Assembly (NCBI GenBank): GCA_033220425.1
Contig: CM065646.1
Span: forward strand, 3,603,501 to 3,667,500
Reading direction: 5' to 3'
Length of the DNA: 64,000 bases
Origin: Lepraria neglecta
Taxonomy: Eukaryota; Ascomycota; Lecanoromycetes; Lecanorales; Stereocaulaceae
Each line of letters begins with the position of its first letter. The stretch's first letter is position 1. The notes below the pieces were generated by a model. That model saw only the letters and a list, made by a program, of their open reading frames with translations. It was not told where the DNA came from and did not search any database. Positions 1 to 64,000 of this stretch are shown here, in pieces. Position numbers and translations under genes: made by a program.

Positions 1-446
1 GGCGAAGTCCTGGTCACGAAATATAACAACCTTGCGTTGTGCAACAAACAAAGCCAATTGATCTCGTCCAGGGGCGTGCAGAGAGCTTAGTTGTATGCCC
101 GAGACTTCAGAGCCCATCAGGGGTGTAAGATCGGTTCTGAGGATATCAGGACGGAGGAGATCAGGAAATCCAGGATCCGCATCTTTTCCGTGTTCATAAT
201 AGTCGAAGTCCTCGAGAGGGGGGAACTTTTCATCCTCATTCCATGTGGGTAGGTAATGAGGATACTTGACGACATGTACTCATCAGTGATATGATAATTG
301 CCATTGAAGGAACTGGTAATTACTTTAGCTTTTGGGTACAAGGTTGTCCCTTCCTTCTCGGCCTTTGAATTGTAGTCTCTGGCATTGAGGAGAGTGGGCT
401 TATAATGTCCGTGATTATTACCACCCTGGACAGCCGCCATGACCAC
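1..446 (-). CDS. TfdA/TauD-family 2-oxoglutarate-dependent dioxygenase, N-terminal part (cut by window edge)
   Basis: Two exons are visible: 324-446 and 1-264, separated by a 59-nt intron (265-323; donor GTAATT, branch CACTGATG, acceptor TCAAG). The joined protein begins MVMAAVQGGNN and reads on through LPTWNEDEKFPPLEDFDYY, DLTPLMGSEVSGIQLSSL and LALFVAQRKVVIFRDQDFA, which is the typical N-terminal third of fungal alpha-ketoglutarate-dependent sulfonate/taurine dioxygenases. Known family members are Fe(II) enzymes that use 2-oxoglutarate and O2 to hydroxylate small sulfonates or other acids. The HxD...H iron ligands would lie beyond the left edge and cannot be checked. The start may be at 446 or at a second ATG at 440. 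The frame is open across everything visible, so it looks intact. A related but broken gene lies on the same strand at 1755-2292. Substrate is unknown. Confidence 0.85.
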
Positions 447-809
447 GATGAATGGCTATGCTTGGACTTAACCTCAATTTTAACAATGTCAACAGCGGAG
501 ATTGAAGGGACTGAGCAACATCTGAGGCTGAAAGAGCATGCTGAAGGGTGTCTTTGGGTTTATGTAATCGGCATACCGACTTCAAGATTAGCCGTCTTCT
601 CATTGGTTCGTCTTCCATGTAGTCGACAGCTACCCCGCTCGATGCACGATGACGCATGCTACTTTATCCTTTCAAGAGGAAAGTCTGACTCTCTTGCTCA
701 ATCCTTAGCAATTGATCTGATTATTGAACGAATAACTGATGTGCCCCTTGTGTCAACTGTCACAAAACCTAGCTACATCTTGATTGATCGAGTATCACGT
801 ATACCGAAA

Positions 810-1685
810 ATGCAGCACGACCAGAAACTTCGGTCCTATGCTCATCAGAATTACACTCAAAGTGAAGTTCCTTCATCCTCCGCAGATCAGCTACGAGCCC
901 TAAAAGCCACGCTGGCTATCAATCAAATCCTAAACAGGCATCTTTCTCCGGAAATTAGATGGGCGTATCGAGGATTCATTGCTTACCGATGCCATGTGAC
1001 CGACTGTGGCCTTTATGGGCGCTACACGGATGTGAGTCTCAGACAGAACACTCTGTGATCTAAGATATATTGTGTAACCCCCTCGTATCAGGACGTTGAT
1101 ATTATAATCGATTCTGAGGAATTTACACCTATCGATGAAATAGAGAATACGCTGATAACACACGCACCTACGAGCTTTGCAAGAGCGCTTTCACCATCAA
1201 AGCTACTTAAAGTACACTATATCTCTAATGATGGGTCGAAGGTCCGTTTGGATATTTATAACACGACGATGCATAATACTGGAGGTGGCCGACACCATGG
1301 CTTTCAGATTGAAAAGCTTATCCAGCCTCGACAATTTGCTGAATGCCCATCATTTGAGTGCCTAGTCCTCACTGCTACTACATTGGTAGACTTGAAGTTA
1401 GTTGCATTTTTGGAACGCGGTCATGAAAAAGATCTGATAGATATTTTCTTCATATTGTGGACACTTAGACTTGATATAGCGGCTGGCTTGCCATGGTATG
1501 CGGAACAGATGTCAAAGCATTCAACAAATATGTCAGATAAGATTCAGAGCTATGCCAGACAGTGGATGTGCACGCACGCTATTCATCAACCACCAGCGGT
1601 CTTTGATACTAATATGAACTTTATCAACAATGTTTACTTAGGGCATCAAGGAGTATCTGAAGGTGAAGGCCATGGAACAGGCTAG
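810..1685 (+). CDS. Nucleotidyltransferase-fold protein, hypothetical
   Basis: Two exons, 810-1031 and 1092-1685, are joined across a 60-nt intron with a canonical GTGAGT donor and a TATCAG acceptor; the result is 271 residues. Around the junction the protein reads RYTDDVDIIIDSEEF, preceded by IRWAYRGFIAYR. This resembles the G[GS]...D-x-D core of minimal nucleotidyltransferase-fold proteins (hydrophobic strand, glycine turn, then two Asp that bind metal). The usual second Gly is Arg here. Past the core, VRLDIYN could supply the third acidic residue. The start is uncertain: the frame is open from 405 but 405-809 shows no family resemblance, so the ATG at 810 was chosen. Just after the stop, another frame (about 1645-1735) looks protein-like, with many K, L and E, so the annotated C-terminus may be shortened by a frameshift. 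Function in the cell is unknown; antitoxin, tRNA or drug-modifying roles cannot be told apart. Confidence 0.5.
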
Positions 1686-1754
1686 CAATGTTATTCAAAG
1701 CTTAAAGAGTATATTAGAAGTTTTGAAGGTTGTTGGTGGACCGACACTATACCA

Positions 1755-2292
1755 TTCAAAGGCTAAGGAAAGGATGTTCGCCAATTCCGACTGCACGCAC
1801 TCCGATACGAGGTCCGTCATGATCGTATGTGGCAGTATGAAAATTGGATCACCTAGGAAAATTGGCGGACTCATCCTACATGGGTTGTATGTGTAAGGAG
1901 GAAGTGGATGGCTTCCCGGTAAGCTCTCCCAATTTTTGAGCCAGTACTTTCTGGCTATTACGTGAAAAGGTCTGGTTCTTGAAAAACACCACGCCTCGCT
2001 GAGACACTGCCAGAGACCGTTAGTGCACGTCCGTGGCGAGCCCTACAAGTAGGCATCCACCTGTAATAGCTAGATCCCTGAGCTTTGCTTCTGACTGCAG
2101 CACGTCTTCTAGCTGAGCATCTTGGTACTCGCGGCCAATGACCGGTGTCAAATCGCGGCACTGGTACTTTTCGTCCAGCGTGCCAGTAGCGAATTGAGGT
2201 TCTGGAGCTGGCCGAAGATAGTGCTCGATATTGTATGATTCATACATCTTTCTGTTAGGACTACCAGCCTCCGTCATGGTTGGCTTTTGCAT
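1755..2292 (-). pseudogene. TfdA/TauD-family dioxygenase remnant with internal deletion
   Basis: Exon 1 (2061-2292) reads RDLTPVIGREYQDAQL and ends LRDLAIT; after a 54-nt intron (2007-2060, branch CACTAAC, acceptor GGCAG) exon 2 gives VSQRGVVFFKNQTFS and KLGELTGKPSTSSLHIQP, all typical of the N-terminal half of fungal TfdA-like dioxygenases. A stop follows at 1876-1878. About 25 bp later (1755-1849) a separate frame reads SNFHTATYDHDGPRIGVRA and ends GIGEHPFLSL, which matches the C-terminal end of the same family. The middle, some 200 residues including the HxD iron-binding motif, is missing. The most economical reading is one large internal deletion plus loss of frame. It is a different paralogue from the gene at 1-446, not a copy of it. 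An enzyme cannot be made from this locus. Confidence 0.75.
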
Positions 2293-2662
2293 TCCCGTTG
2301 TAGGCTATATATGTAAATGGCTTATCCGGAAAATGAAGCCAAGCTTATGGTAAATGTAACGGTAGGAGGCCGGAAGACCAGCGTATTGCTATAGAAGCTC
2401 TAGCTATACGAACATTGCACGAAGAATCACAAGACTGCGGGAGAGCGAGGCCTACTACGTATGTCATTACGCATGAGCCTAAGCCCGATCAGACCTGGCC
2501 CGGCTCTTCGACCTAATATCCGCCTTGGCAGACCGTCTAGTTCTATCCCGCCTCCCCGCTATCGTAAAACTCTCCAGTGTACATCTCAATACGCTATAGT
2601 TATCAACCTTTTATTAGATAATGGCATCTAAGGATAAATCTACCGGCTACCTGAGGTGTATA
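2293..2662. other. Intergenic, no gene seen
   Basis: Between the dioxygenase remnant and the first transposon. Base composition is still near that of the flanking genes up to about 2580. No frame longer than about 50 codons, no tRNA-like fold and no repeat were noticed. It would hold the promoter of the broken dioxygenase gene. Confidence 0.4.
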
Positions 2663-3741
2663 GAAGGGTTCACCCCTCAATGAGGCAAACCCCTTAATGA
2701 GGCATTTGCTTAGTAAGCAGCATTTTTTTATCAAATAGTACGTATACCCGAGTCAATATCCTCCCTGTTTACCTATATATCAATACCCAAAAGCCTATAT
2801 ACCTATCAATTATACCTCCCACTATTAATACCACGTCTTAGGACCCTATTCCACCTTATATAGCGCCTTAAGACCCTCTAGATTTGCTAAAGGAGGTCCG
2901 TTTAGAACTCGCTTATAATAACTAGAATACCTCTAAAGGAACCCTCTCAATACGTAAGGCTATACGTTAGTATAGCTTAGTAAAGGGCGTGTTAGATCGT
3001 TATATCTATAGGCAAGCTACGAAGAAGTAGGATAGCGGGAAACGATAACGATTAATACCTAAAGAAGAATAAGCAATTGCTATATAGATCCTCCGTCTCC
3101 AAGTATAGGGTTAGCCACCTCAGGTTAAACAAATATAGTCTATAGCTATAGAACTACTACTTAAGAAGGGGGATACGAAGCCTTTAGGAGTTAATTAGAT
3201 CTAGAAGTTCTTATCTCGCCACCCAGATATTAAGACTTAATATATCCCCCTATTAGATAAGGAAAGGGTAATAGTTCAAGATCCTAAAGTCCTTATTAGC
3301 TGGTTTCAGCTCTTTTAATAGACCCTAGATACCTATTAGATCTATAAGGAGAATATCTATAATATAGATAAGAAAGGGTTTATAATAGGAGTGGTAGGTA
3401 AATTCAGGGTAGTTATATCGAAATATGAAAAGATATATATAACTTAATACGGAAACCGCGAACGGGTATCTCTTATCGAGTGTATCTCTATAGATATATA
3501 ATATAGAAGCATATGGAGCATACTGAGTATATAAAGTATACGGAGTAATATACTAGTAGGTATAGGAGGTAGATAAAGATGACCTATAAAGCGACAATAT
3601 GAATATTATGATTCTATAGTAGTAGCGATAATATAATTACCTAAATAGGCGATATCTATATACAAAAATCGAGTATGAGCATTATTAGCGTATTTAGCGT
3701 GCCTTATTAAGGGGTTTGCCTCATTAAGAGGTGAACCCTTC
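2663..3741 (+). mobile_element. pogo/Fot1-type Tc1-mariner DNA transposon, internally deleted
   Basis: The ends are inverted repeats of about 44 bp beginning GAAGGGTTCACC (right end 3698-3741), flanked by TA on both sides, the target duplication expected of Tc1/mariner elements. Inside, on the plus strand at about 3190-3490, a mutated transposase is legible: FLSRHPDIKT, ISWFQLF, the catalytic-Asp block NMDKKGF and SLIECVSID, as in Fot1/pogo transposases with a CENP-B-like helix-turn-helix and a DDE domain. Near the right end, about 3590-3700, a piece like the family's C-terminus follows directly, so roughly the second half of the DDE domain is missing. Full-length relatives are near 1.9 kb; this one is 1.08 kb. 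Many stops arise from C-to-T and G-to-A changes of RIP type. Non-autonomous and dead. Confidence 0.75.
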
Positions 3742-3743
3742 TA

Positions 3744-3917
3744 GTATAAGGCGCCGATAAAAATAGACGTACTTCGGCATGATACCCTCCGTCAACATCG
3801 GCACGATGCCTTTGCCTCTAGTAGTATATATTAGGGTGTCAGCCTATCAGCAATATAGGATTCTTAATAGCAGCCTTACCGTGCGCGGCATGCCTCACTT
3901 TCGCCGATCTCTACTTA
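3744..3917. other. Short spacer between two DNA transposons
   Basis: 174 bp lying between the pogo-like element and the Tc1-like element. It contains several CATCGGC/GCCGAT words like those inside the neighbouring inverted repeat, perhaps a chance or an old fragment of a related element. No gene. Confidence 0.3.
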
Positions 3918-4003
3918 TCGTAACTTCCAAAAACCTATTATAGCGCCGATTACATCGGCAAATAGCGCGCGCACACACCAAAAATCCGACAATATCGGCT
4001 TTT
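3918..4003 (+). repeat. Left 86-bp terminal inverted repeat of the Tc1-like element
   Basis: Inverted match of 39938-40023. It contains the palindrome-like words CGCCGAT...ATCGGCA and ATCCGACAATATCGG, which could be transposase-binding sites. Differences between the two copies are transitions, and the left copy carries more TA-generating changes. Confidence 0.85.
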
Positions 4004-4140
4004 CATAGATCTCAACCGGTAGTAGTTAGAATATATCCTAATCGGGCAGAATTAAAGCTCTTCGTGTAGTGTTGCTTTTGCCCCCATAAGCTGAGATATT
4101 ACCCTTACTATCGCTGTCGCCCACCCTCACCGCCGCCAAA

Positions 4141-4840
4141 ATGCTACCCCTACTAAGCTCCCAGACACGTTTCGATATCGAGTACTATCTCGGCCGCGGT
4201 AATATAGTCAAGGATATAGTAAGCTATACTGGTATAACTCAGCAGCAGATCTCCAAGATAAAGCGGAACCTGGATAAGTAGGGGAGCGTTATCGCTCTAT
4301 ATATAAAGTAAAGGCGACCCCGCCTTCTTACTAACGCTATAGAGAAACCCCTAACTAATTAGCTAGACGAGAAGCCATTATCTTATTTATTCGAGATAGT
4401 ATACTTTCTATTCGATATATATAATAGTCTAACTATTAGCGAGCCGACTATTTACTATATACTTATATAGTATAGTTAGTTACATAAAAAAGTAAGCCTC
4501 TTATCTATATAGAAAATGGTCTAACTTACTTAATAACGCCTAAATAGGCTTCTTACCAAGCTTCCTAGCAAGACTAATAACAGCGGGATAAGTAGAAGGT
4601 AAAGCTATATAGCTAGACCGTATATTAGCTAGTATTTCTAGATAATACCGCGTCCTATAAGCGTACCGCTGATAGAAAATTTAGCTGGTCTCGTCTTAGT
4701 ATAGAGGTAGGGGTAAATATACTATTCAAAAGATTAAAGAGGTAGTTAGTTCTTCCTATATATACGGTAGATAGATATATTATCTAGACTACTATCTATG
4801 GTTCTCTTACCGAGAGTCTATTTAACGATTTTATACGTAA
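4141..4840 (+). pseudogene. Tc1-like transposase, N-terminal part
   Basis: Starts with an ATG at 4141 in good context (CCGCCAAAATG). The frame reads TRFDIEYYLGRGNIVKDIV, then TQQQISKIKRNLDK, a helix-turn-helix DNA-binding domain of the Tc1/DDE_3 type, then KRRPRLLTNAIEK, similar to the GRPR AT-hook-like linker of the family, and a second helix-turn-helix region. Several stops from RIP-type changes interrupt it. The coding sequence breaks off at the 5-bp duplication TAAGG (4841-4845) where gypsy copy A is inserted and continues at 29298. It once bound the element's inverted repeats and cut the ends; it is inactive now. Confidence 0.75.
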
Positions 4841-4845
4841 TAAGG

Positions 4846-5264
4846 TGTTACGAACCGCGTTGCGTAGCGACGGTCGTATATAGATTGATTCTCAATAGGG
4901 ATGGAGGTGTAGCTAACAAGAGTATAAAGCAGGCTTCAAGTGATACTAAGCGGGTCTAGTATATAATTAGATAATATATATTCAGTGCCTAGCCTAAGAG
5001 ATCTATCGTATATAGTAAGTACTAGATATAAACAGAAGAGTTGAGCACGATACTCCAAGTAGTAAGTAAGTGCTTCTATATATAGCAATAGGAAATCCTA
5101 CCAAGCCCTTTATAGTCGCCTTGGTCGCGTTGCGTCTATTACTCCCATCATTCTTGGTCGCTATAGTCGCTCTGAGCCTATTACGCCTATCGCTTCAGTT
5201 ACTAGTCCTATCTATAGTACCTTGTCCTATAGGACAGTCCTATTAGAACCTATTAGTTCTAATA
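4846..5264 (-). repeat. 3' LTR of gypsy copy A
   Basis: 419 bp starting TGTTACGAACCGCG on the plus strand and ending TTCTAATA; matches 28874-29292 along its full length and, inverted, the LTRs of copy B. On the coding (minus) strand it is the downstream LTR. Confidence 0.85.
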
Positions 5265-6049
5265 CTAGCTCCCTCCTCTAGATTTCTCGTCCCGAGAAAC
5301 TATCTATCCTTTATACCTCCTCGCTGTACTAAATAATCCTATAATCCTATAATTCGTCACAAAGAACTAGCCTAGGGCTTATCCGAAATTGCTATACGCC
5401 TCTACTCTCGATGCGCCGCGAGTAATAAGTAGTGCCTTATAGGTACTAAGTCCGACTATTATTCTGGCTATATTACTAGAGGTAAGAAATATGACCTTGT
5501 AGTATCGCCTACCGAAATATATTATATTAAAAACGACCGAAAGAAAGTCTAGGGTGAAATAAAAGAAACTTAATCTAAACTATTATAACTATAGAAGGTA
5601 TATAATAAAATCGAAGATTAGAAGTAGAATATCGCGCTTTCCCAAAAGATTATGTCATTAGCGTCACAGCTAGTTTTGCGCTATCAGCAGGCCGTATAGC
5701 GATCAGGGTCTGTATCCTATATCGATTGCGGACCGAGAAATCAGCCAAATTAGCAACTCGAGGTTGCCGACAGTAGTATCTGCAACCTCAAATTGCTGCG
5801 CTGGGCGCCTACAATATCAGCATCAAAAGTTGCTTTCGTGGACCAACGCCACCATTACGCATTTGTTCCGGAATGCGAAACATGTGCGCTTAGGTAGTAT
5901 ATCGACAACATCAGTAGATGAGAAGTCATCCGAGTCGGACAGTTCGGATACATCCTCCGCTGTAGTAGGTATGTTCGAGTTAGATATCTTATCCAGAATT
6001 AACCTGTAGGCAGTATTATCCGAGCTAGGCGATTTTAAAAGACAATACG

Positions 6050-8960
6050 ATAATTATTTTCATATTATACGTTTAATAGCTATATATTCGATTACTAACA
6101 GCTTGATTCCGTCAGGCTTCCTCCCGCCCAAGCTTTATACTCTATCGATCTATCCTCTATCCCCTCCGCAGTATCCTTAGTAGCCTAGTCCTCAGGTTCT
6201 TCTCCTATTAGAATAATATTCAGATATACTATTTTATCCTCTATAATCTACCTCTCTACTAACCTACTCTACTCTTCGACGTCTATAATATAATTCTCTT
6301 CCTAAAGACTCTTATCTACTTATAGGCCGGCCTCCTTCCGTATACGCTCGAAGTCCTATATTAAAAATACCTAGATATCTATTATCTCTGCTAAATTATT
6401 ACTGAAGGTAAGGGAAGCGAAAAAACTATCCTAGTTTCTAAACTCTAAATTGGTCTTATCGAGACCCTCCTCAGGAGATAGTTCTTTAGCCTTAATTTCA
6501 GTGTTAGCCGATAATATATACCTATAATCGCTTCTTATATATACCGTATATTCTTTATTATTTCCGTACCCTTCTTCTTAGCCTATCGTACTAGTATTAT
6601 TTATTCCTATCTCCTCTAGAACGCTCTAAAGGTCCGGTTAATTTTTTAGATCTTCTAGGGAATCCTTAAATACATTAGTAACTGGTAGTCGACGGTTCTT
6701 ACTATACCTATTTATATAGTAATAGTCTATTATTCGACGATAAAGTAGTCCCGTAACTATCCGCGTTTTGATTTCACCTATATTGTACTATACCTCTATT
6801 ATATATTCGAATATAGCTTAAGGTATTATCAGTATATAGGTTATTCTTCGAGTATCAGGTTGACTTACTACTAACTAATATACCGTCCTATCTCTTGATC
6901 CTACGGGAGCTATATTCGTATTCTTCGAATATATAATAAAGCGCTGTTATAACGAAAATAATAGTACTAGCGGGTAAAGGTTTCTATAGATCCGTACTCT
7001 TATGCCTAAGTCTAATAGCACTTATTCTATTAGAAAAAAAAACGCGATATAGACTTATTATAATTATCGGTGCTAGAAAATAACCCTTATCTTAGACCTG
7101 TTAGCTATATATTTCGTTCTCGTTTAGGAAAGAAGAATACTTATACCTTTCTCTAGATCCGCGAAAGTAAATCGTATATTAAATAGTAGGTTCGATATAT
7201 TATTCTTCCGGTCCTCGACTATTAGGTATAGCTATTCTACTACCATTTTAACGGTTAATCTTATTTTCCTTATTATAAAACTTCTGAATTCGCTTAGGCT
7301 ATCTATAAGCTGCGAAGATATTAGCTATTACGCGGCGTTATATAAATAGGTAGGGGCTTAGGAGTAATAACCTTGCGAGCTTCTTTAGGAGTTAGTATAT
7401 TACCTAAGGTATCTAGATCGCTAATAACTTAAGGCCCCTTTATTCTTTAGAGCTTAGCCTTCTATTCTCTCTATATTCTTATTATAAGGTTACTTAGAGC
7501 TACCGGGTTATATTCTAGCTACGGTGATAGGCCATCGGTATCGTTGCCGCCCATAATCTTGGAGAGGAATATAGGCTTCGTTACGTGGAAAATATATTGA
7601 TATTCCCGTGAGGATTGGTATCTTTGCGCTTGGCGACGCCTAGAACTACCCCAAGCGATAGGTCCCGCCGCCTCCTCCGCGGTTACCTCCTTATAGTCGT
7701 CTTTAGATTCAATATCTAATATATATATATAGGTATAGGCAACGAAGTCGATAATAGTCTAGGCCTTGTCTTTTTAGATAATGGAACCCGATTATTAGGA
7801 TTAGATAATCGTCCCGTAGTCGCGGTACTAGAATTCGGCCGCTTACGCCGTGTAGGTGGTGCGGTATAGGTTGGCTATCGCTGCTTATATTGTACTAACT
7901 ATAACGATTAGTTATTATAAGACCTATATACTAAGGTAAATATACTATTAATTCATCCTTCTGTCTGCTAATTAGATTCTCTCTCGATTTTCGATGTTTC
8001 TTACTAGCAGATTTGAACTTATCAGTTATTATCTATTAGGGCGTCTAGGTAGGTCGTCCGGCACGCTGGCCATTCTGCTCTGTATATGAAGATGTTCGGT
8101 TTCGTTGTTCCTGTACCATCAGCTGTTTTAGCTATATTTGATAAACACGCGTCTCTAATTCATTATTTACCGAGCTGCGTAGGTGGTTCCTAGTGTCTAT
8201 ATTCCCTTGAGGACCTTGTTTTATTGTATAGTTCTATATTATTTCCTTCTTTCTATATTAGCGTATTGAATATACGCGTGACGTCGATAGGCAACTTACG
8301 GTCTTCTTTTAGGTAATACTCGTATCGCTTTGCAATACGGTATCGATTCTAGACGTCGATAGCCGCGTCTGTTTACGCTGTACGGTTAATAGGTTATATC
8401 TATTATTATATACTAATCGTACTTATAACGGAGAAGCCCATCTTTTCCGTCTCCTAAATATAGAGTTATCCAACGGACCGAATATAGGAGTATAGGGAAG
8501 TTATACCCCTATAACGATAGCAGGTACTGGTCTCTTCGCAGGGCTGGTTATAGGGTTATCAGAAGATATTTCAATATCCTCGACGCTAGTTATCTTTAAA
8601 GAGACCTCTTCTTTACATATTTTTTTAGAGATATCCTTACTAAGGTTACTATCACGTCTTCGACGTTTCCTAGGCTCTACTACTCCGTCGTCCCCTTCGG
8701 TACTTCTCTTAGATTCTAGCTACCTTTCTTTGATAGCCTTAATCTACTAATATATTAATATATAGAATAAGTTACTCAGCTCGAATCGTACCTTTCGCTT
8801 GTTCGCTTTAGTCTCCTAGGCTTTTCTAGTAGCTACTAGTTATTCTCCCTTTATCTTAGCTATTATTAGAAGATCTCTATTATCTATCTAATATATATAT
8901 AGGTCTTTACTAGTAACAAGGTAGTATAAGGTATTAAGGAGTATAATCCACGATAATATA
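6050..8960 (-). pseudogene. Unrecognised accessory gene region of the Plavaka-like element
   Basis: No intact frame remains, but minus-strand translation shows long protein-like tracts between stops. At about 8720-8560 there is a basic segment with PRKRRRRDS, a likely nuclear localisation signal, followed by acidic and serine-rich sequence; at about 8350-8270 the tract RYEYYLKEDRKLPIDVTRI is legible; at about 7690-7560 the tract SSRRRQAQRYQSSREYQ. These suggest one or two nuclear proteins. I do not recognise a domain. The plus strand is poorer in protein-like tracts here. It could be a second transposition protein, as CACTA elements often encode, or cargo. Boundaries are approximate. Confidence 0.3.
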
Positions 8961-9114
8961 GCTAGTTATAGGTGGCTAGACAGGCGAGGTTCTTAGGGGA
9001 AGAAGGCGAAGGTTTTTAGAAAGGGACAGGCTTCTTTAGCGTATCATTGTCGTATTGTTTTAATTAATATAATATTAATATAAAATCGAGTTAGCTTAAA
9101 GACTATTAACTAAG

Positions 9115-9780
9115 TTGGATAGAAACTTAGCCGAGTCGGATAAAAGTCTATCCGAGTCGAACGAAATTTTCCTACCTTTTCGAATAGATTGCTACCAGGA
9201 CTATATCTCCAGCTATAGTTCTCCTACGCATAACGAATATCGCCGTTTCTTCTATATCCTCGACGAGTACACGCCGCCTCCGCCCTATTGGCCCGGGACC
9301 TTAAGACCTTAGATACTACCCACTCGAGTATCTATCGATGAATACTGGATTCGCGTTAATAATATATACTTTGCCGCCGGCTCTTAAGTTGTACGGGTAG
9401 GATATGGAGTTACGTTATCAGCTTAACCGATTGAATTAGTTCTTCGACTTGGTTAATAATGATTAGATACCTCCTTCTATTTATAACACGTCCTATAAAG
9501 AGAATCTCTACTAGCGGATATATATTGAGTTGGCGGAACTATATCCTCTGTAGCGGCGACGGCGTTTGGATTTGTTGGAGAAGACGAATCTAGGTTGGGA
9601 AAAGCGGCAGGTAGTATTGGCTGGGTCTTTATAGCGGGATTCTGGGATATAAATATTATGTCGGTAACGTTGAGTTGAATAGTATAGTTTCTCTAGTCTC
9701 CAATTCGAACGACGGGGTCTACTATTTATAATATTTAAACTAGTCCTCAAATTTGCTGCTGGCAATACCTATAGGTTGAT
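9115..9780 (+). pseudogene. Unrecognised plus-strand coding remnant inside the Plavaka-like element
   Basis: Opens with a 65-codon frame (9115-9312) rich in serine and acidic residues at the start and reading RRFFYILDEYTPPPPYWPG later. In another phase, about 9380-9660, KENLYQRIYIELAELYPLQR and RRRRLDLLEKTNLGWEKRQV are legible, suggesting an intron or frame loss and a basic helical segment. It lies between the minus-strand genes. Part of the signal could be chance because the first codons overlap the CCGAGTCGG motif that recurs in this element. Confidence 0.25.
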
Positions 9781-9849
9781 TCTGTTATATTATACCTACT
9801 CTTGCTAAGAGCTTTCTATCCGTCTATCTAGATAATAATTGAATTAAGA

Positions 9850-11870
9850 TCCCTTTGCCTCATCTAGAAATACACCGTACTCGTATACCTTCTATCTTTG
9901 CTATTACTACCGAACGACCTACCTATAGTATCAAATCCTATAGCAATTTATCCAGTCCGTATCTATATTCACGCTTCTAGAGGTACGGGTAAGGGTAATA
10001 CCGGTTTCAAGAACGTAGTTCGTAGGGGGAACAAAGTGATGATAGTTGTCTCCTTGGTATATCTGCACGAATAATTCATCTCGTTTCCCGGAAGGTAAGG
10101 CTGAGCTACGCTATAGTCATTTATCAGGATAATACCTTTTAAACTACTAGAGTAAGGTTAGTATAAAGCCAAGGCGAAATAGCAGAAGAGCTATAGACCT
10201 ACTATCGCCAGAATATATATAGTAGTAGATAGCTTAGTAATTATAGACAGTTGTTACGGTCTTCCGACGATATCCTCCCTTAGTTTAACGATTAAATCCT
10301 TTAATATAACTAACTTCGGACTATTATTAATAAAATATTCGATATAATAGATATAAATGCTAGCTAGCGGGTATTCAGTCTAGTCTTCTCTTAGATTAGC
10401 CAACTCTACAAAGTTCGTGCAACCCTTACCGCCGTTATATAAATCCCCCCTTCGAGCTTATCCGTATATAGAGATAGATTATCAAGCCGAGCGAATCCTA
10501 GAAGGCTTGGGACTACAGTAGCGGCGCGTAGTTCATATATACGTTTAAAGTAGTTGGTGGTCGTTGGCGCAGGTATCTCCTTGCTAGCCTTGCAAGCAAT
10601 TGCGTATTATCTAGTATATTTTACTTTCGCTTCGTCTTAGATCCTTTAATCCTCGGCGCGAAGAGCTATATTTTATACTGGCGAAGGCGGGTATATAATA
10701 TAACGAATCTCGTAGGGAGGTAGTTATACCAGATCGGTAGTCCTAGAGATATCTTGAGTGTATAGCATCCGCTTTATATCGATTATCTTCGTCCACTTTT
10801 ATAACCAATTACCTACTACTTTCCCTAGTACGATAGTAAGAACGATACCTAACTTCGCTGCGCTAATATTCTAGGTAGCGCTGTTCTTGACATATAGATA
10901 ACTAATATTCTATTTATAAGCCGATAGATATATATCGTAATAACTCCGTGGCTTTAATCTCTCTAGTAAGAGATGCTTATTATGATAAGGCGACGTTTCG
11001 AATTATTAGATAATTTTGTATATATAGATTTCGATCTAGATGGAGTCGGATATTAGCGTTGCCCGAGTCGAACATCTATATTATCCGAGTCGACCGAGTC
11101 CTTAATAGAAGTAATAATTCAGTTTAGATATCCCTAAACCAGAATCTCGCCCGTCGATAGCTCCCCCCTATTAGAAAGCCTACTATCTTATCCAAGCCGC
11201 GTAGTATAGCTAATAAATAAACGGTACGATCTTCTTTATTTTGCCGTTAGGGGCTATAATAGATAATAACCTACGGAGGTTTCGTGTGTTCTATATAGAC
11301 TGGTTTCCCTTCTGTAGCTGAAACAATAACTCTATATACTACCACGTTTTCTGAGACTATTACGGATAGTCCTCTATCTTGGTTATATTAATACTAGGGT
11401 AGTATTCAGTAGTAAGTAAATAGTAAGGTAGAGGTTGAAGTACTTATATCCTGTCGCGATCCTCCTGTTCTAATACCTCTAGATCTTTCGTAGCTACTCT
11501 AGCTACTACTACCCTACCTATCTCGATATTATATAACTTCGGAACCCTACTATTATAGGCCTTGCTAACCTTTAACGCCTTCTCCTCGTCCTCTTCTATA
11601 GTATCCCCTTCCTCCTCTTACTCCTTCTCTTCCTAATTACTAGTATAGCTACTATTATTTATATCGGAACGGATAAGTATAGAATCGTTTGGAGGCCGGG
11701 TAGGAAATACTACTAGGCTTGCTTGATTAAGGGGGAGAATTCATAAGGCTTTAGGGCGGGGAATTTAGCAGGAGAGGTAGTAGAGTCTTCGCGTAGAGGA
11801 TTCTATATATTATAGGTTATATTCTTAGGTTATACTATAAGAGAAGAATATCTAGCCCGGTAAGGTTATA
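9850..11870 (-). pseudogene. SNF2/helicase-like gene, copy 1 (partial duplicate)
   Basis: Parallels copy 2 at 13.8-16.45 kb: 9930-10630 matches 13830-14500, 10735-10900 matches 15303-15460 and 11150-11530 matches 15760-16110, the last nearly identical over long runs. The part equivalent to about 14645-15303 is absent, so the central motor motifs were lost by an internal deletion of about 0.65 kb. Legible minus-strand tracts include KASKEIPAPTTTNYFKR and RAATVVPSLLGF, which correspond to the same places in copy 2. Heavily mutated by RIP-type changes. The copy lies in the same orientation as copy 2, some 4 kb away, so it arose by tandem duplication or by nested insertion of a related element. 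Confidence 0.5.
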
Positions 11871-12029
11871 TAGAGGTATAATAGGGATAGTAATAATAGG
11901 AAGAATAAAATACGAAGAAGTAGAGGCCCTTCGCTAAGTTAGAACGAAGAAGAATACTAGAGTACGTAATTTAGTAGTATCGGCGTACCGTAATTAACTA
12001 GGTTTACTAATATACCGCGGAAACGGATA

Positions 12030-12900
12030 TAAGGTATACCTATTGTTCAATATTTCACGCGGGCCCGCTATTTTACTAGAGTATAGTTAGTAGGAGTATA
12101 ATCGAAGCAAAGTATAAGATACGTACCTCGTAGGCGCGTCTTAATATGAAACGAGATAGGATTCTCGCCTATATTATATATCTGCAAGGTAGCCGCCTTG
12201 AATTTGCGGGCGTGATTAACTTCGATATCGTTTTTGCTAATATAATAAAGAATTCGGTCGGTCGAGCTATTATAGATACTATCCTTATATAAGACCTCTT
12301 TAAATATTCTAAATTCGATCTCGTCTAATATAATACTAGCTAGAGGTTTTTTCTCCTTAATAATATCGGAGGCGAAGAAAAGTATATTCGCTGTTATCTC
12401 TGTTAACTGGATATAGAATCCTATTTCACCGAAGGTAAGCGGATACGCTATATATAGAGTACTATCCGTAGAGAGAGACGGTACGGTACGCCTTCTACGA
12501 TTACGATAGTAATTATAGGTATTATTAATCTTTCTAGCTATACCTAATTTGTAACTCTCCAGCTAGGGTTAGGGGATTCTAGGTATGAAAACGGAGGGAA
12601 ATACTATTTCCAACTACTATAAGGCGTCGCCGAGTTTGGCCTAGTTCTCCGGTATCCCTAGGGACATGCTAATAATATATCTCCTTTCTATCTCTTTCTT
12701 TAATACTACTCGAATCTCCTTATAGTAGGCCTATTCGACTATAAGGCCACGCGAAATAACTGAGACCGTCCAATTCCTAGGGTTAGTATTTTCGTAGAAT
12801 TCGGTAGAAGGTAAAGAGGCTAGAGAGGAGGGGAAAACGTCGGCGGCGATAGCTACGGGCTCGTACCGGTGTTCTATAGCGGGTATATATATAATATATA
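12030..12900 (-). pseudogene. Unknown accessory gene of the Plavaka-like element
   Basis: Minus-strand translation stays protein-like for about 290 codons with only a few stops, all explicable by RIP-type changes. Legible tracts are HRYEPVAIAADVFPSSL, NPRNWTVSVISRGLIVEQAY, FGEIGFYIQLTEITANILFF, LASIILDEIEFRIFKEVLY and NPISFHIKTRLRGTYLIL, then a stop near 12040. No known domain is recognised; there is no transmembrane segment or cysteine cluster. It lies between the two helicase-like copies and could be the N-terminal part of the copy 1 protein or a separate gene. The coding signal is the best preserved among the unknowns in the nest. Confidence 0.4.
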
Positions 12901-13799
12901 GAGTGTCGATCGATATATTAGTAGTAAGAGAAAGGAGTATAGGAAAGGATTAAAAGGTCGATATATAATATATAAAGAATAATTCCGTACTAAGCCTATA
13001 GTAATTAGCGTGTAATAAGTAATATCCGACTCGAATACCAAGTATATCAAGCGCTATTCGACTCGGATATCGAGAGTTATTCGACTCGAATACTATCTAA
13101 TACTCGATATTATTCGACGCGTAGGCTGTTCCCTATATAGTATCTATATTGAGTACAGGTATAACTACTTGACTTTCGAGTAGATTTCTCCCTTTATTTA
13201 ATAATAGTCTTAGTTAAAAGAGTCTATATTAATAGAAGGGTATTATAAGGAAGATCGTAACTTAAGATAATATATTACAAAGGAGTATAGTAGCGTATAT
13301 AGTTCGTATCAAATACGATTACAATCTAGTAAGTTAGGGCTATAAATTATATTCCCTTTTACCTATAGCTTGTATTTAGTATATAAGTATATAGTATATC
13401 TAGATTTTGGTAGCGGATATTTAAGGAAGACTATAGCGCGAAATATCTACTAAAGATAGGAGAAAGCAAAGGGGAATAGCTAGTAATCTAAGTACTTTCA
13501 AGTCTTCCCGAACTAGTATAGATTAGATTTAATATTACTATAGAAGGGTAATAAGAGTCTTATATCTATCTTATACAAAGTTAAAGTACCGCTAAGTAGA
13601 AGAAAAGAAACCTGTAAAAGCGCGCTATTGCTTAGCTAGAAATATCTAGCTTATTTATACGCCTATTACCTCGTTATATTATCTCTACTCTATTTAAATA
13701 ATACCTTCTAATCTACTCTATATTTATCGTCCGTAATGAAGTAGTAGTTATATATCTTTAGATTTCGCTGAGATAACCGAACTACCCGCCTATCGCACT

Positions 13800-16450
13800 G
13801 AATATTATAGAATTGTATCTAGTCTATATCTATATTCATACTTCTGAATATATAGGTTAGGGTAATACCAGTTCTAAGGATACGTTTTATAGAGATAAGG
13901 AAGCGCTTATCATCCTCTTCTTAGAATAGCTATATATATAACTTATCTCGCTTCTCGGAAGGTATAGTCGAGCTATACTATAGCTATTTACTAGGAAAAT
14001 GCTTTTTAAACTACTAGAGTAAGGTTAGTATAAGGTCAAGGTAGAATAGCGGAAGAGATATAGACTTACTACCGCTAGAATGTATACGATAACAGGAGAA
14101 CTAGTGAATATAACCAGTTTCTCTAGTCGCCCGTAGATATCTTCCCCTAGTAAGCCGATTAACTCTTTAAGTTTTACTAACTTCGGTATATTACCGGTAA
14201 GTTTATCGATATATTTAGTATAAATACTATCCAGCGGCATCTTGGCCCAATTCTATATTAGGCCAGCTAACTCTGCAAAATCTATACAACCCTTTCCGCC
14301 GTTATATAAAGGCCCCCCTTTAAGCTCGTCCTAAGTAAGAGTAAGGTAGTTATACCGAGAGAATTCTAGAAGGCTTGGGACAATAGTAGCAGCGCGTAGC
14401 TTATAGGCGCGTTTAAAGTAGTTATTGATCGCTGGCGTAGGTATCTCCTTACTAGCCTTACGAGCAATTGCGTATTCTCTAGTATATTCGGCTTTTACTA
14501 TATCTTGGATCCTCTAATCCTCGGCGCGAAGAGCTGCCTTTTACTCTAGATTAAGCAAGTATATAATATAACGAGTCTTGTGCGGAGGTAGCTTAACAAG
14601 CTCGGTAGTCCTATTAATATCTATAGTTATAGGCGTCCGCTTGATTTCGATAGAGTTCAAGATAGCCTTTATATCTGCGATATTCTTGTTATTCTCGCTC
14701 TTATTAACCGGATTCTTTCGCTTTTAGTAGCTAGCGGTTAGTTTCCTAACAACCTCGACTTCGTCGTAAGTTATATATCGATACTCTTTAACGGCGTACT
14801 ACTAAGGCTACTCGATTATATAGATTATAGCTGAGTAGTTAGTTAGGTCGCGTATCTATAGTATAGCAGAGAAACCCTATATCTAGGGTAAAGATAATCG
14901 GTATGTTTTTATACGCCGATTATCTATAGTATTCTACTCGTTCTCGTTATCCTCTAGTATTTTTACTAGGACTCGGGCACTAATCTTATCCTTGATACTA
15001 AGGACTATCTTAGGATATTCACCCTTTACTATCCTTATCTTATAGAATTCGTTAATAAAGATCTAGCCGACACGGAAGTTATAGACGAATAGAGACTCAG
15101 AGTCCTATAGTACTTCCTTGATATACCTATTATACGAGCCCTTAGTTATAAGGAGTAGAATATACTCCTATCTAGGTTTGGGTTTTCTATCCTTTTCATA
15201 TCGAAGTAGTTTAGTATTTTCCGATATAAGTAGGGTAGCGTTAATATTATTGTATATTTTGCCTATATAGGTATAGAAGTACTATAGCTTCAATATTGGA
15301 TATTGAGTATTAATCATCTTCGTCTACTCTTGTAACTAGTTACCTATTACTTTCGCTAGTATAATAATAAGAATAATACCTTACTTCAGTGCGCTAGTTA
15401 AATAGGCGGCGCTTTTCTCGATACACGGATAACTAATATCCTATTTATTAGCAGAGGGATATATATTATTACCGCTCTATACCTTTAATTTCGAGGGTAG
15501 GAGATACTTAGTATAATAGATTGACGCTTCAAACTATTCGAGATTTTTATAATCCTACTTACGTATTTCGAAAACCTCGCGCTATCGCAAGGAGAGTTAA
15601 TACTCGAGGATATATATAACAAAAATCATTAGAGTCTAGTTCGAGTCGGACATTAGTATTGTCTAAGTCGATAGTAGGTTTCATTAAAAGCTAGGAATAG
15701 ATACGAACCTTGCCAAAGCCGGGATCGTCCCTATTAATACCCCCCCTGCCAGTAAGCACGCCGGCGTATCCAAGCAGCGTAGTAGAGTTAATGAATATAT
15801 AGTATAATCTTTTTCATCTTGCCGTTAGGGGCTATAATAGATAATAACCTATAGAGGGTTCGTATATTCTTAATAGACTGGTTTCCCTTCTGCAGTTAGA
15901 ACAATAACTCTATATACTACTACATTTTCTAAGACTATTACGGATAGTCCTCTACCTTGGTTATATTAATACTAGGGTAGTATTTAGTAGTAAGTAAATA
16001 ATAAGGCAGAGGCTGAAGCACTTACATCCTGTCGCGATCCTCCTATTCTAATACCTCTAGATCTTTCGTAGCTACTCTAGCTGCTACTACCCTACCTATC
16101 TCGATATTATATAACCCTGGAGTCCTGCCTATATAGGCCTTATTAATCTATAACGCCTTCTACTCGTCCTTATCTATCAAATCCCCTTCCTTTCTATTAT
16201 TCTCTTCCTTATTATTTATACTACTACTACTATCCGAGCTAGAGCTAATATCTATAGGCTCCTTTAGATTCCCGGTAGACGGACTAGTATACTTATTAGT
16301 AAGAAGGGAAGGATCGACGAAAGGCTTTAGGGTAGAGGGTTTAGTAGAAGAGGTAGCAGAGTCTTTGCCTAGAGGATCCTATATATTAGGGGTTTTCCCT
16401 TTAGGTTCTACTGTAAGAGAAGAATGTTTTAAGCGGTAGGAGAGGGTAAA
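13800..16450 (-). pseudogene. SNF2/DExH helicase-like gene, copy 2
   Basis: Minus-strand translation from high to low coordinates gives, in order, a Walker B-like block IFINEFYKIRIVKGEYPKI (about 15070-15010; the ancestral form was probably DEFHKIR), ELVKLPPHKTRYIIYLL (about 14600), a helical block KASKEIPTPAINNYFKRAY (about 14450), LEKLVIFTSSPVIVYIL (about 14120-14070, the start of the helicase C domain) and KRFLISIKRILRTGITLT (about 13900-13840, like motif V, GTGLTL, of SNF2 proteins). The order and spacing fit an SNF2-family ATPase. A clear Walker A GKT is not visible, so ATPase activity of the ancestor is not certain. Neighbouring minus-strand coding signal continues upstream to about 17.3 kb. 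Such motors remodel chromatin or unwind DNA; within a transposon a role in transposition or target access is inference only. Confidence 0.5.
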
Positions 16451-17310
16451 ACTACCTCGGTAAGGTTGATTTAGATAGGCCGTATTGCCCTCGATAGATA
16501 CTATTATACCTATTAGTTAATATCCTAACTATTAATTGATATAGTATAACTAACGGAGTGCCCCTTGTACGATACAAAGCTCGTAGCGCCGGTAACCACG
16601 TGAATATATGTCGCAGATAGTATTTTGTAGATCTTCGTTTATAGTTACCTCTATAATCCTATTAGATATATAGATAATAGTGCTCCCCCGGGCATTATCT
16701 TCGGCGGTCTAGAATTTCTTGGTTTCTAGGAACTAGATCAGAGTATCGTAACTAAGTTGGTCCTAGAGCTGGTTGGCGTTAGTAAGCGAAGTATTACGTA
16801 TAATATACTATAGTTAGACAAGATAGAATTTATTATCGCGCGTATAACCGATTCTAAGGATAATATAAGGTAGGTAGGTATCGTCTAGGGCTGGAGCTAG
16901 TACGAAGAATAGTCCAGTGTAATCGGGTTACTCAGTACAGGTATTATCGTATCTAGGCTTTTTTAAACTAAACGAGTCGTAAGACTCCTCTAAGGGTCGT
17001 TTACTAGTATATCGGTTAGCTACTCTAGGTACTTTATTAAGTAGTCTTACGAATATACGTATTGCTTCGTCTCTGAAAGGTAGTATATAGTCGGGTAGAA
17101 TAAAGTTAGTAGTAACGGAGTTGAGGACCTTGGTGAAGTCCTGGCCAGAACCTTGAAGATTTTCGCCCCAAATAGCGGCACCCCGTAGGCGGTCTTTAAG
17201 TACTTGACGGAGGGTATTAAACAAGCTATTACTATACTATAAGCCTCTACGGATATTAGGGAGGTTCTATAGGATTCCAGGCGGATTACTAGACTTTGGC
17301 CTGCCAATAA
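16450..17310 (-). pseudogene. Upstream coding part of the helicase-like gene or separate gene
   Basis: Two overlapping open stretches remain (16928-17224 and 17047-17307). The 98-residue frame reads LRQVLKDRLRGAAIWGENLQ and later FRDEAIRIFVRLLNKVPRVA, ending with KRPLEESYDSFSLKKPRYD, a basic patch like a nuclear localisation signal. Coding character continues down to 16450 (tract LCIVQGALR) and joins copy 2. Copy 1 lacks the matching part. No domain was recognised. Confidence 0.35.
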
Positions 17311-18239
17311 GCGTATAGAAATTGGCCTCGGTTGGCGCAGGCTCTAGCGTTATATCGACCTGAGGGTCGATTAGAGAAGGACCGGCTATATTAGATAATA
17401 TTATAGATAATTCTAATATATCTATAATAAGAAGAATAATAATAGGACGAATAAAATAGGGAGAAGTTAAGGATTCTTCGCTGAGTTAGAGGGATAAAGC
17501 GGGTAATACGACTAGTAGGGTCCACACCGGGTTTTTATTCATAATAGCGATTAGTCGGTAGTTAGTAAATATAATACTAGTAAGGTAAATACGTTACGAA
17601 ACAGTTTAATACTTAATATAATTGGGTAATATAGACCCTTCTCTATAGAATAGTACGTTAGAGTAGTTATAAATAGGTGAGTTTAGCCGTCGAAAGATTG
17701 AAAGTAGCGAGCTTTAATATAATAGATAAAGATATTGATTAAAAGCGGAACTTATATATATATAGTATATAGAAAGCGAATAGCTGATTTCAAACGTACT
17801 ATATCTAGCTTTATACTTAATACCTAATATCTAGTAAAGATAGAGTATCAAAACTTATTATCTGCTCGTAAAGATTAATTAGATTTCTTCTTCCGTTCTT
17901 CGAAATATAAGTCTTAATTAAGTACTCTATTATAAAAATAATCCAAGTTCGACTCGGACGTACATTTTAGTAATAAGGGCATGTACTACAAGGTTTATAA
18001 CTAATTATATTTCCTAATAAGACAAGTAACCGGGGCGTTTATTAAATATATTATATAGAAAGAAAATCCCCTTAAACTATCTATTAATCAACGCCTTCTA
18101 TAGGACGATACTCTACTATACGTATATTATAATTTAATTAATAGTAATAGTTAAAAACAGGCTATATAAGGCGACGTAAGGATAGATTTATCCTAACCTA
18201 TAGCGGGTTAGCTTGAAGGATCTAGTAGCGAATATATTT

Positions 18240-21200
18240 ACTAATACCTGCCTAGACGTGTTGATCTCGATAATAACACCTCTATATTACGCCTGAGCCA
18301 GATAGATCGACAGTGTAAACGTTGCCAGAAGTAGTATAGTAGTAGAAGCGGCCTAACTAGGTATCTACCACGCTATAAGGGCCGGGACCCCAATTGGACG
18401 CGTAGGAGACAGGTACACCTCGACGAAGATAAAGTCAAGGGCCCCATTCATGAACGCTAAAGAGACGAGGTTAATATAATCGGTAATAGTCCCTGTAAGG
18501 GCGAAGGTAGATAAGTCCCCTAGGAGGACCTGACTATTTTAATAGATAACGATGCTCTAGGGCGATTACTTGAACTCACCGACTCTACTAACGAGATCTG
18601 GTACTAGTAAGATAAGCTAGATATAGTACTCGATTAATCGAAGTCGATAACAGCGTCAAGTACTATAGGCACTATCTCTACCTTGACCGTTAGCTCTATA
18701 GAGTACTACCTATAGGAGCGAGGTACCGGGAGGCCTTTAGAGGAAGAGGATATAACCCTGGCCGAGTCGTTATCCATGCCCCTGTCTGAGTTGATATCCG
18801 AGTTAATACCCGAGTCGAACCCGGACTGGCACCCTTTCTATTTAGAAGCTGATTATACCCTAGCTTTATAGATGTATAACGCCCGACTATCTAGCGGTAT
18901 AATAGACAATTTCTTTAAAGATACTCGATTACGACCTTTCCACGGACCCTATAGCTTTAACAGCGCTCTATAACTAAAAGCCAAGCTATATACTATAAAG
19001 TATTCTGCTGCTGCTAGTAGATAGTCTCGGCAAGCGTTTAGTATCCTATCGATTCAACCGGACAAGACGACTAGAATATATTATATACTCTACTTCGATA
19101 TAATAGGTATAATACGAACTCTCATCGGATATAAACCTTTTAATTCGAGTATTAACTATATACTAATACACTAGCGAAACCTCGACAGGGGTCTAATTAT
19201 TAGTAAGATATATATAGCCCGCTAGTAGTAGGAGACACAAGATAAGCTCCCTAATAGCTCAATAGTAGTACCGGTTATAATATCGTTAGATAAGACCCAT
19301 TTATTACGGACACACGGAGATTAACAGGCGTAGCCAGTCTATATTACTATTGGTAACCTCGATCGAGGTATTCGGCGGGTACAGGTTCGGCCGGGGATAA
19401 TATTGCTTAGACTAGTACCATTAGTCTATAACAGTGTGAAAGCCGAGGTATATTACTACGCTATAGGGCTTATAGTCGAGGGTAAGCCGGCCGAAATACG
19501 GATCTTACTTAATATACTAATAATATTCTTTTAAAGTACTTAAGGAGCTGGCGCCGAAGGGGATCCTTATTATATATATAGACGGACGAATACGACAATA
19601 CTACCCAATACTCGTGTCTATACTAGGTAACTACGAGGAACAAGTTTTAATAACCTCGATTAAGAGTAGTAAATACTATCCGGTCTACTTAGTACCGCTA
19701 AATAAATAGGAACGACTACGTCCTGAAAAACCGTATCCAAAGTAAATACCTAAATAGACTATAGAGTAGTTATAGATGCAAAAAACGTACGATAAGAATA
19801 CGCCTAGGGTGTTACTAGATATAATAGTATATAACCGGCCTAACTTCACAGACGGCTACTTCGCAGTTAACGTCTACCAACTATAGACGTTTAATATATT
19901 ATACTAATTAATGGTTAAAGGGCTATTAAACTACCTCCTGGACTAGCTTAGGGAGTATATCGGAGAGGGACGAATAAAGCTTAAGGTATAAGCCTTAATC
20001 GACGCCCGGTTTCGAGCTATACCCAAATTTACTAAGCTAAGGTAATTTCGGGAGTTTAGTAAGCTAAGCTAATAGATAGGAGAGGAGAGTAAAGAGATAT
20101 TATAGATTATAATACCCGTCTTCGCTCCTCTATTATCTAAAAAAAACCTAGATATACTATATACGGGACGAGCTATTATTGACTTTATTATACTTATAAG
20201 ATACTAATCCTACGACGAAGTAATACTAGAATATATGAACGCAGCGTTAGAAAGGATTAATCTACTCAAGGAGGTATTTTGAAAATATAGGCCAGTTAAT
20301 AAGAAAACGGGCGAGCAAACTTTCAACTTTCCCAAATTCTATAGTATTAGTTATTATATTAATATAATTAGATACTACGGTCCGCTAGATAGATATAGTA
20401 CCCAAGCCTCGGAAAGAGTATATCTAATATTACTAAAGAATTACTATAACTGAACAAATAAGTATAAGGATTACTAGGAGCAATTAATAGAATATAACGA
20501 ACGCTATATCAAGTTAATAATTATATAGGATATTAAAAATTTCTAAGAGACGGAGCCTATATCACTTAGTTAGAGGAGAAAACAAGAAGACGAGAAAAGT
20601 ACAAAGGCCGGGGTCCTCCTAGATCTATACTAACTAGGATAGCGAGTAGACGCAGAAGAGCGCTATATATTAAGACACCTATATAAATACGATAGTCGTT
20701 ACTGGCGAACGGCGAGAGATATAGCTAAATGGCTAAATATAGCTGGGTTTCTCTAAAGCCTGGCTGCGTTTCTTAAGGCGTACCGAGCGAAAATGCTAAG
20801 CAGAGGTAGTATAACCTCGAACCTAGATATCGACAGAAGGGAGGCAGACTGTAGCTGGGTTAAGAGCTACCCGGTCTATATCTATTCGGGCCTCGTATAT
20901 TAGAAGACTATAGGAGAGGACTCCTCTGATTTAGGACGTCTCTATAAGGATTTAGTAGTCTATAGACCTTATAAATATTCGCAGTATTTTACCTAGCGTA
21001 GAGATTATATATAGGTCCGAGAATAAGACTATAAGAGTCGAAACCCGGAAACTATATAGGAGGGAAAGTTAGTCGGTAAGGTCTTAGTCGTCGTAGAGGT
21101 AAAGGATCTTAGTAATAGGGACTTTAAGCAACGACCTACTCGTATATAGGCTGCCCTTATAGAAGTCTTTAATTATCGATATCTAGGGTAGGTATAAGAC

Positions 21201-21540
21201 TACTATAGAATAGTCGAAGTTAAAAAGGTATAGGTGTCGCTTATACTTAATCCTCGAACGATAGGCGCTCGCCGCTTCTATAGACTACTAAATATCGAGC
21301 GAAGTACTTATCTAGTACCGGGAACAGTTAGAGGAAAAGAGATATTCTATATTAACAGTTTCATCGACTAGGACTAATATACTACGATATATCACCCCAA
21401 ATTCCTAATAAACAATTCTAAGGCAGCGCGACGAATCTACGCCAAATTCCTACCAAATCCTTCTTAGGTAACGCTATAAACCTAAGTAAAAACCCTTAAA
21501 AGGAAGAGAGATAATACTATAAATATATCTGGGTCGATAG
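18240..21540 (+). pseudogene. Plavaka-type transposase with N-terminal zinc finger
   Basis: Plus-strand translation across stops shows, in order: a C-x2-C zinc-finger start (CKRCQK at about 18325) with SSRSGLTRYLPRYK, where the His has become Tyr; DNFFKDTRLRPFHGPYSF (about 18900); VVPVIMSLDKTHLLRTHGD (about 19270-19320) and PVYITIGNLDRGIRRVQVRP (about 19335-19395), the block with the catalytic Asp region typical of Plavaka transposases (usually SSDKTxLT...WPVYLTIGNI); DARFRAIPKFTKLRQFREFS (about 20000-20060, with RIP changes); and the C-terminal domain NPRTIGARRFYRLLNIERST (about 21250-21310). That order is the one known for Plavaka, a fungal CACTA relative. About 1000 codons. Inactive because of many RIP-type stops. 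Confidence 0.65.
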
Positions 21541-22579
21541 AGCGGAAGAGACACTACTACTGACTACCCTCGCTATATCTAAAGTCAAGGCTTTAGTCTT
21601 AACGAAAACCTCTAATATAAAGAACCAACCTACAGTTTCAATTACTATAGCGGTATTAATCCTCTCTTCGGCATATTTAATTATAGCTATATCACGTTAG
21701 CAGGCTATATAGTATCTTGCGCGTACAATATTTGCTTACTTCAGTATCGAGTCTACGGCCCTCGCACGTTACTAATATTCGGGTACTTCGGTAAGCTGAG
21801 GAGTAGGGAGGTTATTAAGCTCGCGGTATCGTATATAAAGTCTATCGGGGAAGACAGGGAGTAAATTTGTCGGATATTAAGTATCTATAGCGACACTTTA
21901 CTGAAATAATAGCGACGAGACCGTAAACTACGAGAAGAAATATTAAGAAATGTCTAGCCAAATATTCATCCGACTCGGACAGGGTAAACCTGAGTTGGAT
22001 ACCACTCGGACAGTATAAAACCCGAGTCAGACACTACTCGGATAGTATAAAACCCGAGTCGGATACTAATCGGACAAGGGCAAAAAAGGGTGAAATATAT
22101 GCGCCCCTGATCTACTAGAGTTTTGCCAGGTGCCGCTGATAGTTCGGTGACTAGGCGTCGCAACTCTCTATCTCGGTTATTTACTCGAATTGTAAGGAGT
22201 AGAAGATATAGTCGGATTGGCGGATAATAGGTTGTTATAGAATCGAGGAAAGTATAGTTAAATAACCCGTGAAGAAGTTGAAGAAGGATTAGTATGAGCG
22301 CGAGTTAAACTTATATTGATATTACTAATAACGAGCTTTTATATACTGAAGGAGCTGTTAGTAGTAGCTATATTTCAAACGGATTATATATATGGAAGAC
22401 TTTATTTAGATTCGACTACCTACTTATACCTTGCATAGAAGATATATAGCCACTAATTAGTAGAAATATATAGACTATATAAGAAGTAATCAATCATAAT
22501 AAAAGAAAACTGGCAGCTATATATTAGCAGCGTTATATTATTGATTGAGCTGATAGCTAGCTGAACGCATAATGGACAT

Positions 22580-22699
22580 GCTAATTGGTTAGACATTACA
22601 CTAACAGTAATATCTAATTGCTAATTAGTTAGATATTATACTAACAGTAATATCTAATTGCTAATTGGTTATATATTATACTAACAGTAACATCTAATT
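22580..22699 (+). repeat. Three 40-bp tandem repeats near the right end of the Plavaka-like element
   Basis: Units at 22580-22619, 22620-22659 and 22660-22699 start GCTAATT(G/A)GTTA and share ACTAACAGTAA; a fourth, diverged half-unit follows. CACTA-type transposons have clustered subterminal repeats that bind their transposition proteins, and this array, about 170 bp from the terminus, is in the right place for such a role. Confidence 0.75.
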
Positions 22700-22866
22700 G
22701 CTGACTAACCTAACATCGTTAAATCAGCAGTATTGAGTTGCAGATCGAGCTGATTTGATACTATTAGTAATATTGAGTTGCTGATTCCGCTGAACGTAAC
22801 TGTCAGCCCTACCGGCGCGCTCGGCAACTCGGGATTTCCCAGCAACTTTTGGGAAAGCGCGATGAA

Positions 22867-25800
22867 GATCGTAGAGCGAGAACTCTAGAATATTAGGGAG
22901 TTAGAGGAAGATCAACGAACTTCCCCCTAGTTCTCTAATAACCTTATATTCAACGTTAGTTCCGAGTAGTTCGACCTCCCCCCGGCCTAGAAGGCCCCGA
23001 GAGTTTCGACTAGTCTTCTCTTGTTTCTAATAGAACTCTTAGAGACGTTCCCTATAGTTCCCCGCAAGATTCCTAAGAGGTTCCCAGGTATTCTCCGTTT
23101 CGTTATACCCTTCATCGCGCTTTCCCAAAAGATTATGTCATTAGCGTCACAGCTAGTTTTGCGCTATCAGCAGGCCGTATGGCGATTAGGGTCTGCATCC
23201 CATGTCAATTGCGGGCCGAGAAATCAGCAGGATCAGCAACTCCGGGTTGCTGTCAGCAACTCCAAGTTAACCAAGCAGCACCTAAAAATCATCCCCGAAG
23301 TCATACGACCGCGCGCAATGATTACGATACTGCGACGCTACAACTAAACCCCTAAGGTCGCTGCGAATTTCACCCCCGTGAGGATTTAGGCCCAATCGCA
23401 CGATTCCGGGGTCCGTTTTCAGCTGGTGTTGATAGTGCTCCGGGGGAGTCGCTGCCGTCGATGGCGACGATCATAGAAAATCGACCTTTTGCTTAGTCAT
23501 CAATCACGTGATTTACTGAATGCTTACTGATCCTGCTGATCCTGCTGTTAGCAAGCCGGAGTTGCTAAATGCGCTGAAATCGCGCTGTTAGCGGGCGCTA
23601 TTTGCTGATTGCGCTGAAATCGACCCATCAGCGGGCGCTATTTGCTGATCCTACTGATAGGCTAATTTCAGCCCTATCCGCGCGTCCAGCAAATCAGAAG
23701 TTTTCAGCAAGATTTGGGAAAGCGCGATGTTTCTATTTAACTAGATAGAACTAATTTCTTCTATCTAGGATCCTCTCGACCTTATACTCTATTTCTTCCT
23801 TAATATTATAATAAAACGTTTCTTAGAGTAGTATATTAGAGTCTACTAGCTCTAGGAGTAAGATATAGAATACTAGATATACCTTTACGTCAGGTAGAAG
23901 TTAGAGTTTATAGTTAACTAGTCCTTTTATCCGTTTAATCAAGAATAGTCTAACCTTAATATAATCTAATTTCTTACTTAGTCTTATTATCCTTATATTT
24001 TTAGTTAGGAGGTATACTTTATCCCCCTCTTTTAGATAAGGAATATTCTTTCTTTTCTTATTAACTTATTCCTTTAATTTCCTATTAGAGCTCTTAATAG
24101 ACCTTTATATATCCTTATATAAATTCTTTAGCTCTACTACCTTAACTAAGGCTTTTTCTATATTAGGTCCTTCCCTTAGTAGCAGAAATATATTAGTATT
24201 CTTTCTATAGTTAGTAAAGAATAGGGTTAATCCTATTATATCTAACCTCTTATTATTATATACTAGTTATACTATTAGAAGTAGTAAAACCTAGTTATCT
24301 TATTTCTAGTTTATATAATATCTTAGGTATACTTCTATTATTTAATTTACACGTTCTATTTATCTATCTATCTATAGGTAATATACTATTAATATCCGAA
24401 GTTTAGTTCTAATTACTACTATTAGCGTTTTCTAGTAGTTAGAAGTAAATAACTTATCTCTATCGAATATTATTGATTTAGGTATACTATAATCTCTTAT
24501 TAGCTTGTCGAGTAGTATAAAGGCTAATTAATCTGCCTTATAGGTTTCCTTGAATAGTATTATAATTATATACTTCGTTAGTTTATCTATAATAACTATA
24601 ATTAAGTTAAAGGAATCCTATATAGCTAGGTCCTTTAATAGTAGTAGTTTAACTATAAAGTCTATTATAATATTATCCTATAGTAATTCTAGTACAGGAG
24701 TAAACTATATTTGCCTATACTTAGTATATCGTGCCGCTTTATTCTACTAGTACTGGATATATTCTTTAATATATTATTCAACGCGCGCTCGAAGTCTCGG
24801 CGCCGCGTATCCCTATCCTAGGAGTTCTATCGTCTTAGATACTCCTAGGTAACCTTATAACAGGTCGTTATAGTAATCCCTAATTACTTCTTTAACGTAT
24901 ATATTAGGTAAGTAAGTTTTATCCTAGTATTTAAGCAATACCGAATCCCGCTAATCCTTTTATAGGTTTATTATAAATATATTATTATTATAGGCCTTTA
25001 CGATTCTATTAGTCATATCAGGTCCTAATATACGAAGGGTCGCTACTAATACCTAGTATAGTACTAGTAATCCGTCCGCTTCTTTCTTTAGGATTAGTTA
25101 TTCTATAATATTCTTTTCTTCTATATAGTCTAATCGCCTACTAAGGGTATCTACTCGACTATTATCTTTTCCTAGGGTATAGGTTATTTTAAACTTATAT
25201 TAACCTAGTAGTTCTAACTATCGAACCTATCTTCTATTTAACTCTTTTATTATTATAAAGTTAAGAAGGTTCTTATAATCCGTAAAGATAGTTAAATCCG
25301 AGCAGCTCTCTACGTATACTTGCCAGTTTTATAATATATATACTATAGTAAGTAGTTCCTTGTCGTATATATTATAATTCTATTCTACTACTAATATCTT
25401 CCTTGAATAGTAGATAACTAGATACTACTTTTAGTCTTTCATTTAATATAGGTATACTCCGATTACAAGATCCGATATATCTATTTTAATACAAGCTAGC
25501 TCGTTTATCTAAAAGGTATAGAGTACTAGTAGATCCGTATATACTTTCTTTAATATATCGAATAATCTTTATTAGTCTTTTCCCTATATAAATCTAATAT
25601 CTTTCTTCGTAATATCTATTAAGGGTAGTACTTTCTTGGAGTAGCCCTCGATAAACTTCCTATTAAAGTTAGCAAAACCTAAAAAGCTTTATACTACTTT
25701 AACGTCCTATAGTATAGGCTATTCAGCGATAGCTTTAATCTTTTCTAGGCTTATACTAATACCTTTCGTACTAACTATAAATCCTAGAAATTCTACCGCT

Positions 25801-28800
25801 TATTAATAAAATTCGCACTTTTCTAGTTTAAGGAGAAGTTTCGCTTATAATAGATATTCGATAATATCCTATATATACTTAATATATTCTTCCTTATCTT
25901 TAGAATAGATTAGTATATTATCGAGGTACGCTATCGCTATTCGATCTAAGTGTACTTATATAATATTATTAATAAGTACTTAGTAGGTTACTAGTACGTT
26001 AGTGAGTCTAAACGGTATTACTAGATACTTATAGTAGCTATATCTCGTTCGGAAGGCTATTTTCTATTCTTCGCCTTCTTTTATCCAAATTAGGTTATAT
26101 ATACCCCTAAGATCTAGTTTAGTAAATATCTTTACTTTGCTAAGCCAATCCTATAGCTCCCCTATATTTAGCAATAGATATCTATTCTTGATTATAATAT
26201 CGTTTAACTTTCAATAGTCGATATATAGCTATAAGCTTCTATCCTTCTTTAGTATAAAGAGGATAGGATAACCTACTAGTGATTTAGATTCCCGAATAAA
26301 TCCCTTTTTGAGGTTCTCGTTAATATACCCGTGAAGTACTTTAAGTTCCTTCTCTAATAATGCGTAAATAGGTCTAAACGTCGGCTATTTACCAGGTTCG
26401 AGTTCGATCTTATAATCCTATAGCTAGTACCTAGGTAATACTTCTATATTCGTCTCTTCCTTAAATAAGTATACCTACTTACTATACTCTTAAGGGATAG
26501 AGGGTATATCGGTTCCTCCCTTAGCTCTTACTTTATTATCCCGCTAACCTTTACTAGTAACTATAGAGTTAGACTACTATTTAGTACCGTCCTTGTGCGA
26601 AGCTAAGGTAATATATACCTCGACCGGTTTTCGGTTCGACTTCTTATCTATTATCGTACGCTGTTAATATATAGGTTCGATTTTGGTGATATAGCTAAAT
26701 TATCTAATTTCGAGTACTCCTCTTATCTAATCGATTATTAGATTATACTTCTTTAACTAAGGTATTCCTAAAATTATATAATAAGTAGCTATCCTAATAA
26801 CGTTAAAGGTAATCTCCTTATAGTAGCGCTGAATTATAATAGGTAACGAAAGTATCTCTTCGTCTACCTTTTCTATTAATAGTATTAACCCGTTAGCTAT
26901 CTAAAGGTCGTACTATTATAACTTCTTTCGAGTTAGTAATCTAGTCGATCGTACTAAGTCTCGCGAAATGAAGTTTCTAGTAGCCCCAGAATCTATTATC
27001 GCAACGGTCCGCTATCCGTTAACGATTATCGGTATTTTTATATACGTGTCGTATTACGCGGAACACAGATATTATTTAGGGGTTAATATATTAATCTCCT
27101 TATAGCTACCTCTACTATAAGGGATTACTCTTTTCCCTATAGAAATCTAGATATAGATTCTATCTACTTATATATTGGGAGTAGGAATCCTACTTCGGAT
27201 TTTTCTTTCTTATATTCCGTGTAGTTATTATATAAATAGACGTACTATTCTTTTAGATAGCATTTCTCTACGTACGGATAGTATATTATTTCTTTCTTGA
27301 TATATTCTAACTAATCTATATTATTTCCTAGGAAGAACTAATAAAGTCTTTTTATCGCTAGATACTATAGGTATCTATTCTTCTTATAGTTATAGTAGAA
27401 GTCTTATCTATAAAGGGCTTTCTTTACTAGTCCCTTTCTATAACTTCTTAGTATACTATACTATACGTAGTAAAGCGTAGTATATTCTTCCTACGGTAAC
27501 TCCTTGTGTCTTCGATAGTTCCGGTCTTATTAATAATCCGGTTCTTTATCGTCCTATCGTGATTCCTTAGAGTTTCCTTCTTTTTCCTTAGATATAGTAG
27601 ATCTAGGTATTAATTTCCTCGGTAGTCGTATATCTTCCTACTTAGCTTCTAACGTGCTAAGGGATTCTTTCTACTCTAGATCTATTCCTTCGCTTTCCTA
27701 ATCCTACTTAGATTCTTTATAAATACTACTACCGTCTCTAATATCTAAATCTTCTTTGGTTTACGAGTTGATATCCTCTATAAGTTCGTCCTCGTCTTCG
27801 GATTTATAGTTATACTATTCTTACGTCATCCTATTATACTAGGAGTCGACGTCTTCTTTAACTTTATCCTATATTAGTAGGTCCTCCTCAGGCGTATTAT
27901 CTATATCGTTCTAGGTATATACTTTCTCTAGTACGTTTAGCTGCGGTCGATATACTATATTTTTCGACTTGTAGTCTCTAGCGAAGTAGCCCGATTTGCT
28001 ATAGCTATAATACTTTAGTATTTTCTTGCCCCCTTACTACTTCTTACCCCTTATAGGCTCTCTAAAAGCTTACTTTCCTTTCTTCTCCGTGAAGTCTAGT
28101 TCTATAGGCGTATATCTATAAGGGTCGCGTTCTCCTTTATATCCTAGGCGGTAGCTCTTCGATTTAGTAAAAAAGCTTAAGCGTCCTATTCCGCTAACTC
28201 CTCTATTGTACCTTTTTTCTATAGTCCTTTCGAATAGTTTATTATCAATTTCGATTACTTCTTCGATTAACTTATTAAGGGTATTAATAATAATCCCTAA
28301 CCTTATAAGCTCGTCTTTAATATTATCCTTAAGACCTCTTCGGTATATAGTTATTAATACGTTATCGTCCTAGTTAGTCTTTACTATATACTACTAAAAC
28401 TAAGTCGAGTATTCTAATATAGACTTCTTCTAAGTCAAGTACTAAATAGTTTATATTACTATATTGATTTTATTTAACGGACCGAATATACGGCGGATTT
28501 CGAGTCTAAATATAGCTATACTCTCTATCTATAATTTGATTTCACCGTCTTCGTCGTTATCTTCTATATACTTCTTTAGGAATAGATTAACCTACTTCTA
28601 GACTCTTCTACGTAAGTATATAATTATAAAGGTTAGATATTATTGAATAGGTATTAAGTCCCCTTAGAACTTTAGATACAATAATATCTAGGATAGCTAT
28701 CCCTCGAGCTTATCTCTTTCTCTATAGTATAAGTTAGGCTAGGCTATCTTAATATATCTACTAAGTCCTTCGTCGATCGTTAGGCGTTATTATTATCTAC

Positions 28801-28873
28801 TCCCTCCTGAGGAGCTTAGGGTAGATACCCTAGGGTCTCTTAGTGCAGTACTTATCCTTAAGGGTGCTCAAAG
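22867..28873 (-). mobile_element. Gypsy copy A internal region (gag-pol side, fossil)
   Basis: Parts on the minus strand, inferred by mirror match to copy B: gag with zinc knuckle near 27.9-28.8 kb, protease near 26.8-27.1 kb, reverse transcriptase near 25.7-26.45 kb (a YLDN-type active-site block lies near 25920), RNase H near 25.1-25.6 kb, integrase near 23.95-24.95 kb and a chromodomain-like end near 23.74 kb. The 617-bp element at 23113-23729 interrupts the region beyond the chromodomain. Broken; dozens of stops. Confidence 0.75.
23113..23729. mobile_element. 617-bp non-autonomous element related to the Plavaka-like transposon
   Basis: Ends are CATCGCGCTTTCCCAAAA and TTTGGGAAAGCGCGATG with flanking TT on both sides (23111-23112, 23730-23731); the empty site is seen in gypsy copy B near 36433. 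Its first 170 bp match the left end of the 17.2 kb element at 5630-5800, so both ends can be served by the same transposase. The interior has repeated words CTGATCCTGCTGAT and GCGGGCGCTATTTGCTGAT but no coding capacity. It carries far fewer RIP-type changes than its surroundings, so it is short enough to have escaped, or young. Confidence 0.8.
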
Positions 28874-29292
28874 TATTACGAACCGCGTTGCGTAGCGACG
28901 GTCGTATATAGATTGATTCTTAATAGAGATGGAGGTATAGCCAATAAGAGTATAAAGTAGGCTTCAAGTAATACTAAGCGGGTCTAGTATATAATTAGAT
29001 AATATATATTTAGTGTCTAGCCTAAGAGATCTATCGTATATAGTAAGTACTAGATATAAATAGAAGAGTTAAGCACGATGCTCTAAATGGTAAGTAAGTA
29101 CTCCTATATATAGTAATAGGAAATCCTACCAAGCCCTTTATAGTCGCCTTGGTCGCGTTGCGCCTATTGCTCCTATTATTCTTGGTCGCTATAGTCGCTC
29201 TAAGCCTATTGCGCCTATCGCTTCAGTTGCTAGTCCTATCTATAGTACCTTGTCCTATAGGATAGTCCTATTAGAACCTATTGGTTCTAATA
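28874..29292 (-). repeat. 5' LTR of gypsy copy A
   Basis: 419 bp, direct match to 4846-5264. Followed by target duplication TAAGG at 29293-29297. On the coding (minus) strand it is the upstream LTR and would contain the promoter. Confidence 0.85.
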
Positions 29293-29297
29293 TAAGG

Positions 29298-29638
29298 TCC
29301 TTCTATTATATACTCCTATATTACTAGGAGGTCCTCGCTTAGTACTCGTCCTAGATAATATAGCTATCTACTACTCGCAGGAATTAGTAGATATATACAA
29401 GGCTATAGGCATTATATTAGCTTATCTTCTACCGTACTTACTAGACTATAACCCTATTAAGATATCGTTTACAATTCTTAAAGGATGGCTAAAGAGGAAT
29501 AGTTACCTAATCGATACTTATAGTCCTAAGCTAGTAGACTTCGAGAGATTTTTAAACGATATAGTAAGGGCGTAGGGTAACCTTACTAACTATAGAGTAC
29601 TATTTCGAGCAGCGGGGATATATTATAAAGGGCGGTAA
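29298..29638 (+). pseudogene. Tc1-like transposase, C-terminal part
   Basis: Continuation of the transposase of 4141-4840 on the far side of gypsy copy A. It reads GPRSVLVLDNIAIYYSQE, then LAYLLPYLLDYNPIKISF and ILKGWLKRN, the second catalytic Asp block and the third block (usually YSPxxNPIE) of DDE_3 transposases. The last acidic residue reads Lys now, and other positions are changed in a way that fits C-to-T or G-to-A mutation. Stop at 29636-29638. The two parts together would be about 345 codons, the normal size of the family. Confidence 0.75.
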
Positions 29639-30474
29639 ATTATATATAAATATTAGAGAGAACTATAAGTAGAATACGTATATAATAGAGTTATAAAACA
29701 ATAAGTTTTATTAGTAAATAGTATACAATTATCTTATTAGCGGCGATACGACTCCTAGTACCCTATCTCTCGTTTAAACTACTAACTCTTAATACTCTTT
29801 ATAATATTATCCTTACTAGGGGGACGCTAAGTCTATAGTATATTATTATCCTTATCCTTATCCTCTATATTTTTATCGTTATTTAGCGTAGAGCGCTTGG
29901 ATAGTAACTATTACGACTTATCCTGAGTCGTTACTTAGGAAGTAGATATCTAGATCTAAGTAGATAGCGGCGGTAAGAATATTATACTAATTCGTATAGC
30001 TCTTAGTATAGTTACTTAAGAAGAGGTATTAGTATAATCGAATAGCTATATATTCTCTAACTGCCAAGCCAAAAAAACTCGGACCCTAATATAATAAATC
30101 GCTTGGTTGTAGGATTATCCGCGTATTTAATAACTAAGTACCGCGAAAATCAATATTTTTAAAACGATAGCGCAGAAACTAATATCTATAATATTTAGTA
30201 TTAGAGAATACCGCACAACGCGTAGACTTACTTAATACTATCGCTAAAATCTTATATATAATAAAGAATAATCGATAGAAGGATAAGAAGATAACTTATA
30301 CTAACGAATAGTACGCTATCACTCCTTAAAGGCCTTATATTTACTAGCGTTTCGAGCTAAATAGTATCCTATACTAGGCTTAATAGTTATAGTCTCCTAC
30401 TACTATATATACCCTAGTCCCTTCCTTTCCAGCTGGATAGACTGAATTATTACTATCCCTTCTTCTAAAATATA
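29639..30474 (-). pseudogene. Second gene of the Tc1-like element, C-terminal side
   Basis: Minus-strand continuation of the gene that starts at 39757. Legible tracts include RVVRYSLILNIIDISFCAIV and, nearer the end, IIFLPPLST and TQRPPSKDN. Its coding end is tail-to-tail with the transposase. No domain was recognised. RIP-type stops are frequent, and the exact end cannot be set; it lies between 29650 and 29900. Confidence 0.35.
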
Positions 30475-30909
30475 CGTCGGCAAAATCGAACGTGGCCCGA
30501 ACGTGGCCCTAGACGCCCGGCGGGCGCCCGGGGCCGCTCGGGCGCCTCACCTAGAAACCGGTCCGACGTGCGTCCGGGGCCACGCCAATCACGGCTAAGG
30601 GCGCCCCGTGTAGGCCCCGGGCCAACTTTTAATTAGTAAAAGATAGCGTCGGAAACCCCCTAACTAGTCTTGTAGCTACCCTTGGCAAACCCCCACGGGG
30701 CGCACACTGCTACACCCTCGTACCGCTGTCGCGCAATGCTATCGCGTACTGCTGTCACGCACTGCTGTCACGCACCGCTATTGCAACGCTGTCGCAACGC
30801 GGTCGCAACATCTACGCACATCACCCCCGCGAGGAAATCGCCCGAATCGATCGATTCCAGCACCGCGTTGGGGCTAACCCCCAGGGCTGCTCCAGAGGGG
30901 GGTTCCCGA

Positions 30910-31290
30910 TATTAGAACTAGTAGGTTCTAATAGGACTGTCCTGTAGGACAAGGAACTATAGATAGGACTAGCAACTAAAGCGATGGGCGCAATAGGCTT
31001 AGAGCGACCATAGCGACCAAGAAAGGCTTAGCAGGATTTCCTATTACTATATATACGAGTACTTACTCATCACTTGGAGTATCGTACTTAACTTACTTCT
31101 GTTTTTATATAGTACCTACTATATACAATAGATCTCTTAGGCTAGGCACTAAATATATATATCATCCGATTATATACTAGACCCGCTTAGTATTACTTAA
31201 AGCCTACTTTATACTCTTACTCTATTATATACCTATCCTAGTAAGAATCAATCTATACTATAACCACCGCACGTAACGTAGTTCGTAACA
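30910..31290 (+). repeat. 5' LTR of gypsy copy B
   Basis: 381 bp starting TATTAGAACTAGTAGG and ending GTTCGTAACA. Matches 37039-37461; the 3' copy is about 40 bp longer owing to a short internal tandem duplication. Confidence 0.85.
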
Positions 31291-34200
31291 CTTTGAGTAC
31301 CCTTAAGGATAAATGCTCCACTAAGAGACCCTAGGGTACCTACCCTAAGCTCCTCAGGAGGAGGAAGCGGATAATAACGCCTAACTATTAACGAAGGACT
31401 TAGTAGGTATATCAAGATAGCCTAGCCCGACTTATACTACGGAGAAAGAGATAAGCTCGAGGGATAGCTATCCTAGGTATTACTCTACTTAAAGTTCTAA
31501 GGGGACCTTATACCTATATAACGATATCCTACCTTCGCTATTACTTACTTACGTAGAAGAGCCCAAAAGTAGGTTAATCTATTCCTAAAGAAATATATAG
31601 AAGACGACGACAAGGACGGCGAAATCAAACTATAGATAGAAAGTATAACTATATTTAGACTTAAAATCCGTTATATATTTAGTCTATCAAACGAAGTTAA
31701 TATAGTAATATAAACTATCTAGTATATAACCTAGAAGAAATCTATATTAGAATACTCGACTTAATTTTAATAATACGCAGTAAAGACTAACTAGGATAAT
31801 AATATATTAATAACTATATACCGAAGAGGCCTTAAGGATAATATTAAAGACGAGCTTATAAGGTTAGGGATTATTATTAATACCCTTAATAAATTAATTA
31901 AGGAAGTAATCGAAATTAATAATAAGCTATTCGAAAGGACTATAGAAAAAAGATATAACGGAGGAGTCGGCGGAATAGGACGCTCGAGCTTTTTTACTAA
32001 ATCGAAGAGCTACTACCTAGGATATAAGGAACGTGACCCCTACGGATATATACTAATAGAATTGGACTTCACGGAGAAGAAAGGTAAATAGGCCTTTAGA
32101 GGGCCAGCTAGGGGCAAGAAGCAGCAAGGGGGCAGAAAGAAAACACTTACGTATTATAGCTATAGCAAACCGGGCCACTTCACTAGAGACTACAAGTCGA
32201 AAAATATAGTATATTAACCGCAGCTTAATATACTAGAGAAAGTATAAAACCAGAACGATATAGACGACACGCCTGAGGAGATTCTACTACTATAGGAGGA
32301 AGTTAAAGATATTAACTCCTAGTATAATAGGATAACGCAAGAATAATATAACTACGAATCCTAAAGCGAGGACGAACTTATGAGAGACGTTAACTCGTAG
32401 ACCAAGGAAGACTTAGATAATAGAGACGGTAGTAGTACTTAGGAAGAATCCGAGTAGAATTAGGAAGAAGAAGAAATAGACCTAGAGTAGGAAGAAGCCC
32501 TTAGTACGTTAGAAGCTAAGTAGAAAGAAATACGACTACCAAGGGGATTAACACCTGGATCCACTACGTCTAAGGAAAAGGAAAACTCTAAGGAACCAAA
32601 ATAGGATGATAAGAAACTAGATTATCGATAAGATCGGAATCATCGAAGACACAAAGAACTACTATAGGAAGATTGTGCCACGCTTTACTATATATAGTAT
32701 AGTACGCCAAGAAATTACAGGAAGGAACTAGTAAAGAAAGCTCACTATAGATAAGACTTCTACTATAACTGTAAAAGAAATAAATATAAGTTTCATCTAG
32801 TAATAAAGAGACTTTACTAGTTCTTCCTAGGAAATAATATAGATTGGTTAGAACACGTTAAGAAAGAAATAATATACTATCTATATACGGAAAGATACTA
32901 TCTAAAAGAATAGTATACCTGTTTATACAATAACTATACGGAATATATAAAAGCAAAATCCGAAGTAGGATTTCTACTCCTAGTAGTAAAGTAGATAGAA
33001 TCCGTATCGGATTTCCTATAGGGAAAAGAGTAATCCCTCGTAGTAGGGGTAGCCACGAGGAGATTAATATATTAACCCCTAAATAATATCTGTGTTCCGC
33101 GCAATATAATATATATATAAAAACACCGGTGATTATTAACGGATAGCGGACCGTTGCGATAATAGATTCTAGAGCTACTAGAAACTTTATTTCGCGAGAC
33201 TTAGTACGGACTACTAGAATACTAACTCGAAAGAAGATATAGTAGTATAACCTTTAGATAGCTAATAGGTTAATACTATTAATAGGAAAGGTAGACGAAG
33301 AGATACTTTCGTTACCTATTATAATTCAGCGCTACTATAAGGAAATTACCTTTAACGTTATTAGGATAGCTACTTATTATATAATTTTAGGAATACCTTA
33401 GTTAAAGAAGTATAATCTAATAATCGATTAGATAAGAGGAGTACTCGAGATTAGACGATTTAGCTATATTACCAAAATCGAGCCTATATATTAACAGCGT
33501 ACGATAATAGATAAGAAGTCGAACCGAAGACCGGTCGAGGTATATATTACCTTAGCTTTATATAAGGACGGTACTAAACGGTAGTCTAACTCTATAGTTA
33601 CTAGTAAGGGTTAGTAGGATAAGGAAGTAAGAGTTAAGGGAGGAACTAATATACCCTCCGTCCCTTAAGAATATAGTAAGTAGGTATACTTATTTAAGGA
33701 AGAGACGAATATAGAAGTATTACCTAGGTACTAGCTATAGGATTATAAGATCGAACTCGAACCTAGTAAACAGCCGATATTTAGACCTATTTACGTATTA
33801 TCGGAAAAGGAACTTAAGGTACTTCGCGGGTATATTAATAAGAACCTCAAAAAGGGATTTATTCAGGAATCTAAATTACTAGCAGGTTATCCTATCCTCT
33901 TTGCACTAAAGAAGGATAGAAGCTTAAGACTATACGTCGACTATCGAAAGTTGAACGACATTACTATCAAGAATAGATATCTATTACCAAATATAGGAGA
34001 GCTATAGGATCGGCTCGGAAAAGCAAGGATATTTACTAAACTGGATCTTAGAGGCGTATATAACCTAATTCGGATAAAAGAAGGCGAAGAATAGAAAATA
34101 GCCTTCCGAACGAGATATAGCTACTACGAGTATCTAGTAATACCGTTTAGACTTACTAACGTACTAGTAACCTACTAAGCACTTATTAATAATATTATAC

Positions 34201-37038
34201 GAGTATACTTAGATCGAACAGCGATAGTATACCTCGATAATATACTAATTTATTCTAAGAATAAGAAAGAGTATATTAAGTATATATAGGACGTTATCAA
34301 ATACCTATTATAAGCGAAACTTCTTCTTAAACCGGAAAAGTGCGAATTCTATAAGGAATTAGTAGAATTTCTAGGATTTATAGTTAGTATAAAAGGTATT
34401 AGTATAAGCCTAGAAAAGATCAAGGCTATCGCTAAATAGCCTATACTATAGGACGTCAAAGTAGTACAAAGCTTCTTAGGATTTGCTAACTTTAATAGGA
34501 AGTTTATCGAGGGCTATTCCAAGAAGGTACTACCTTTAATAGATATTATAAGGAAGGATATCGGATTTATATAGGGGAAAGACTAATAGAAATTATTCGA
34601 TATATTAAAGAAAGTATATATAGATCTACTAGTACTCTATACCTTTCAGGCTAACGAACCAGCCCGTATTAAAATAGATACCTCGGATCTTGTAATCGGA
34701 GTATACCTATATTAAATGAAAGACCAAAAATAGTATCTAGTTACCTACTATTCAAGGAAGATATTAGTAGTAGAATAGAACTATAATATACACGACAAGG
34801 AACTACTTACCGTAGTTTATATATTATAAAACTAGCGAGTATATATAGAAAGCTACTCGGATTTAACTATCTTTACGGATTATAAGAATCTTCTTAACTT
34901 TATAATAACGAAAGAGTTAAATAGAAGATAAGTTTAATAGTTAGAACTATTAGGTTAATATAAGTTCAAGATAACCTATACCCTAGGAAAGGATAATAGT
35001 TAAGTAGATACCCTTAGTAGACGATTAGACTATATAGAAGAAAAGAACGTTATAGAATAACTAATCCTAAAGAGAGAAGCGGACGGATCGCTAGTACTAT
35101 ACTAGGTATTAGCCGCGACCCTTTATATATTAGGACCTAATATAACTAATAGGATCGTAAAGGCCTATAATAATAATATATTCGCAATAAACCTACGAAA
35201 GGATTAATAGGATTTAGTATTACTTAAATACTAGGATAAGACCTATTTACCCGATATATACGTTAAGGAAGTAATTAGAGATTACTACAACAACCCTTTA
35301 TAAGGTTACCCTAGAGTATCTAAGATAATAGAACTCCTAGAAAGAGGATACGCGGCGCCGAAGCTTCGGGCACGCGTTAAGCAATATATTAAAGAATATA
35401 TCCAGTACCAGCAGAATAAGGCGGCACGATACGCCAAGTACGGGCAAATATAATTTACGCCTATACTAGAATCACTATAGGATAATATTATAATAGACTT
35501 TATAGTCAAGCTACTACCGTTAAAGGACCTAGCTATATAGGATACCTTTAACTTAATTATAGTCATTATAGATAAACTAACGAAGTATATAATTATAATA
35601 CTATTTAAAGAAACCTATAAGGCGGATTAGTTAGCCTTCGTACTACTCGATAAACTAATAAGAGATTATAGTATACCAAAGTCGATAATATCTAATAGAG
35701 ATAAGTTATTTACTTCTAACTACTAGAGAACACTTATAGCAGCAATTAGAACTAAACTCTAGATATCGATAGTATATCACCTATAAACTAATAGATAAAT
35801 AGAACGTGCTAATTAGATAATAGAAGTATATCTAAGATATTATATAAACCAAAAACAAGATAACTAGGTTTTACTACTTCTAATAGTATAGTTAGTATAT
35901 AATAATAAAAGGTTAGATATAATAGGCCTGATACTATTCTTTACTAACTATAGAAAGAATATAAATATATTTCTATAACTAAGGGAAGGACCTAATATAG
36001 AAAAAGCTTTAGTTAAAGCTAAAGAGCTTAAGAATTTATATAAGGATATATAAAGTTCTATTAAAAGCTTAAATAAGAAGTTAAAGGAATAGGTTAATAA
36101 GAAAAGAAAGAATATTCCTTAGCTAAAAGAGGGGGATAAAGTATATCTTCTAATAAAAAATATAAGGATAATAAGACTAAATAAGAAACTAGATTATATT
36201 AAGGTTAGACTATTCTTAATCAAACGGATAAAAGGACCAGTTAACTATAAACTCTAACTTCTACCTAACGTAAAAGTATATCCGGTATTCTATATCTTAC
36301 TCCTAGAGCTAGTAGACTCTAGTATACCTCTCTAAGAGATATTTCACTATAATATTAAGGAAGAAACAGAGTATAAGGTCGAGAGGATCCTAGATAGGAG
36401 AAATTAGTTCTACCTAGTTAAATAGAAAGGGTACGATAAAACGGAAAGTACCTAGGAACCTCTTAGGAACCTTGCGGGGAACTGTAGGGAACGTCTATAA
36501 GAGTTCTATTAGAGATAAGAGAAGACTAGTCGAAGTTCTCGGGGGCTTCTAGCCCGCCGGGGAGATCGAAGCGCTCGGAGCTAACGTTGAATATAAGGTC
36601 GTTAGAGAACTAGGGAGAAGTTCGTTAATCTTCCTCTAACTCCTTAATATTCTAGAGCTCCCGCTCTACAATCTTCTGCTTCTAATCTTTAATCTTATTA
36701 TATACCTTCTGCAGTCGCAGTAGTTTAGATTAGGTTTCTTTTATTTCACCCTAGACTTTCTTTCGGTCGTTTTTAATACGATATATCTTAGCGGGCGATA
36801 CTACAAGGTCGTATTTCTTACCCCTAGTAACGTAGCCAGAATAACGGTCGGACTCAGTACCTACGAGGTACTATTTACCGCTCGTAGTATATCGAGAATA
36901 GGGATGTATAGTAATTTCGGATAAACCCTAGGCTAACTCTTTATGGCGGATTATAGGATTATAGGATCGTTTAGTATAGCGAGGAGGCATAAAGGACGGA
37001 TAGTTTCTTAGGACGAGAAATCTAGAGGAGGGAGCTAG

Positions 37039-37461
37039 TATTAGAACTAGTAGGTTCTAATAGGACTGTCCTATAGGACAAGGAACTATAGATAGAACTA
37101 GTAACTAAAGCGATAGGCGTAATAGACTTAGAGCGACCATGGCGACCAAGAATAATGGGCGTAATGGGCTTAGAGCGACCATGGCGACCAAGAAAGGCTT
37201 GGCAGGATTTCCTATTGCTATATATACGAGCACTTGCTCATCACTTGGAGTATTGTACTTAACTTACTTCTGTTTTTATATAGTACCTACTATATACGAT
37301 AGATCTCTTAGGCTAGGCACTGAACATATATATCATCCGATTATATACCAGACCCGCTTAGCATTACTTGAAGCCTGCTTCATACTCTTGCTCTATTGTA
37401 TACCTATCCTAGTGAGAATCAATCTACACTATAACCACCGCACGCAACGTGGTTCGTAACA
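37039..37461 (+). repeat. 3' LTR of gypsy copy B
   Basis: 423 bp, ending GGTTCGTAACA just before target duplication CCCGA. It contains a tandem repeat of the block GCGACCATGGCGACCAAGAA that is single in the 5' LTR. Confidence 0.85.
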
Positions 37462-37616
37462 CCCGAGTGCTCCGGTCGATTATTGAACATCAAAAAAAAT
37501 CATATAGGGCTGAAAACACGTGACTTGGCCCGAGGGGCGCCCGGGGCGCCTTGGGCCCCCGAAGCAGCTCGCGCTTTGGCCCGGGGGTGCTGGGGCCGGG
37601 TTTGATTTTGCCGACG

Positions 37617-38594
37617 TATCTAGTATACTTAAAAGCCTCCTTCTTTATCCTAGTGAACTTGTTTTCTATATTATAACACTAGTAGATATAGCCAGACTAA
37701 TCATCGGTAGATATAGGGCTACTAGGCCTTAGGGCGTCTGCGTCTAGAAGATATAATAAAGCTTGAGATCTAGAAGAAGAAGCTCTATAAAGAGGTAGAG
37801 GTAATAGAGGAGAAGGTATACGAGTAGATACTAGCGGTAGCGCTGGCGTTAACTGAGGCGTTAATATAGCCGGAATATCGTCGCTAATAAGCTTCCTAAT
37901 AAGCTTTAGTATTACTAAGCGAATAACCCTATCTATATATTTATCCTCTATAACGTCGGTAGCTATACCGACTAGGGCAGGCGTTATTAGCGGTAGGATA
38001 TCCTCTTACTTCTACTTACGATCCTTGCTATAGGGAGCTAAACGCCTTAGCCTCGCGGTGATATAAAAATTAGGAGAAGGCGAACTTGGTATAGTAGTCC
38101 CCCGGTTAATATATTAAACCCAAGCGCGAATATAAGGTATATCGAGAGTATAATAGACGCCATCCTATAGTAAATACTAACCCCTAGTACTATTTGGACA
38201 GGTATAGGAGGTGTATTTATAAGCTCTTATCAATTCAAGCTCCTCGTTATTAACTAAAGCTTACTATTAAGAATTAAGTAGGTCTACTCGTATTACTTTA
38301 GCCTGAGTCTGCTATACCTTAATATACGACTATATTAGAGGTATAACCGGTAATATAGATAGTAGAATAAGTCTATTAGTAGTACGAGCGAACTAGAAAT
38401 TAACCGAGATCTTAAAGCTCAGGGATGTCCTCTTTTAGGGCCGGCTCTTATATCTTAATCGTATCTGACTTAAGACCTTTCTCTACCAAACGGAGTCTAG
38501 GTCACCCTCTATTAAGTCAATAGTAACAGTAGCCTTCATATCTATATTACTAACTCTTAGTTTAGCCTTTATTATAACCGTATAACAGCTCTTT
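37617..38594 (-). pseudogene. Second gene of the Tc1-like element, middle part
   Basis: Lies between the two GC-rich insertions. Minus-strand translation is protein-like with RIP-type stops; legible tracts are SPSPNFYITARLRRLAPYSK and EDKYIDRVIRLVILKLIRKL, followed by a proline-rich part (about 37850-37780). It continues the gene starting at 39757. I do not recognise a domain. Confidence 0.4.
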
Positions 38595-39136
38595 CGTCGG
38601 CAAATTCGAACCCGGCCCTAGTAGCCCTAGGCGCCCCTCGGGCCAAGTCACGTGTTTTCAGCCCTATATGATTTTTTTTGATGTTCAATGATCGACCGGA
38701 GCACTCGGGAACCCCCCTCTGGAGCAACCCCGGGGGTTAGCCCCAACGCGATGCTGGAATCGATCGATTCGGGCGATTTCCTCGCGGGGGTGATGTGCGC
38801 AGATGGTGCGACCGCGGTGCGACAGCGGTGCGACAGCAGTGCGCGACAGCAGTGCGCGACAGCGGTACGAGGGTGCGGCAATGTGCGCCCCGTGGGGGCT
38901 TGCCAAGGGTGGCTGCGAGACTAGCCAAGGGTAGCTGCAAGACTAGTCAGGGGGTTTCCGACGCTATCTTTTACTAATTAAAAGTTGGCCCGGGGCCTGC
39001 ACGGGGCGCCCTTAGCCATGATTGGCGTGGCCCCGGACGCACGTCGGACCGGTTTCTGGGTGAGGCGCCCGAGCGGCCCCGGGCGCCCGCCGGGCCTCTG
39101 GGGCCACGTTCGGGCCACGTTCGATTTTGCCGACGT
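38595..39136. mobile_element. GC-rich 0.55-kb TIR element, copy 2
   Basis: Ends CGTCGGCAAATTCGAAC and GTTCGATTTTGCCGACG, flanked by TT on both sides, a 2-bp duplication. It runs opposite to copy 1 (30475-37616). The centre (38795-38870) is a cluster of GCGACAGCAGTGCG-type repeats, and a near-perfect GC palindrome region lies at 39060-39090 (GCGCCCG...GGGCGCCCG). Several short overlapping open frames on both strands are by-products of the high G+C. Very few RIP-type changes. It inserted into the second gene of the Tc1-like element. The superfamily is unassigned. Confidence 0.75.
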
Positions 39137-39757
39137 TCCCTCGCTATCTATATACTCCGGACCCTTTATATAAAGCTTAGTATACTAGAGTTCCTAGTCT
39201 AGGCGTTTCTCGCCTCCTATAATATATATAGTAGAGTCTCTAAAGAGCTCGATCTTTTCAAAATAGACTAACCACTCTACTAAATATCCTACTATTTTGA
39301 ATTCATCCTATACAGCAGTAGCCCGCGCTGCTATATGTGTCTTTTCCGCCTTAGTAAGTACCTTATTATAGTATTCTTTCCCCCTAGGCGATATCTATAA
39401 GGGGCCCAGTTCACTAGATATATCCTGTAAGTCTATATTAATTATATAGCGGTACTTCTTATAGAAGCTCTAGTACTCTAGGCGGCAGGCTTCCTCCTAG
39501 GTAGCAGCTATAACGTCTTCTTCATTATCCTTCTAGATCTAAGCGTCCTATTGAATCTAATCTGCAGTAGTAATAGCGGTAGCTGATTTAGATAAGGGTA
39601 CCTTCTTCTATTTTGCTAGTAGGGGCTTCTTTGCCTTAGACGCTCGGCTTAGACGCTTGGGGGAGGGCTTAGGGCGGGCTACTAGGGGTTTCGAAGTAGC
39701 GGAGGGGGCTGTAGACGAAGTAGGGAGCCCAGGGAGCCTATGGCGGCGAGTGTTCAT
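39137..39757 (-). pseudogene. Second gene of the Tc1-like element, N-terminal part
   Basis: Starts with an ATG at 39755-39757 about 180 bp inside the right inverted repeat, and reads MNTRRHRLPGLPTSS, then a basic Ala/Lys/Ser-rich region (KPSPKRLSRASKAKKPLLAK), then an Ala/Gln-rich helical region and FKIVGYLVEWLVYFEKIELF near 39280. The basic start suggests a nuclear, nucleic-acid-binding protein. The reading frame is nearly open here, with one stop visible before the GC-rich insertion. It is divergent from the transposase on the other strand. No match to a known family comes to mind. Confidence 0.5.
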
Positions 39758-39937
39758 GGGCGGTGGAAGGTCGCTATATAGGGGTATAGTGGGGGGCGAC
39801 AGCGAGGTTTAGGCGACGGGGGACGTGGCAATTAGGGCTAGGGCTCTGAATAGTAGCTACACCAAGCTATAGAGTCATGATTTCCTTTTTGGGAAGCTTT
39901 ATAATGCTCAATATGGTAGAATAACAGATACCTTTCA

Positions 39938-40023
39938 AAAAGCCGATATTGTCGGATTTTTGGTGTATGCGCGCGCTATTTGCCGATGCAATCGGCGCTA
40001 CAACAGGTTTTTGGAAGTTACGA
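39938..40023 (-). repeat. Right 86-bp terminal inverted repeat of the Tc1-like element
   Basis: Inverse of 3918-4003, followed by TA at 40024-40025. Ends 102 bp before the MFS start codon, so it may now be part of that gene's promoter. Confidence 0.85.
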
Positions 40024-40125
40024 TAGCTGCGGTACGCATGCATGCGTCTACCCTGCTTGACTGGGTGTAGATTCTTGTTCTCACAATGAGGCGGTACGGA
40101 GCGACCTTTCCTTTACACGTACGCA

Positions 40126-42022
40126 ATGGCGAACGAAGATGGCTTCGATAACCAAATTCTAGGACCACGGATATCTAGACAGCCACTGTTGCCTCGACAG
40201 TTAGACCCGGACTCTGATCCTAGCGCGCCCTTGACTTTAAGTGCTCAGCAACGCTACACTTCACGATCGTCTTCACCGCAGCTGCCCCCTTGCAATGCTG
40301 GATCGAGACGATGGAGAACGCTGTGTACATGTGTATGCTTTATCTTTGTCGTTCATATTGCTAGCTTCATACGTGCTGCACCAAAGGTTCGCATGTTCGA
40401 ACTCGGCTTATGTCGAGAGTATTTCAACGATCATGATCCCACCATGGTTTCGCCTGGAGGCTCAGTCCTCGAGAAAAATTGCAAACTTGAGGAGATCCAG
40501 AGAAGCCTAGCATATTTGGAAGGCTGGTTGTCGCTATTCGAAGGCCGTCCAGGTGAGGTCCAGTCGCTTTCTATTGGCCCATAATATACCTTCCTGCCCT
40601 CGGATCCGGGTTGCTTACCACCAGCTTATCTGGGTAGGTCTTTTCTTATCGGTGCCTTACGGTATATTAGCGGACAGAAAGGGAAGGAGGTACGTCGCGG
40701 CATTGAGTTTGACAGGTCAAATACTCGAGGATCTGTGGACACTGGCGATTTGTGAGTCAAAGCTCCAGCTTTCGATGACGATAATTTCGACAGTGCCGTA
40801 GAGAAACTAACGCATTTGAGGCCGATCTCATACGGTATTCAAAACAAAGACAGTCTGGGCGGTAGCAGCATTCAGGGTCGTCGGTGGTGGACCATTTGTT
40901 CTCAATACGATAATATTCGTCATCATTGCCGATATAGCCCTTCCAATGGAAAGGTAAAGTAGTGTGCAATTGGTCCAAGCCTTACGCAGCTAAACTCTTT
41001 GTGATTCAGAATGAATATATTTTTCTACACGACCTTAGCGATCCTGGTCACTGAAGTTCTTGCTCCACCTTTCGGCTCACTCCTGATGGATACATATGGA
41101 CCTCTCATACCATTTGGTCTAGGTATACCTTTCGAAATATCGGGTTACTTGTTTCTTCTCTTTATCCCTGACACCTTCCGTGCTACTAACTGCCCCAATA
41201 TTCTGGTTTCAGAAGAGCCTAACCAAGCCATAACCGGGAATGTATCAAAGTCACAGTCACAGAAGGTGCTTCATACATTAATTCAGCCATGGGTGCACTT
41301 AAGCGGAAACATTGACCTTCTCATGCATATGATCGCCTTTCTTGCGAATAAGCTGGTGCGGCAGATCTTCGATTTACTCCTACAATATGCATCAGTCTAC
41401 TTCGATTGGACGCTCGCACAGATGAGTGTCATACCCGCGCTCCTTAAACAGCCAGCTTTCATCTCTAGCGCGTTAAGATAACAATTCGCCAGGCCGGATA
41501 CTTACTGTCCTTCTCAGCGCTGGTCAAAATTCTCCTTTTCATCTTTATAGGACCTTGGTTTCATGATATCATCTCCCACAGACCCGGTTATACGCCTGCG
41601 AAGGCAGATCTATTCATCGCTAGGTATAGTATGACAGCATTGGCGCTTGGAGCATTTAGTTTAGGCTCAGCGCCAAATTCTACCTGCTTGATTCTGGGTG
41701 AGCGGACCCTTCCATTAGCTAGGGATCTAGACTCATCTCTATCTGTCTCTTGCCTCAAGCTGTCATGGTTTTTACATTGGGATGTGGCTTTCGTCAGTCG
41801 CTACAGTCATTCATGACATCGCTGGTAAACCGTGACAAGGTCGCATTACTTTACACAACAATGTTGATAGTAGACGCAAGTGGATCGCTGGTCGCATCGC
41901 CTCTACTTGCAAGTACCTTCTCGGCAGGTCTACATGTAGGAGGCTTCGGTGTTGGCCTGCCATATTTTGTCTCTGCTGGTGTCTACCTGATAAGTGGTCT
42001 ATGTCTCTGGAGTATCCGGTGA
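40126..42022 (+). CDS. MFS transporter (drug:proton-antiporter-like)
   Basis: Six exons: 40126-40552, 40638-40751, 40821-40953, 41010-41427, 41493-41697 and 41760-42022, giving 519 residues, the usual size of a 12-helix MFS protein. An N-terminal tail of about 60 residues precedes the first membrane helix (CTCVCFIFVVHIASFI). The loop 2-3 signature reads VPYGILADRKGRR (family: G-x3-D-R-x-G-R-R); further helices include NTIIFVIIADIALPMER and EVLAPPFGSLLMDTYGP. Intron 1 uses GTGAGG with acceptor GGGTAG, which restores the frame. Exon 4 ends at a weak donor (GTCATA); the homologous position six bases earlier reads CAG|ATGAGT, as if a GTGAGT donor had lost its first G. That site decides whether the gene is functional. 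The gene is next to the transposon nest. It probably exports small toxic or secondary compounds at the plasma membrane; substrate unknown. Confidence 0.75.
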
Positions 42023-42447
42023 CTAGTGGATATAGCGCGGGCCTACAGCTCGAACCGACACTACAGTCAATGCTTTAAATGTCTGTCCTAATAACGATGA
42101 GCGCGGAATTCGGTTTCCATACAAGGCCTATGAATTTCGTAGATCAATAAGCACGCGACGGAGATGTGATTGAACGGTCTCGCATCTCGAAAGGTCCTAC
42201 TTGAGATTGAAAGCCTGCATGAGATACTTTATGGACTGTGGTGAGAAGTTCTAGAAATACCATCGGCATCTGCAGCAATAGTACAAGACGCAATAGGCGA
42301 ATTGGATCCATAGGCTGTAAAACGTGCCACCAGCTCCAATGCCTATACAGTTCTTGCATATGGTCGTCGAAAGCTACGTTCGAGCGCTATATTAGATACT
42401 GCAGGTTGAGCGACCATATGAGCATCGTGCTTTGATATTCTGCGTCG
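42023..42447. other. Intergenic, tail-to-tail
   Basis: Separates the 3' ends of the transporter and the ankyrin gene. Short open frames on both strands have no protein-like character. No repeat was noticed. Confidence 0.4.
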
Positions 42448-44814
42448 TCATTCTGTTCGTGCTAATGTGTCAAAGATATCCAGAAGTTCATTTGCCTGAG
42501 GCACTCGCTTTTGCAACAAATCTCGAGCCGTGCGGCCCTTAACGTCCCGCATCTCCCAGTCCAATCCTGCCAAGTTGTGATGACCAATAATGTCCATAGT
42601 CTCCCTACTTCCTTGCACCGCAACGAGATGGAGTAGAGACTGTTTCTGGATCGTTTCCCCCTTGCAAGTTGCATCATACTGCATCAGCAGTCTCAGCGAG
42701 TCATGATGGGTTGCCTTGGCCGTCTCAAATAGAGGCGAAAATCCCCAGTTGTCTGCGATCGATGTTTCAGCACCGTTCCGCAGAAGATACTCAAGGCTTT
42801 TGTGGTGATTATGCTTAGCGGCGTATCCAAGAGCTGTCCGTTGGTGGCAATCTTGCGCATCGACATCAGCGCCATGTGCTATAAGGTTACCCACATATCG
42901 CGCGTCATCCATGTCACGTGCAGCATGATTGCAGGCGGCATATTGGATTGGCGTCCTGTACCATAGATCCCGTGCTTCTGTGTCTGCTCTGTACTCTAAG
43001 AGAGTCTTGACAGTTTGTGGATTGCTGGAATTGGCGGCCCAGTGAAGTGGCGTTCGGCCGTCGTCTGCCGCAATATTAGGGTTCGCTTTGGCCTGGAGCA
43101 ATTGTAAAACAGCTTGCTGGTCGCCGCGGGCTGCAGCCCAGGATAATGCTGTTCGGCCATCGGCATCCCTATCATTGATCTGGCTCCCTGTCAGTTCAAG
43201 CTGACAGGCTAGATTCGCACCGTTGAGACCAAGAATAATTTTATGAAATGGAGGGAACTGTCTCGAATCAAAGTAGTCGCTGTCGTCAAACATGTTACTG
43301 AATGCGTCAGAAGTCGAAGAATCAGCAAGCTTTCCAAATATGCGGGTCCACGCTATATGAATCGCACTCCTGCAAGCCATCAGTATACCTCCTTTGCATT
43401 AGAATTTAGGTTCCGTGATCGCTAAGCCTACTCTTTATGGGTATCCACCACTTGGCTGTCGGCGCCTTGATCGAGAAGGAACTGACAAACGTCTTTATGA
43501 TTATAAACGATACCGTACTGAAAGAATCATTGAGCAGAACCATTCCTCAAGACTACCATACGGCGCATGAGAATACTCACATGAAGTGCTGTTCTCCCAG
43601 TGGACATGGCTATGTCATGAGGCGACGCGGCTTTTTCTTGAAATAACCTCTTAAGACCCTCTAAGTCTCCTTCAATGGCAAAAGTGAAGACTTTGGCGTC
43701 GCCCGGCAAAGTGGCAGACCATCTTGGCGTGAACTTCGGCTTGCTAAGACTTGAAAGAGTGAACACGAAACATAGCGCTTGAGCTAGTAGCCAAGGAGGA
43801 AAGCAATAAGCTAGAGTCATTTTCAAGTCTTGCTTACGCAGACACCGAGGCTCATTACACGCCTGAAGAGAATATTTACCACCAGACAACAACATGAAAA
43901 GGAACCCCAGTGGGGAGATACCGCTGGCCATTGCATAACAGCGTAGTTTTCGATGACATCTACAGCTACACCATGCTCGACAGGTCCCTCGGTATAGGTT
44001 TCTTGAAAAGTCCTGGTTATACATAGGTCCAACCGGTTCGGTACGATCATGTGCCACTTCGTAGCTTTCGGGATATTGAGGTGGTCGCTGCACTAGTCCC
44101 GTGGTACCAGGGTCTTGTGAAGATAGATCTTGAGATTGATTACCGTCCTCTCTCTTGACTGGTAAGCCTAGCTGTGTATCTGGAATTGACTCAATGTCAC
44201 CGCTTGTTGGAACGTCGTTACCACTGTCCCGGTGCTGAGCTTGTACAAGGACCTGAACACCAGCCGAAATGTCGCGGAGCGCCTGTTGTGATGCGAGCAT
44301 CGCAGCCTGCATCTGAACTTGTCCGGCACTAGAAGTCCGATCAGTGTCAGCTGACATCATTTCCAATTGGAACGACCCACATAATGATTGAATTGCAGAT
44401 GGTCCCAATTGCATTAGTCAAATCCTTAAAGTCATGCCGTAGTCTAAGTACTTCCTTTTCGTTGCGAACGGTCGAGGTCCTCGATGTAATAATTTTCCCA
44501 GAGTCGGTTCGTTCATTTATCATCTCGTACTCCAGAACCATCTCAATTTGAAGAAGTTTATCCTTAGCTTTTTCGAATAGGATCTGCATCCTAACACGAT
44601 CTTCTTGCGAGAAAGCTGGGCTGCCGGCAGTACCGTCCAGAGCATCACGTATGCTTGAAACCAGAAGCTTGAAAGTAGTGACGTCGTTGATGATATGACT
44701 AACTGTGGCAGGCGCCTGGTTAAGTCCCTGAATTTTATTGGATGCTTTTGAGCAGATCCTGACGGCGATGGTGGTACAGGCCAGGGAGCCAATAGTGAGG
44801 GAGAACGGGTCCAT
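42448..44814 (-). CDS. Ankyrin-repeat protein with fungal N-terminal domain
   Basis: Four exons, 44381-44814, 43581-44328, 43432-43517 and 42448-43369, encode 729 residues. Intron phases agree throughout; intron 1 is 52 nt (GTGGGT...TCTAG), the others 63 and 62 nt. The start MDPFSLTIGSLACTTIAV is the hydrophobic signature of the fungal N-terminal domain seen in STAND/NACHT and ankyrin proteins, followed by coiled-coil-prone helices. A middle part has a Cys cluster (CRAWCSCRCHRKLRC) and a hydrophobic stretch. The C-terminal 350 residues hold about nine ankyrin repeats (e.g. DGRTALSWAAARGDQQAVLQ, DGRTPLHWAANSSNPQTVKT). Such proteins act as scaffolds in signalling or in incompatibility-type responses; no NTPase domain is present here. 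The frame is intact. The specific partner is unknown. Confidence 0.8.
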
Positions 44815-45983
44815 AAGTCGAACTCAGATTCAGAGCACAGGTGAGGCCTAGGTTTGATATTCGGGTATTGTTTGGTTCAGTAGTACGAAAAGCTTATGGG
44901 GGAAGGAAGTTGGCAAGAACATGCAAAAAGTAGCGGCGATAGCAACACTCGGAAGCCGTTTGCTGTCATAACTTTATAGGGAACGCGAACGCGAGGCTCC
45001 TACTCCCTACAGTCCGAGCACGTGGAAATGCTGTCCATCCACATGTATTCTAGAGCTACCTGGGACGCCTCAGAGCTGTGTTATTGGTGAATTGAAGGCG
45101 CTACACGGAGAAGCAGAAGCAGGCAGGCTTCGAATGAACCAATGAGGTAACGACACGCCAATTTTGCATAAGATTCTTCTTAGTGTGAAATTTAGCGTAG
45201 GCACACGACTTCCCTCGACCTTAGTGGTGCGAAGTCCAGCAGTAGTGCGTGAATACCAGGATGAAATGCGGATGAGCAGGTCAAGTCGGTTCTTGAAACA
45301 GCTCATGGAGCATGCATGCAGAGTAGATTCACCGAACGTAGTGTAAACACAGGTGTATACCGTCACAGCTCATTCATGTATTAGCTAAGGCTGCTCTGCC
45401 AGCGAACAGTTAGCAGCTTGCGACACCATCCACGGAAGTCTAAAACCGCATGACATAGGAGGCTGAGATTCAGCGCTCGGTATATTCTACTCTAAGGTAG
45501 GTAAGGTAAACAGCTTTCAATTTCTTGGCATTGTGATGCCCGACCCAGCGCCACTTGATCTTGCGTGATGCTGTATTAACTCAGATGCAGCTAGAACTGC
45601 GTTCTGTAACAGCAATCAATAAGTGGTAGCTCCTTCCATGGCAAATTACTATGGCAAGTATTGCCTTGTCTGTACTGGGAGGCTCCGCTAGAGTGGCGGG
45701 GCTTAGAGTCGCTCTGACCTGTTCTACGTCCGACGCAATTTTCTGTCGTCCTGACTCGCCAAGAAGGTACGCTGGCTAAGGTATGTGGTTATTCCGTTGA
45801 GGAAGTGGCGAGGCTTGGGAAAATAGTAGGCAGTGGCTTTGTTCTTTGGAATTGTCTTGAATACAAAGTTTTAATTTCCAGGAAGCTGTGCTAGGCAATA
45901 GTGCTGGCGAATATTGTTATAAATAAAGAGAGCAGCTATAGCCGGGTATTAGGTAGCCAATTCAGGCTCCCACCTGCTGCGCC
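44815..45983. other. Intergenic, no gene seen
   Basis: About 1.2 kb upstream of the ankyrin gene. The longest frames (45070-45366 on minus, 45164-45346 on plus) look random. A pyrimidine/AG-rich stretch near 45490 and several possible TATA-like words near 45900-45920 occur. No repeat of note. Confidence 0.4.
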
Positions 45984-46535
45984 CTACAGCGCCCTAAAGT
46001 ACGCCCTTATGCTCCCTCGGTGCTCCCTCGGTGCTCCCCCGTGCTCCCTCGGTGCTCCCCCGTGCTCCCTCGGTGCTCCCCTGCTGCGGCCCCTTGCTCC
46101 CCCGGTGCTCCCTCTAAAGCGGCTTTGCTCCCTTTCCCGAACCGAACCGGCAATCTCAAATCCTAAGTTCGGGGTGTATATAAAATATATATATATACAT
46201 ATTTTAGCCAAGAAAAAGCATTTGGGGAGAAACTCGTTATTTCTTCGCATCGTGCGGCTGGAGCGATCCATGGCAGTTCTTCTAGCCGGGTAGATCGGTA
46301 TGGGCTCGGACCGCTTGTTGATAACGCTTCTCAGCTCAGATTCTCGAGCCGCGACCGGCGGCAACGCCTTCCTCCCCTCTTCCTGCTCTCGTGTATGGTT
46401 GTCGTATTTACGGGCTTCTCGTGGTCTACGCACAAAGAGTGTGTAACCGAGTACGGCGATGACGGAGATGATACGGGCAATCAGGAAGTAACTGATGAGG
46501 TCAAAGTAGCTGAGAGGGTTGCTGTCGGCGTCCAT
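45984..46535 (-). CDS. Small membrane protein, tandem paralogue 3
   Basis: Start ATG at 46533-46535. The protein opens MDADSNPLSYFDLISYFLIA, one predicted membrane helix (about residues 11-35) followed by a basic RRPREARKY stop-transfer segment and an acidic/charged tail with EQEEGRK. The frame then continues to 183 residues through the TATATA-rich stretch at 46180-46200 and the minisatellite at 46008-46112 (repeats of GGAPREH). That part may be 3' UTR of a spliced shorter form rather than protein. The layout resembles the genes at 46568-46789 and 47014-47292: M-D start, acidic residues, a single helix, then a charged tail. Function is unknown; the small size and location beside repeats are compatible with a lineage-specific protein. 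Confidence 0.4.
   Translation of the reverse strand: MDADSNPLSYFDLISYFLIARIISVIAVLGYTLFVRRPREARKYDNHTREQEEGRKALPPVAARESELRSVINKRSEPIPIYPARRTAMDRSSRTMRRNNEFLPKCFFLAKICIYIYFIYTPNLGFEIAGSVREREQSRFRGSTGGARGRSRGAPREHGGAPREHGGAPREHRGSIRAYFRAL
46008..46112 (+). repeat. Minisatellite of TGCTCCCTCGG / TGCTCCCCCG units
   Basis: About nine to ten units of 10-11 bp, alternating TGCTCCCTCGG and TGCTCCCCCG so that the higher-order period is 21 bp. Inside the long minus-strand frame it encodes repeats of GGAPREH. Such arrays vary in copy number between strains. Confidence 0.75.
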
Positions 46536-46567
46536 AATGAGTATCGAGACTGGGTTCGTTTCCTTTT

Positions 46568-46789
46568 TCAATGGGCCTGTGAAGGGATGGGAAAGTTGTA
46601 AAGGAGAAGAAAGAGAAAATGAAACAGAGTGGAGTGTGTGGAGGTGTGGCAATACTTGCTCGCCAAGACACAGTGGGCTTCATCAAATACGAGTTTGGCG
46701 ATAAAGTAGATGGCGAAGAGGGCGATACATATTAGGATGAAGTAGTTGATAAGATCGGAGTAGTCGAAGCCACTCTCATTCGAGTCCAT
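46568..46789 (-). CDS. Small membrane protein, tandem paralogue 2
   Basis: Start ATG at 46787-46789: MDSNESGFDYSDLINYFILI, with one membrane helix (about residues 14-34, rich in Ile, Leu and Ala) and FDEAHC after it; 73 residues as an unspliced frame. An upstream in-frame ATG at 46901-46903 would add 38 residues of no clear character. The short acidic start and Y-F/D-L-I-(N/S)-Y-F motif are shared with paralogue 3 (SYFDLISYF). The end of the frame overlaps the upstream box of paralogue 3, so an intron near the C-terminus is possible. Function unknown. Confidence 0.4.
   Translation of the reverse strand: MDSNESGFDYSDLINYFILICIALFAIYFIAKLVFDEAHCVLASKYCHTSTHSTLFHFLFLLLYNFPIPSQAH
46657..46670 (-). 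promoter_or_regulatory. Shared upstream box of paralogue 3
   Basis: TGCTCGCCAAGACA on the plus strand, 122 bp before the start codon. The same box occurs at 46894-46907 (TACTCGCCAAGACG) before paralogue 2 and at 47431-47444 (TGCTCGCTAAGACA) before paralogue 1. It may be a transcription-factor site or part of a duplicated 5' UTR. Confidence 0.4.
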
Positions 46790-46893
46790 TGTGGCTGAAT
46801 CGAAATTAATTTTGGTCGATGTTGAGGGTGTCTGTGATGGATCTGTAGAGCTGTGAAGAATTAGGATTAAAAGAGCAGGAAAGTTGATTAAAC

Positions 46894-46907
46894 TACTCGC
46901 CAAGACG
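46894..46907 (-). promoter_or_regulatory. Shared upstream box of paralogue 2
   Basis: TACTCGCCAAGACG, 105 bp upstream of the ATG at 46789. Twelve of 14 bases match the box of paralogue 3. Confidence 0.4.
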
Positions 46908-47013
46908 TGCTAGTCATGGGTTACTTCCAAATCTTTGGAAAGGGCAAAGGACGCAGGAAGACTAATTGATTCAACTGAGAGGTGACTTTGTCGAAATTAT
47001 CTAGATCAAGGCC

Positions 47014-47292
47014 CTATTTCTTCTCATCCTTCGGCTCGAGTGCTCCGTAAAATATTTGGTTATCTTGGTGCATCAGCATATGCTGAGTCTCCGAGTTGAC
47101 AGCCTTTCTTGGGATGTAGGTCTTAGTCGCGCTCTTCTCATTCCTCCCTTCCTCCTGTTCTAGTAGTTCAACGATGCTGCGGCACTTGAGGCATGCACAC
47201 CAAGCGAGGATGTGAATGGCGACCGGGATGGTAGAGAGCATCAGGAAAAGAGAGATGCTAATATCTTGGGGTGCGATGTCAGAGGTGTCCAT
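47014..47292 (-). CDS. Small membrane protein, tandem paralogue 1
   Basis: Intact 92-residue frame from ATG 47290-47292: MDTSDIAPQDISISLFLMLS, a membrane helix (about residues 12-33), then CACLKC, an acidic LLEQEEGR and a basic tail. The EQEEGR motif recurs in paralogue 3, which supports descent by tandem duplication. There is no clear signal-peptide cleavage site, so a single-pass membrane protein is more likely than a secreted one. The upstream box is at 47431-47444. Confidence 0.45.
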   Translation of the reverse strand: MDTSDIAPQDISISLFLMLSTIPVAIHILAWCACLKCRSIVELLEQEEGRNEKSATKTYIPRKAVNSETQHMLMHQDNQIFYGALEPKDEKK

Positions 47293-47430
47293 CGTGGATG
47301 TATTGAGACTGGTTTGGTATACTTGTTGGCAGTGTCCCTTTTTGAGAGCGTCTGTGAATGGGTGTGAGAGTAGGAGGTGGGGATACAGATTGAGTGATAG
47401 GAAATCAAGTACGAAAAGAAAAGAAATTCT

Positions 47431-47444
47431 TGCTCGCTAAGACA
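47431..47444 (-). promoter_or_regulatory. Shared upstream box of paralogue 1
   Basis: TGCTCGCTAAGACA, 139 bp upstream of the ATG at 47292; 13 of 14 bases match the box of paralogue 3. Confidence 0.4.
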
Positions 47445-47699
47445 TGGTAGCCATGGTCCACCCCAAGCGTACTGGGCAATACGCACGAAATAAAATTTGA
47501 GTCGATTGGTTCACGCTTGGGGAGGTATTACAGCATCAATCAAAACAATCACAGCCGGCAGAACAGAGAGATGTTCTGGCCTGGAGGCAATATTCAAGAG
47601 TCTCGATTGGTCGGAGCTGTACGGAACAAAGTCTACCTACGCCTCACATGGCTTTGGAAACTTGAAGTTGCCGGTAACATGTCGTTGACAAAGCCATTT

Positions 47700-47862
47700 T
47701 GTTGCAATCTGGTTGCCTGATTACTCTTTATGCGATTCCATTATCCTTCTCCGCTAGTCACAGGCAGAAGTGTTAGCAAACAGACAGAGATATCTATTAG
47801 TACTCCATAGATTCCTATCCATTAGCTAGTCAGTTAATTAAGTATTTTCTGCTATTATAACA
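47700..47862 (+). repeat. 5' LTR of the copia element
   Basis: 163 bp, TGTTGCAATCTGG...AACA. About ten differences from the 3' LTR, all transitions, nearly all with the TpA-generating pattern of RIP on this copy. Confidence 0.85.
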
Positions 47863-50800
47863 GGTTATAAGCCCGGGGGTTTGAAATAATCCACTTACTA
47901 CTTCCGCTGCACTTTTTTCAAAAATACTATTATTTAAGATTAACTCCTCCTCCCTTCTACTACTGCGCTCTACCCCGCCTACCTTCTTATTATAGAGGAA
48001 GGATATAGTTTATTCGCCTTTACCAAGCTTAAAGGCCCTAATAACTTTAAGACCTGGTGGCGCAATATATAATTTACTCTTGCTGACGCCCTCCTTATTA
48101 AATATATCGACGGTACTTATCCTCGCCCTGGCCCCGCTCCTAATAGGTCTACTGAGGCTATAAAAGCTGAGAGTCTAAGAGATCAGAACTCTTGGGATAC
48201 TCAGGATAGCCGGGCCTCTGCCCGACTGGGATATATGTACTCTCAGGACGTCCAGCAGTTCTTAGATATTAAGATGTTATTATCTCGGACGTCTACTTAG
48301 ACCTTAGATTTTCTAAAGGAGAAATTTACCCCCTCAGGACTGGCCGCTAAATAGGCCGTATTATCTAAATTATCGTCTATCTCTTATAAAGGCTCTATTA
48401 CTAATACGTCAGCTAAGTTTAAGACGGTCTAGATAGAAATAACTAACCTTAATATTGAGGTCAAGGATATTATCCTTCTAATACTTCTTAATAGTCTAGG
48501 TCCTGAGTAGAATCAGTACCGTACTATCCTGAACGAGAAGGCCTGGAAGGATAATTCTATTACTTTCGACGATACTATTAAGGGCCTAATTAATTATAAG
48601 CAGGGAATAAAGAACGAGGTTTCTACTTACTGGACAAGGACTATACCTGAGTCTAATTCCAACAACTCTTACTCCTGTTATAGATCTAAGCGTTACTAGA
48701 AGCCTTCTTGCTATCACCGTAATAAGGACTATTATATCTACTATTAGAAAGGCTATACAGACCGTATTTATCTAAATAAGCCTAAATCCTTAGAGAATTC
48801 TTCTACTGCTGGCAAATCTTCTTCTCCGAAAAAGCCGGTTATATCCTACTATCTTCGTACGAATCTAGTACTCTTAGGCTAAATTATGAATACTCCGAAT
48901 ATCTAGATAATTAACTCCGGATTAACTAACTATATCTGCGGTAATAGGAGTTAGTTTATCAGCTATTAAACGGTCAAGGAGAAGATAGTTACTACTATAA
49001 ATAAGGTTACCTAGGCGTTCGGTCGTGGCGACGTTACTTTATCCCTCCTATAGCCATCTAGCGAAGTAAGGTAAATACTCCTATCCAACGTACTCTATAG
49101 TCCTGTCGGCTCCAATCTTATTAGTACTACTCATCTAGTAACGAAGTATATAAAGGTATACCTGAACGGAGTTAACGAGGCCTCCTATATTGTTTTTAAT
49201 AGAGAAGTTATTAGATATATAGATATAAGAGAAGATCTTTATTAACTCCGTATTACTCCGCCCTATAGGGCTAAAGCTTACTTAACTATAACTTCTAACT
49301 CTACCGTTCACGAGAACTCTATTAATAATAACATCTACGGTACTAAGAGCCTTAATATCGCTACTACGCCTCCTCAGACCTATACGTAAGCCGCTTCTGC
49401 AAGTAATAAGGAATACGTACTTTAGCACCGGCGATTTGCTTACCTCGTATATAGCAGTCTTTAGAAGGTCCAATATCTCGTCTAGGGACTATATCTTTAT
49501 AGGCATCCCCTAATAGAAATATGTGGTGATTATATAAAGGGGAGGTAATAGGAACAAGTTTCCCGTAAGCCAATAAGACGTACTATCGATTTCCTAGATA
49601 AGCTATACTCCGACCTTAAAGGACCTTTTCTACCAGGAATTTATAGAGAAAAGTATATATAGACCGTTACCGATAACTCTACAGGGGCTATATAGACTAA
49701 GCTATTAGTCTCTAAGAATAAGACTTTCGAGAAGACGGTAGACTAGGTTATAAGAATGGAGACCTAGTTAGGACGGAAGGTTAAGGTATAGAGAACTAAC
49801 CTTAGGACTGAATTCTATAATTACCGTTTCTCGGCCTACTTTACTAAGAAAGGTATCCAATAGGAATACTCCGCCGCTTATATATATACCTAGAATAGCA
49901 AGGCTAAGAGGAAGAACTATACTCTTATAGGACCTACTCGGTCGATTATAGCTGAGAAGCACCTGGGAAAACACCTATAGCACGAGATTATCTCTACTAT
50001 CTGCTACGTATAGAATAGATATCCTACGAGAGTCCTCGATAATAACGCTGTTCCCTACTTTACTCTTAATAGCGAAATGCCTAATATCTCCTATTTCAAG
50101 GTCCTTAGGAGTAGGGCTTAGGTACTTATTCCTAAGACTATATTAAGAGGTAAACTTAATAAGCGCTCCTAGTAAGGCATCTTTATTGGATATAAGGGAA
50201 TAAATTATCATATCTATAACCCTAAGACTGGGAAGGTTACCGCCTATCGAGATATTAAAGTTAATAAGGATACTATCTACTAACTAGGGGAGTCTAAAAT
50301 AATACTATTCCTATAGACTAAGCAAGATAATTTACTCCTTACAGGTTTAGAACGGAACGATTTACTATTACTTATAGTCCCTACTATAGACCTTTCTTCT
50401 ATAGATTTAAGTGACCTTTCTCTACTACCTTTAGGGGAGCCTTCTTCTAATAAAGCTAGCGAGGAAGATAATAATCTACCTGAAAAGAAACCTCGTAATC
50501 TAAAGAACCGGATCCCTGATGGCTTCTAGCCCAGAGATACTACGAGATCTAAAGGTACAAAATTCAGGGAGCACTATACTAATTTCTTGGATATAGTCGT
50601 TCGTCCATTTAGCGATGACGACATTTTGGAAGGACCAACGCCAAAGTCTTATATCTATATAGTAAAAGTTCTCAGCGCCTTATCTAAAGGGGAGACTCTT
50701 AACCTTTAGCCTCAAGAACCGCAGACTCTTCAGCAGGCTATAAAGATAGCTAATTAGTCTCTTTAGAAAGAAGCTATATAGTTAGAATATAATTCTCTAA

Positions 50801-52289
50801 TAGAGAACTCTATATAGGACCTCGTCGATCCTCCTATAGGTAACCTATCCTATAAGCCTCTTACTAGGAAATAGGTCTTCCGTATTAAGAAGAAGGAAGA
50901 TAGCTCTATTAAGCGGAAGGCTCGGTAGGTGGTCTATAGCTATTGATAAGAATAGGGTATTAACTATAAGGAGACTTTTGCCTCTATTATCAAGGTAGTC
51001 TCTTATAGATCAATAATCTTAACTACCGCCAAAGGAGACCTTTATATAGAGTAAATGGATATAGTTACCGTCTTCCTCTACGGTCTTCTCGATGAGCTTA
51101 TCTACATCGTTCAGCCTACAGAGTTCGAAGACGGGACGAATAAGGTCTGCAAGCTACGAAAAGCTCTCTATAGGCTGAAGTAATCTCCTTATATCTAGTA
51201 TACAACTATTCAGAGCTTCCTCTCCTAACTAGGTTTTATAAGAATAACTGCGGACTACTATATATTTATGTCCACAGATAAGACTATCTATATCGCCCTT
51301 TATGTCGATAACCTGCTTATAGTCGGTATAGAGATTATAAAAGTCAACGAGCTCAAACAATAACTCAGTACCAAATTCAGAATGACTAATATAGGTCCTG
51401 CTACTCGCTATTTGGGTATTAAGATCGAACGTTATCCTACTAGAATTATACTATATCAGCGTTTATATTTAATAACGGTATTATAGCATTTTAAGATAGA
51501 TAATTATCACCCTACCGCCACTCCTATGGATGCCGGAGTCCCAGGATTTATAATACCTCCTCTTATACAAGCGTCTAAAGCTACTATTAAGCGCTACTAA
51601 TCGGCTGTTGGATACCTTATATACGCTATAGTGGAAACAAGACCTGATCTTGCCTACGCCGTCTCTATCCTCAGTCGTTACTGTTCTAATCCAGGTCCTC
51701 TACAAATACAAGCCCTAGACCGCGTTTTTCGGTATATTAAAGGCACGCTTAGACGAGGTATTATATACTTAAGAGCTGGGAATAAGGGCTTAGTTGGATA
51801 TTCTAATATAGACTATACAGGGGTCATCGACGGAAGAAAATCCACCAGAGGCTACATCTACATGCTGAATGGGGGTCCTATCTCATAGTCTTCTAAGCGC
51901 CAGACTGCAGTTACCACATCTTCTACTAAGTCTGAATATATAGTAATAACAGAGGCTGCAAAGGAGGCTATCTAGATCTACCGTTTACTTAGCGAGCTTA
52001 GACTAAGGAAGGAGAAGGATCCCGTTCTTCTCTATACAGATAACCAAGGCGCTATTACTCTCTCTACGAACCCTGAGTTTCACCGCCGAACAAAGCACAT
52101 AGATATAGCATGGCATTACGTCAGAGAGGTCGCGGTGGATAGGAAGATCAAGATCAAATATATTAGTACTGAGGACATGCTTGCGGACGGTCTTACCAAG
52201 CCTCTACCGGCGGCGAGCTTTCAGAAGTTCGTTGCGAATATGGGTATATAGAAACACTAAGGCTACGTTATAAATGGACTCGAGGGGAG

Positions 52290-52452
52290 TGTTGCAATCT
52301 GGTTGCCTGATTGCTCTTTATGCGATTCCATTGTCCTTCTCCGCTAGTCACAGGCGGAAGTGTTAGCAAACAGACAGAGATGTCTATTAGTACTCCATAG
52401 ATTCCTATCCATTAGCTAGTCAGTCAATTGAGTGTTTTCTGCCATTGCAACA
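52290..52452 (+). repeat. 3' LTR of the copia element
   Basis: 163 bp, retaining the CpA/TpG dinucleotides that are TpA in the 5' copy. Its end lies 290 bp upstream of the RPS6 start codon. Confidence 0.85.
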
Positions 52453-52742
52453 CATTTTACATTGTTAGCGGAGCAAGGTAGTCTATACTGGCGAGATAAT
52501 AGCAGCTCACCACAAACATGATGGTATTCGAGGCAACAAGAGGAGGAAAAAAAAGACTGCCCTCAAGTAGTCATCGAAATCTTGGCATTCGCGCTCAGCC
52601 CTACTCTATAGACTCAAAGTAGTTAGCTCCCGCGCCTTAGCTCGCACAGTTACCATACGCGAAATTTCTAAGCTTCACAAAACACCCACCATCCAACCCA
52701 TCCACCTCCTCCCATCTTGACGTCCACCCCCCAACCGTCAAA

Positions 52743-53665
52743 ATGAAGCTCAATATTTCCTTCCCCGCCAATGGCACGCAAAAACTCATCGAAATTGAAG
52801 ACGAGCGCAAACTCCGCGTGTTCATGGAACGCCGCATGGGCCAGGAAGTCCCCGGCGACAGCGTGGGTCCTGAATTCAAAGGCTACGTCTTCAAGATCAC
52901 TGGTGGGAACGATAAGCAGGGGTTTCCCATGAAGCAGGGTATCATGCATCCTACACGTGTGAGGCTGTTGTTGGGTACTGGACATAGCTGCTATAGGCCT
53001 CGACGCACTGGGGAGAGGAAGAGGAAGTCTGTGAGGGGGTGCATTGTGGCTATGGATTTGGCGGTGCTGGCGCTCAGTGTGGTTAAGCAGGGTGATGAGG
53101 AATTGCCTGGTTTGACGGATAAGGTGTTGCCGAAGCGGTTGGGCCCGAAGCGCGCGACGAAGATTAGGAAGTTCTTTGGTTTGGGGAAGGATGATGATGT
53201 GAGTGTCTTCCCTATCTACTATGGTGGGCTTGTGGTGGCAGATTAGAAGGGGGACTGGAAATTGGGCTAATTGATGGGTGTGATGCAGGTCCGCAAGTTC
53301 GTCATCCGTCGTGAAGTCCAGCCAAAGGGCGAAGGCAAGAAACCATACACCAAAGCTCCCCGCATCCAGCGTCTCGTTACTCCTCAGCGTCTCCAACACA
53401 AGCGTCATCGTATGGCTCTTAAGCGTCGTCAAGCCGAAGCTTCAAAGGATGCTGCGGTATGTCTACACCTCTGGCTTGGATCAGGAGAGAAGGGGGGCTA
53501 ATTGGTGCTGCAGAACGAGTATGCTTCAATCTTGGCTAAGCGTGTCAATGAGGAGAAGGCCAAGAAGAGCGAGCTGAGGAGTAAGTGGCTTCTACATTCC
53601 CAATCGCCGAGACGACGGTGGCTAATGGTACAACAGAGCGACGAGCGTCATCAATGAGGAAGTAG
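52743..53665 (+). CDS. RPS6: 40S ribosomal protein S6 (eS6)
   Basis: Four exons, 52743-53198, 53289-53456, 53514-53580 and 53637-53665, give 239 residues, the normal length. It starts [20 protein letters not shown] and shows the eS6 core ([35 protein letters not shown]) and the basic C-terminal helix ([11 protein letters not shown], then [14 protein letters not shown]). The C-terminal RRASS is the target site of S6/AGC kinases downstream of TOR. All three introns are GT-AG (90, 57 and 56 nt). It is a component of the small ribosomal subunit in the cytoplasm. No sign of RIP despite the retroelement 290 bp upstream; the promoter must therefore lie within 52453-52742, which includes a pyrimidine/CA-rich leader just before the ATG. 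Confidence 0.97.
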
Positions 53666-54002
53666 GAGGTGTATGGTCAGAATAAGGTCGAGCAGAGGAT
53701 GATAAAATGCTATGATACGGTTCATGGGTGCTATCATGGTCCATTTGTGGCTTGCGGATAGCTTAGCATAGGCTTGCGTGATATGGATCGTTGAATGCAA
53801 AATGCATGTACAGCTGATAATCGACCCCATAGATCAATGTCCGTTTACAGCACTCAAGTCCATGCTCTAGATCCATGATGCATCTACCTAGCATGAATTG
53901 GTACGAGACGCTAGCCCGTCACTTTCATAGTCTATCCTTCCCTTTAACCTAAACACCGTGATCAAACGTCGAACGCCCATGTTGAGCCTGTATGCCTTTC
54001 CT
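53666..54002. other. Convergent intergenic spacer
   Basis: 337 bp between the stops of RPS6 and PRPP synthetase; would hold both 3' UTRs. No further gene. Confidence 0.5.
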
Positions 54003-55718
54003 TCATCCTGGTGGAGCATTGCTGAACAGATAGGAAACACTCTCACCGTTGTGCGTTCGTCTGCAAGCCTCTGTAGACTCTCATCAGTCCCTTGACCATG
54101 TCAACAGATGTCTGCAAGAACAACCTACCAGCAAGCGTAGGACTAATATCAATCAACGCAATCTTATCACACATCGCATCCTTTCCCAACAGCGGCACCG
54201 TGTTCGTAACGACGACTCTACTCAGTGCCGTGCACGCATTCAGCTTCTTAATCGCATCTCCACTCAATATCCCATGCGTCACAACGCTGACGACTTGTGT
54301 GGTGCCGTGCTCGGCGAGCACTTCGGCTGCTGTGCAGAGGGTGCCGCATGTGTCGGCCATGTCGTCAATGAGGATGGCGGTTTTGCCACTGACTTCGCCT
54401 GTTAGGGTCATGCGGGAGATTTCGTTGGGGCGGGTGCGCTCTTTGCTGTGGGTGGATCAGCGAAGGTGGGTAGAAAGTAGGGATGGGGAAACGGACTGGA
54501 TTACGGCGAAGGGAAGATCGAGGCGGCCGGCTATGGATGTTGCTCTGTGCTTGTTAGCTTGGCCAGCAAGTACATCGCTGGCGAGCAGGTTGTGTAAGAA
54601 GACGGCGTACCTCTTCACTCCTCCGGCATCTGGAGACACGATGACTGCTTGATCAAGGTTTATGTGCTCTCTAATCCAGGTCAAGCTAGTTGGCTCGGCA
54701 TACAAATTGTCTACGGGTATGTTGAAGAAGCCTGCAGTGGTCAGAATGTTTTCATCTGGTCACGCTTGAAGAGAATCAATACCTTGTATTTGTGACGCAT
54801 GTAGGTCCATTGTGATGACATGGTTGACTCCCTACCAAGCGTAGTTTAGTAGTAGAAATCTAGAATGACAGTCTGGTTTGGAGTCGACCTACAGCCATTT
54901 CCAACATACGGGCTACGAGCTTTGCTGTAAGAGCGGACAATCGTTAGCCCCATTTGTCAATCAAAGGCTTGGTTTCAGAACGTACCCGTTATCGGAGCCC
55001 TTGATCGGTCTTTCTTATCTTGCCTAATGGTGGAATAAAGTCAGAAGGGGATGATTCTACAATGGGTGAAGGATGTAGAACCTGGCGTATGGATACGAAG
55101 GAATTACAGCGGTCTACTGCGGCTCAGCTTGACAATCTTCATGAAGATATTCATAGATGCTTACGATCCGTCTAGCACTTGCATCTTTGCAAGCTCTGAT
55201 CATGATGAGCAGCTCCATGAGGTCGTCATTGACATTGCTGGGGCGTGTCGATTGTAGAACCTGACCAACTGTCAGTCTTTGAAGGACTGCATTTAAGCTA
55301 CGAAGAGATTTAGGAGAAAGCATACAAAGACATCCTCGTCTCGCACGCTTTCGCCAATCGTCAAGGAGATCCTGGACTTCTCAGTCAAATCTCTTTGTAG
55401 CACCTTCTAGCCTTTCTTACTCGTGGTTGCTGTCTCTAAGTCTCGAGCATTAGCTTTATTCATGCTATGAAAAACCTCTGGACTAAAATATTGGGATATC
55501 ATACTGTAGACTTAGGGTTTGCGACTTCAATCATGCATCATCAGTATCACGACTGCCAACTTTTCACGCAAAGTCATACTTGCTCAATGCCCAGTCTACA
55601 ATCCCAGTCAGTCTTGAGATAATTCCGTCAGGATGGATTCAGAATACCTGTCAGCTACCAACTTTGCTAGATCAGGGTGAGAGTGTCCCGTAAGCAGCTT
55701 TATCGAATTTGTTGCCAT
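54003..55718 (-). CDS. Ribose-phosphate pyrophosphokinase (PRPP synthetase)
   Basis: Twelve exons in descending order: 55648-55718, 55580-55595, 55326-55406, 55165-55260, 55082-55113, 54986-55023, 54893-54924, 54783-54831, 54611-54731, 54497-54544, 54129-54445 and 54003-54070. All phases agree and give 322 residues, the family's length. Start [20 protein letters not shown]; catalytic-loop block [46 protein letters not shown]-binding loop [14 protein letters not shown]; end [18 protein letters not shown]. The enzyme makes PRPP from ribose 5-phosphate and ATP for purine, pyrimidine, histidine and tryptophan synthesis in the cytosol. Fungi have several paralogues, so a PRS number is not assigned. 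Exon 2 has only 16 nt and the segment after it ([15 protein letters not shown]) is less conserved than usual, so the 5' structure is the least sure part. Confidence 0.92.
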
Positions 55719-57039
55719 AGCTGGTGGGTAAGAAGATGGTTGAAGATTTCTTTAGTCTTAAACTCTAGTCATGCCCGAAAGATTGAGGTTTGATAGATGA
55801 TGACGCGGGCCGCGGTCACTAGTATATTAGCGCAATGAATTCCGAGAGTAAGTAAGCCGAAGTAAGATTTTCAGAACTTCTTAAGGTAATGGAGAAAGAA
55901 TCCTACTCTCTTTACTATGGAATCTAATGCCGTTATATGGATACTTGCACAACTCGGTTGTCACACAATGACGAGGGTCATCTAAGGGGCGTGCCTGAAG
56001 GAGTTAGTCTCGGGCAATGACAGAGCAAAGTATTCTCCTGGGCCTCGAACGCTTGAACTCGACAGATTGGCGTTCAATATTGCCATAAAGCAGCGGAGAG
56101 GAGTCTCTTTCCGAGGCCAACGCTGGTGCTGAAGTAGTGACTTGATAGTATCACGGCTTAAACCCGCGCTAGAGCTGCTGCTGATTACCACTCTTTCAAC
56201 GTCCTTGAAAATTCCATGCACCGATAACCGTGAGTTCCAAGCCGAGGACAGGCGGAGATATGGCGGTCCCTGCTGGGAGGATGTCGAATGAGAGAGAAGT
56301 GAATGCGAAGGACAGCCATCATTCAATCAGCTACGCACGTTTGGAGTGCTCTCAACGAGTCAGCATTAGTTGTGTGCGACAGCAAGCTGCAGCCGCGTCC
56401 GACGAAACAGTCTCGGCAATGACAGATTCCATTACCCCAAAGTGTTTGGGATAGTACCCGCTGGCTTCGACATCACCCTACAGCAGTTGTCGTCGAACAA
56501 TTGCCTTCATTGCCGGCTTGTTGCCTGGAATAAAGTCAACACCATGTGTAAGAACCCATCCTTGAAACTAATATCTCTTCCGATGCAGCATTGTCTTTTT
56601 TTACGGTATCATCGCTCCCTGACGCAGAGCTGCTGTTGAATCCACTAGAGGAGCTGTATTTGGATACGGTCGAGTCACGCCTGGTGTGCAACATACGTGG
56701 TTAGCCTACGAAAATTCAACCTGCACAGTCCTCACGCTCGACCGATACTCGACATTGAATTTCGAGTGCTGACATCTGTTCAGTCAGAAAGCCTGGACGC
56801 ACAACTCCCAGTGATACCAAGTTTCTATTCTTCTCGGTCACGTCTCGGTCGCACGATATCATTTTAATATACTAACGAAGTCTAAAGCTTAGATTGTTGA
56901 TCGCAACGATTATACAAATCAATCGTTAAGACCAAATGCTAACTCTTGTCTAGATATATGGAATCGATCCTTAGATTCCAACGACGGGCTAAGTCTCCAT
57001 TCTTCTCAGTCATACCTAGCTCGCGCAGTTTCCGGCTAG
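55719..57039. other. Intergenic with a doubtful minus-strand frame
   Basis: A 114-codon minus-strand frame (55982-56326) reads LRLSSAWNSRLSVHGIFKDV and then a serine-rich stretch; it may be part of a small gene, but no start context, introns or domain support it. Around 56930-56955 a branch-point-like GCTAACTC followed by TGTCTAG suggests that an upstream exon of the next gene ends in this stretch. Otherwise nothing seen. Confidence 0.3.
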
Positions 57040-57699
57040 CCCGTCAACCATCCACTAGTACCAATAAGGAAGTGGCAAGGTCGACAAAGGTCGGACTGGA
57101 ATGGAGCCAGAGACGCAGCGAGTGTCGACGACACCGCCTCAAGCAATGAGGAGTTGTCAGCAGTGGCCAGGGGAATGGTACTGAGATTTTCGCTCAGCGG
57201 CTACCTTAGTACCTTGCTAACCAAACAGAAGCTCGGTCTAGACTCCCTTGAGGAGGACGTCAGGATTGATGAGGATGATTTGGTAGGGTATAACAACGAA
57301 CAGCTACCTTCTTCGGTCTGCGGAGTGATCCTTCGCAGAAGTGGCGGGCCTGGTGGTGTACGAGTTTTCGGGAAGACGATAGAGGTAATTCAAGCGGACT
57401 CGAAGCATCAAGGTCCTTCTGGAATGGGTAATCTCGTTCTCATGGTGAAGAAGCCTGGTGCAACAGGCCACCTCTATGGAACGCCATCCATAAGCTACCA
57501 GCGTCGTATCCTTGTTTTTAGAGATGAGGGGCTATCACCTGATGCCTTTGGGAGAATGCTGCAAGATAATGAATTGGCACGGATTGAGCGTGAGTATTAC
57601 CATTTTGCTAAACAAGAGGCAGAAGTAAGGGAGCGTGGCCGGGTGACTGACGCTGAACGCAAGCGTCGGCAAGAGAGAGAAGAGGCAGGGGCTGGGTAA
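57040..57699 (+). CDS. Hypothetical protein, 3' exons (5' end unresolved)
   Basis: The last exon is 57229-57699, ending in a charged coiled-coil-prone tail (REREYYHFAKQEAE-like, then RKRRQEREEAGAG). The long open frame continues upstream without a stop, but 57178-57228 has all marks of a 51-nt intron (GTACTG donor, GCTAACC branch, AAACAG acceptor), so the hydrophobic LRFSLSGYLSTLL read there is probably not protein. The preceding exon (up to 57177) ends SSNEELSAVARGM and has no in-frame ATG back to a stop at 57037-57039, so at least one more upstream exon is needed. The middle of the protein reads GGPGGVRVFGKTIEVIQADS. No domain recognised. Confidence 0.5.
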   Translation, partial: PVNHPLVPIRKWQGRQRSDWNGARDAASVDDTASSNEELSAVARGMVLRFSLSGYLSTLLTKQKLGLDSLEEDVRIDEDDLVGYNNEQLPSSVCGVILRRSGGPGGVRVFGKTIEVIQADSKHQGPSGMGNLVLMVKKPGATGHLYGTPSISYQRRILVFRDEGLSPDAFGRMLQDNELARIEREYYHFAKQEAEVRERGRVTDAERKRRQEREEAGAG

Positions 57700-58547
57700 A
57701 TAAAATTATCTTTACGAATTTATCATCCATTGGGACTATTCATTGCTATTGGGAAAGCATTAGAGCAGCAACTATGGGTAAATGCACGTTGAGTCAGGAA
57801 CATAGGGGTCAGTATGAGGAGTTGTGTCCTGAGACCAGTGGCGTCTCTAAAGGTTGCCTAGCCGCCTTTTTGCGAAACGTGTGGACCAAGCCCAAGAGTC
57901 AAGTGTACAATGAGGCGTGATCGAGCGGGGAGCGTGACTAAATCTACGGTGCCGGAGTGTAAATGGATGGATCACCGGGAATGTTTGAGCGTGTTTAATG
58001 CCAAATACTAGATCTTTGAGCACGGTATGTCATAATTATTGGGGAAATGCATTTCATTCTTCCTCTGCTCACGGTCTGCAACCTGACAGGTATCGCTGGT
58101 GTCCTGATTTATTCATGCCCAATCATGATCGTTATGCTGACCTGCGGTGTCAAAAGGCGTTAGTCGGAGAGTGAATTGCTCTCGTTCATCATCAGATCAC
58201 GCCGCCAAGTGGGGTTCTGTAGACTGTGTAACAAACAATACGAGCTGCGCTCCCGCTTCCAGCTGACCTTAACTTCCCCTCTCAGTCGCCTACGACACCG
58301 AAACCGGCACTGGGATAGTTACCCTTCGCTTTAGAGAACATTTCCCTCGATAATGGTAAAGCAGAGACACCATTAACAGCGTCGTGACTTGGTGATACCA
58401 CAGTTACGCGTAACCTCGTCCAGAACAATTCCTCCCTCATTTTTACCTTCCTGGTGCTTCCCAAGCGTCCGATCTACAGTATGCTGACTGCAAGCCTTGA
58501 AGATGAAACTCCAGATACTGACCATCACGTATCCTACCTAGATTTTC
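57700..58547. other. Intergenic, no gene seen
   Basis: About 850 bp. The only frames (for example 58282-58464 on minus) look random. No repeats. Confidence 0.4.
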
Positions 58548-60014
58548 GTGCACATCATGTCGAAACGAAAATCAAGGACGGTTTCGCTCGAAGAAGATAC
58601 ACCCAGCGATTGGTCGAAACCCAGAAATAAGTCGTCTTCAATGTCCACGCCCTCGCCAAAAACTCGCATCCAGCCACTGAAACGAGGATGTCCTTCGAAG
58701 AACAGCCATCTATCAGCTTCACCACACGCCCCCACCATACCTCTTCCTGGACCTTTCTTCGAGCAAGAGCAATCATACTCACCACCACCACCACCAACAC
58801 CACCACCACGCATCGCCCGTCAAACCTCTAAGGGCCTGTTTCTTGATAAAGAGCAGTCACCCGTGACCTTAGAACATGCACTTTCTCCCAACAATGAGTC
58901 TTCGTTTATGGCAGTGACGAGGGTCAAAAACCAGACCTCGAAACGGTGTCGCCTTCTCACCGATGAAGGATCAGATCCATCCTTAACCCAAGCCACCACA
59001 CCACCCTTTCAAACGCCTTCCCTTGAAAATACGCAGCCGTCCTCAACATTGCCACAATTCGTCTATCCAATGCCCACAGTGCCCGCGCAGCCAAAGAACT
59101 TCTACCGGCTTCCCACTGTGCCTTCTTCCAACAATCAAGAACCCACGTTGCGCAGGGAGCGTGCCATAATATACAACGGCTCTACATTCACAATCCCCGA
59201 GTGCTCACTCGTATGTGCTCTACGGATGTTCGTCCGTCATGGGAACACTGGTGAGCACTTAGACGATGACACAGCTGCCGAAGTACTCAAAGCCTATCGC
59301 GAGGGCTTCGGCCGCCATCAAAACGCCCAGCGCTCGGAGACTCCTGACTGTCACGGGCTTTTCGATCACGTGGCTAGCAACCACCACAGAGGCGGATACA
59401 TGGCTGAAATATGGGCGGACTTGATGTGGCGGGTCGACCATTGGAATCACATTGCTACCAGATTCTGGTGGGATTGGATCTATTATATGGATGACCTTTG
59501 TCGCCAGTGAGAACCACGTACGCTATGCTAAAGAATTCATCACTGACTTTGATCCGCTAGGTACAAGCTGAACCATCGACTAGACGAACTCGGGACAATG
59601 ATCAACGACGAAGAAGTCTCGCAGAGATTTAACGCGGTTTACGAGAACGACCAACGGACAGTGTTTCGGCCTCAGCGTATACCTATGCCTACACTGACAG
59701 CAGAGCAAATACAGTACAAAAGAGAAATGCAAGTACTCATGCAAAGGCGTGTCCAAATGCAACAATGGCAACAGCAACAAGCAATTCAAGCACAAAAGGC
59801 ATCGCTACTGGGAATTCATCGGCCCATGCAGGTGCCAGCCTCAGTGCCATCTACACCAGAGCCAAAGCAGAAGCCAAATCAGAAGGCACGACAGACCACA
59901 CCTCAAATGTCCCAAATGTCAGAAATGGCAAAGCAAATGTTAATGCCATTGCCGCTCTCGACGATGCCAACTCATGGGCCGCCAGACTATGGACTAGGCT
60001 ACGCAACACTTTAG
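58548..60014 (+). CDS. Hypothetical low-complexity protein (Pro-rich and Gln-rich)
   Basis: Two exons, 58548-59506 and 59561-60014, with a 54-nt intron (GTGAGA, CACTGAC branch, CGCTAG acceptor) give 470 residues; the start may instead be the second ATG at 58557 (MSKRKSRTVSLEE). The first 210 residues are Ser/Pro-rich and disordered with a polyproline run; residues about 215-320 form a folded-looking domain (ECSLVCALRMFVRHGN, YMAEIWADLMWRVDHWNH, ATRFWWDWIYYMDDL) rich in Trp; the C-terminal exon has a helical, Gln-rich segment (QRRVQMQQWQQQQAI). No known domain was recognised. The composition suggests a nuclear regulatory protein, but this is inference. Confidence 0.7.
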
Positions 60015-60884
60015 TAGGGCCAAAGGTAAAGGTCAGGACAAGACGGAGGTTATTCATAAGGGCCTTTCACAAAAATCGGGAGGAACGATCCTGGAAAGAT
60101 GCGCCAGTTGATGATTACTCACAAAAGTCCTTTTAGTACCTTAAAAAATTGACCTCAAATGTGTCTACATGTGTAGCATTCCTAACGAGCTGCTCTAATT
60201 TTCATCGGGCCTCTCAGCCCTGGCCACATAACTGGTAGCCACCTTAACCACCCCTGTCGCAGGCCCCAACGGTTCTCTTCTCAACCGGGCATCTGTCTCT
60301 GCATCATTAACCCTGCTCGAGCCTGGTTACCAATTCGACGAGGTCTCCAAGCTAACGCCATCATTGCAAGAGTATACAGAGTTTGTCCGCATCGAAACCT
60401 GTTCTAGAAGATGAAATGCAGCTAGTTAGTCCTCGAGGGGACCACCATGTCTTCTTGTCTGTTCCACTGTCATTTAAAACTGGTCTAGATAGGTATTAAG
60501 TCGCTGCTGTGCACTCTGATGTATCGAACTCTACCTTTGTCGCAGAGTTACCCTCGTCCATACTAACCGTGCCTAGCCGCCTGATCCTGAGGTCTTCCAT
60601 TTTATAGAATCCTTCCTGAATTGTTGCTCTCGTTGCTTTTTCTTTTACATTCAGGCCGGAACAGCCAGCATTCCCCGGCTAATATTCTTCAGTTTAGACT
60701 CCTTAGCAGTTGCCGGCGGTGTCGGCTGAGTAAATTCAATTTCCTTGGGGCAATCCAAAGTGAAACTCGGTGTGTTTATTGGATCTTTACCTCCTTAGTA
60801 CTCTACAAGATATTGATGTCGCAGCTTAGCGACATAGCCTTTTACCTTCTTCGAGCTTGGACGTCCGGGCTGAGACCATAGAAC
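60015..60884. other. Intergenic, no gene seen
   Basis: Frames of up to 86 codons (60621-60881) lack protein-like composition. No repeats or RNA genes noticed. Confidence 0.4.
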
Positions 60885-61696
60885 TAAAGGTGGGGCTTCG
60901 ACTGGCATATTCCCTTCCAGTCACTTACTTCGTCGATCCCTGGAAAACCTAAGTGTGCTTCGTCTGTGGTTGCTGGAGATACTGGCGAATCCGCCGTCAG
61001 CTCGACAGGGGCTGGAATCGTACTGACGCTTGAGGTTATTGGGCAGTCGGCGGATAGAGTAGCTCAGTCTGTCGAAGGGCCTGAAAGGTAACTGTCTCGT
61101 GGCACTGGCTTGGTGACGGTTGAGGTTACCGGGCAATCATCGGAAAATGTACTCCAGTCCGTCGATGGTGTCGGAAAGAAATTCTCTCGCGGCACTGACT
61201 CGCTTTGATCTGAGTAAAGAGATGCCCAATCGATTGGTGTCTCCGTCGCTTGTCCACCCTGCGAGGTTCCATCTAGACGCAGGCCACCACCGACTCCGAA
61301 AAAAGACTGTAGTCTGCGGATCTGGCGGATCTGGTTTTCTTGTGACCTCTCTTTGGGTAGGTCCTGCCCATCATCACTGGTTGATACTGGCGAGTAAACT
61401 CCAACCCGCACATCGAGTCCCTCCTCTTCATCAACTAGATCACCAGCTGTATCATGGACCAACTCTCGACTAACGCTAGGTAGCCCTGTTGTGGGTTTCG
61501 ATTTGCGGTTGAGAAGATAACTGGATCGGCTTTTGGTTGTCGTCTCTGTTGATGGCATTTTGGGCCTTTGGTATCGACCCTTACTTCTGGCTATTATCCC
61601 CTCTAGGTCCTGCCATTGGCTCCATGATTCGAAGGTGGAATTGGAAGGTGCCACCTTTGGTTCTACGTTGTTGTAATAGAGTAGTTCTTCAATCAT
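60885..61696 (-). CDS. Hypothetical Ser/Thr-rich protein with internal repeats, one in-frame stop
   Basis: Start ATG at 61696 (MIEELLYYNNVEPKVAPSNS); the frame is open further upstream (LAKFK precedes the Met), so the true start may be earlier. It ends at a TGA at 61064-61066 after 210 residues. Beyond it the same frame stays open to 60885 and repeats the same motif: the first unit reads PSTDWSTFSDDCPVTSTVT, the next PSTD, stop, then ATLSADCPITSSVST. The stop stands where the first unit has Trp (TGG versus TGA), so it may be a recent nonsense change. The rest is disordered, rich in Ser, Thr, Asp and Gln, with RSRSSYLLNRKSK-like basic patches. No domain recognised. Confidence 0.45.
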
Positions 61697-62726
61697 CTTG
61701 AACTTTGCCAGATTGTAGTCTTCTCCGTGATTTTCTGTTGAGAAGTCTTCTGGCTTGTTTCTTTCTGCGTTCCTTTTTTCTTCCGAAGTCTTTTTTTTGT
61801 TTCTCTGTGATCGAGTTTGATGTTATTTGGAGAAAATTGTCTCTGGAAATTGGAGTGACACATCGAGAGACAATTCAGGTACATGTGTCTTACTTACACA
61901 AAGAATGGCTTTCGGCACAATAGATAACAAGGGGCATTCATTCGTTGGCTTTGTCGCCGGAAATAATGCTCATGTTGCTGAACAATGGCGCCGTCGTTGC
62001 GGCAAACGAGGCATTATGTTTCCTGAAAAGACAGATCACAGGTCAGCACACTGCTAATTGTCCGCAGGCGACTCGGGTGAAGTTGAGTATTGAAGGCTCC
62101 AATTTAGGCTGACTTCTGGAAGATAATCCTAGAAGCCTGTCGCTAGCCGTTTCTTTGTCTGGATAGGCCATATATGAACCCATGGCGCCCACTTGGCTGG
62201 CAAAATTTCTAGCTCGTTGCTGCATTCCGAACTGACTGTCTTTTTCAGAGACTCCAGCTCATACTAGTATATGAATATATCATCCAGACTAGGAAGACAA
62301 GCTGGCAGGAGCTAGGATTTGCGGAAGGACACGAACCAACGAAATCGGGTTTGCCGTTTTGTTTCCAATATCCAACATATATCTGCATAGTACTACTTTT
62401 CTTATCAACGCTCCCTCAAAACAACGAATGGGTACTAGTTTCCAGGTATGCGTCATTCCTGTGGACACGAAATCAGAGACAGAGCATTGCTGTTCAGCAC
62501 AATGACATTGTGTTCACATAACAAAGGATGTCAGTTTCAATCTGACACTCTGTCTCAGCTATGGGAGCGCCTCTTATTAATTACAGCTATGCTTTCCGTC
62601 AATCTTCTTCCTCAACGATTGCTTACCGTATACGTACAGTGCCAAAAAGCTACTACGCACAAATCACACTCAGCCCAACTTCGTCGCTACATCAATACAA
62701 TAAATCTTCGACTCCAACCACACAAA
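61697..62726. other. Intergenic between divergent hypothetical genes
   Basis: Contains AG/T-rich stretches near 61760-61810. A 60-codon minus-strand frame (62043-62225; reads ARNFASQVGAMGSYMAYPDK) could be an upstream exon of the minus gene or a small gene; evidence is thin. The plus-strand frame upstream of 62727 lacks coding character. Confidence 0.3.
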
Positions 62727-63845
62727 ATGCATGGAGATAGTATTCGAGCTTGGGCGGAGGAGGTCGACTTTTGCCAAGCTCCTCCTGTACAGCCTCCATT
62801 CGGCAAGTCTGGAAATCCAGTTCCAGACTCGCTGACAACGACTCTTCACAACGAAGACGCGATCATGCGGCCTAAGATGCTCGTACGCGACAGATCAGTC
62901 AAAGAGATTCTTCGCTCACAGAAGCTTATCCCGAAAGATCGCGGTGCACACAACGTAGAGCTGTTCTTCGAAGTGGATCCAGATCTTGTTCCGGCAAGAA
63001 CATCTAGCAAGAAGGATTCAAGCCTGAATGACCCTGTTCCAAAGCAACTGCAAGCCGCACTCTTATTAAAGGGTAATGCATCGAGCGAAATCAAGCGTAT
63101 GCCCACATATGCACAGCGAGTACGGGATCTTGGCTATCCGGATGAAATGTGCCCACTGCCTATCACAGAAGTCGAACCAAAGAACTCCAACGAAGATGAC
63201 CTTCCAGGCCCCAAAGTCGACGAAACACCAGCTAGAGACGAAACGAGTGAAATAGACCTAGGGCTCAGTGCACCAGACGAGCTGGACCTAGCACCTATAA
63301 CTCCAGGCTATTGTGACAGTCTTCGTCAAATTGAAAGTCTATACGTAATGAGCGAGGCTATGAGAGACTCGCCGGAGACCGCTGGAGAAGCCAATGCTGG
63401 CAGCCGACGTCAAGTTAGATTTTCATATATGGATCCGGAAGACCTAGCTGTCACCAAACCCACAGAGCCATCTGTAGCCACATCTCCGCCTAAGAAGAGT
63501 CGGTTCACGGAGAACCTGCATCTAGAGGTAATGGAGCCGCCGGCGGAAAAGCCCTTTGCAGGCCGTCCAAGGACGTGTTCGGACCTTCCACGGAGCAATG
63601 CTATCAGGAGGCCCGCTAATACATACATTGAGCACCGCACCAACTCTCTGCGCTTAGATGTAACCGAGCCGCTGGAATTACCCTACGCACGCCGTCCAAG
63701 CACAGGTTTAGACCTTTCAGGGAACAACGCCATCAGGAGGCCTTCGAATCCATACGTCGAGCACAACGCAGAAACCTTCAGCGTCGCGATGATGAAAGTT
63801 CCTCCAGGGACGGCGGGTGCTGAAGAACCGGACAACTTCTTTTGA
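62727..63845 (+). CDS. Hypothetical disordered protein with a 42-residue repeat
   Basis: A single-exon frame of 372 residues from the ATG at 62727 (context CACAAAATGCATG). The frame is open further upstream, but that part has no coding bias and includes long hydrophobic and Cys-containing random-looking sequence, so the internal Met was chosen. The protein is charged and mostly disordered. Near the C-terminus a unit of about 42 residues occurs twice: LEVMEPPAEKPFAGRPRTCS...NAIRRPANTYIEH and LDVTEPLELPYARRPSTGLD...NAIRRPSNPYVEH. The conserved middle VKEILRSQKLIPKDRG resembles a short linear motif. No enzyme domain is seen; function unknown. Confidence 0.7.
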   Translation: MHGDSIRAWAEEVDFCQAPPVQPPFGKSGNPVPDSLTTTLHNEDAIMRPKMLVRDRSVKEILRSQKLIPKDRGAHNVELFFEVDPDLVPARTSSKKDSSLNDPVPKQLQAALLLKGNASSEIKRMPTYAQRVRDLGYPDEMCPLPITEVEPKNSNEDDLPGPKVDETPARDETSEIDLGLSAPDELDLAPITPGYCDSLRQIESLYVMSEAMRDSPETAGEANAGSRRQVRFSYMDPEDLAVTKPTEPSVATSPPKKSRFTENLHLEVMEPPAEKPFAGRPRTCSDLPRSNAIRRPANTYIEHRTNSLRLDVTEPLELPYARRPSTGLDLSGNNAIRRPSNPYVEHNAETFSVAMMKVPPGTAGAEEPDNFF

Positions 63846-64000
63846 TCTTATGAGTAGTGTTGTTTCTTGCATTGAAGGGTACTAGCCCTTAGCTATTAAT
63901 AACTTACTAACACATTACTGATTTGCAATCTACCTTAGTCCCAACTCCTGTAATGACCCTGCTCTTGATATATACTCTACCAAGCTTTTGAGAACATAGC
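63846..64000. other. 3' flank of the last gene to the window edge
   Basis: 155 bp after the stop at 63843-63845, AT-rich, probably 3' UTR and spacer. Confidence 0.4.

Follow-up and report, generated by a model that had tools for sequence, protein, structure and literature searches.

Positions 5630-22864 of the window, the 64,000-nt stretch of Lepraria neglecta DNA analysed here (GCA_033220425.1, contig CM065646.1, 3,603,501-3,667,500, forward strand), are a complete DNA transposon of 17,235 bp, which lies on the + strand and is RIP-mutated. We consider it, with a probability of about 0.8, to be a multi-gene cut-and-paste element from the En/Spm-like Plavaka lineage of fungi and, most likely, an example of the Entons already reported. 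Helper genes in a fungal En/Spm-derived transposon are known under that name and have been reported only briefly: Entons are described as fungal, En/Spm-derived and encoding five to six proteins in a 2012 meeting report (Kapitonov, PMC3520738), and an SNF2 helicase is attributed to them in a 2013 paper (PMC3627910). The sequence-only reading was aware of no described Plavaka element with an SNF2-like companion, a view that these two reports correct.

Limits of the element and its genomic copies

The 14-mer CATCGCGCTTTCCC is exact in the right terminal inverted repeat (22851-22864, - strand) and has a single mismatch, the transition T for C, in the left one (5630-5643, + strand); genome-wide it occurs 80+78 times, as compared to 0+0 for its reversed control. 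Both ends are flanked by AA (5628-5629 and 22865-22866), and when the flanks are joined they match window positions 36687-36628 across the junction, where AA occurs once; this empty site sits in a copy of the host repeat that is 86% identical. The matching ends and the 2-bp duplication proposed earlier are thereby confirmed.

The genome contains 16 copies that share these ends and measure 17.18-17.29 kb, intact length being defined as end pairs 17.15-17.30 kb apart, with the window's left end (one mismatch) added by hand. All 16 hold a Plavaka-type transposase match and an SNF2-like match on the opposite strand, as is expected of a single element between one pair of ends. The earlier proposal named copies with these ends and only the transposase as evidence against itself; no clearly transposase-only copy was seen among 34 paired ends. 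Neither gene was found in a 19.6-kb pair (C1:1357535-1377168) or in a 3.5-kb pair, and 12 of 46 right ends have no partner.

The 12 full-length copies that were fetched are collinear, with a mean identity of 0.928 and 80,440 transitions vs 902 transversions, and RIP mutation was present in every one of them. No stretch in them stays free of stops for more than 216 codons, and their inactivation by RIP is therefore very likely. An exact 2-bp duplication, within the 2-3 bp characteristic of Plavaka, flanks nine of the 12 and agrees with the empty site; in one further copy the two duplicates differ by a transition, and in the remaining two copies they are unmatched. Pairing of the two genes was also followed across the genome, using 58 of 84 Plavaka rows (26 second-half rows were dropped) and 45 of 112 SNF2 rows (the 67 dropped were truncated-paralogue rows and other partial fragments). 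An opposite-strand SNF2-like match lies within 25 kb of 42 of the 58 first-half Plavaka matches, at 3.41-3.51 kb in 28 of these, and is absent within that distance for the other 16; conversely, a transposase partner was found for 40 of the 45 SNF2 matches.

There are also short derivatives of 0.6 kb, which have in common with the full element only some 146 bp at the left end and 106 bp at the right. Thirteen close pairs were chosen by eye among the first 100 of 158 listed ends, and in the three read the left 146 bp are 90-91% identical, the right end is 73-75% identical over 88 bp, and RIP is absent. If the same transposase moved these derivatives, as the shared ends suggest, the internal genes and the palindromes described below would be dispensable in cis, and the action of the helpers would then be in trans or on expression of the element itself.

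Genes of the window element and of related families

Four genes are supported, namely the transposase, an SNF2-like gene, a truncated SNF2-like paralogue and a DUF6532 gene, together with two open stretches without known relatives; fixed-stop density by frame served as a rough guide only. The transposase gene probably spans 18221-21476 (+), with PF18759 (Plavaka) matches at 19055-19423 and 19530-19925; in the window's copy these reach 60.0 and 28.8 bits against a cut-off of 26.3, so that the profile search bears out the Plavaka assignment. The relative P0005 scores 221.1 bits and, read by eye, has CPTC and HSISH as the C(2)C and H(3-4)H motifs that precede the last catalytic E; in another copy of the element (copy n) HSISH is kept and the CxxC place is without cysteines, again by eye. 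The termini, CATCG..CGATG, agree in four letters with CATCA..TGATG of the PlavakaB lineage and differ in the fifth. Similarity of the Plavaka transposase to EnSpm is noted in PMC12730594.

The core of the SNF2-like gene (14031-15566, -) is 73% identical to residues 1-512 of P0002, with 20 TAG and 3 TAA inside, in a search that scored 84 of 167 candidates. A probable upstream exon carrying motif Q and the first half of Walker A extends over approximately 15709-16477 (-), and an open stretch farther upstream (16537-17354, -) is either a separate gene or the N-terminus of the same one. The truncated paralogue (10442-11017, -) matches P0002 residues 306-419 and 7-88 and is without residues 89-305, which hold motifs II-III. 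P0001, P0002 and P0003, open relatives of the SNF2-like protein from the protein database, score 25.5, 30.0 and 39.6 bits against PF00176 (cut-off 24.9), and through P0002 the minus-strand SNF2-like companions suspected from the sequence are substantiated. The profile search suggested for the helicase tract thus succeeded through the relatives and failed directly: the Pfam scan of read-through sequence from the fetched copies gave a single weak SNF2 match (11.8 bits, E 0.13) or none, and neither Pfam nor NCBIfam scans of the read-through SNF2 sequence produced a usable SNF2 match. It is therefore from the open relatives that the SNF2 call derives. Solved-structure searches, including one with P0001 as query, found nothing, and the AlphaFold model of P0002 has a mean pLDDT of 35, so that the assignment to the SNF2 fold depends on the Pfam scores together with motifs recognised by eye. 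As motif II of P0003 reads N-E-F-H, ATPase activity is not certain for every relative.

At the element's left end a DUF6532 (PF20149) match at 6915-7103 (-), 28.1 bits in the window (cut-off 24), marks a gene that probably extends over about 6109-8922. A second-module gene, probably at about 12013-12962, contains a 164-aa open piece (12068-12562, -). The accessory genes, previously assigned to no named family, therefore include one that is DUF6532-like; for the other open stretches the earlier description stands. No Pfam match to TET/JBP was found in the scanned parts of copy n (most of the - strand, the left third on both strands, and the + strand over the transposase), where RIP damage could mask one.

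Two further Plavaka families occur in this genome, family 2 (C8) and family 3 (C2). Their transposases share 28-31% identity with that of the window element, and in both families SNF2-like sequence lies on the strand opposite the transposase in a similar divergent position. The evidence for SNF2 is weaker in these families than in family 1, that of the window element: family 3 scores 23.2 bits for PF00271 (cut-off 23.5) and 16.7 bits for PF00176 (cut-off 24.9), the family 2 stretch matches only PF00271, at 12.4 bits and under the cut-off, and no composition correction was applied to the BLAST E-values of 3e-4 to 8e-5. DUF6532 recurs alongside the SNF2-like stretch in the related families, on the other side in family 3. 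No SNF2 match was found within the 6 kb read at the Plavaka family at C5:3423943, nor within 6.6 kb, inserted stretch included, at C6:1703525, a further family 3 copy. Family 3 and C5:3423943 have in common a gene without a Pfam match.

Palindromes and possible roles of the helper genes

An 11-bp palindrome, TCCGASTCGGA, forms clusters in the element that are mostly noncoding, with one in coding sequence. These are found in the left subterminal region (5929-5986), upstream of the DUF6532 gene (9111-9162), upstream of the second-module gene (13018-13093) and downstream of the transposase (21962-22064), with the palindrome also present upstream of the transposase (17942-17962). A putative 73-bp intron within the Walker A motif (GK|T; 15636-15708, -), recognised by eye with its length and place computed, holds motif-like sites belonging to a cluster at 15633-15673 (one-mismatch sites in copy n), and the paralogue has a motif-like cluster at the matching place (11034-11094). 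Motif-like sites also occur in a low-complexity stretch of the transposase coding sequence (18777-18819).

In the mechanism we envisage, the transposase would cut at the ends and make the 2-bp duplication, and the SNF2-like protein would be an element-encoded DNA or chromatin motor that may aid the element's expression, or its cutting, in silenced chromatin. One could go further and suppose, by analogy with VANDAL/VANC, that an element protein binds the palindromes and recruits the SNF2-like motor to keep chromatin open. This anti-silencing role, which we regard as unlikely, would fit the rank of TCCGASTCGGA as the top of 1,024 palindromes in copy n (11 sites if one mismatch is allowed, as compared to a maximum of 6 over 10 shuffles) and of CTTGGSCCAAG, which shares first place in family 2 (12 sites, with a maximum of 9 over 10 shuffles). 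In its own element each ranks first in dispersal among GC-containing 9-mers; both, or near forms of them, lie in a putative intron that interrupts Walker A at the same point, and TCCGASTCGGA has no site in the three short copies read. The VANDAL21 motif is likewise described from introns and upstream regions (PMC5735166). However, the window's RIP-damaged copy is not outstanding (9 sites vs 12 for the best of 10 shuffles), family 2 has no more clusters than a gypsy-like control (5 vs 5), one of the clusters is located within coding sequence, and neither palindrome is present in family 3, where a motif of its own was sought and not found. Genome-wide, TCCGASTCGGA has 333 sites vs 35 for the reversed control, many outside the family, and CTTGGSCCAAG has 52 vs 5, some scattered singly. 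TCCGASTCGGA is also present in an unrelated repeat, with five exact sites in 20 kb, as would be expected if the palindromes were bound by a host transcription factor and used as promoters by several transposons, with the SNF2-like protein acting apart from them. The palindrome has the form CCG-N3-CGG, as do sites of zinc-cluster factors. We hold this host-factor explanation to be possible but still improbable; against it, family 2 has a different palindrome, likewise placed in the Walker A intron, which points to coevolution inside the element.

Alternatively, the SNF2-like and other genes might be captured passenger cargo with no role in transposition. The number of short, end-only copies, in which these genes are seemingly dispensable in cis, speaks for this, but the SNF2-like stretch keeps its divergent position in three families whose transposases are about 30% identical, and DUF6532 recurs with them, even if on the other side in family 3; we think cargo distinctly improbable. 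Because of that similar position the SNF2-like stretch looks like a lasting part of the element rather than random cargo, and of the two forms left side by side by the sequence-only reading, cargo-bearing or multi-component, the latter is favoured. That the helicase genes are a separate transposon nested by chance in a Plavaka element was rejected as highly implausible: nesting of copy in copy does occur, at C2 and C5, but both matches lie between one end pair in all 16 intact-length copies, at near-constant spacing, and SNF2 matches mostly (40/45) pair with a transposase match.

Relation to known transposons and meaning

The window element is probably an Enton-like Plavaka element. Both are fungal and encode several proteins, among them an SNF2 helicase; descent of the transposase from the En/Spm lineage and a protein number near the reported five to six are further likely similarities. 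This is a comparison by description with single sentences in PMC3520738 and PMC3627910. With PlavakaB, as presented in PMC12730594 (Kojima 2025), the element has in common a PF18759 transposase, CA..TG ends starting with CATC and a 2-bp duplication; it differs in ending CATCG..CGATG as compared to CATCA..TGATG, in its SNF2-like and DUF6532 genes, and in showing no TET/JBP match in the stretches scanned here. The TET/JBP-bearing fungal DNA transposons of the same paper, whose main text contains the term "SNF2" zero times, similarly carry a gene for a chromatin or DNA modifier, whereas the helper here is an SNF2-like motor. DNMT5 is named as an SNF2 fusion in a review of fungal DNA methylation (PMC13297926).

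Arabidopsis VANDAL/VANC, of a different superfamily, resembles the window element, in the account of PMC5735166, in having a short, family-differing motif in noncoding regions and helper-gene introns; here the motif takes the form of an 11-bp palindrome grouped in small clusters and is not confined to its family. It is a doubtful speculation that Plavaka/Enton elements have evolved separately a self-contained, VANDAL-like control, in which family-specific 11-bp palindromes, clustered in intergenic stretches and in the intron dividing Walker A of the SNF2-like gene, and an element protein bound to them would direct the SNF2 motor, so as to open chromatin against silencing or to tune SNF2 expression.

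The analysis links the PF18759 Plavaka family to the scarcely documented Entons and supplies exact ends, gene order, copy data and a testable palindrome. The retention of an SNF2-like motor through deep divergence suggests that DNA transposition is limited by access to chromatin; with their RIP and heterochromatin, fungi represent a good setting in which to test such a limit.

Ends, copies and gene content

The sequence-only reading had described matching ends, an AA duplication and an empty site for the element at window 5630-22864, and all three were confirmed: the 14-bp end is exact at window 22851-22864 (minus strand) and one transition off at 5630-5643 (plus strand), AA stands on either side, and window 36687-36628 is matched by the joined element flanks with a single AA at the junction. 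The exact 14-mer occurs 158 times in the 42.0-Mb assembly (11 contigs), its reversed control not once. The 12 full-length copies fetched are collinear (17,180-17,261 bp, mean identity 0.928), and nine have an exact 2-bp duplication (AA twice, TA four times, AT, TG and TT); the flanking 2 bp differ by a transition in one of the other three and do not match in two.

A difference in the last base between left and right 20-mers allows ends to be paired, the left 20-mer being shared by full-length and short copies; 34 of 46 right ends have a partner within 45 kb. Sixteen pairs, including the window's own, whose left end (one mismatch) was entered by hand, span 17,180-17,287 bp. As to whether same-ended copies always hold helicase-like genes, all 16 intact-length pairs carry a Plavaka and an SNF2-like match, on opposite strands and about 3.41-3.51 kb apart. 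The element is one unit with constant gene content. The exceptions among other pairs are two of 3.5 and 19.6 kb with neither match and one of 5.7 kb with a Plavaka but no SNF2 match, which we read as a pairing artefact, its left end being that of a 577-bp short copy. Pairs exceeding the intact length look like copies with insertions. A second full-length copy is nested inside each of two pairs of ~34.4 kb, on contigs C2 (4601444-4635882) and C5 (1967490-2001931), as though one copy had jumped into another.

Changes among the 12 fetched copies comprise 80,440 transitions versus 902 transversions, and in the first 11 copies C/T or G/A changes in CpG, CpA or TpG contexts account for 3,041 of 3,385 variable columns; RIP indices are extreme and the longest stop-free stretch per copy is 126-216 codons. 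The least RIP-mutated copy read, copy n (C9:51171-68350), comes from a contig just 101,624 bases long.

The genes and their counterparts in other Plavaka families

The transposase lies on the plus strand, with PF18759 matches of 60.0 and 28.8 bits in the window copy, over the cut-off; in the copies scanned the two pieces occupy different frames. Among its database relatives, P0004 (five ENA contigs) is 89% identical to the transposase query over 87% of it, P0005 (1,052 aa) 52%, P0007 from Letharia columbiana 51%, and basidiomycete proteins 25-29%; P0005 scores 221 bits against PF18759 and by eye has CPTC and HSISH motifs.

Reading through the minus strand of copy n led to protein P0001 (69% identity, 54% of the query, E 8.5e-234), and P0001 as query to P0002 (79%) and P0003 (41%), all three of which pass the PF00176 cut-off. 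The core of this SNF2-like gene is at window 14031-15566 (minus strand), where P0002 residues 1-512 align at 73%; a shorter relative at 10442-11017 (minus strand) matches only P0002 residues 7-88 and 306-419, and so is without the part bearing the DEFH and SAT motifs. Similarly shortened matches are found elsewhere in the genome. Immediately ahead of the SNF2 Walker A (window ~15735-15750) stands a run of G whose length, readable in 10 of the 12 copies, varies between 6 and 9. The left gene resembles DUF6532, scoring 28.1 bits in the window against a cut-off of 24, and two further minus-strand open stretches (window ~12013-12962 and 16537-17354) have no Pfam match in a scan of copy n. At C1:3520114-3520449 a 336-bp piece is 87% identical to the DUF6532 region, with no full copy adjoining in the 20 kb read.

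Of 58 Plavaka matches tested across the genome, 42 are accompanied within 25 kb by an SNF2-like match on the opposite strand, in 28 cases at a spacing of 3,415-3,510 bp, and 16 are not; 40 of 45 SNF2 matches are paired in this way with a Plavaka match. Family 2 (C8:168001-186500), its transposase 28% identical to that of our element (family 1), matches DUF6532 at its far end, with 48.7 bits and, against copy n, E 1e-6. Its SNF2 match is collinear, with 23% identity across 339 columns (E 3e-4), and in Pfam reaches only PF00271, at 12.4 bits and below cut-off; by eye the family shows a Walker A stretch and an RIGQ-like motif VI, and besides these another, shorter SNF2-like stretch. Family 3 (C2:5952001-5968000; transposase 30% identical) has an opposite-strand SNF2-like stretch (E 5e-4 against P0003, 8e-5 against copy n) with Pfam scores under the cut-offs (PF00271 23.2 against 23.5, PF00176 16.7 against 24.9). 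Here DUF6532 is matched on the opposite flank of the transposase, so its place in the gene order is not constant. The 6 kb read at a fourth transposase (C5:3423943) contain no SNF2 match. Family 3 and this fourth family share a gene without Pfam match (L034, C2:5962160-5962633; L038, C5:3422364-3422840), whose proteins are 33% identical over 159 aa (E 2e-17). Plavaka and DUF6532 are co-listed among domains of two Ganoderma genomes in a passage of PMC8955403.

Palindromes and the putative Walker A intron

Allowing up to one mismatch, copy n has 23 sites of the motif CGAGTCGGA, which was noticed by eye and then counted; the order-1 background averages 3.25 sites and reaches 8 at most. Among 1,024 palindromes of the form 5+S+5, TCCGA ranks first in copy n with 11 sites (maxima of 10 shuffles 3-6), and in family 2 CTTGG shares the top with an AT palindrome, at 12 sites against shuffle maxima of 4-9. 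Counted in each other's family, the two palindromes give 0 and 1, and family 3 has neither in the same count. The window copy has nine TCCGA-palindrome sites, no excess over shuffles (6-12). In an open search the most dispersed GC-containing 9-mers of their own elements were both palindrome words, with 7 clusters in family 1 and 5 in family 2 (8 copies), against 5 for the best word in a gypsy-like stretch (5 copies), 4 in family 3 and 4 in window 37000-54000; judged so, family 1 alone stands above the controls.

The clusters occupy both ends, the regions upstream of the transposase, the DUF6532 gene and an unknown gene, and a putative intron; one falls inside the transposase coding sequence. 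In our reading of the gene by eye, the putative intron splits the SNF2 Walker A, starting directly after GK and stopping before T; it would be 73 bp in copy n, with one-mismatch sites, and 91 bp in family 2, with an exact site. The open frames of P0001 and P0003, also by eye, start just past this place. A passage on VANDAL21 locates its motifs in noncoding DNA and introns (PMC5735166). Against a private signal count the 333 genome sites of TCCGASTCGGA (control 35), some in an unrelated repeat, and the 52 of CTTGGSCCAAG (control 5), which occur in family-2 copies and scattered singly. The repeat in question (L035/L036, C1:3523978-3538861) holds five exact TCCGASTCGGA sites in similar surroundings.

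Short copies, proposed mechanism and probable kinship with Entons

Thirteen short pairs of 557-625 bp occur among the first 100 of the 158 listed ends. The three read share their left 146 bp with the full element (90-91% identical) and their right end at 73-75% over 88 bp, plus an adjoining 36-bp piece; they are free of RIP (GC 0.51-0.53) and of the internal palindromes, even allowing two mismatches. The duplication, read for one of them, is TT/TT (window 23113-23729); this 617-bp derivative is RIP-free though 248 bp from the heavily RIP-mutated 17-kb copy. If the same transposase moved the short copies, the ends would suffice in cis, and their middle, not common to the full element, might matter too. 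Movement is presumably by En/Spm-type DDE cut-and-paste. The SNF2-like protein may be an ATP-driven DNA or chromatin motor aiding transcription or cutting in silenced chromatin, and its truncated paralogue, which would be without ATPase motifs, could serve as a regulator.

Passages of Kojima 2025 give PlavakaB ends as CATCA..TGATG with 2-3 bp duplications and place TET/JBP genes on some such elements (PMC12730594), the main text being without SNF2. A 2012 meeting report states that fungal Entons and Intons encode five to six proteins and descend from En/Spm and IS3EU (PMC3520738), and a passage of Bao and Jurka 2013 credits them with an SNF2 helicase (PMC3627910); our searches of open-licence papers found no fuller Enton account and no Plavaka-SNF2 report. 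The proposal of a Plavaka-type transposase with SNF2-like companions in one unit stands, and that of an undescribed kind falls, since Entons were reported with an SNF2 helicase; the element is not categorically new. Its main worth lies in the sequence-level anatomy and, more boldly, in the putative link between palindromes and intron.
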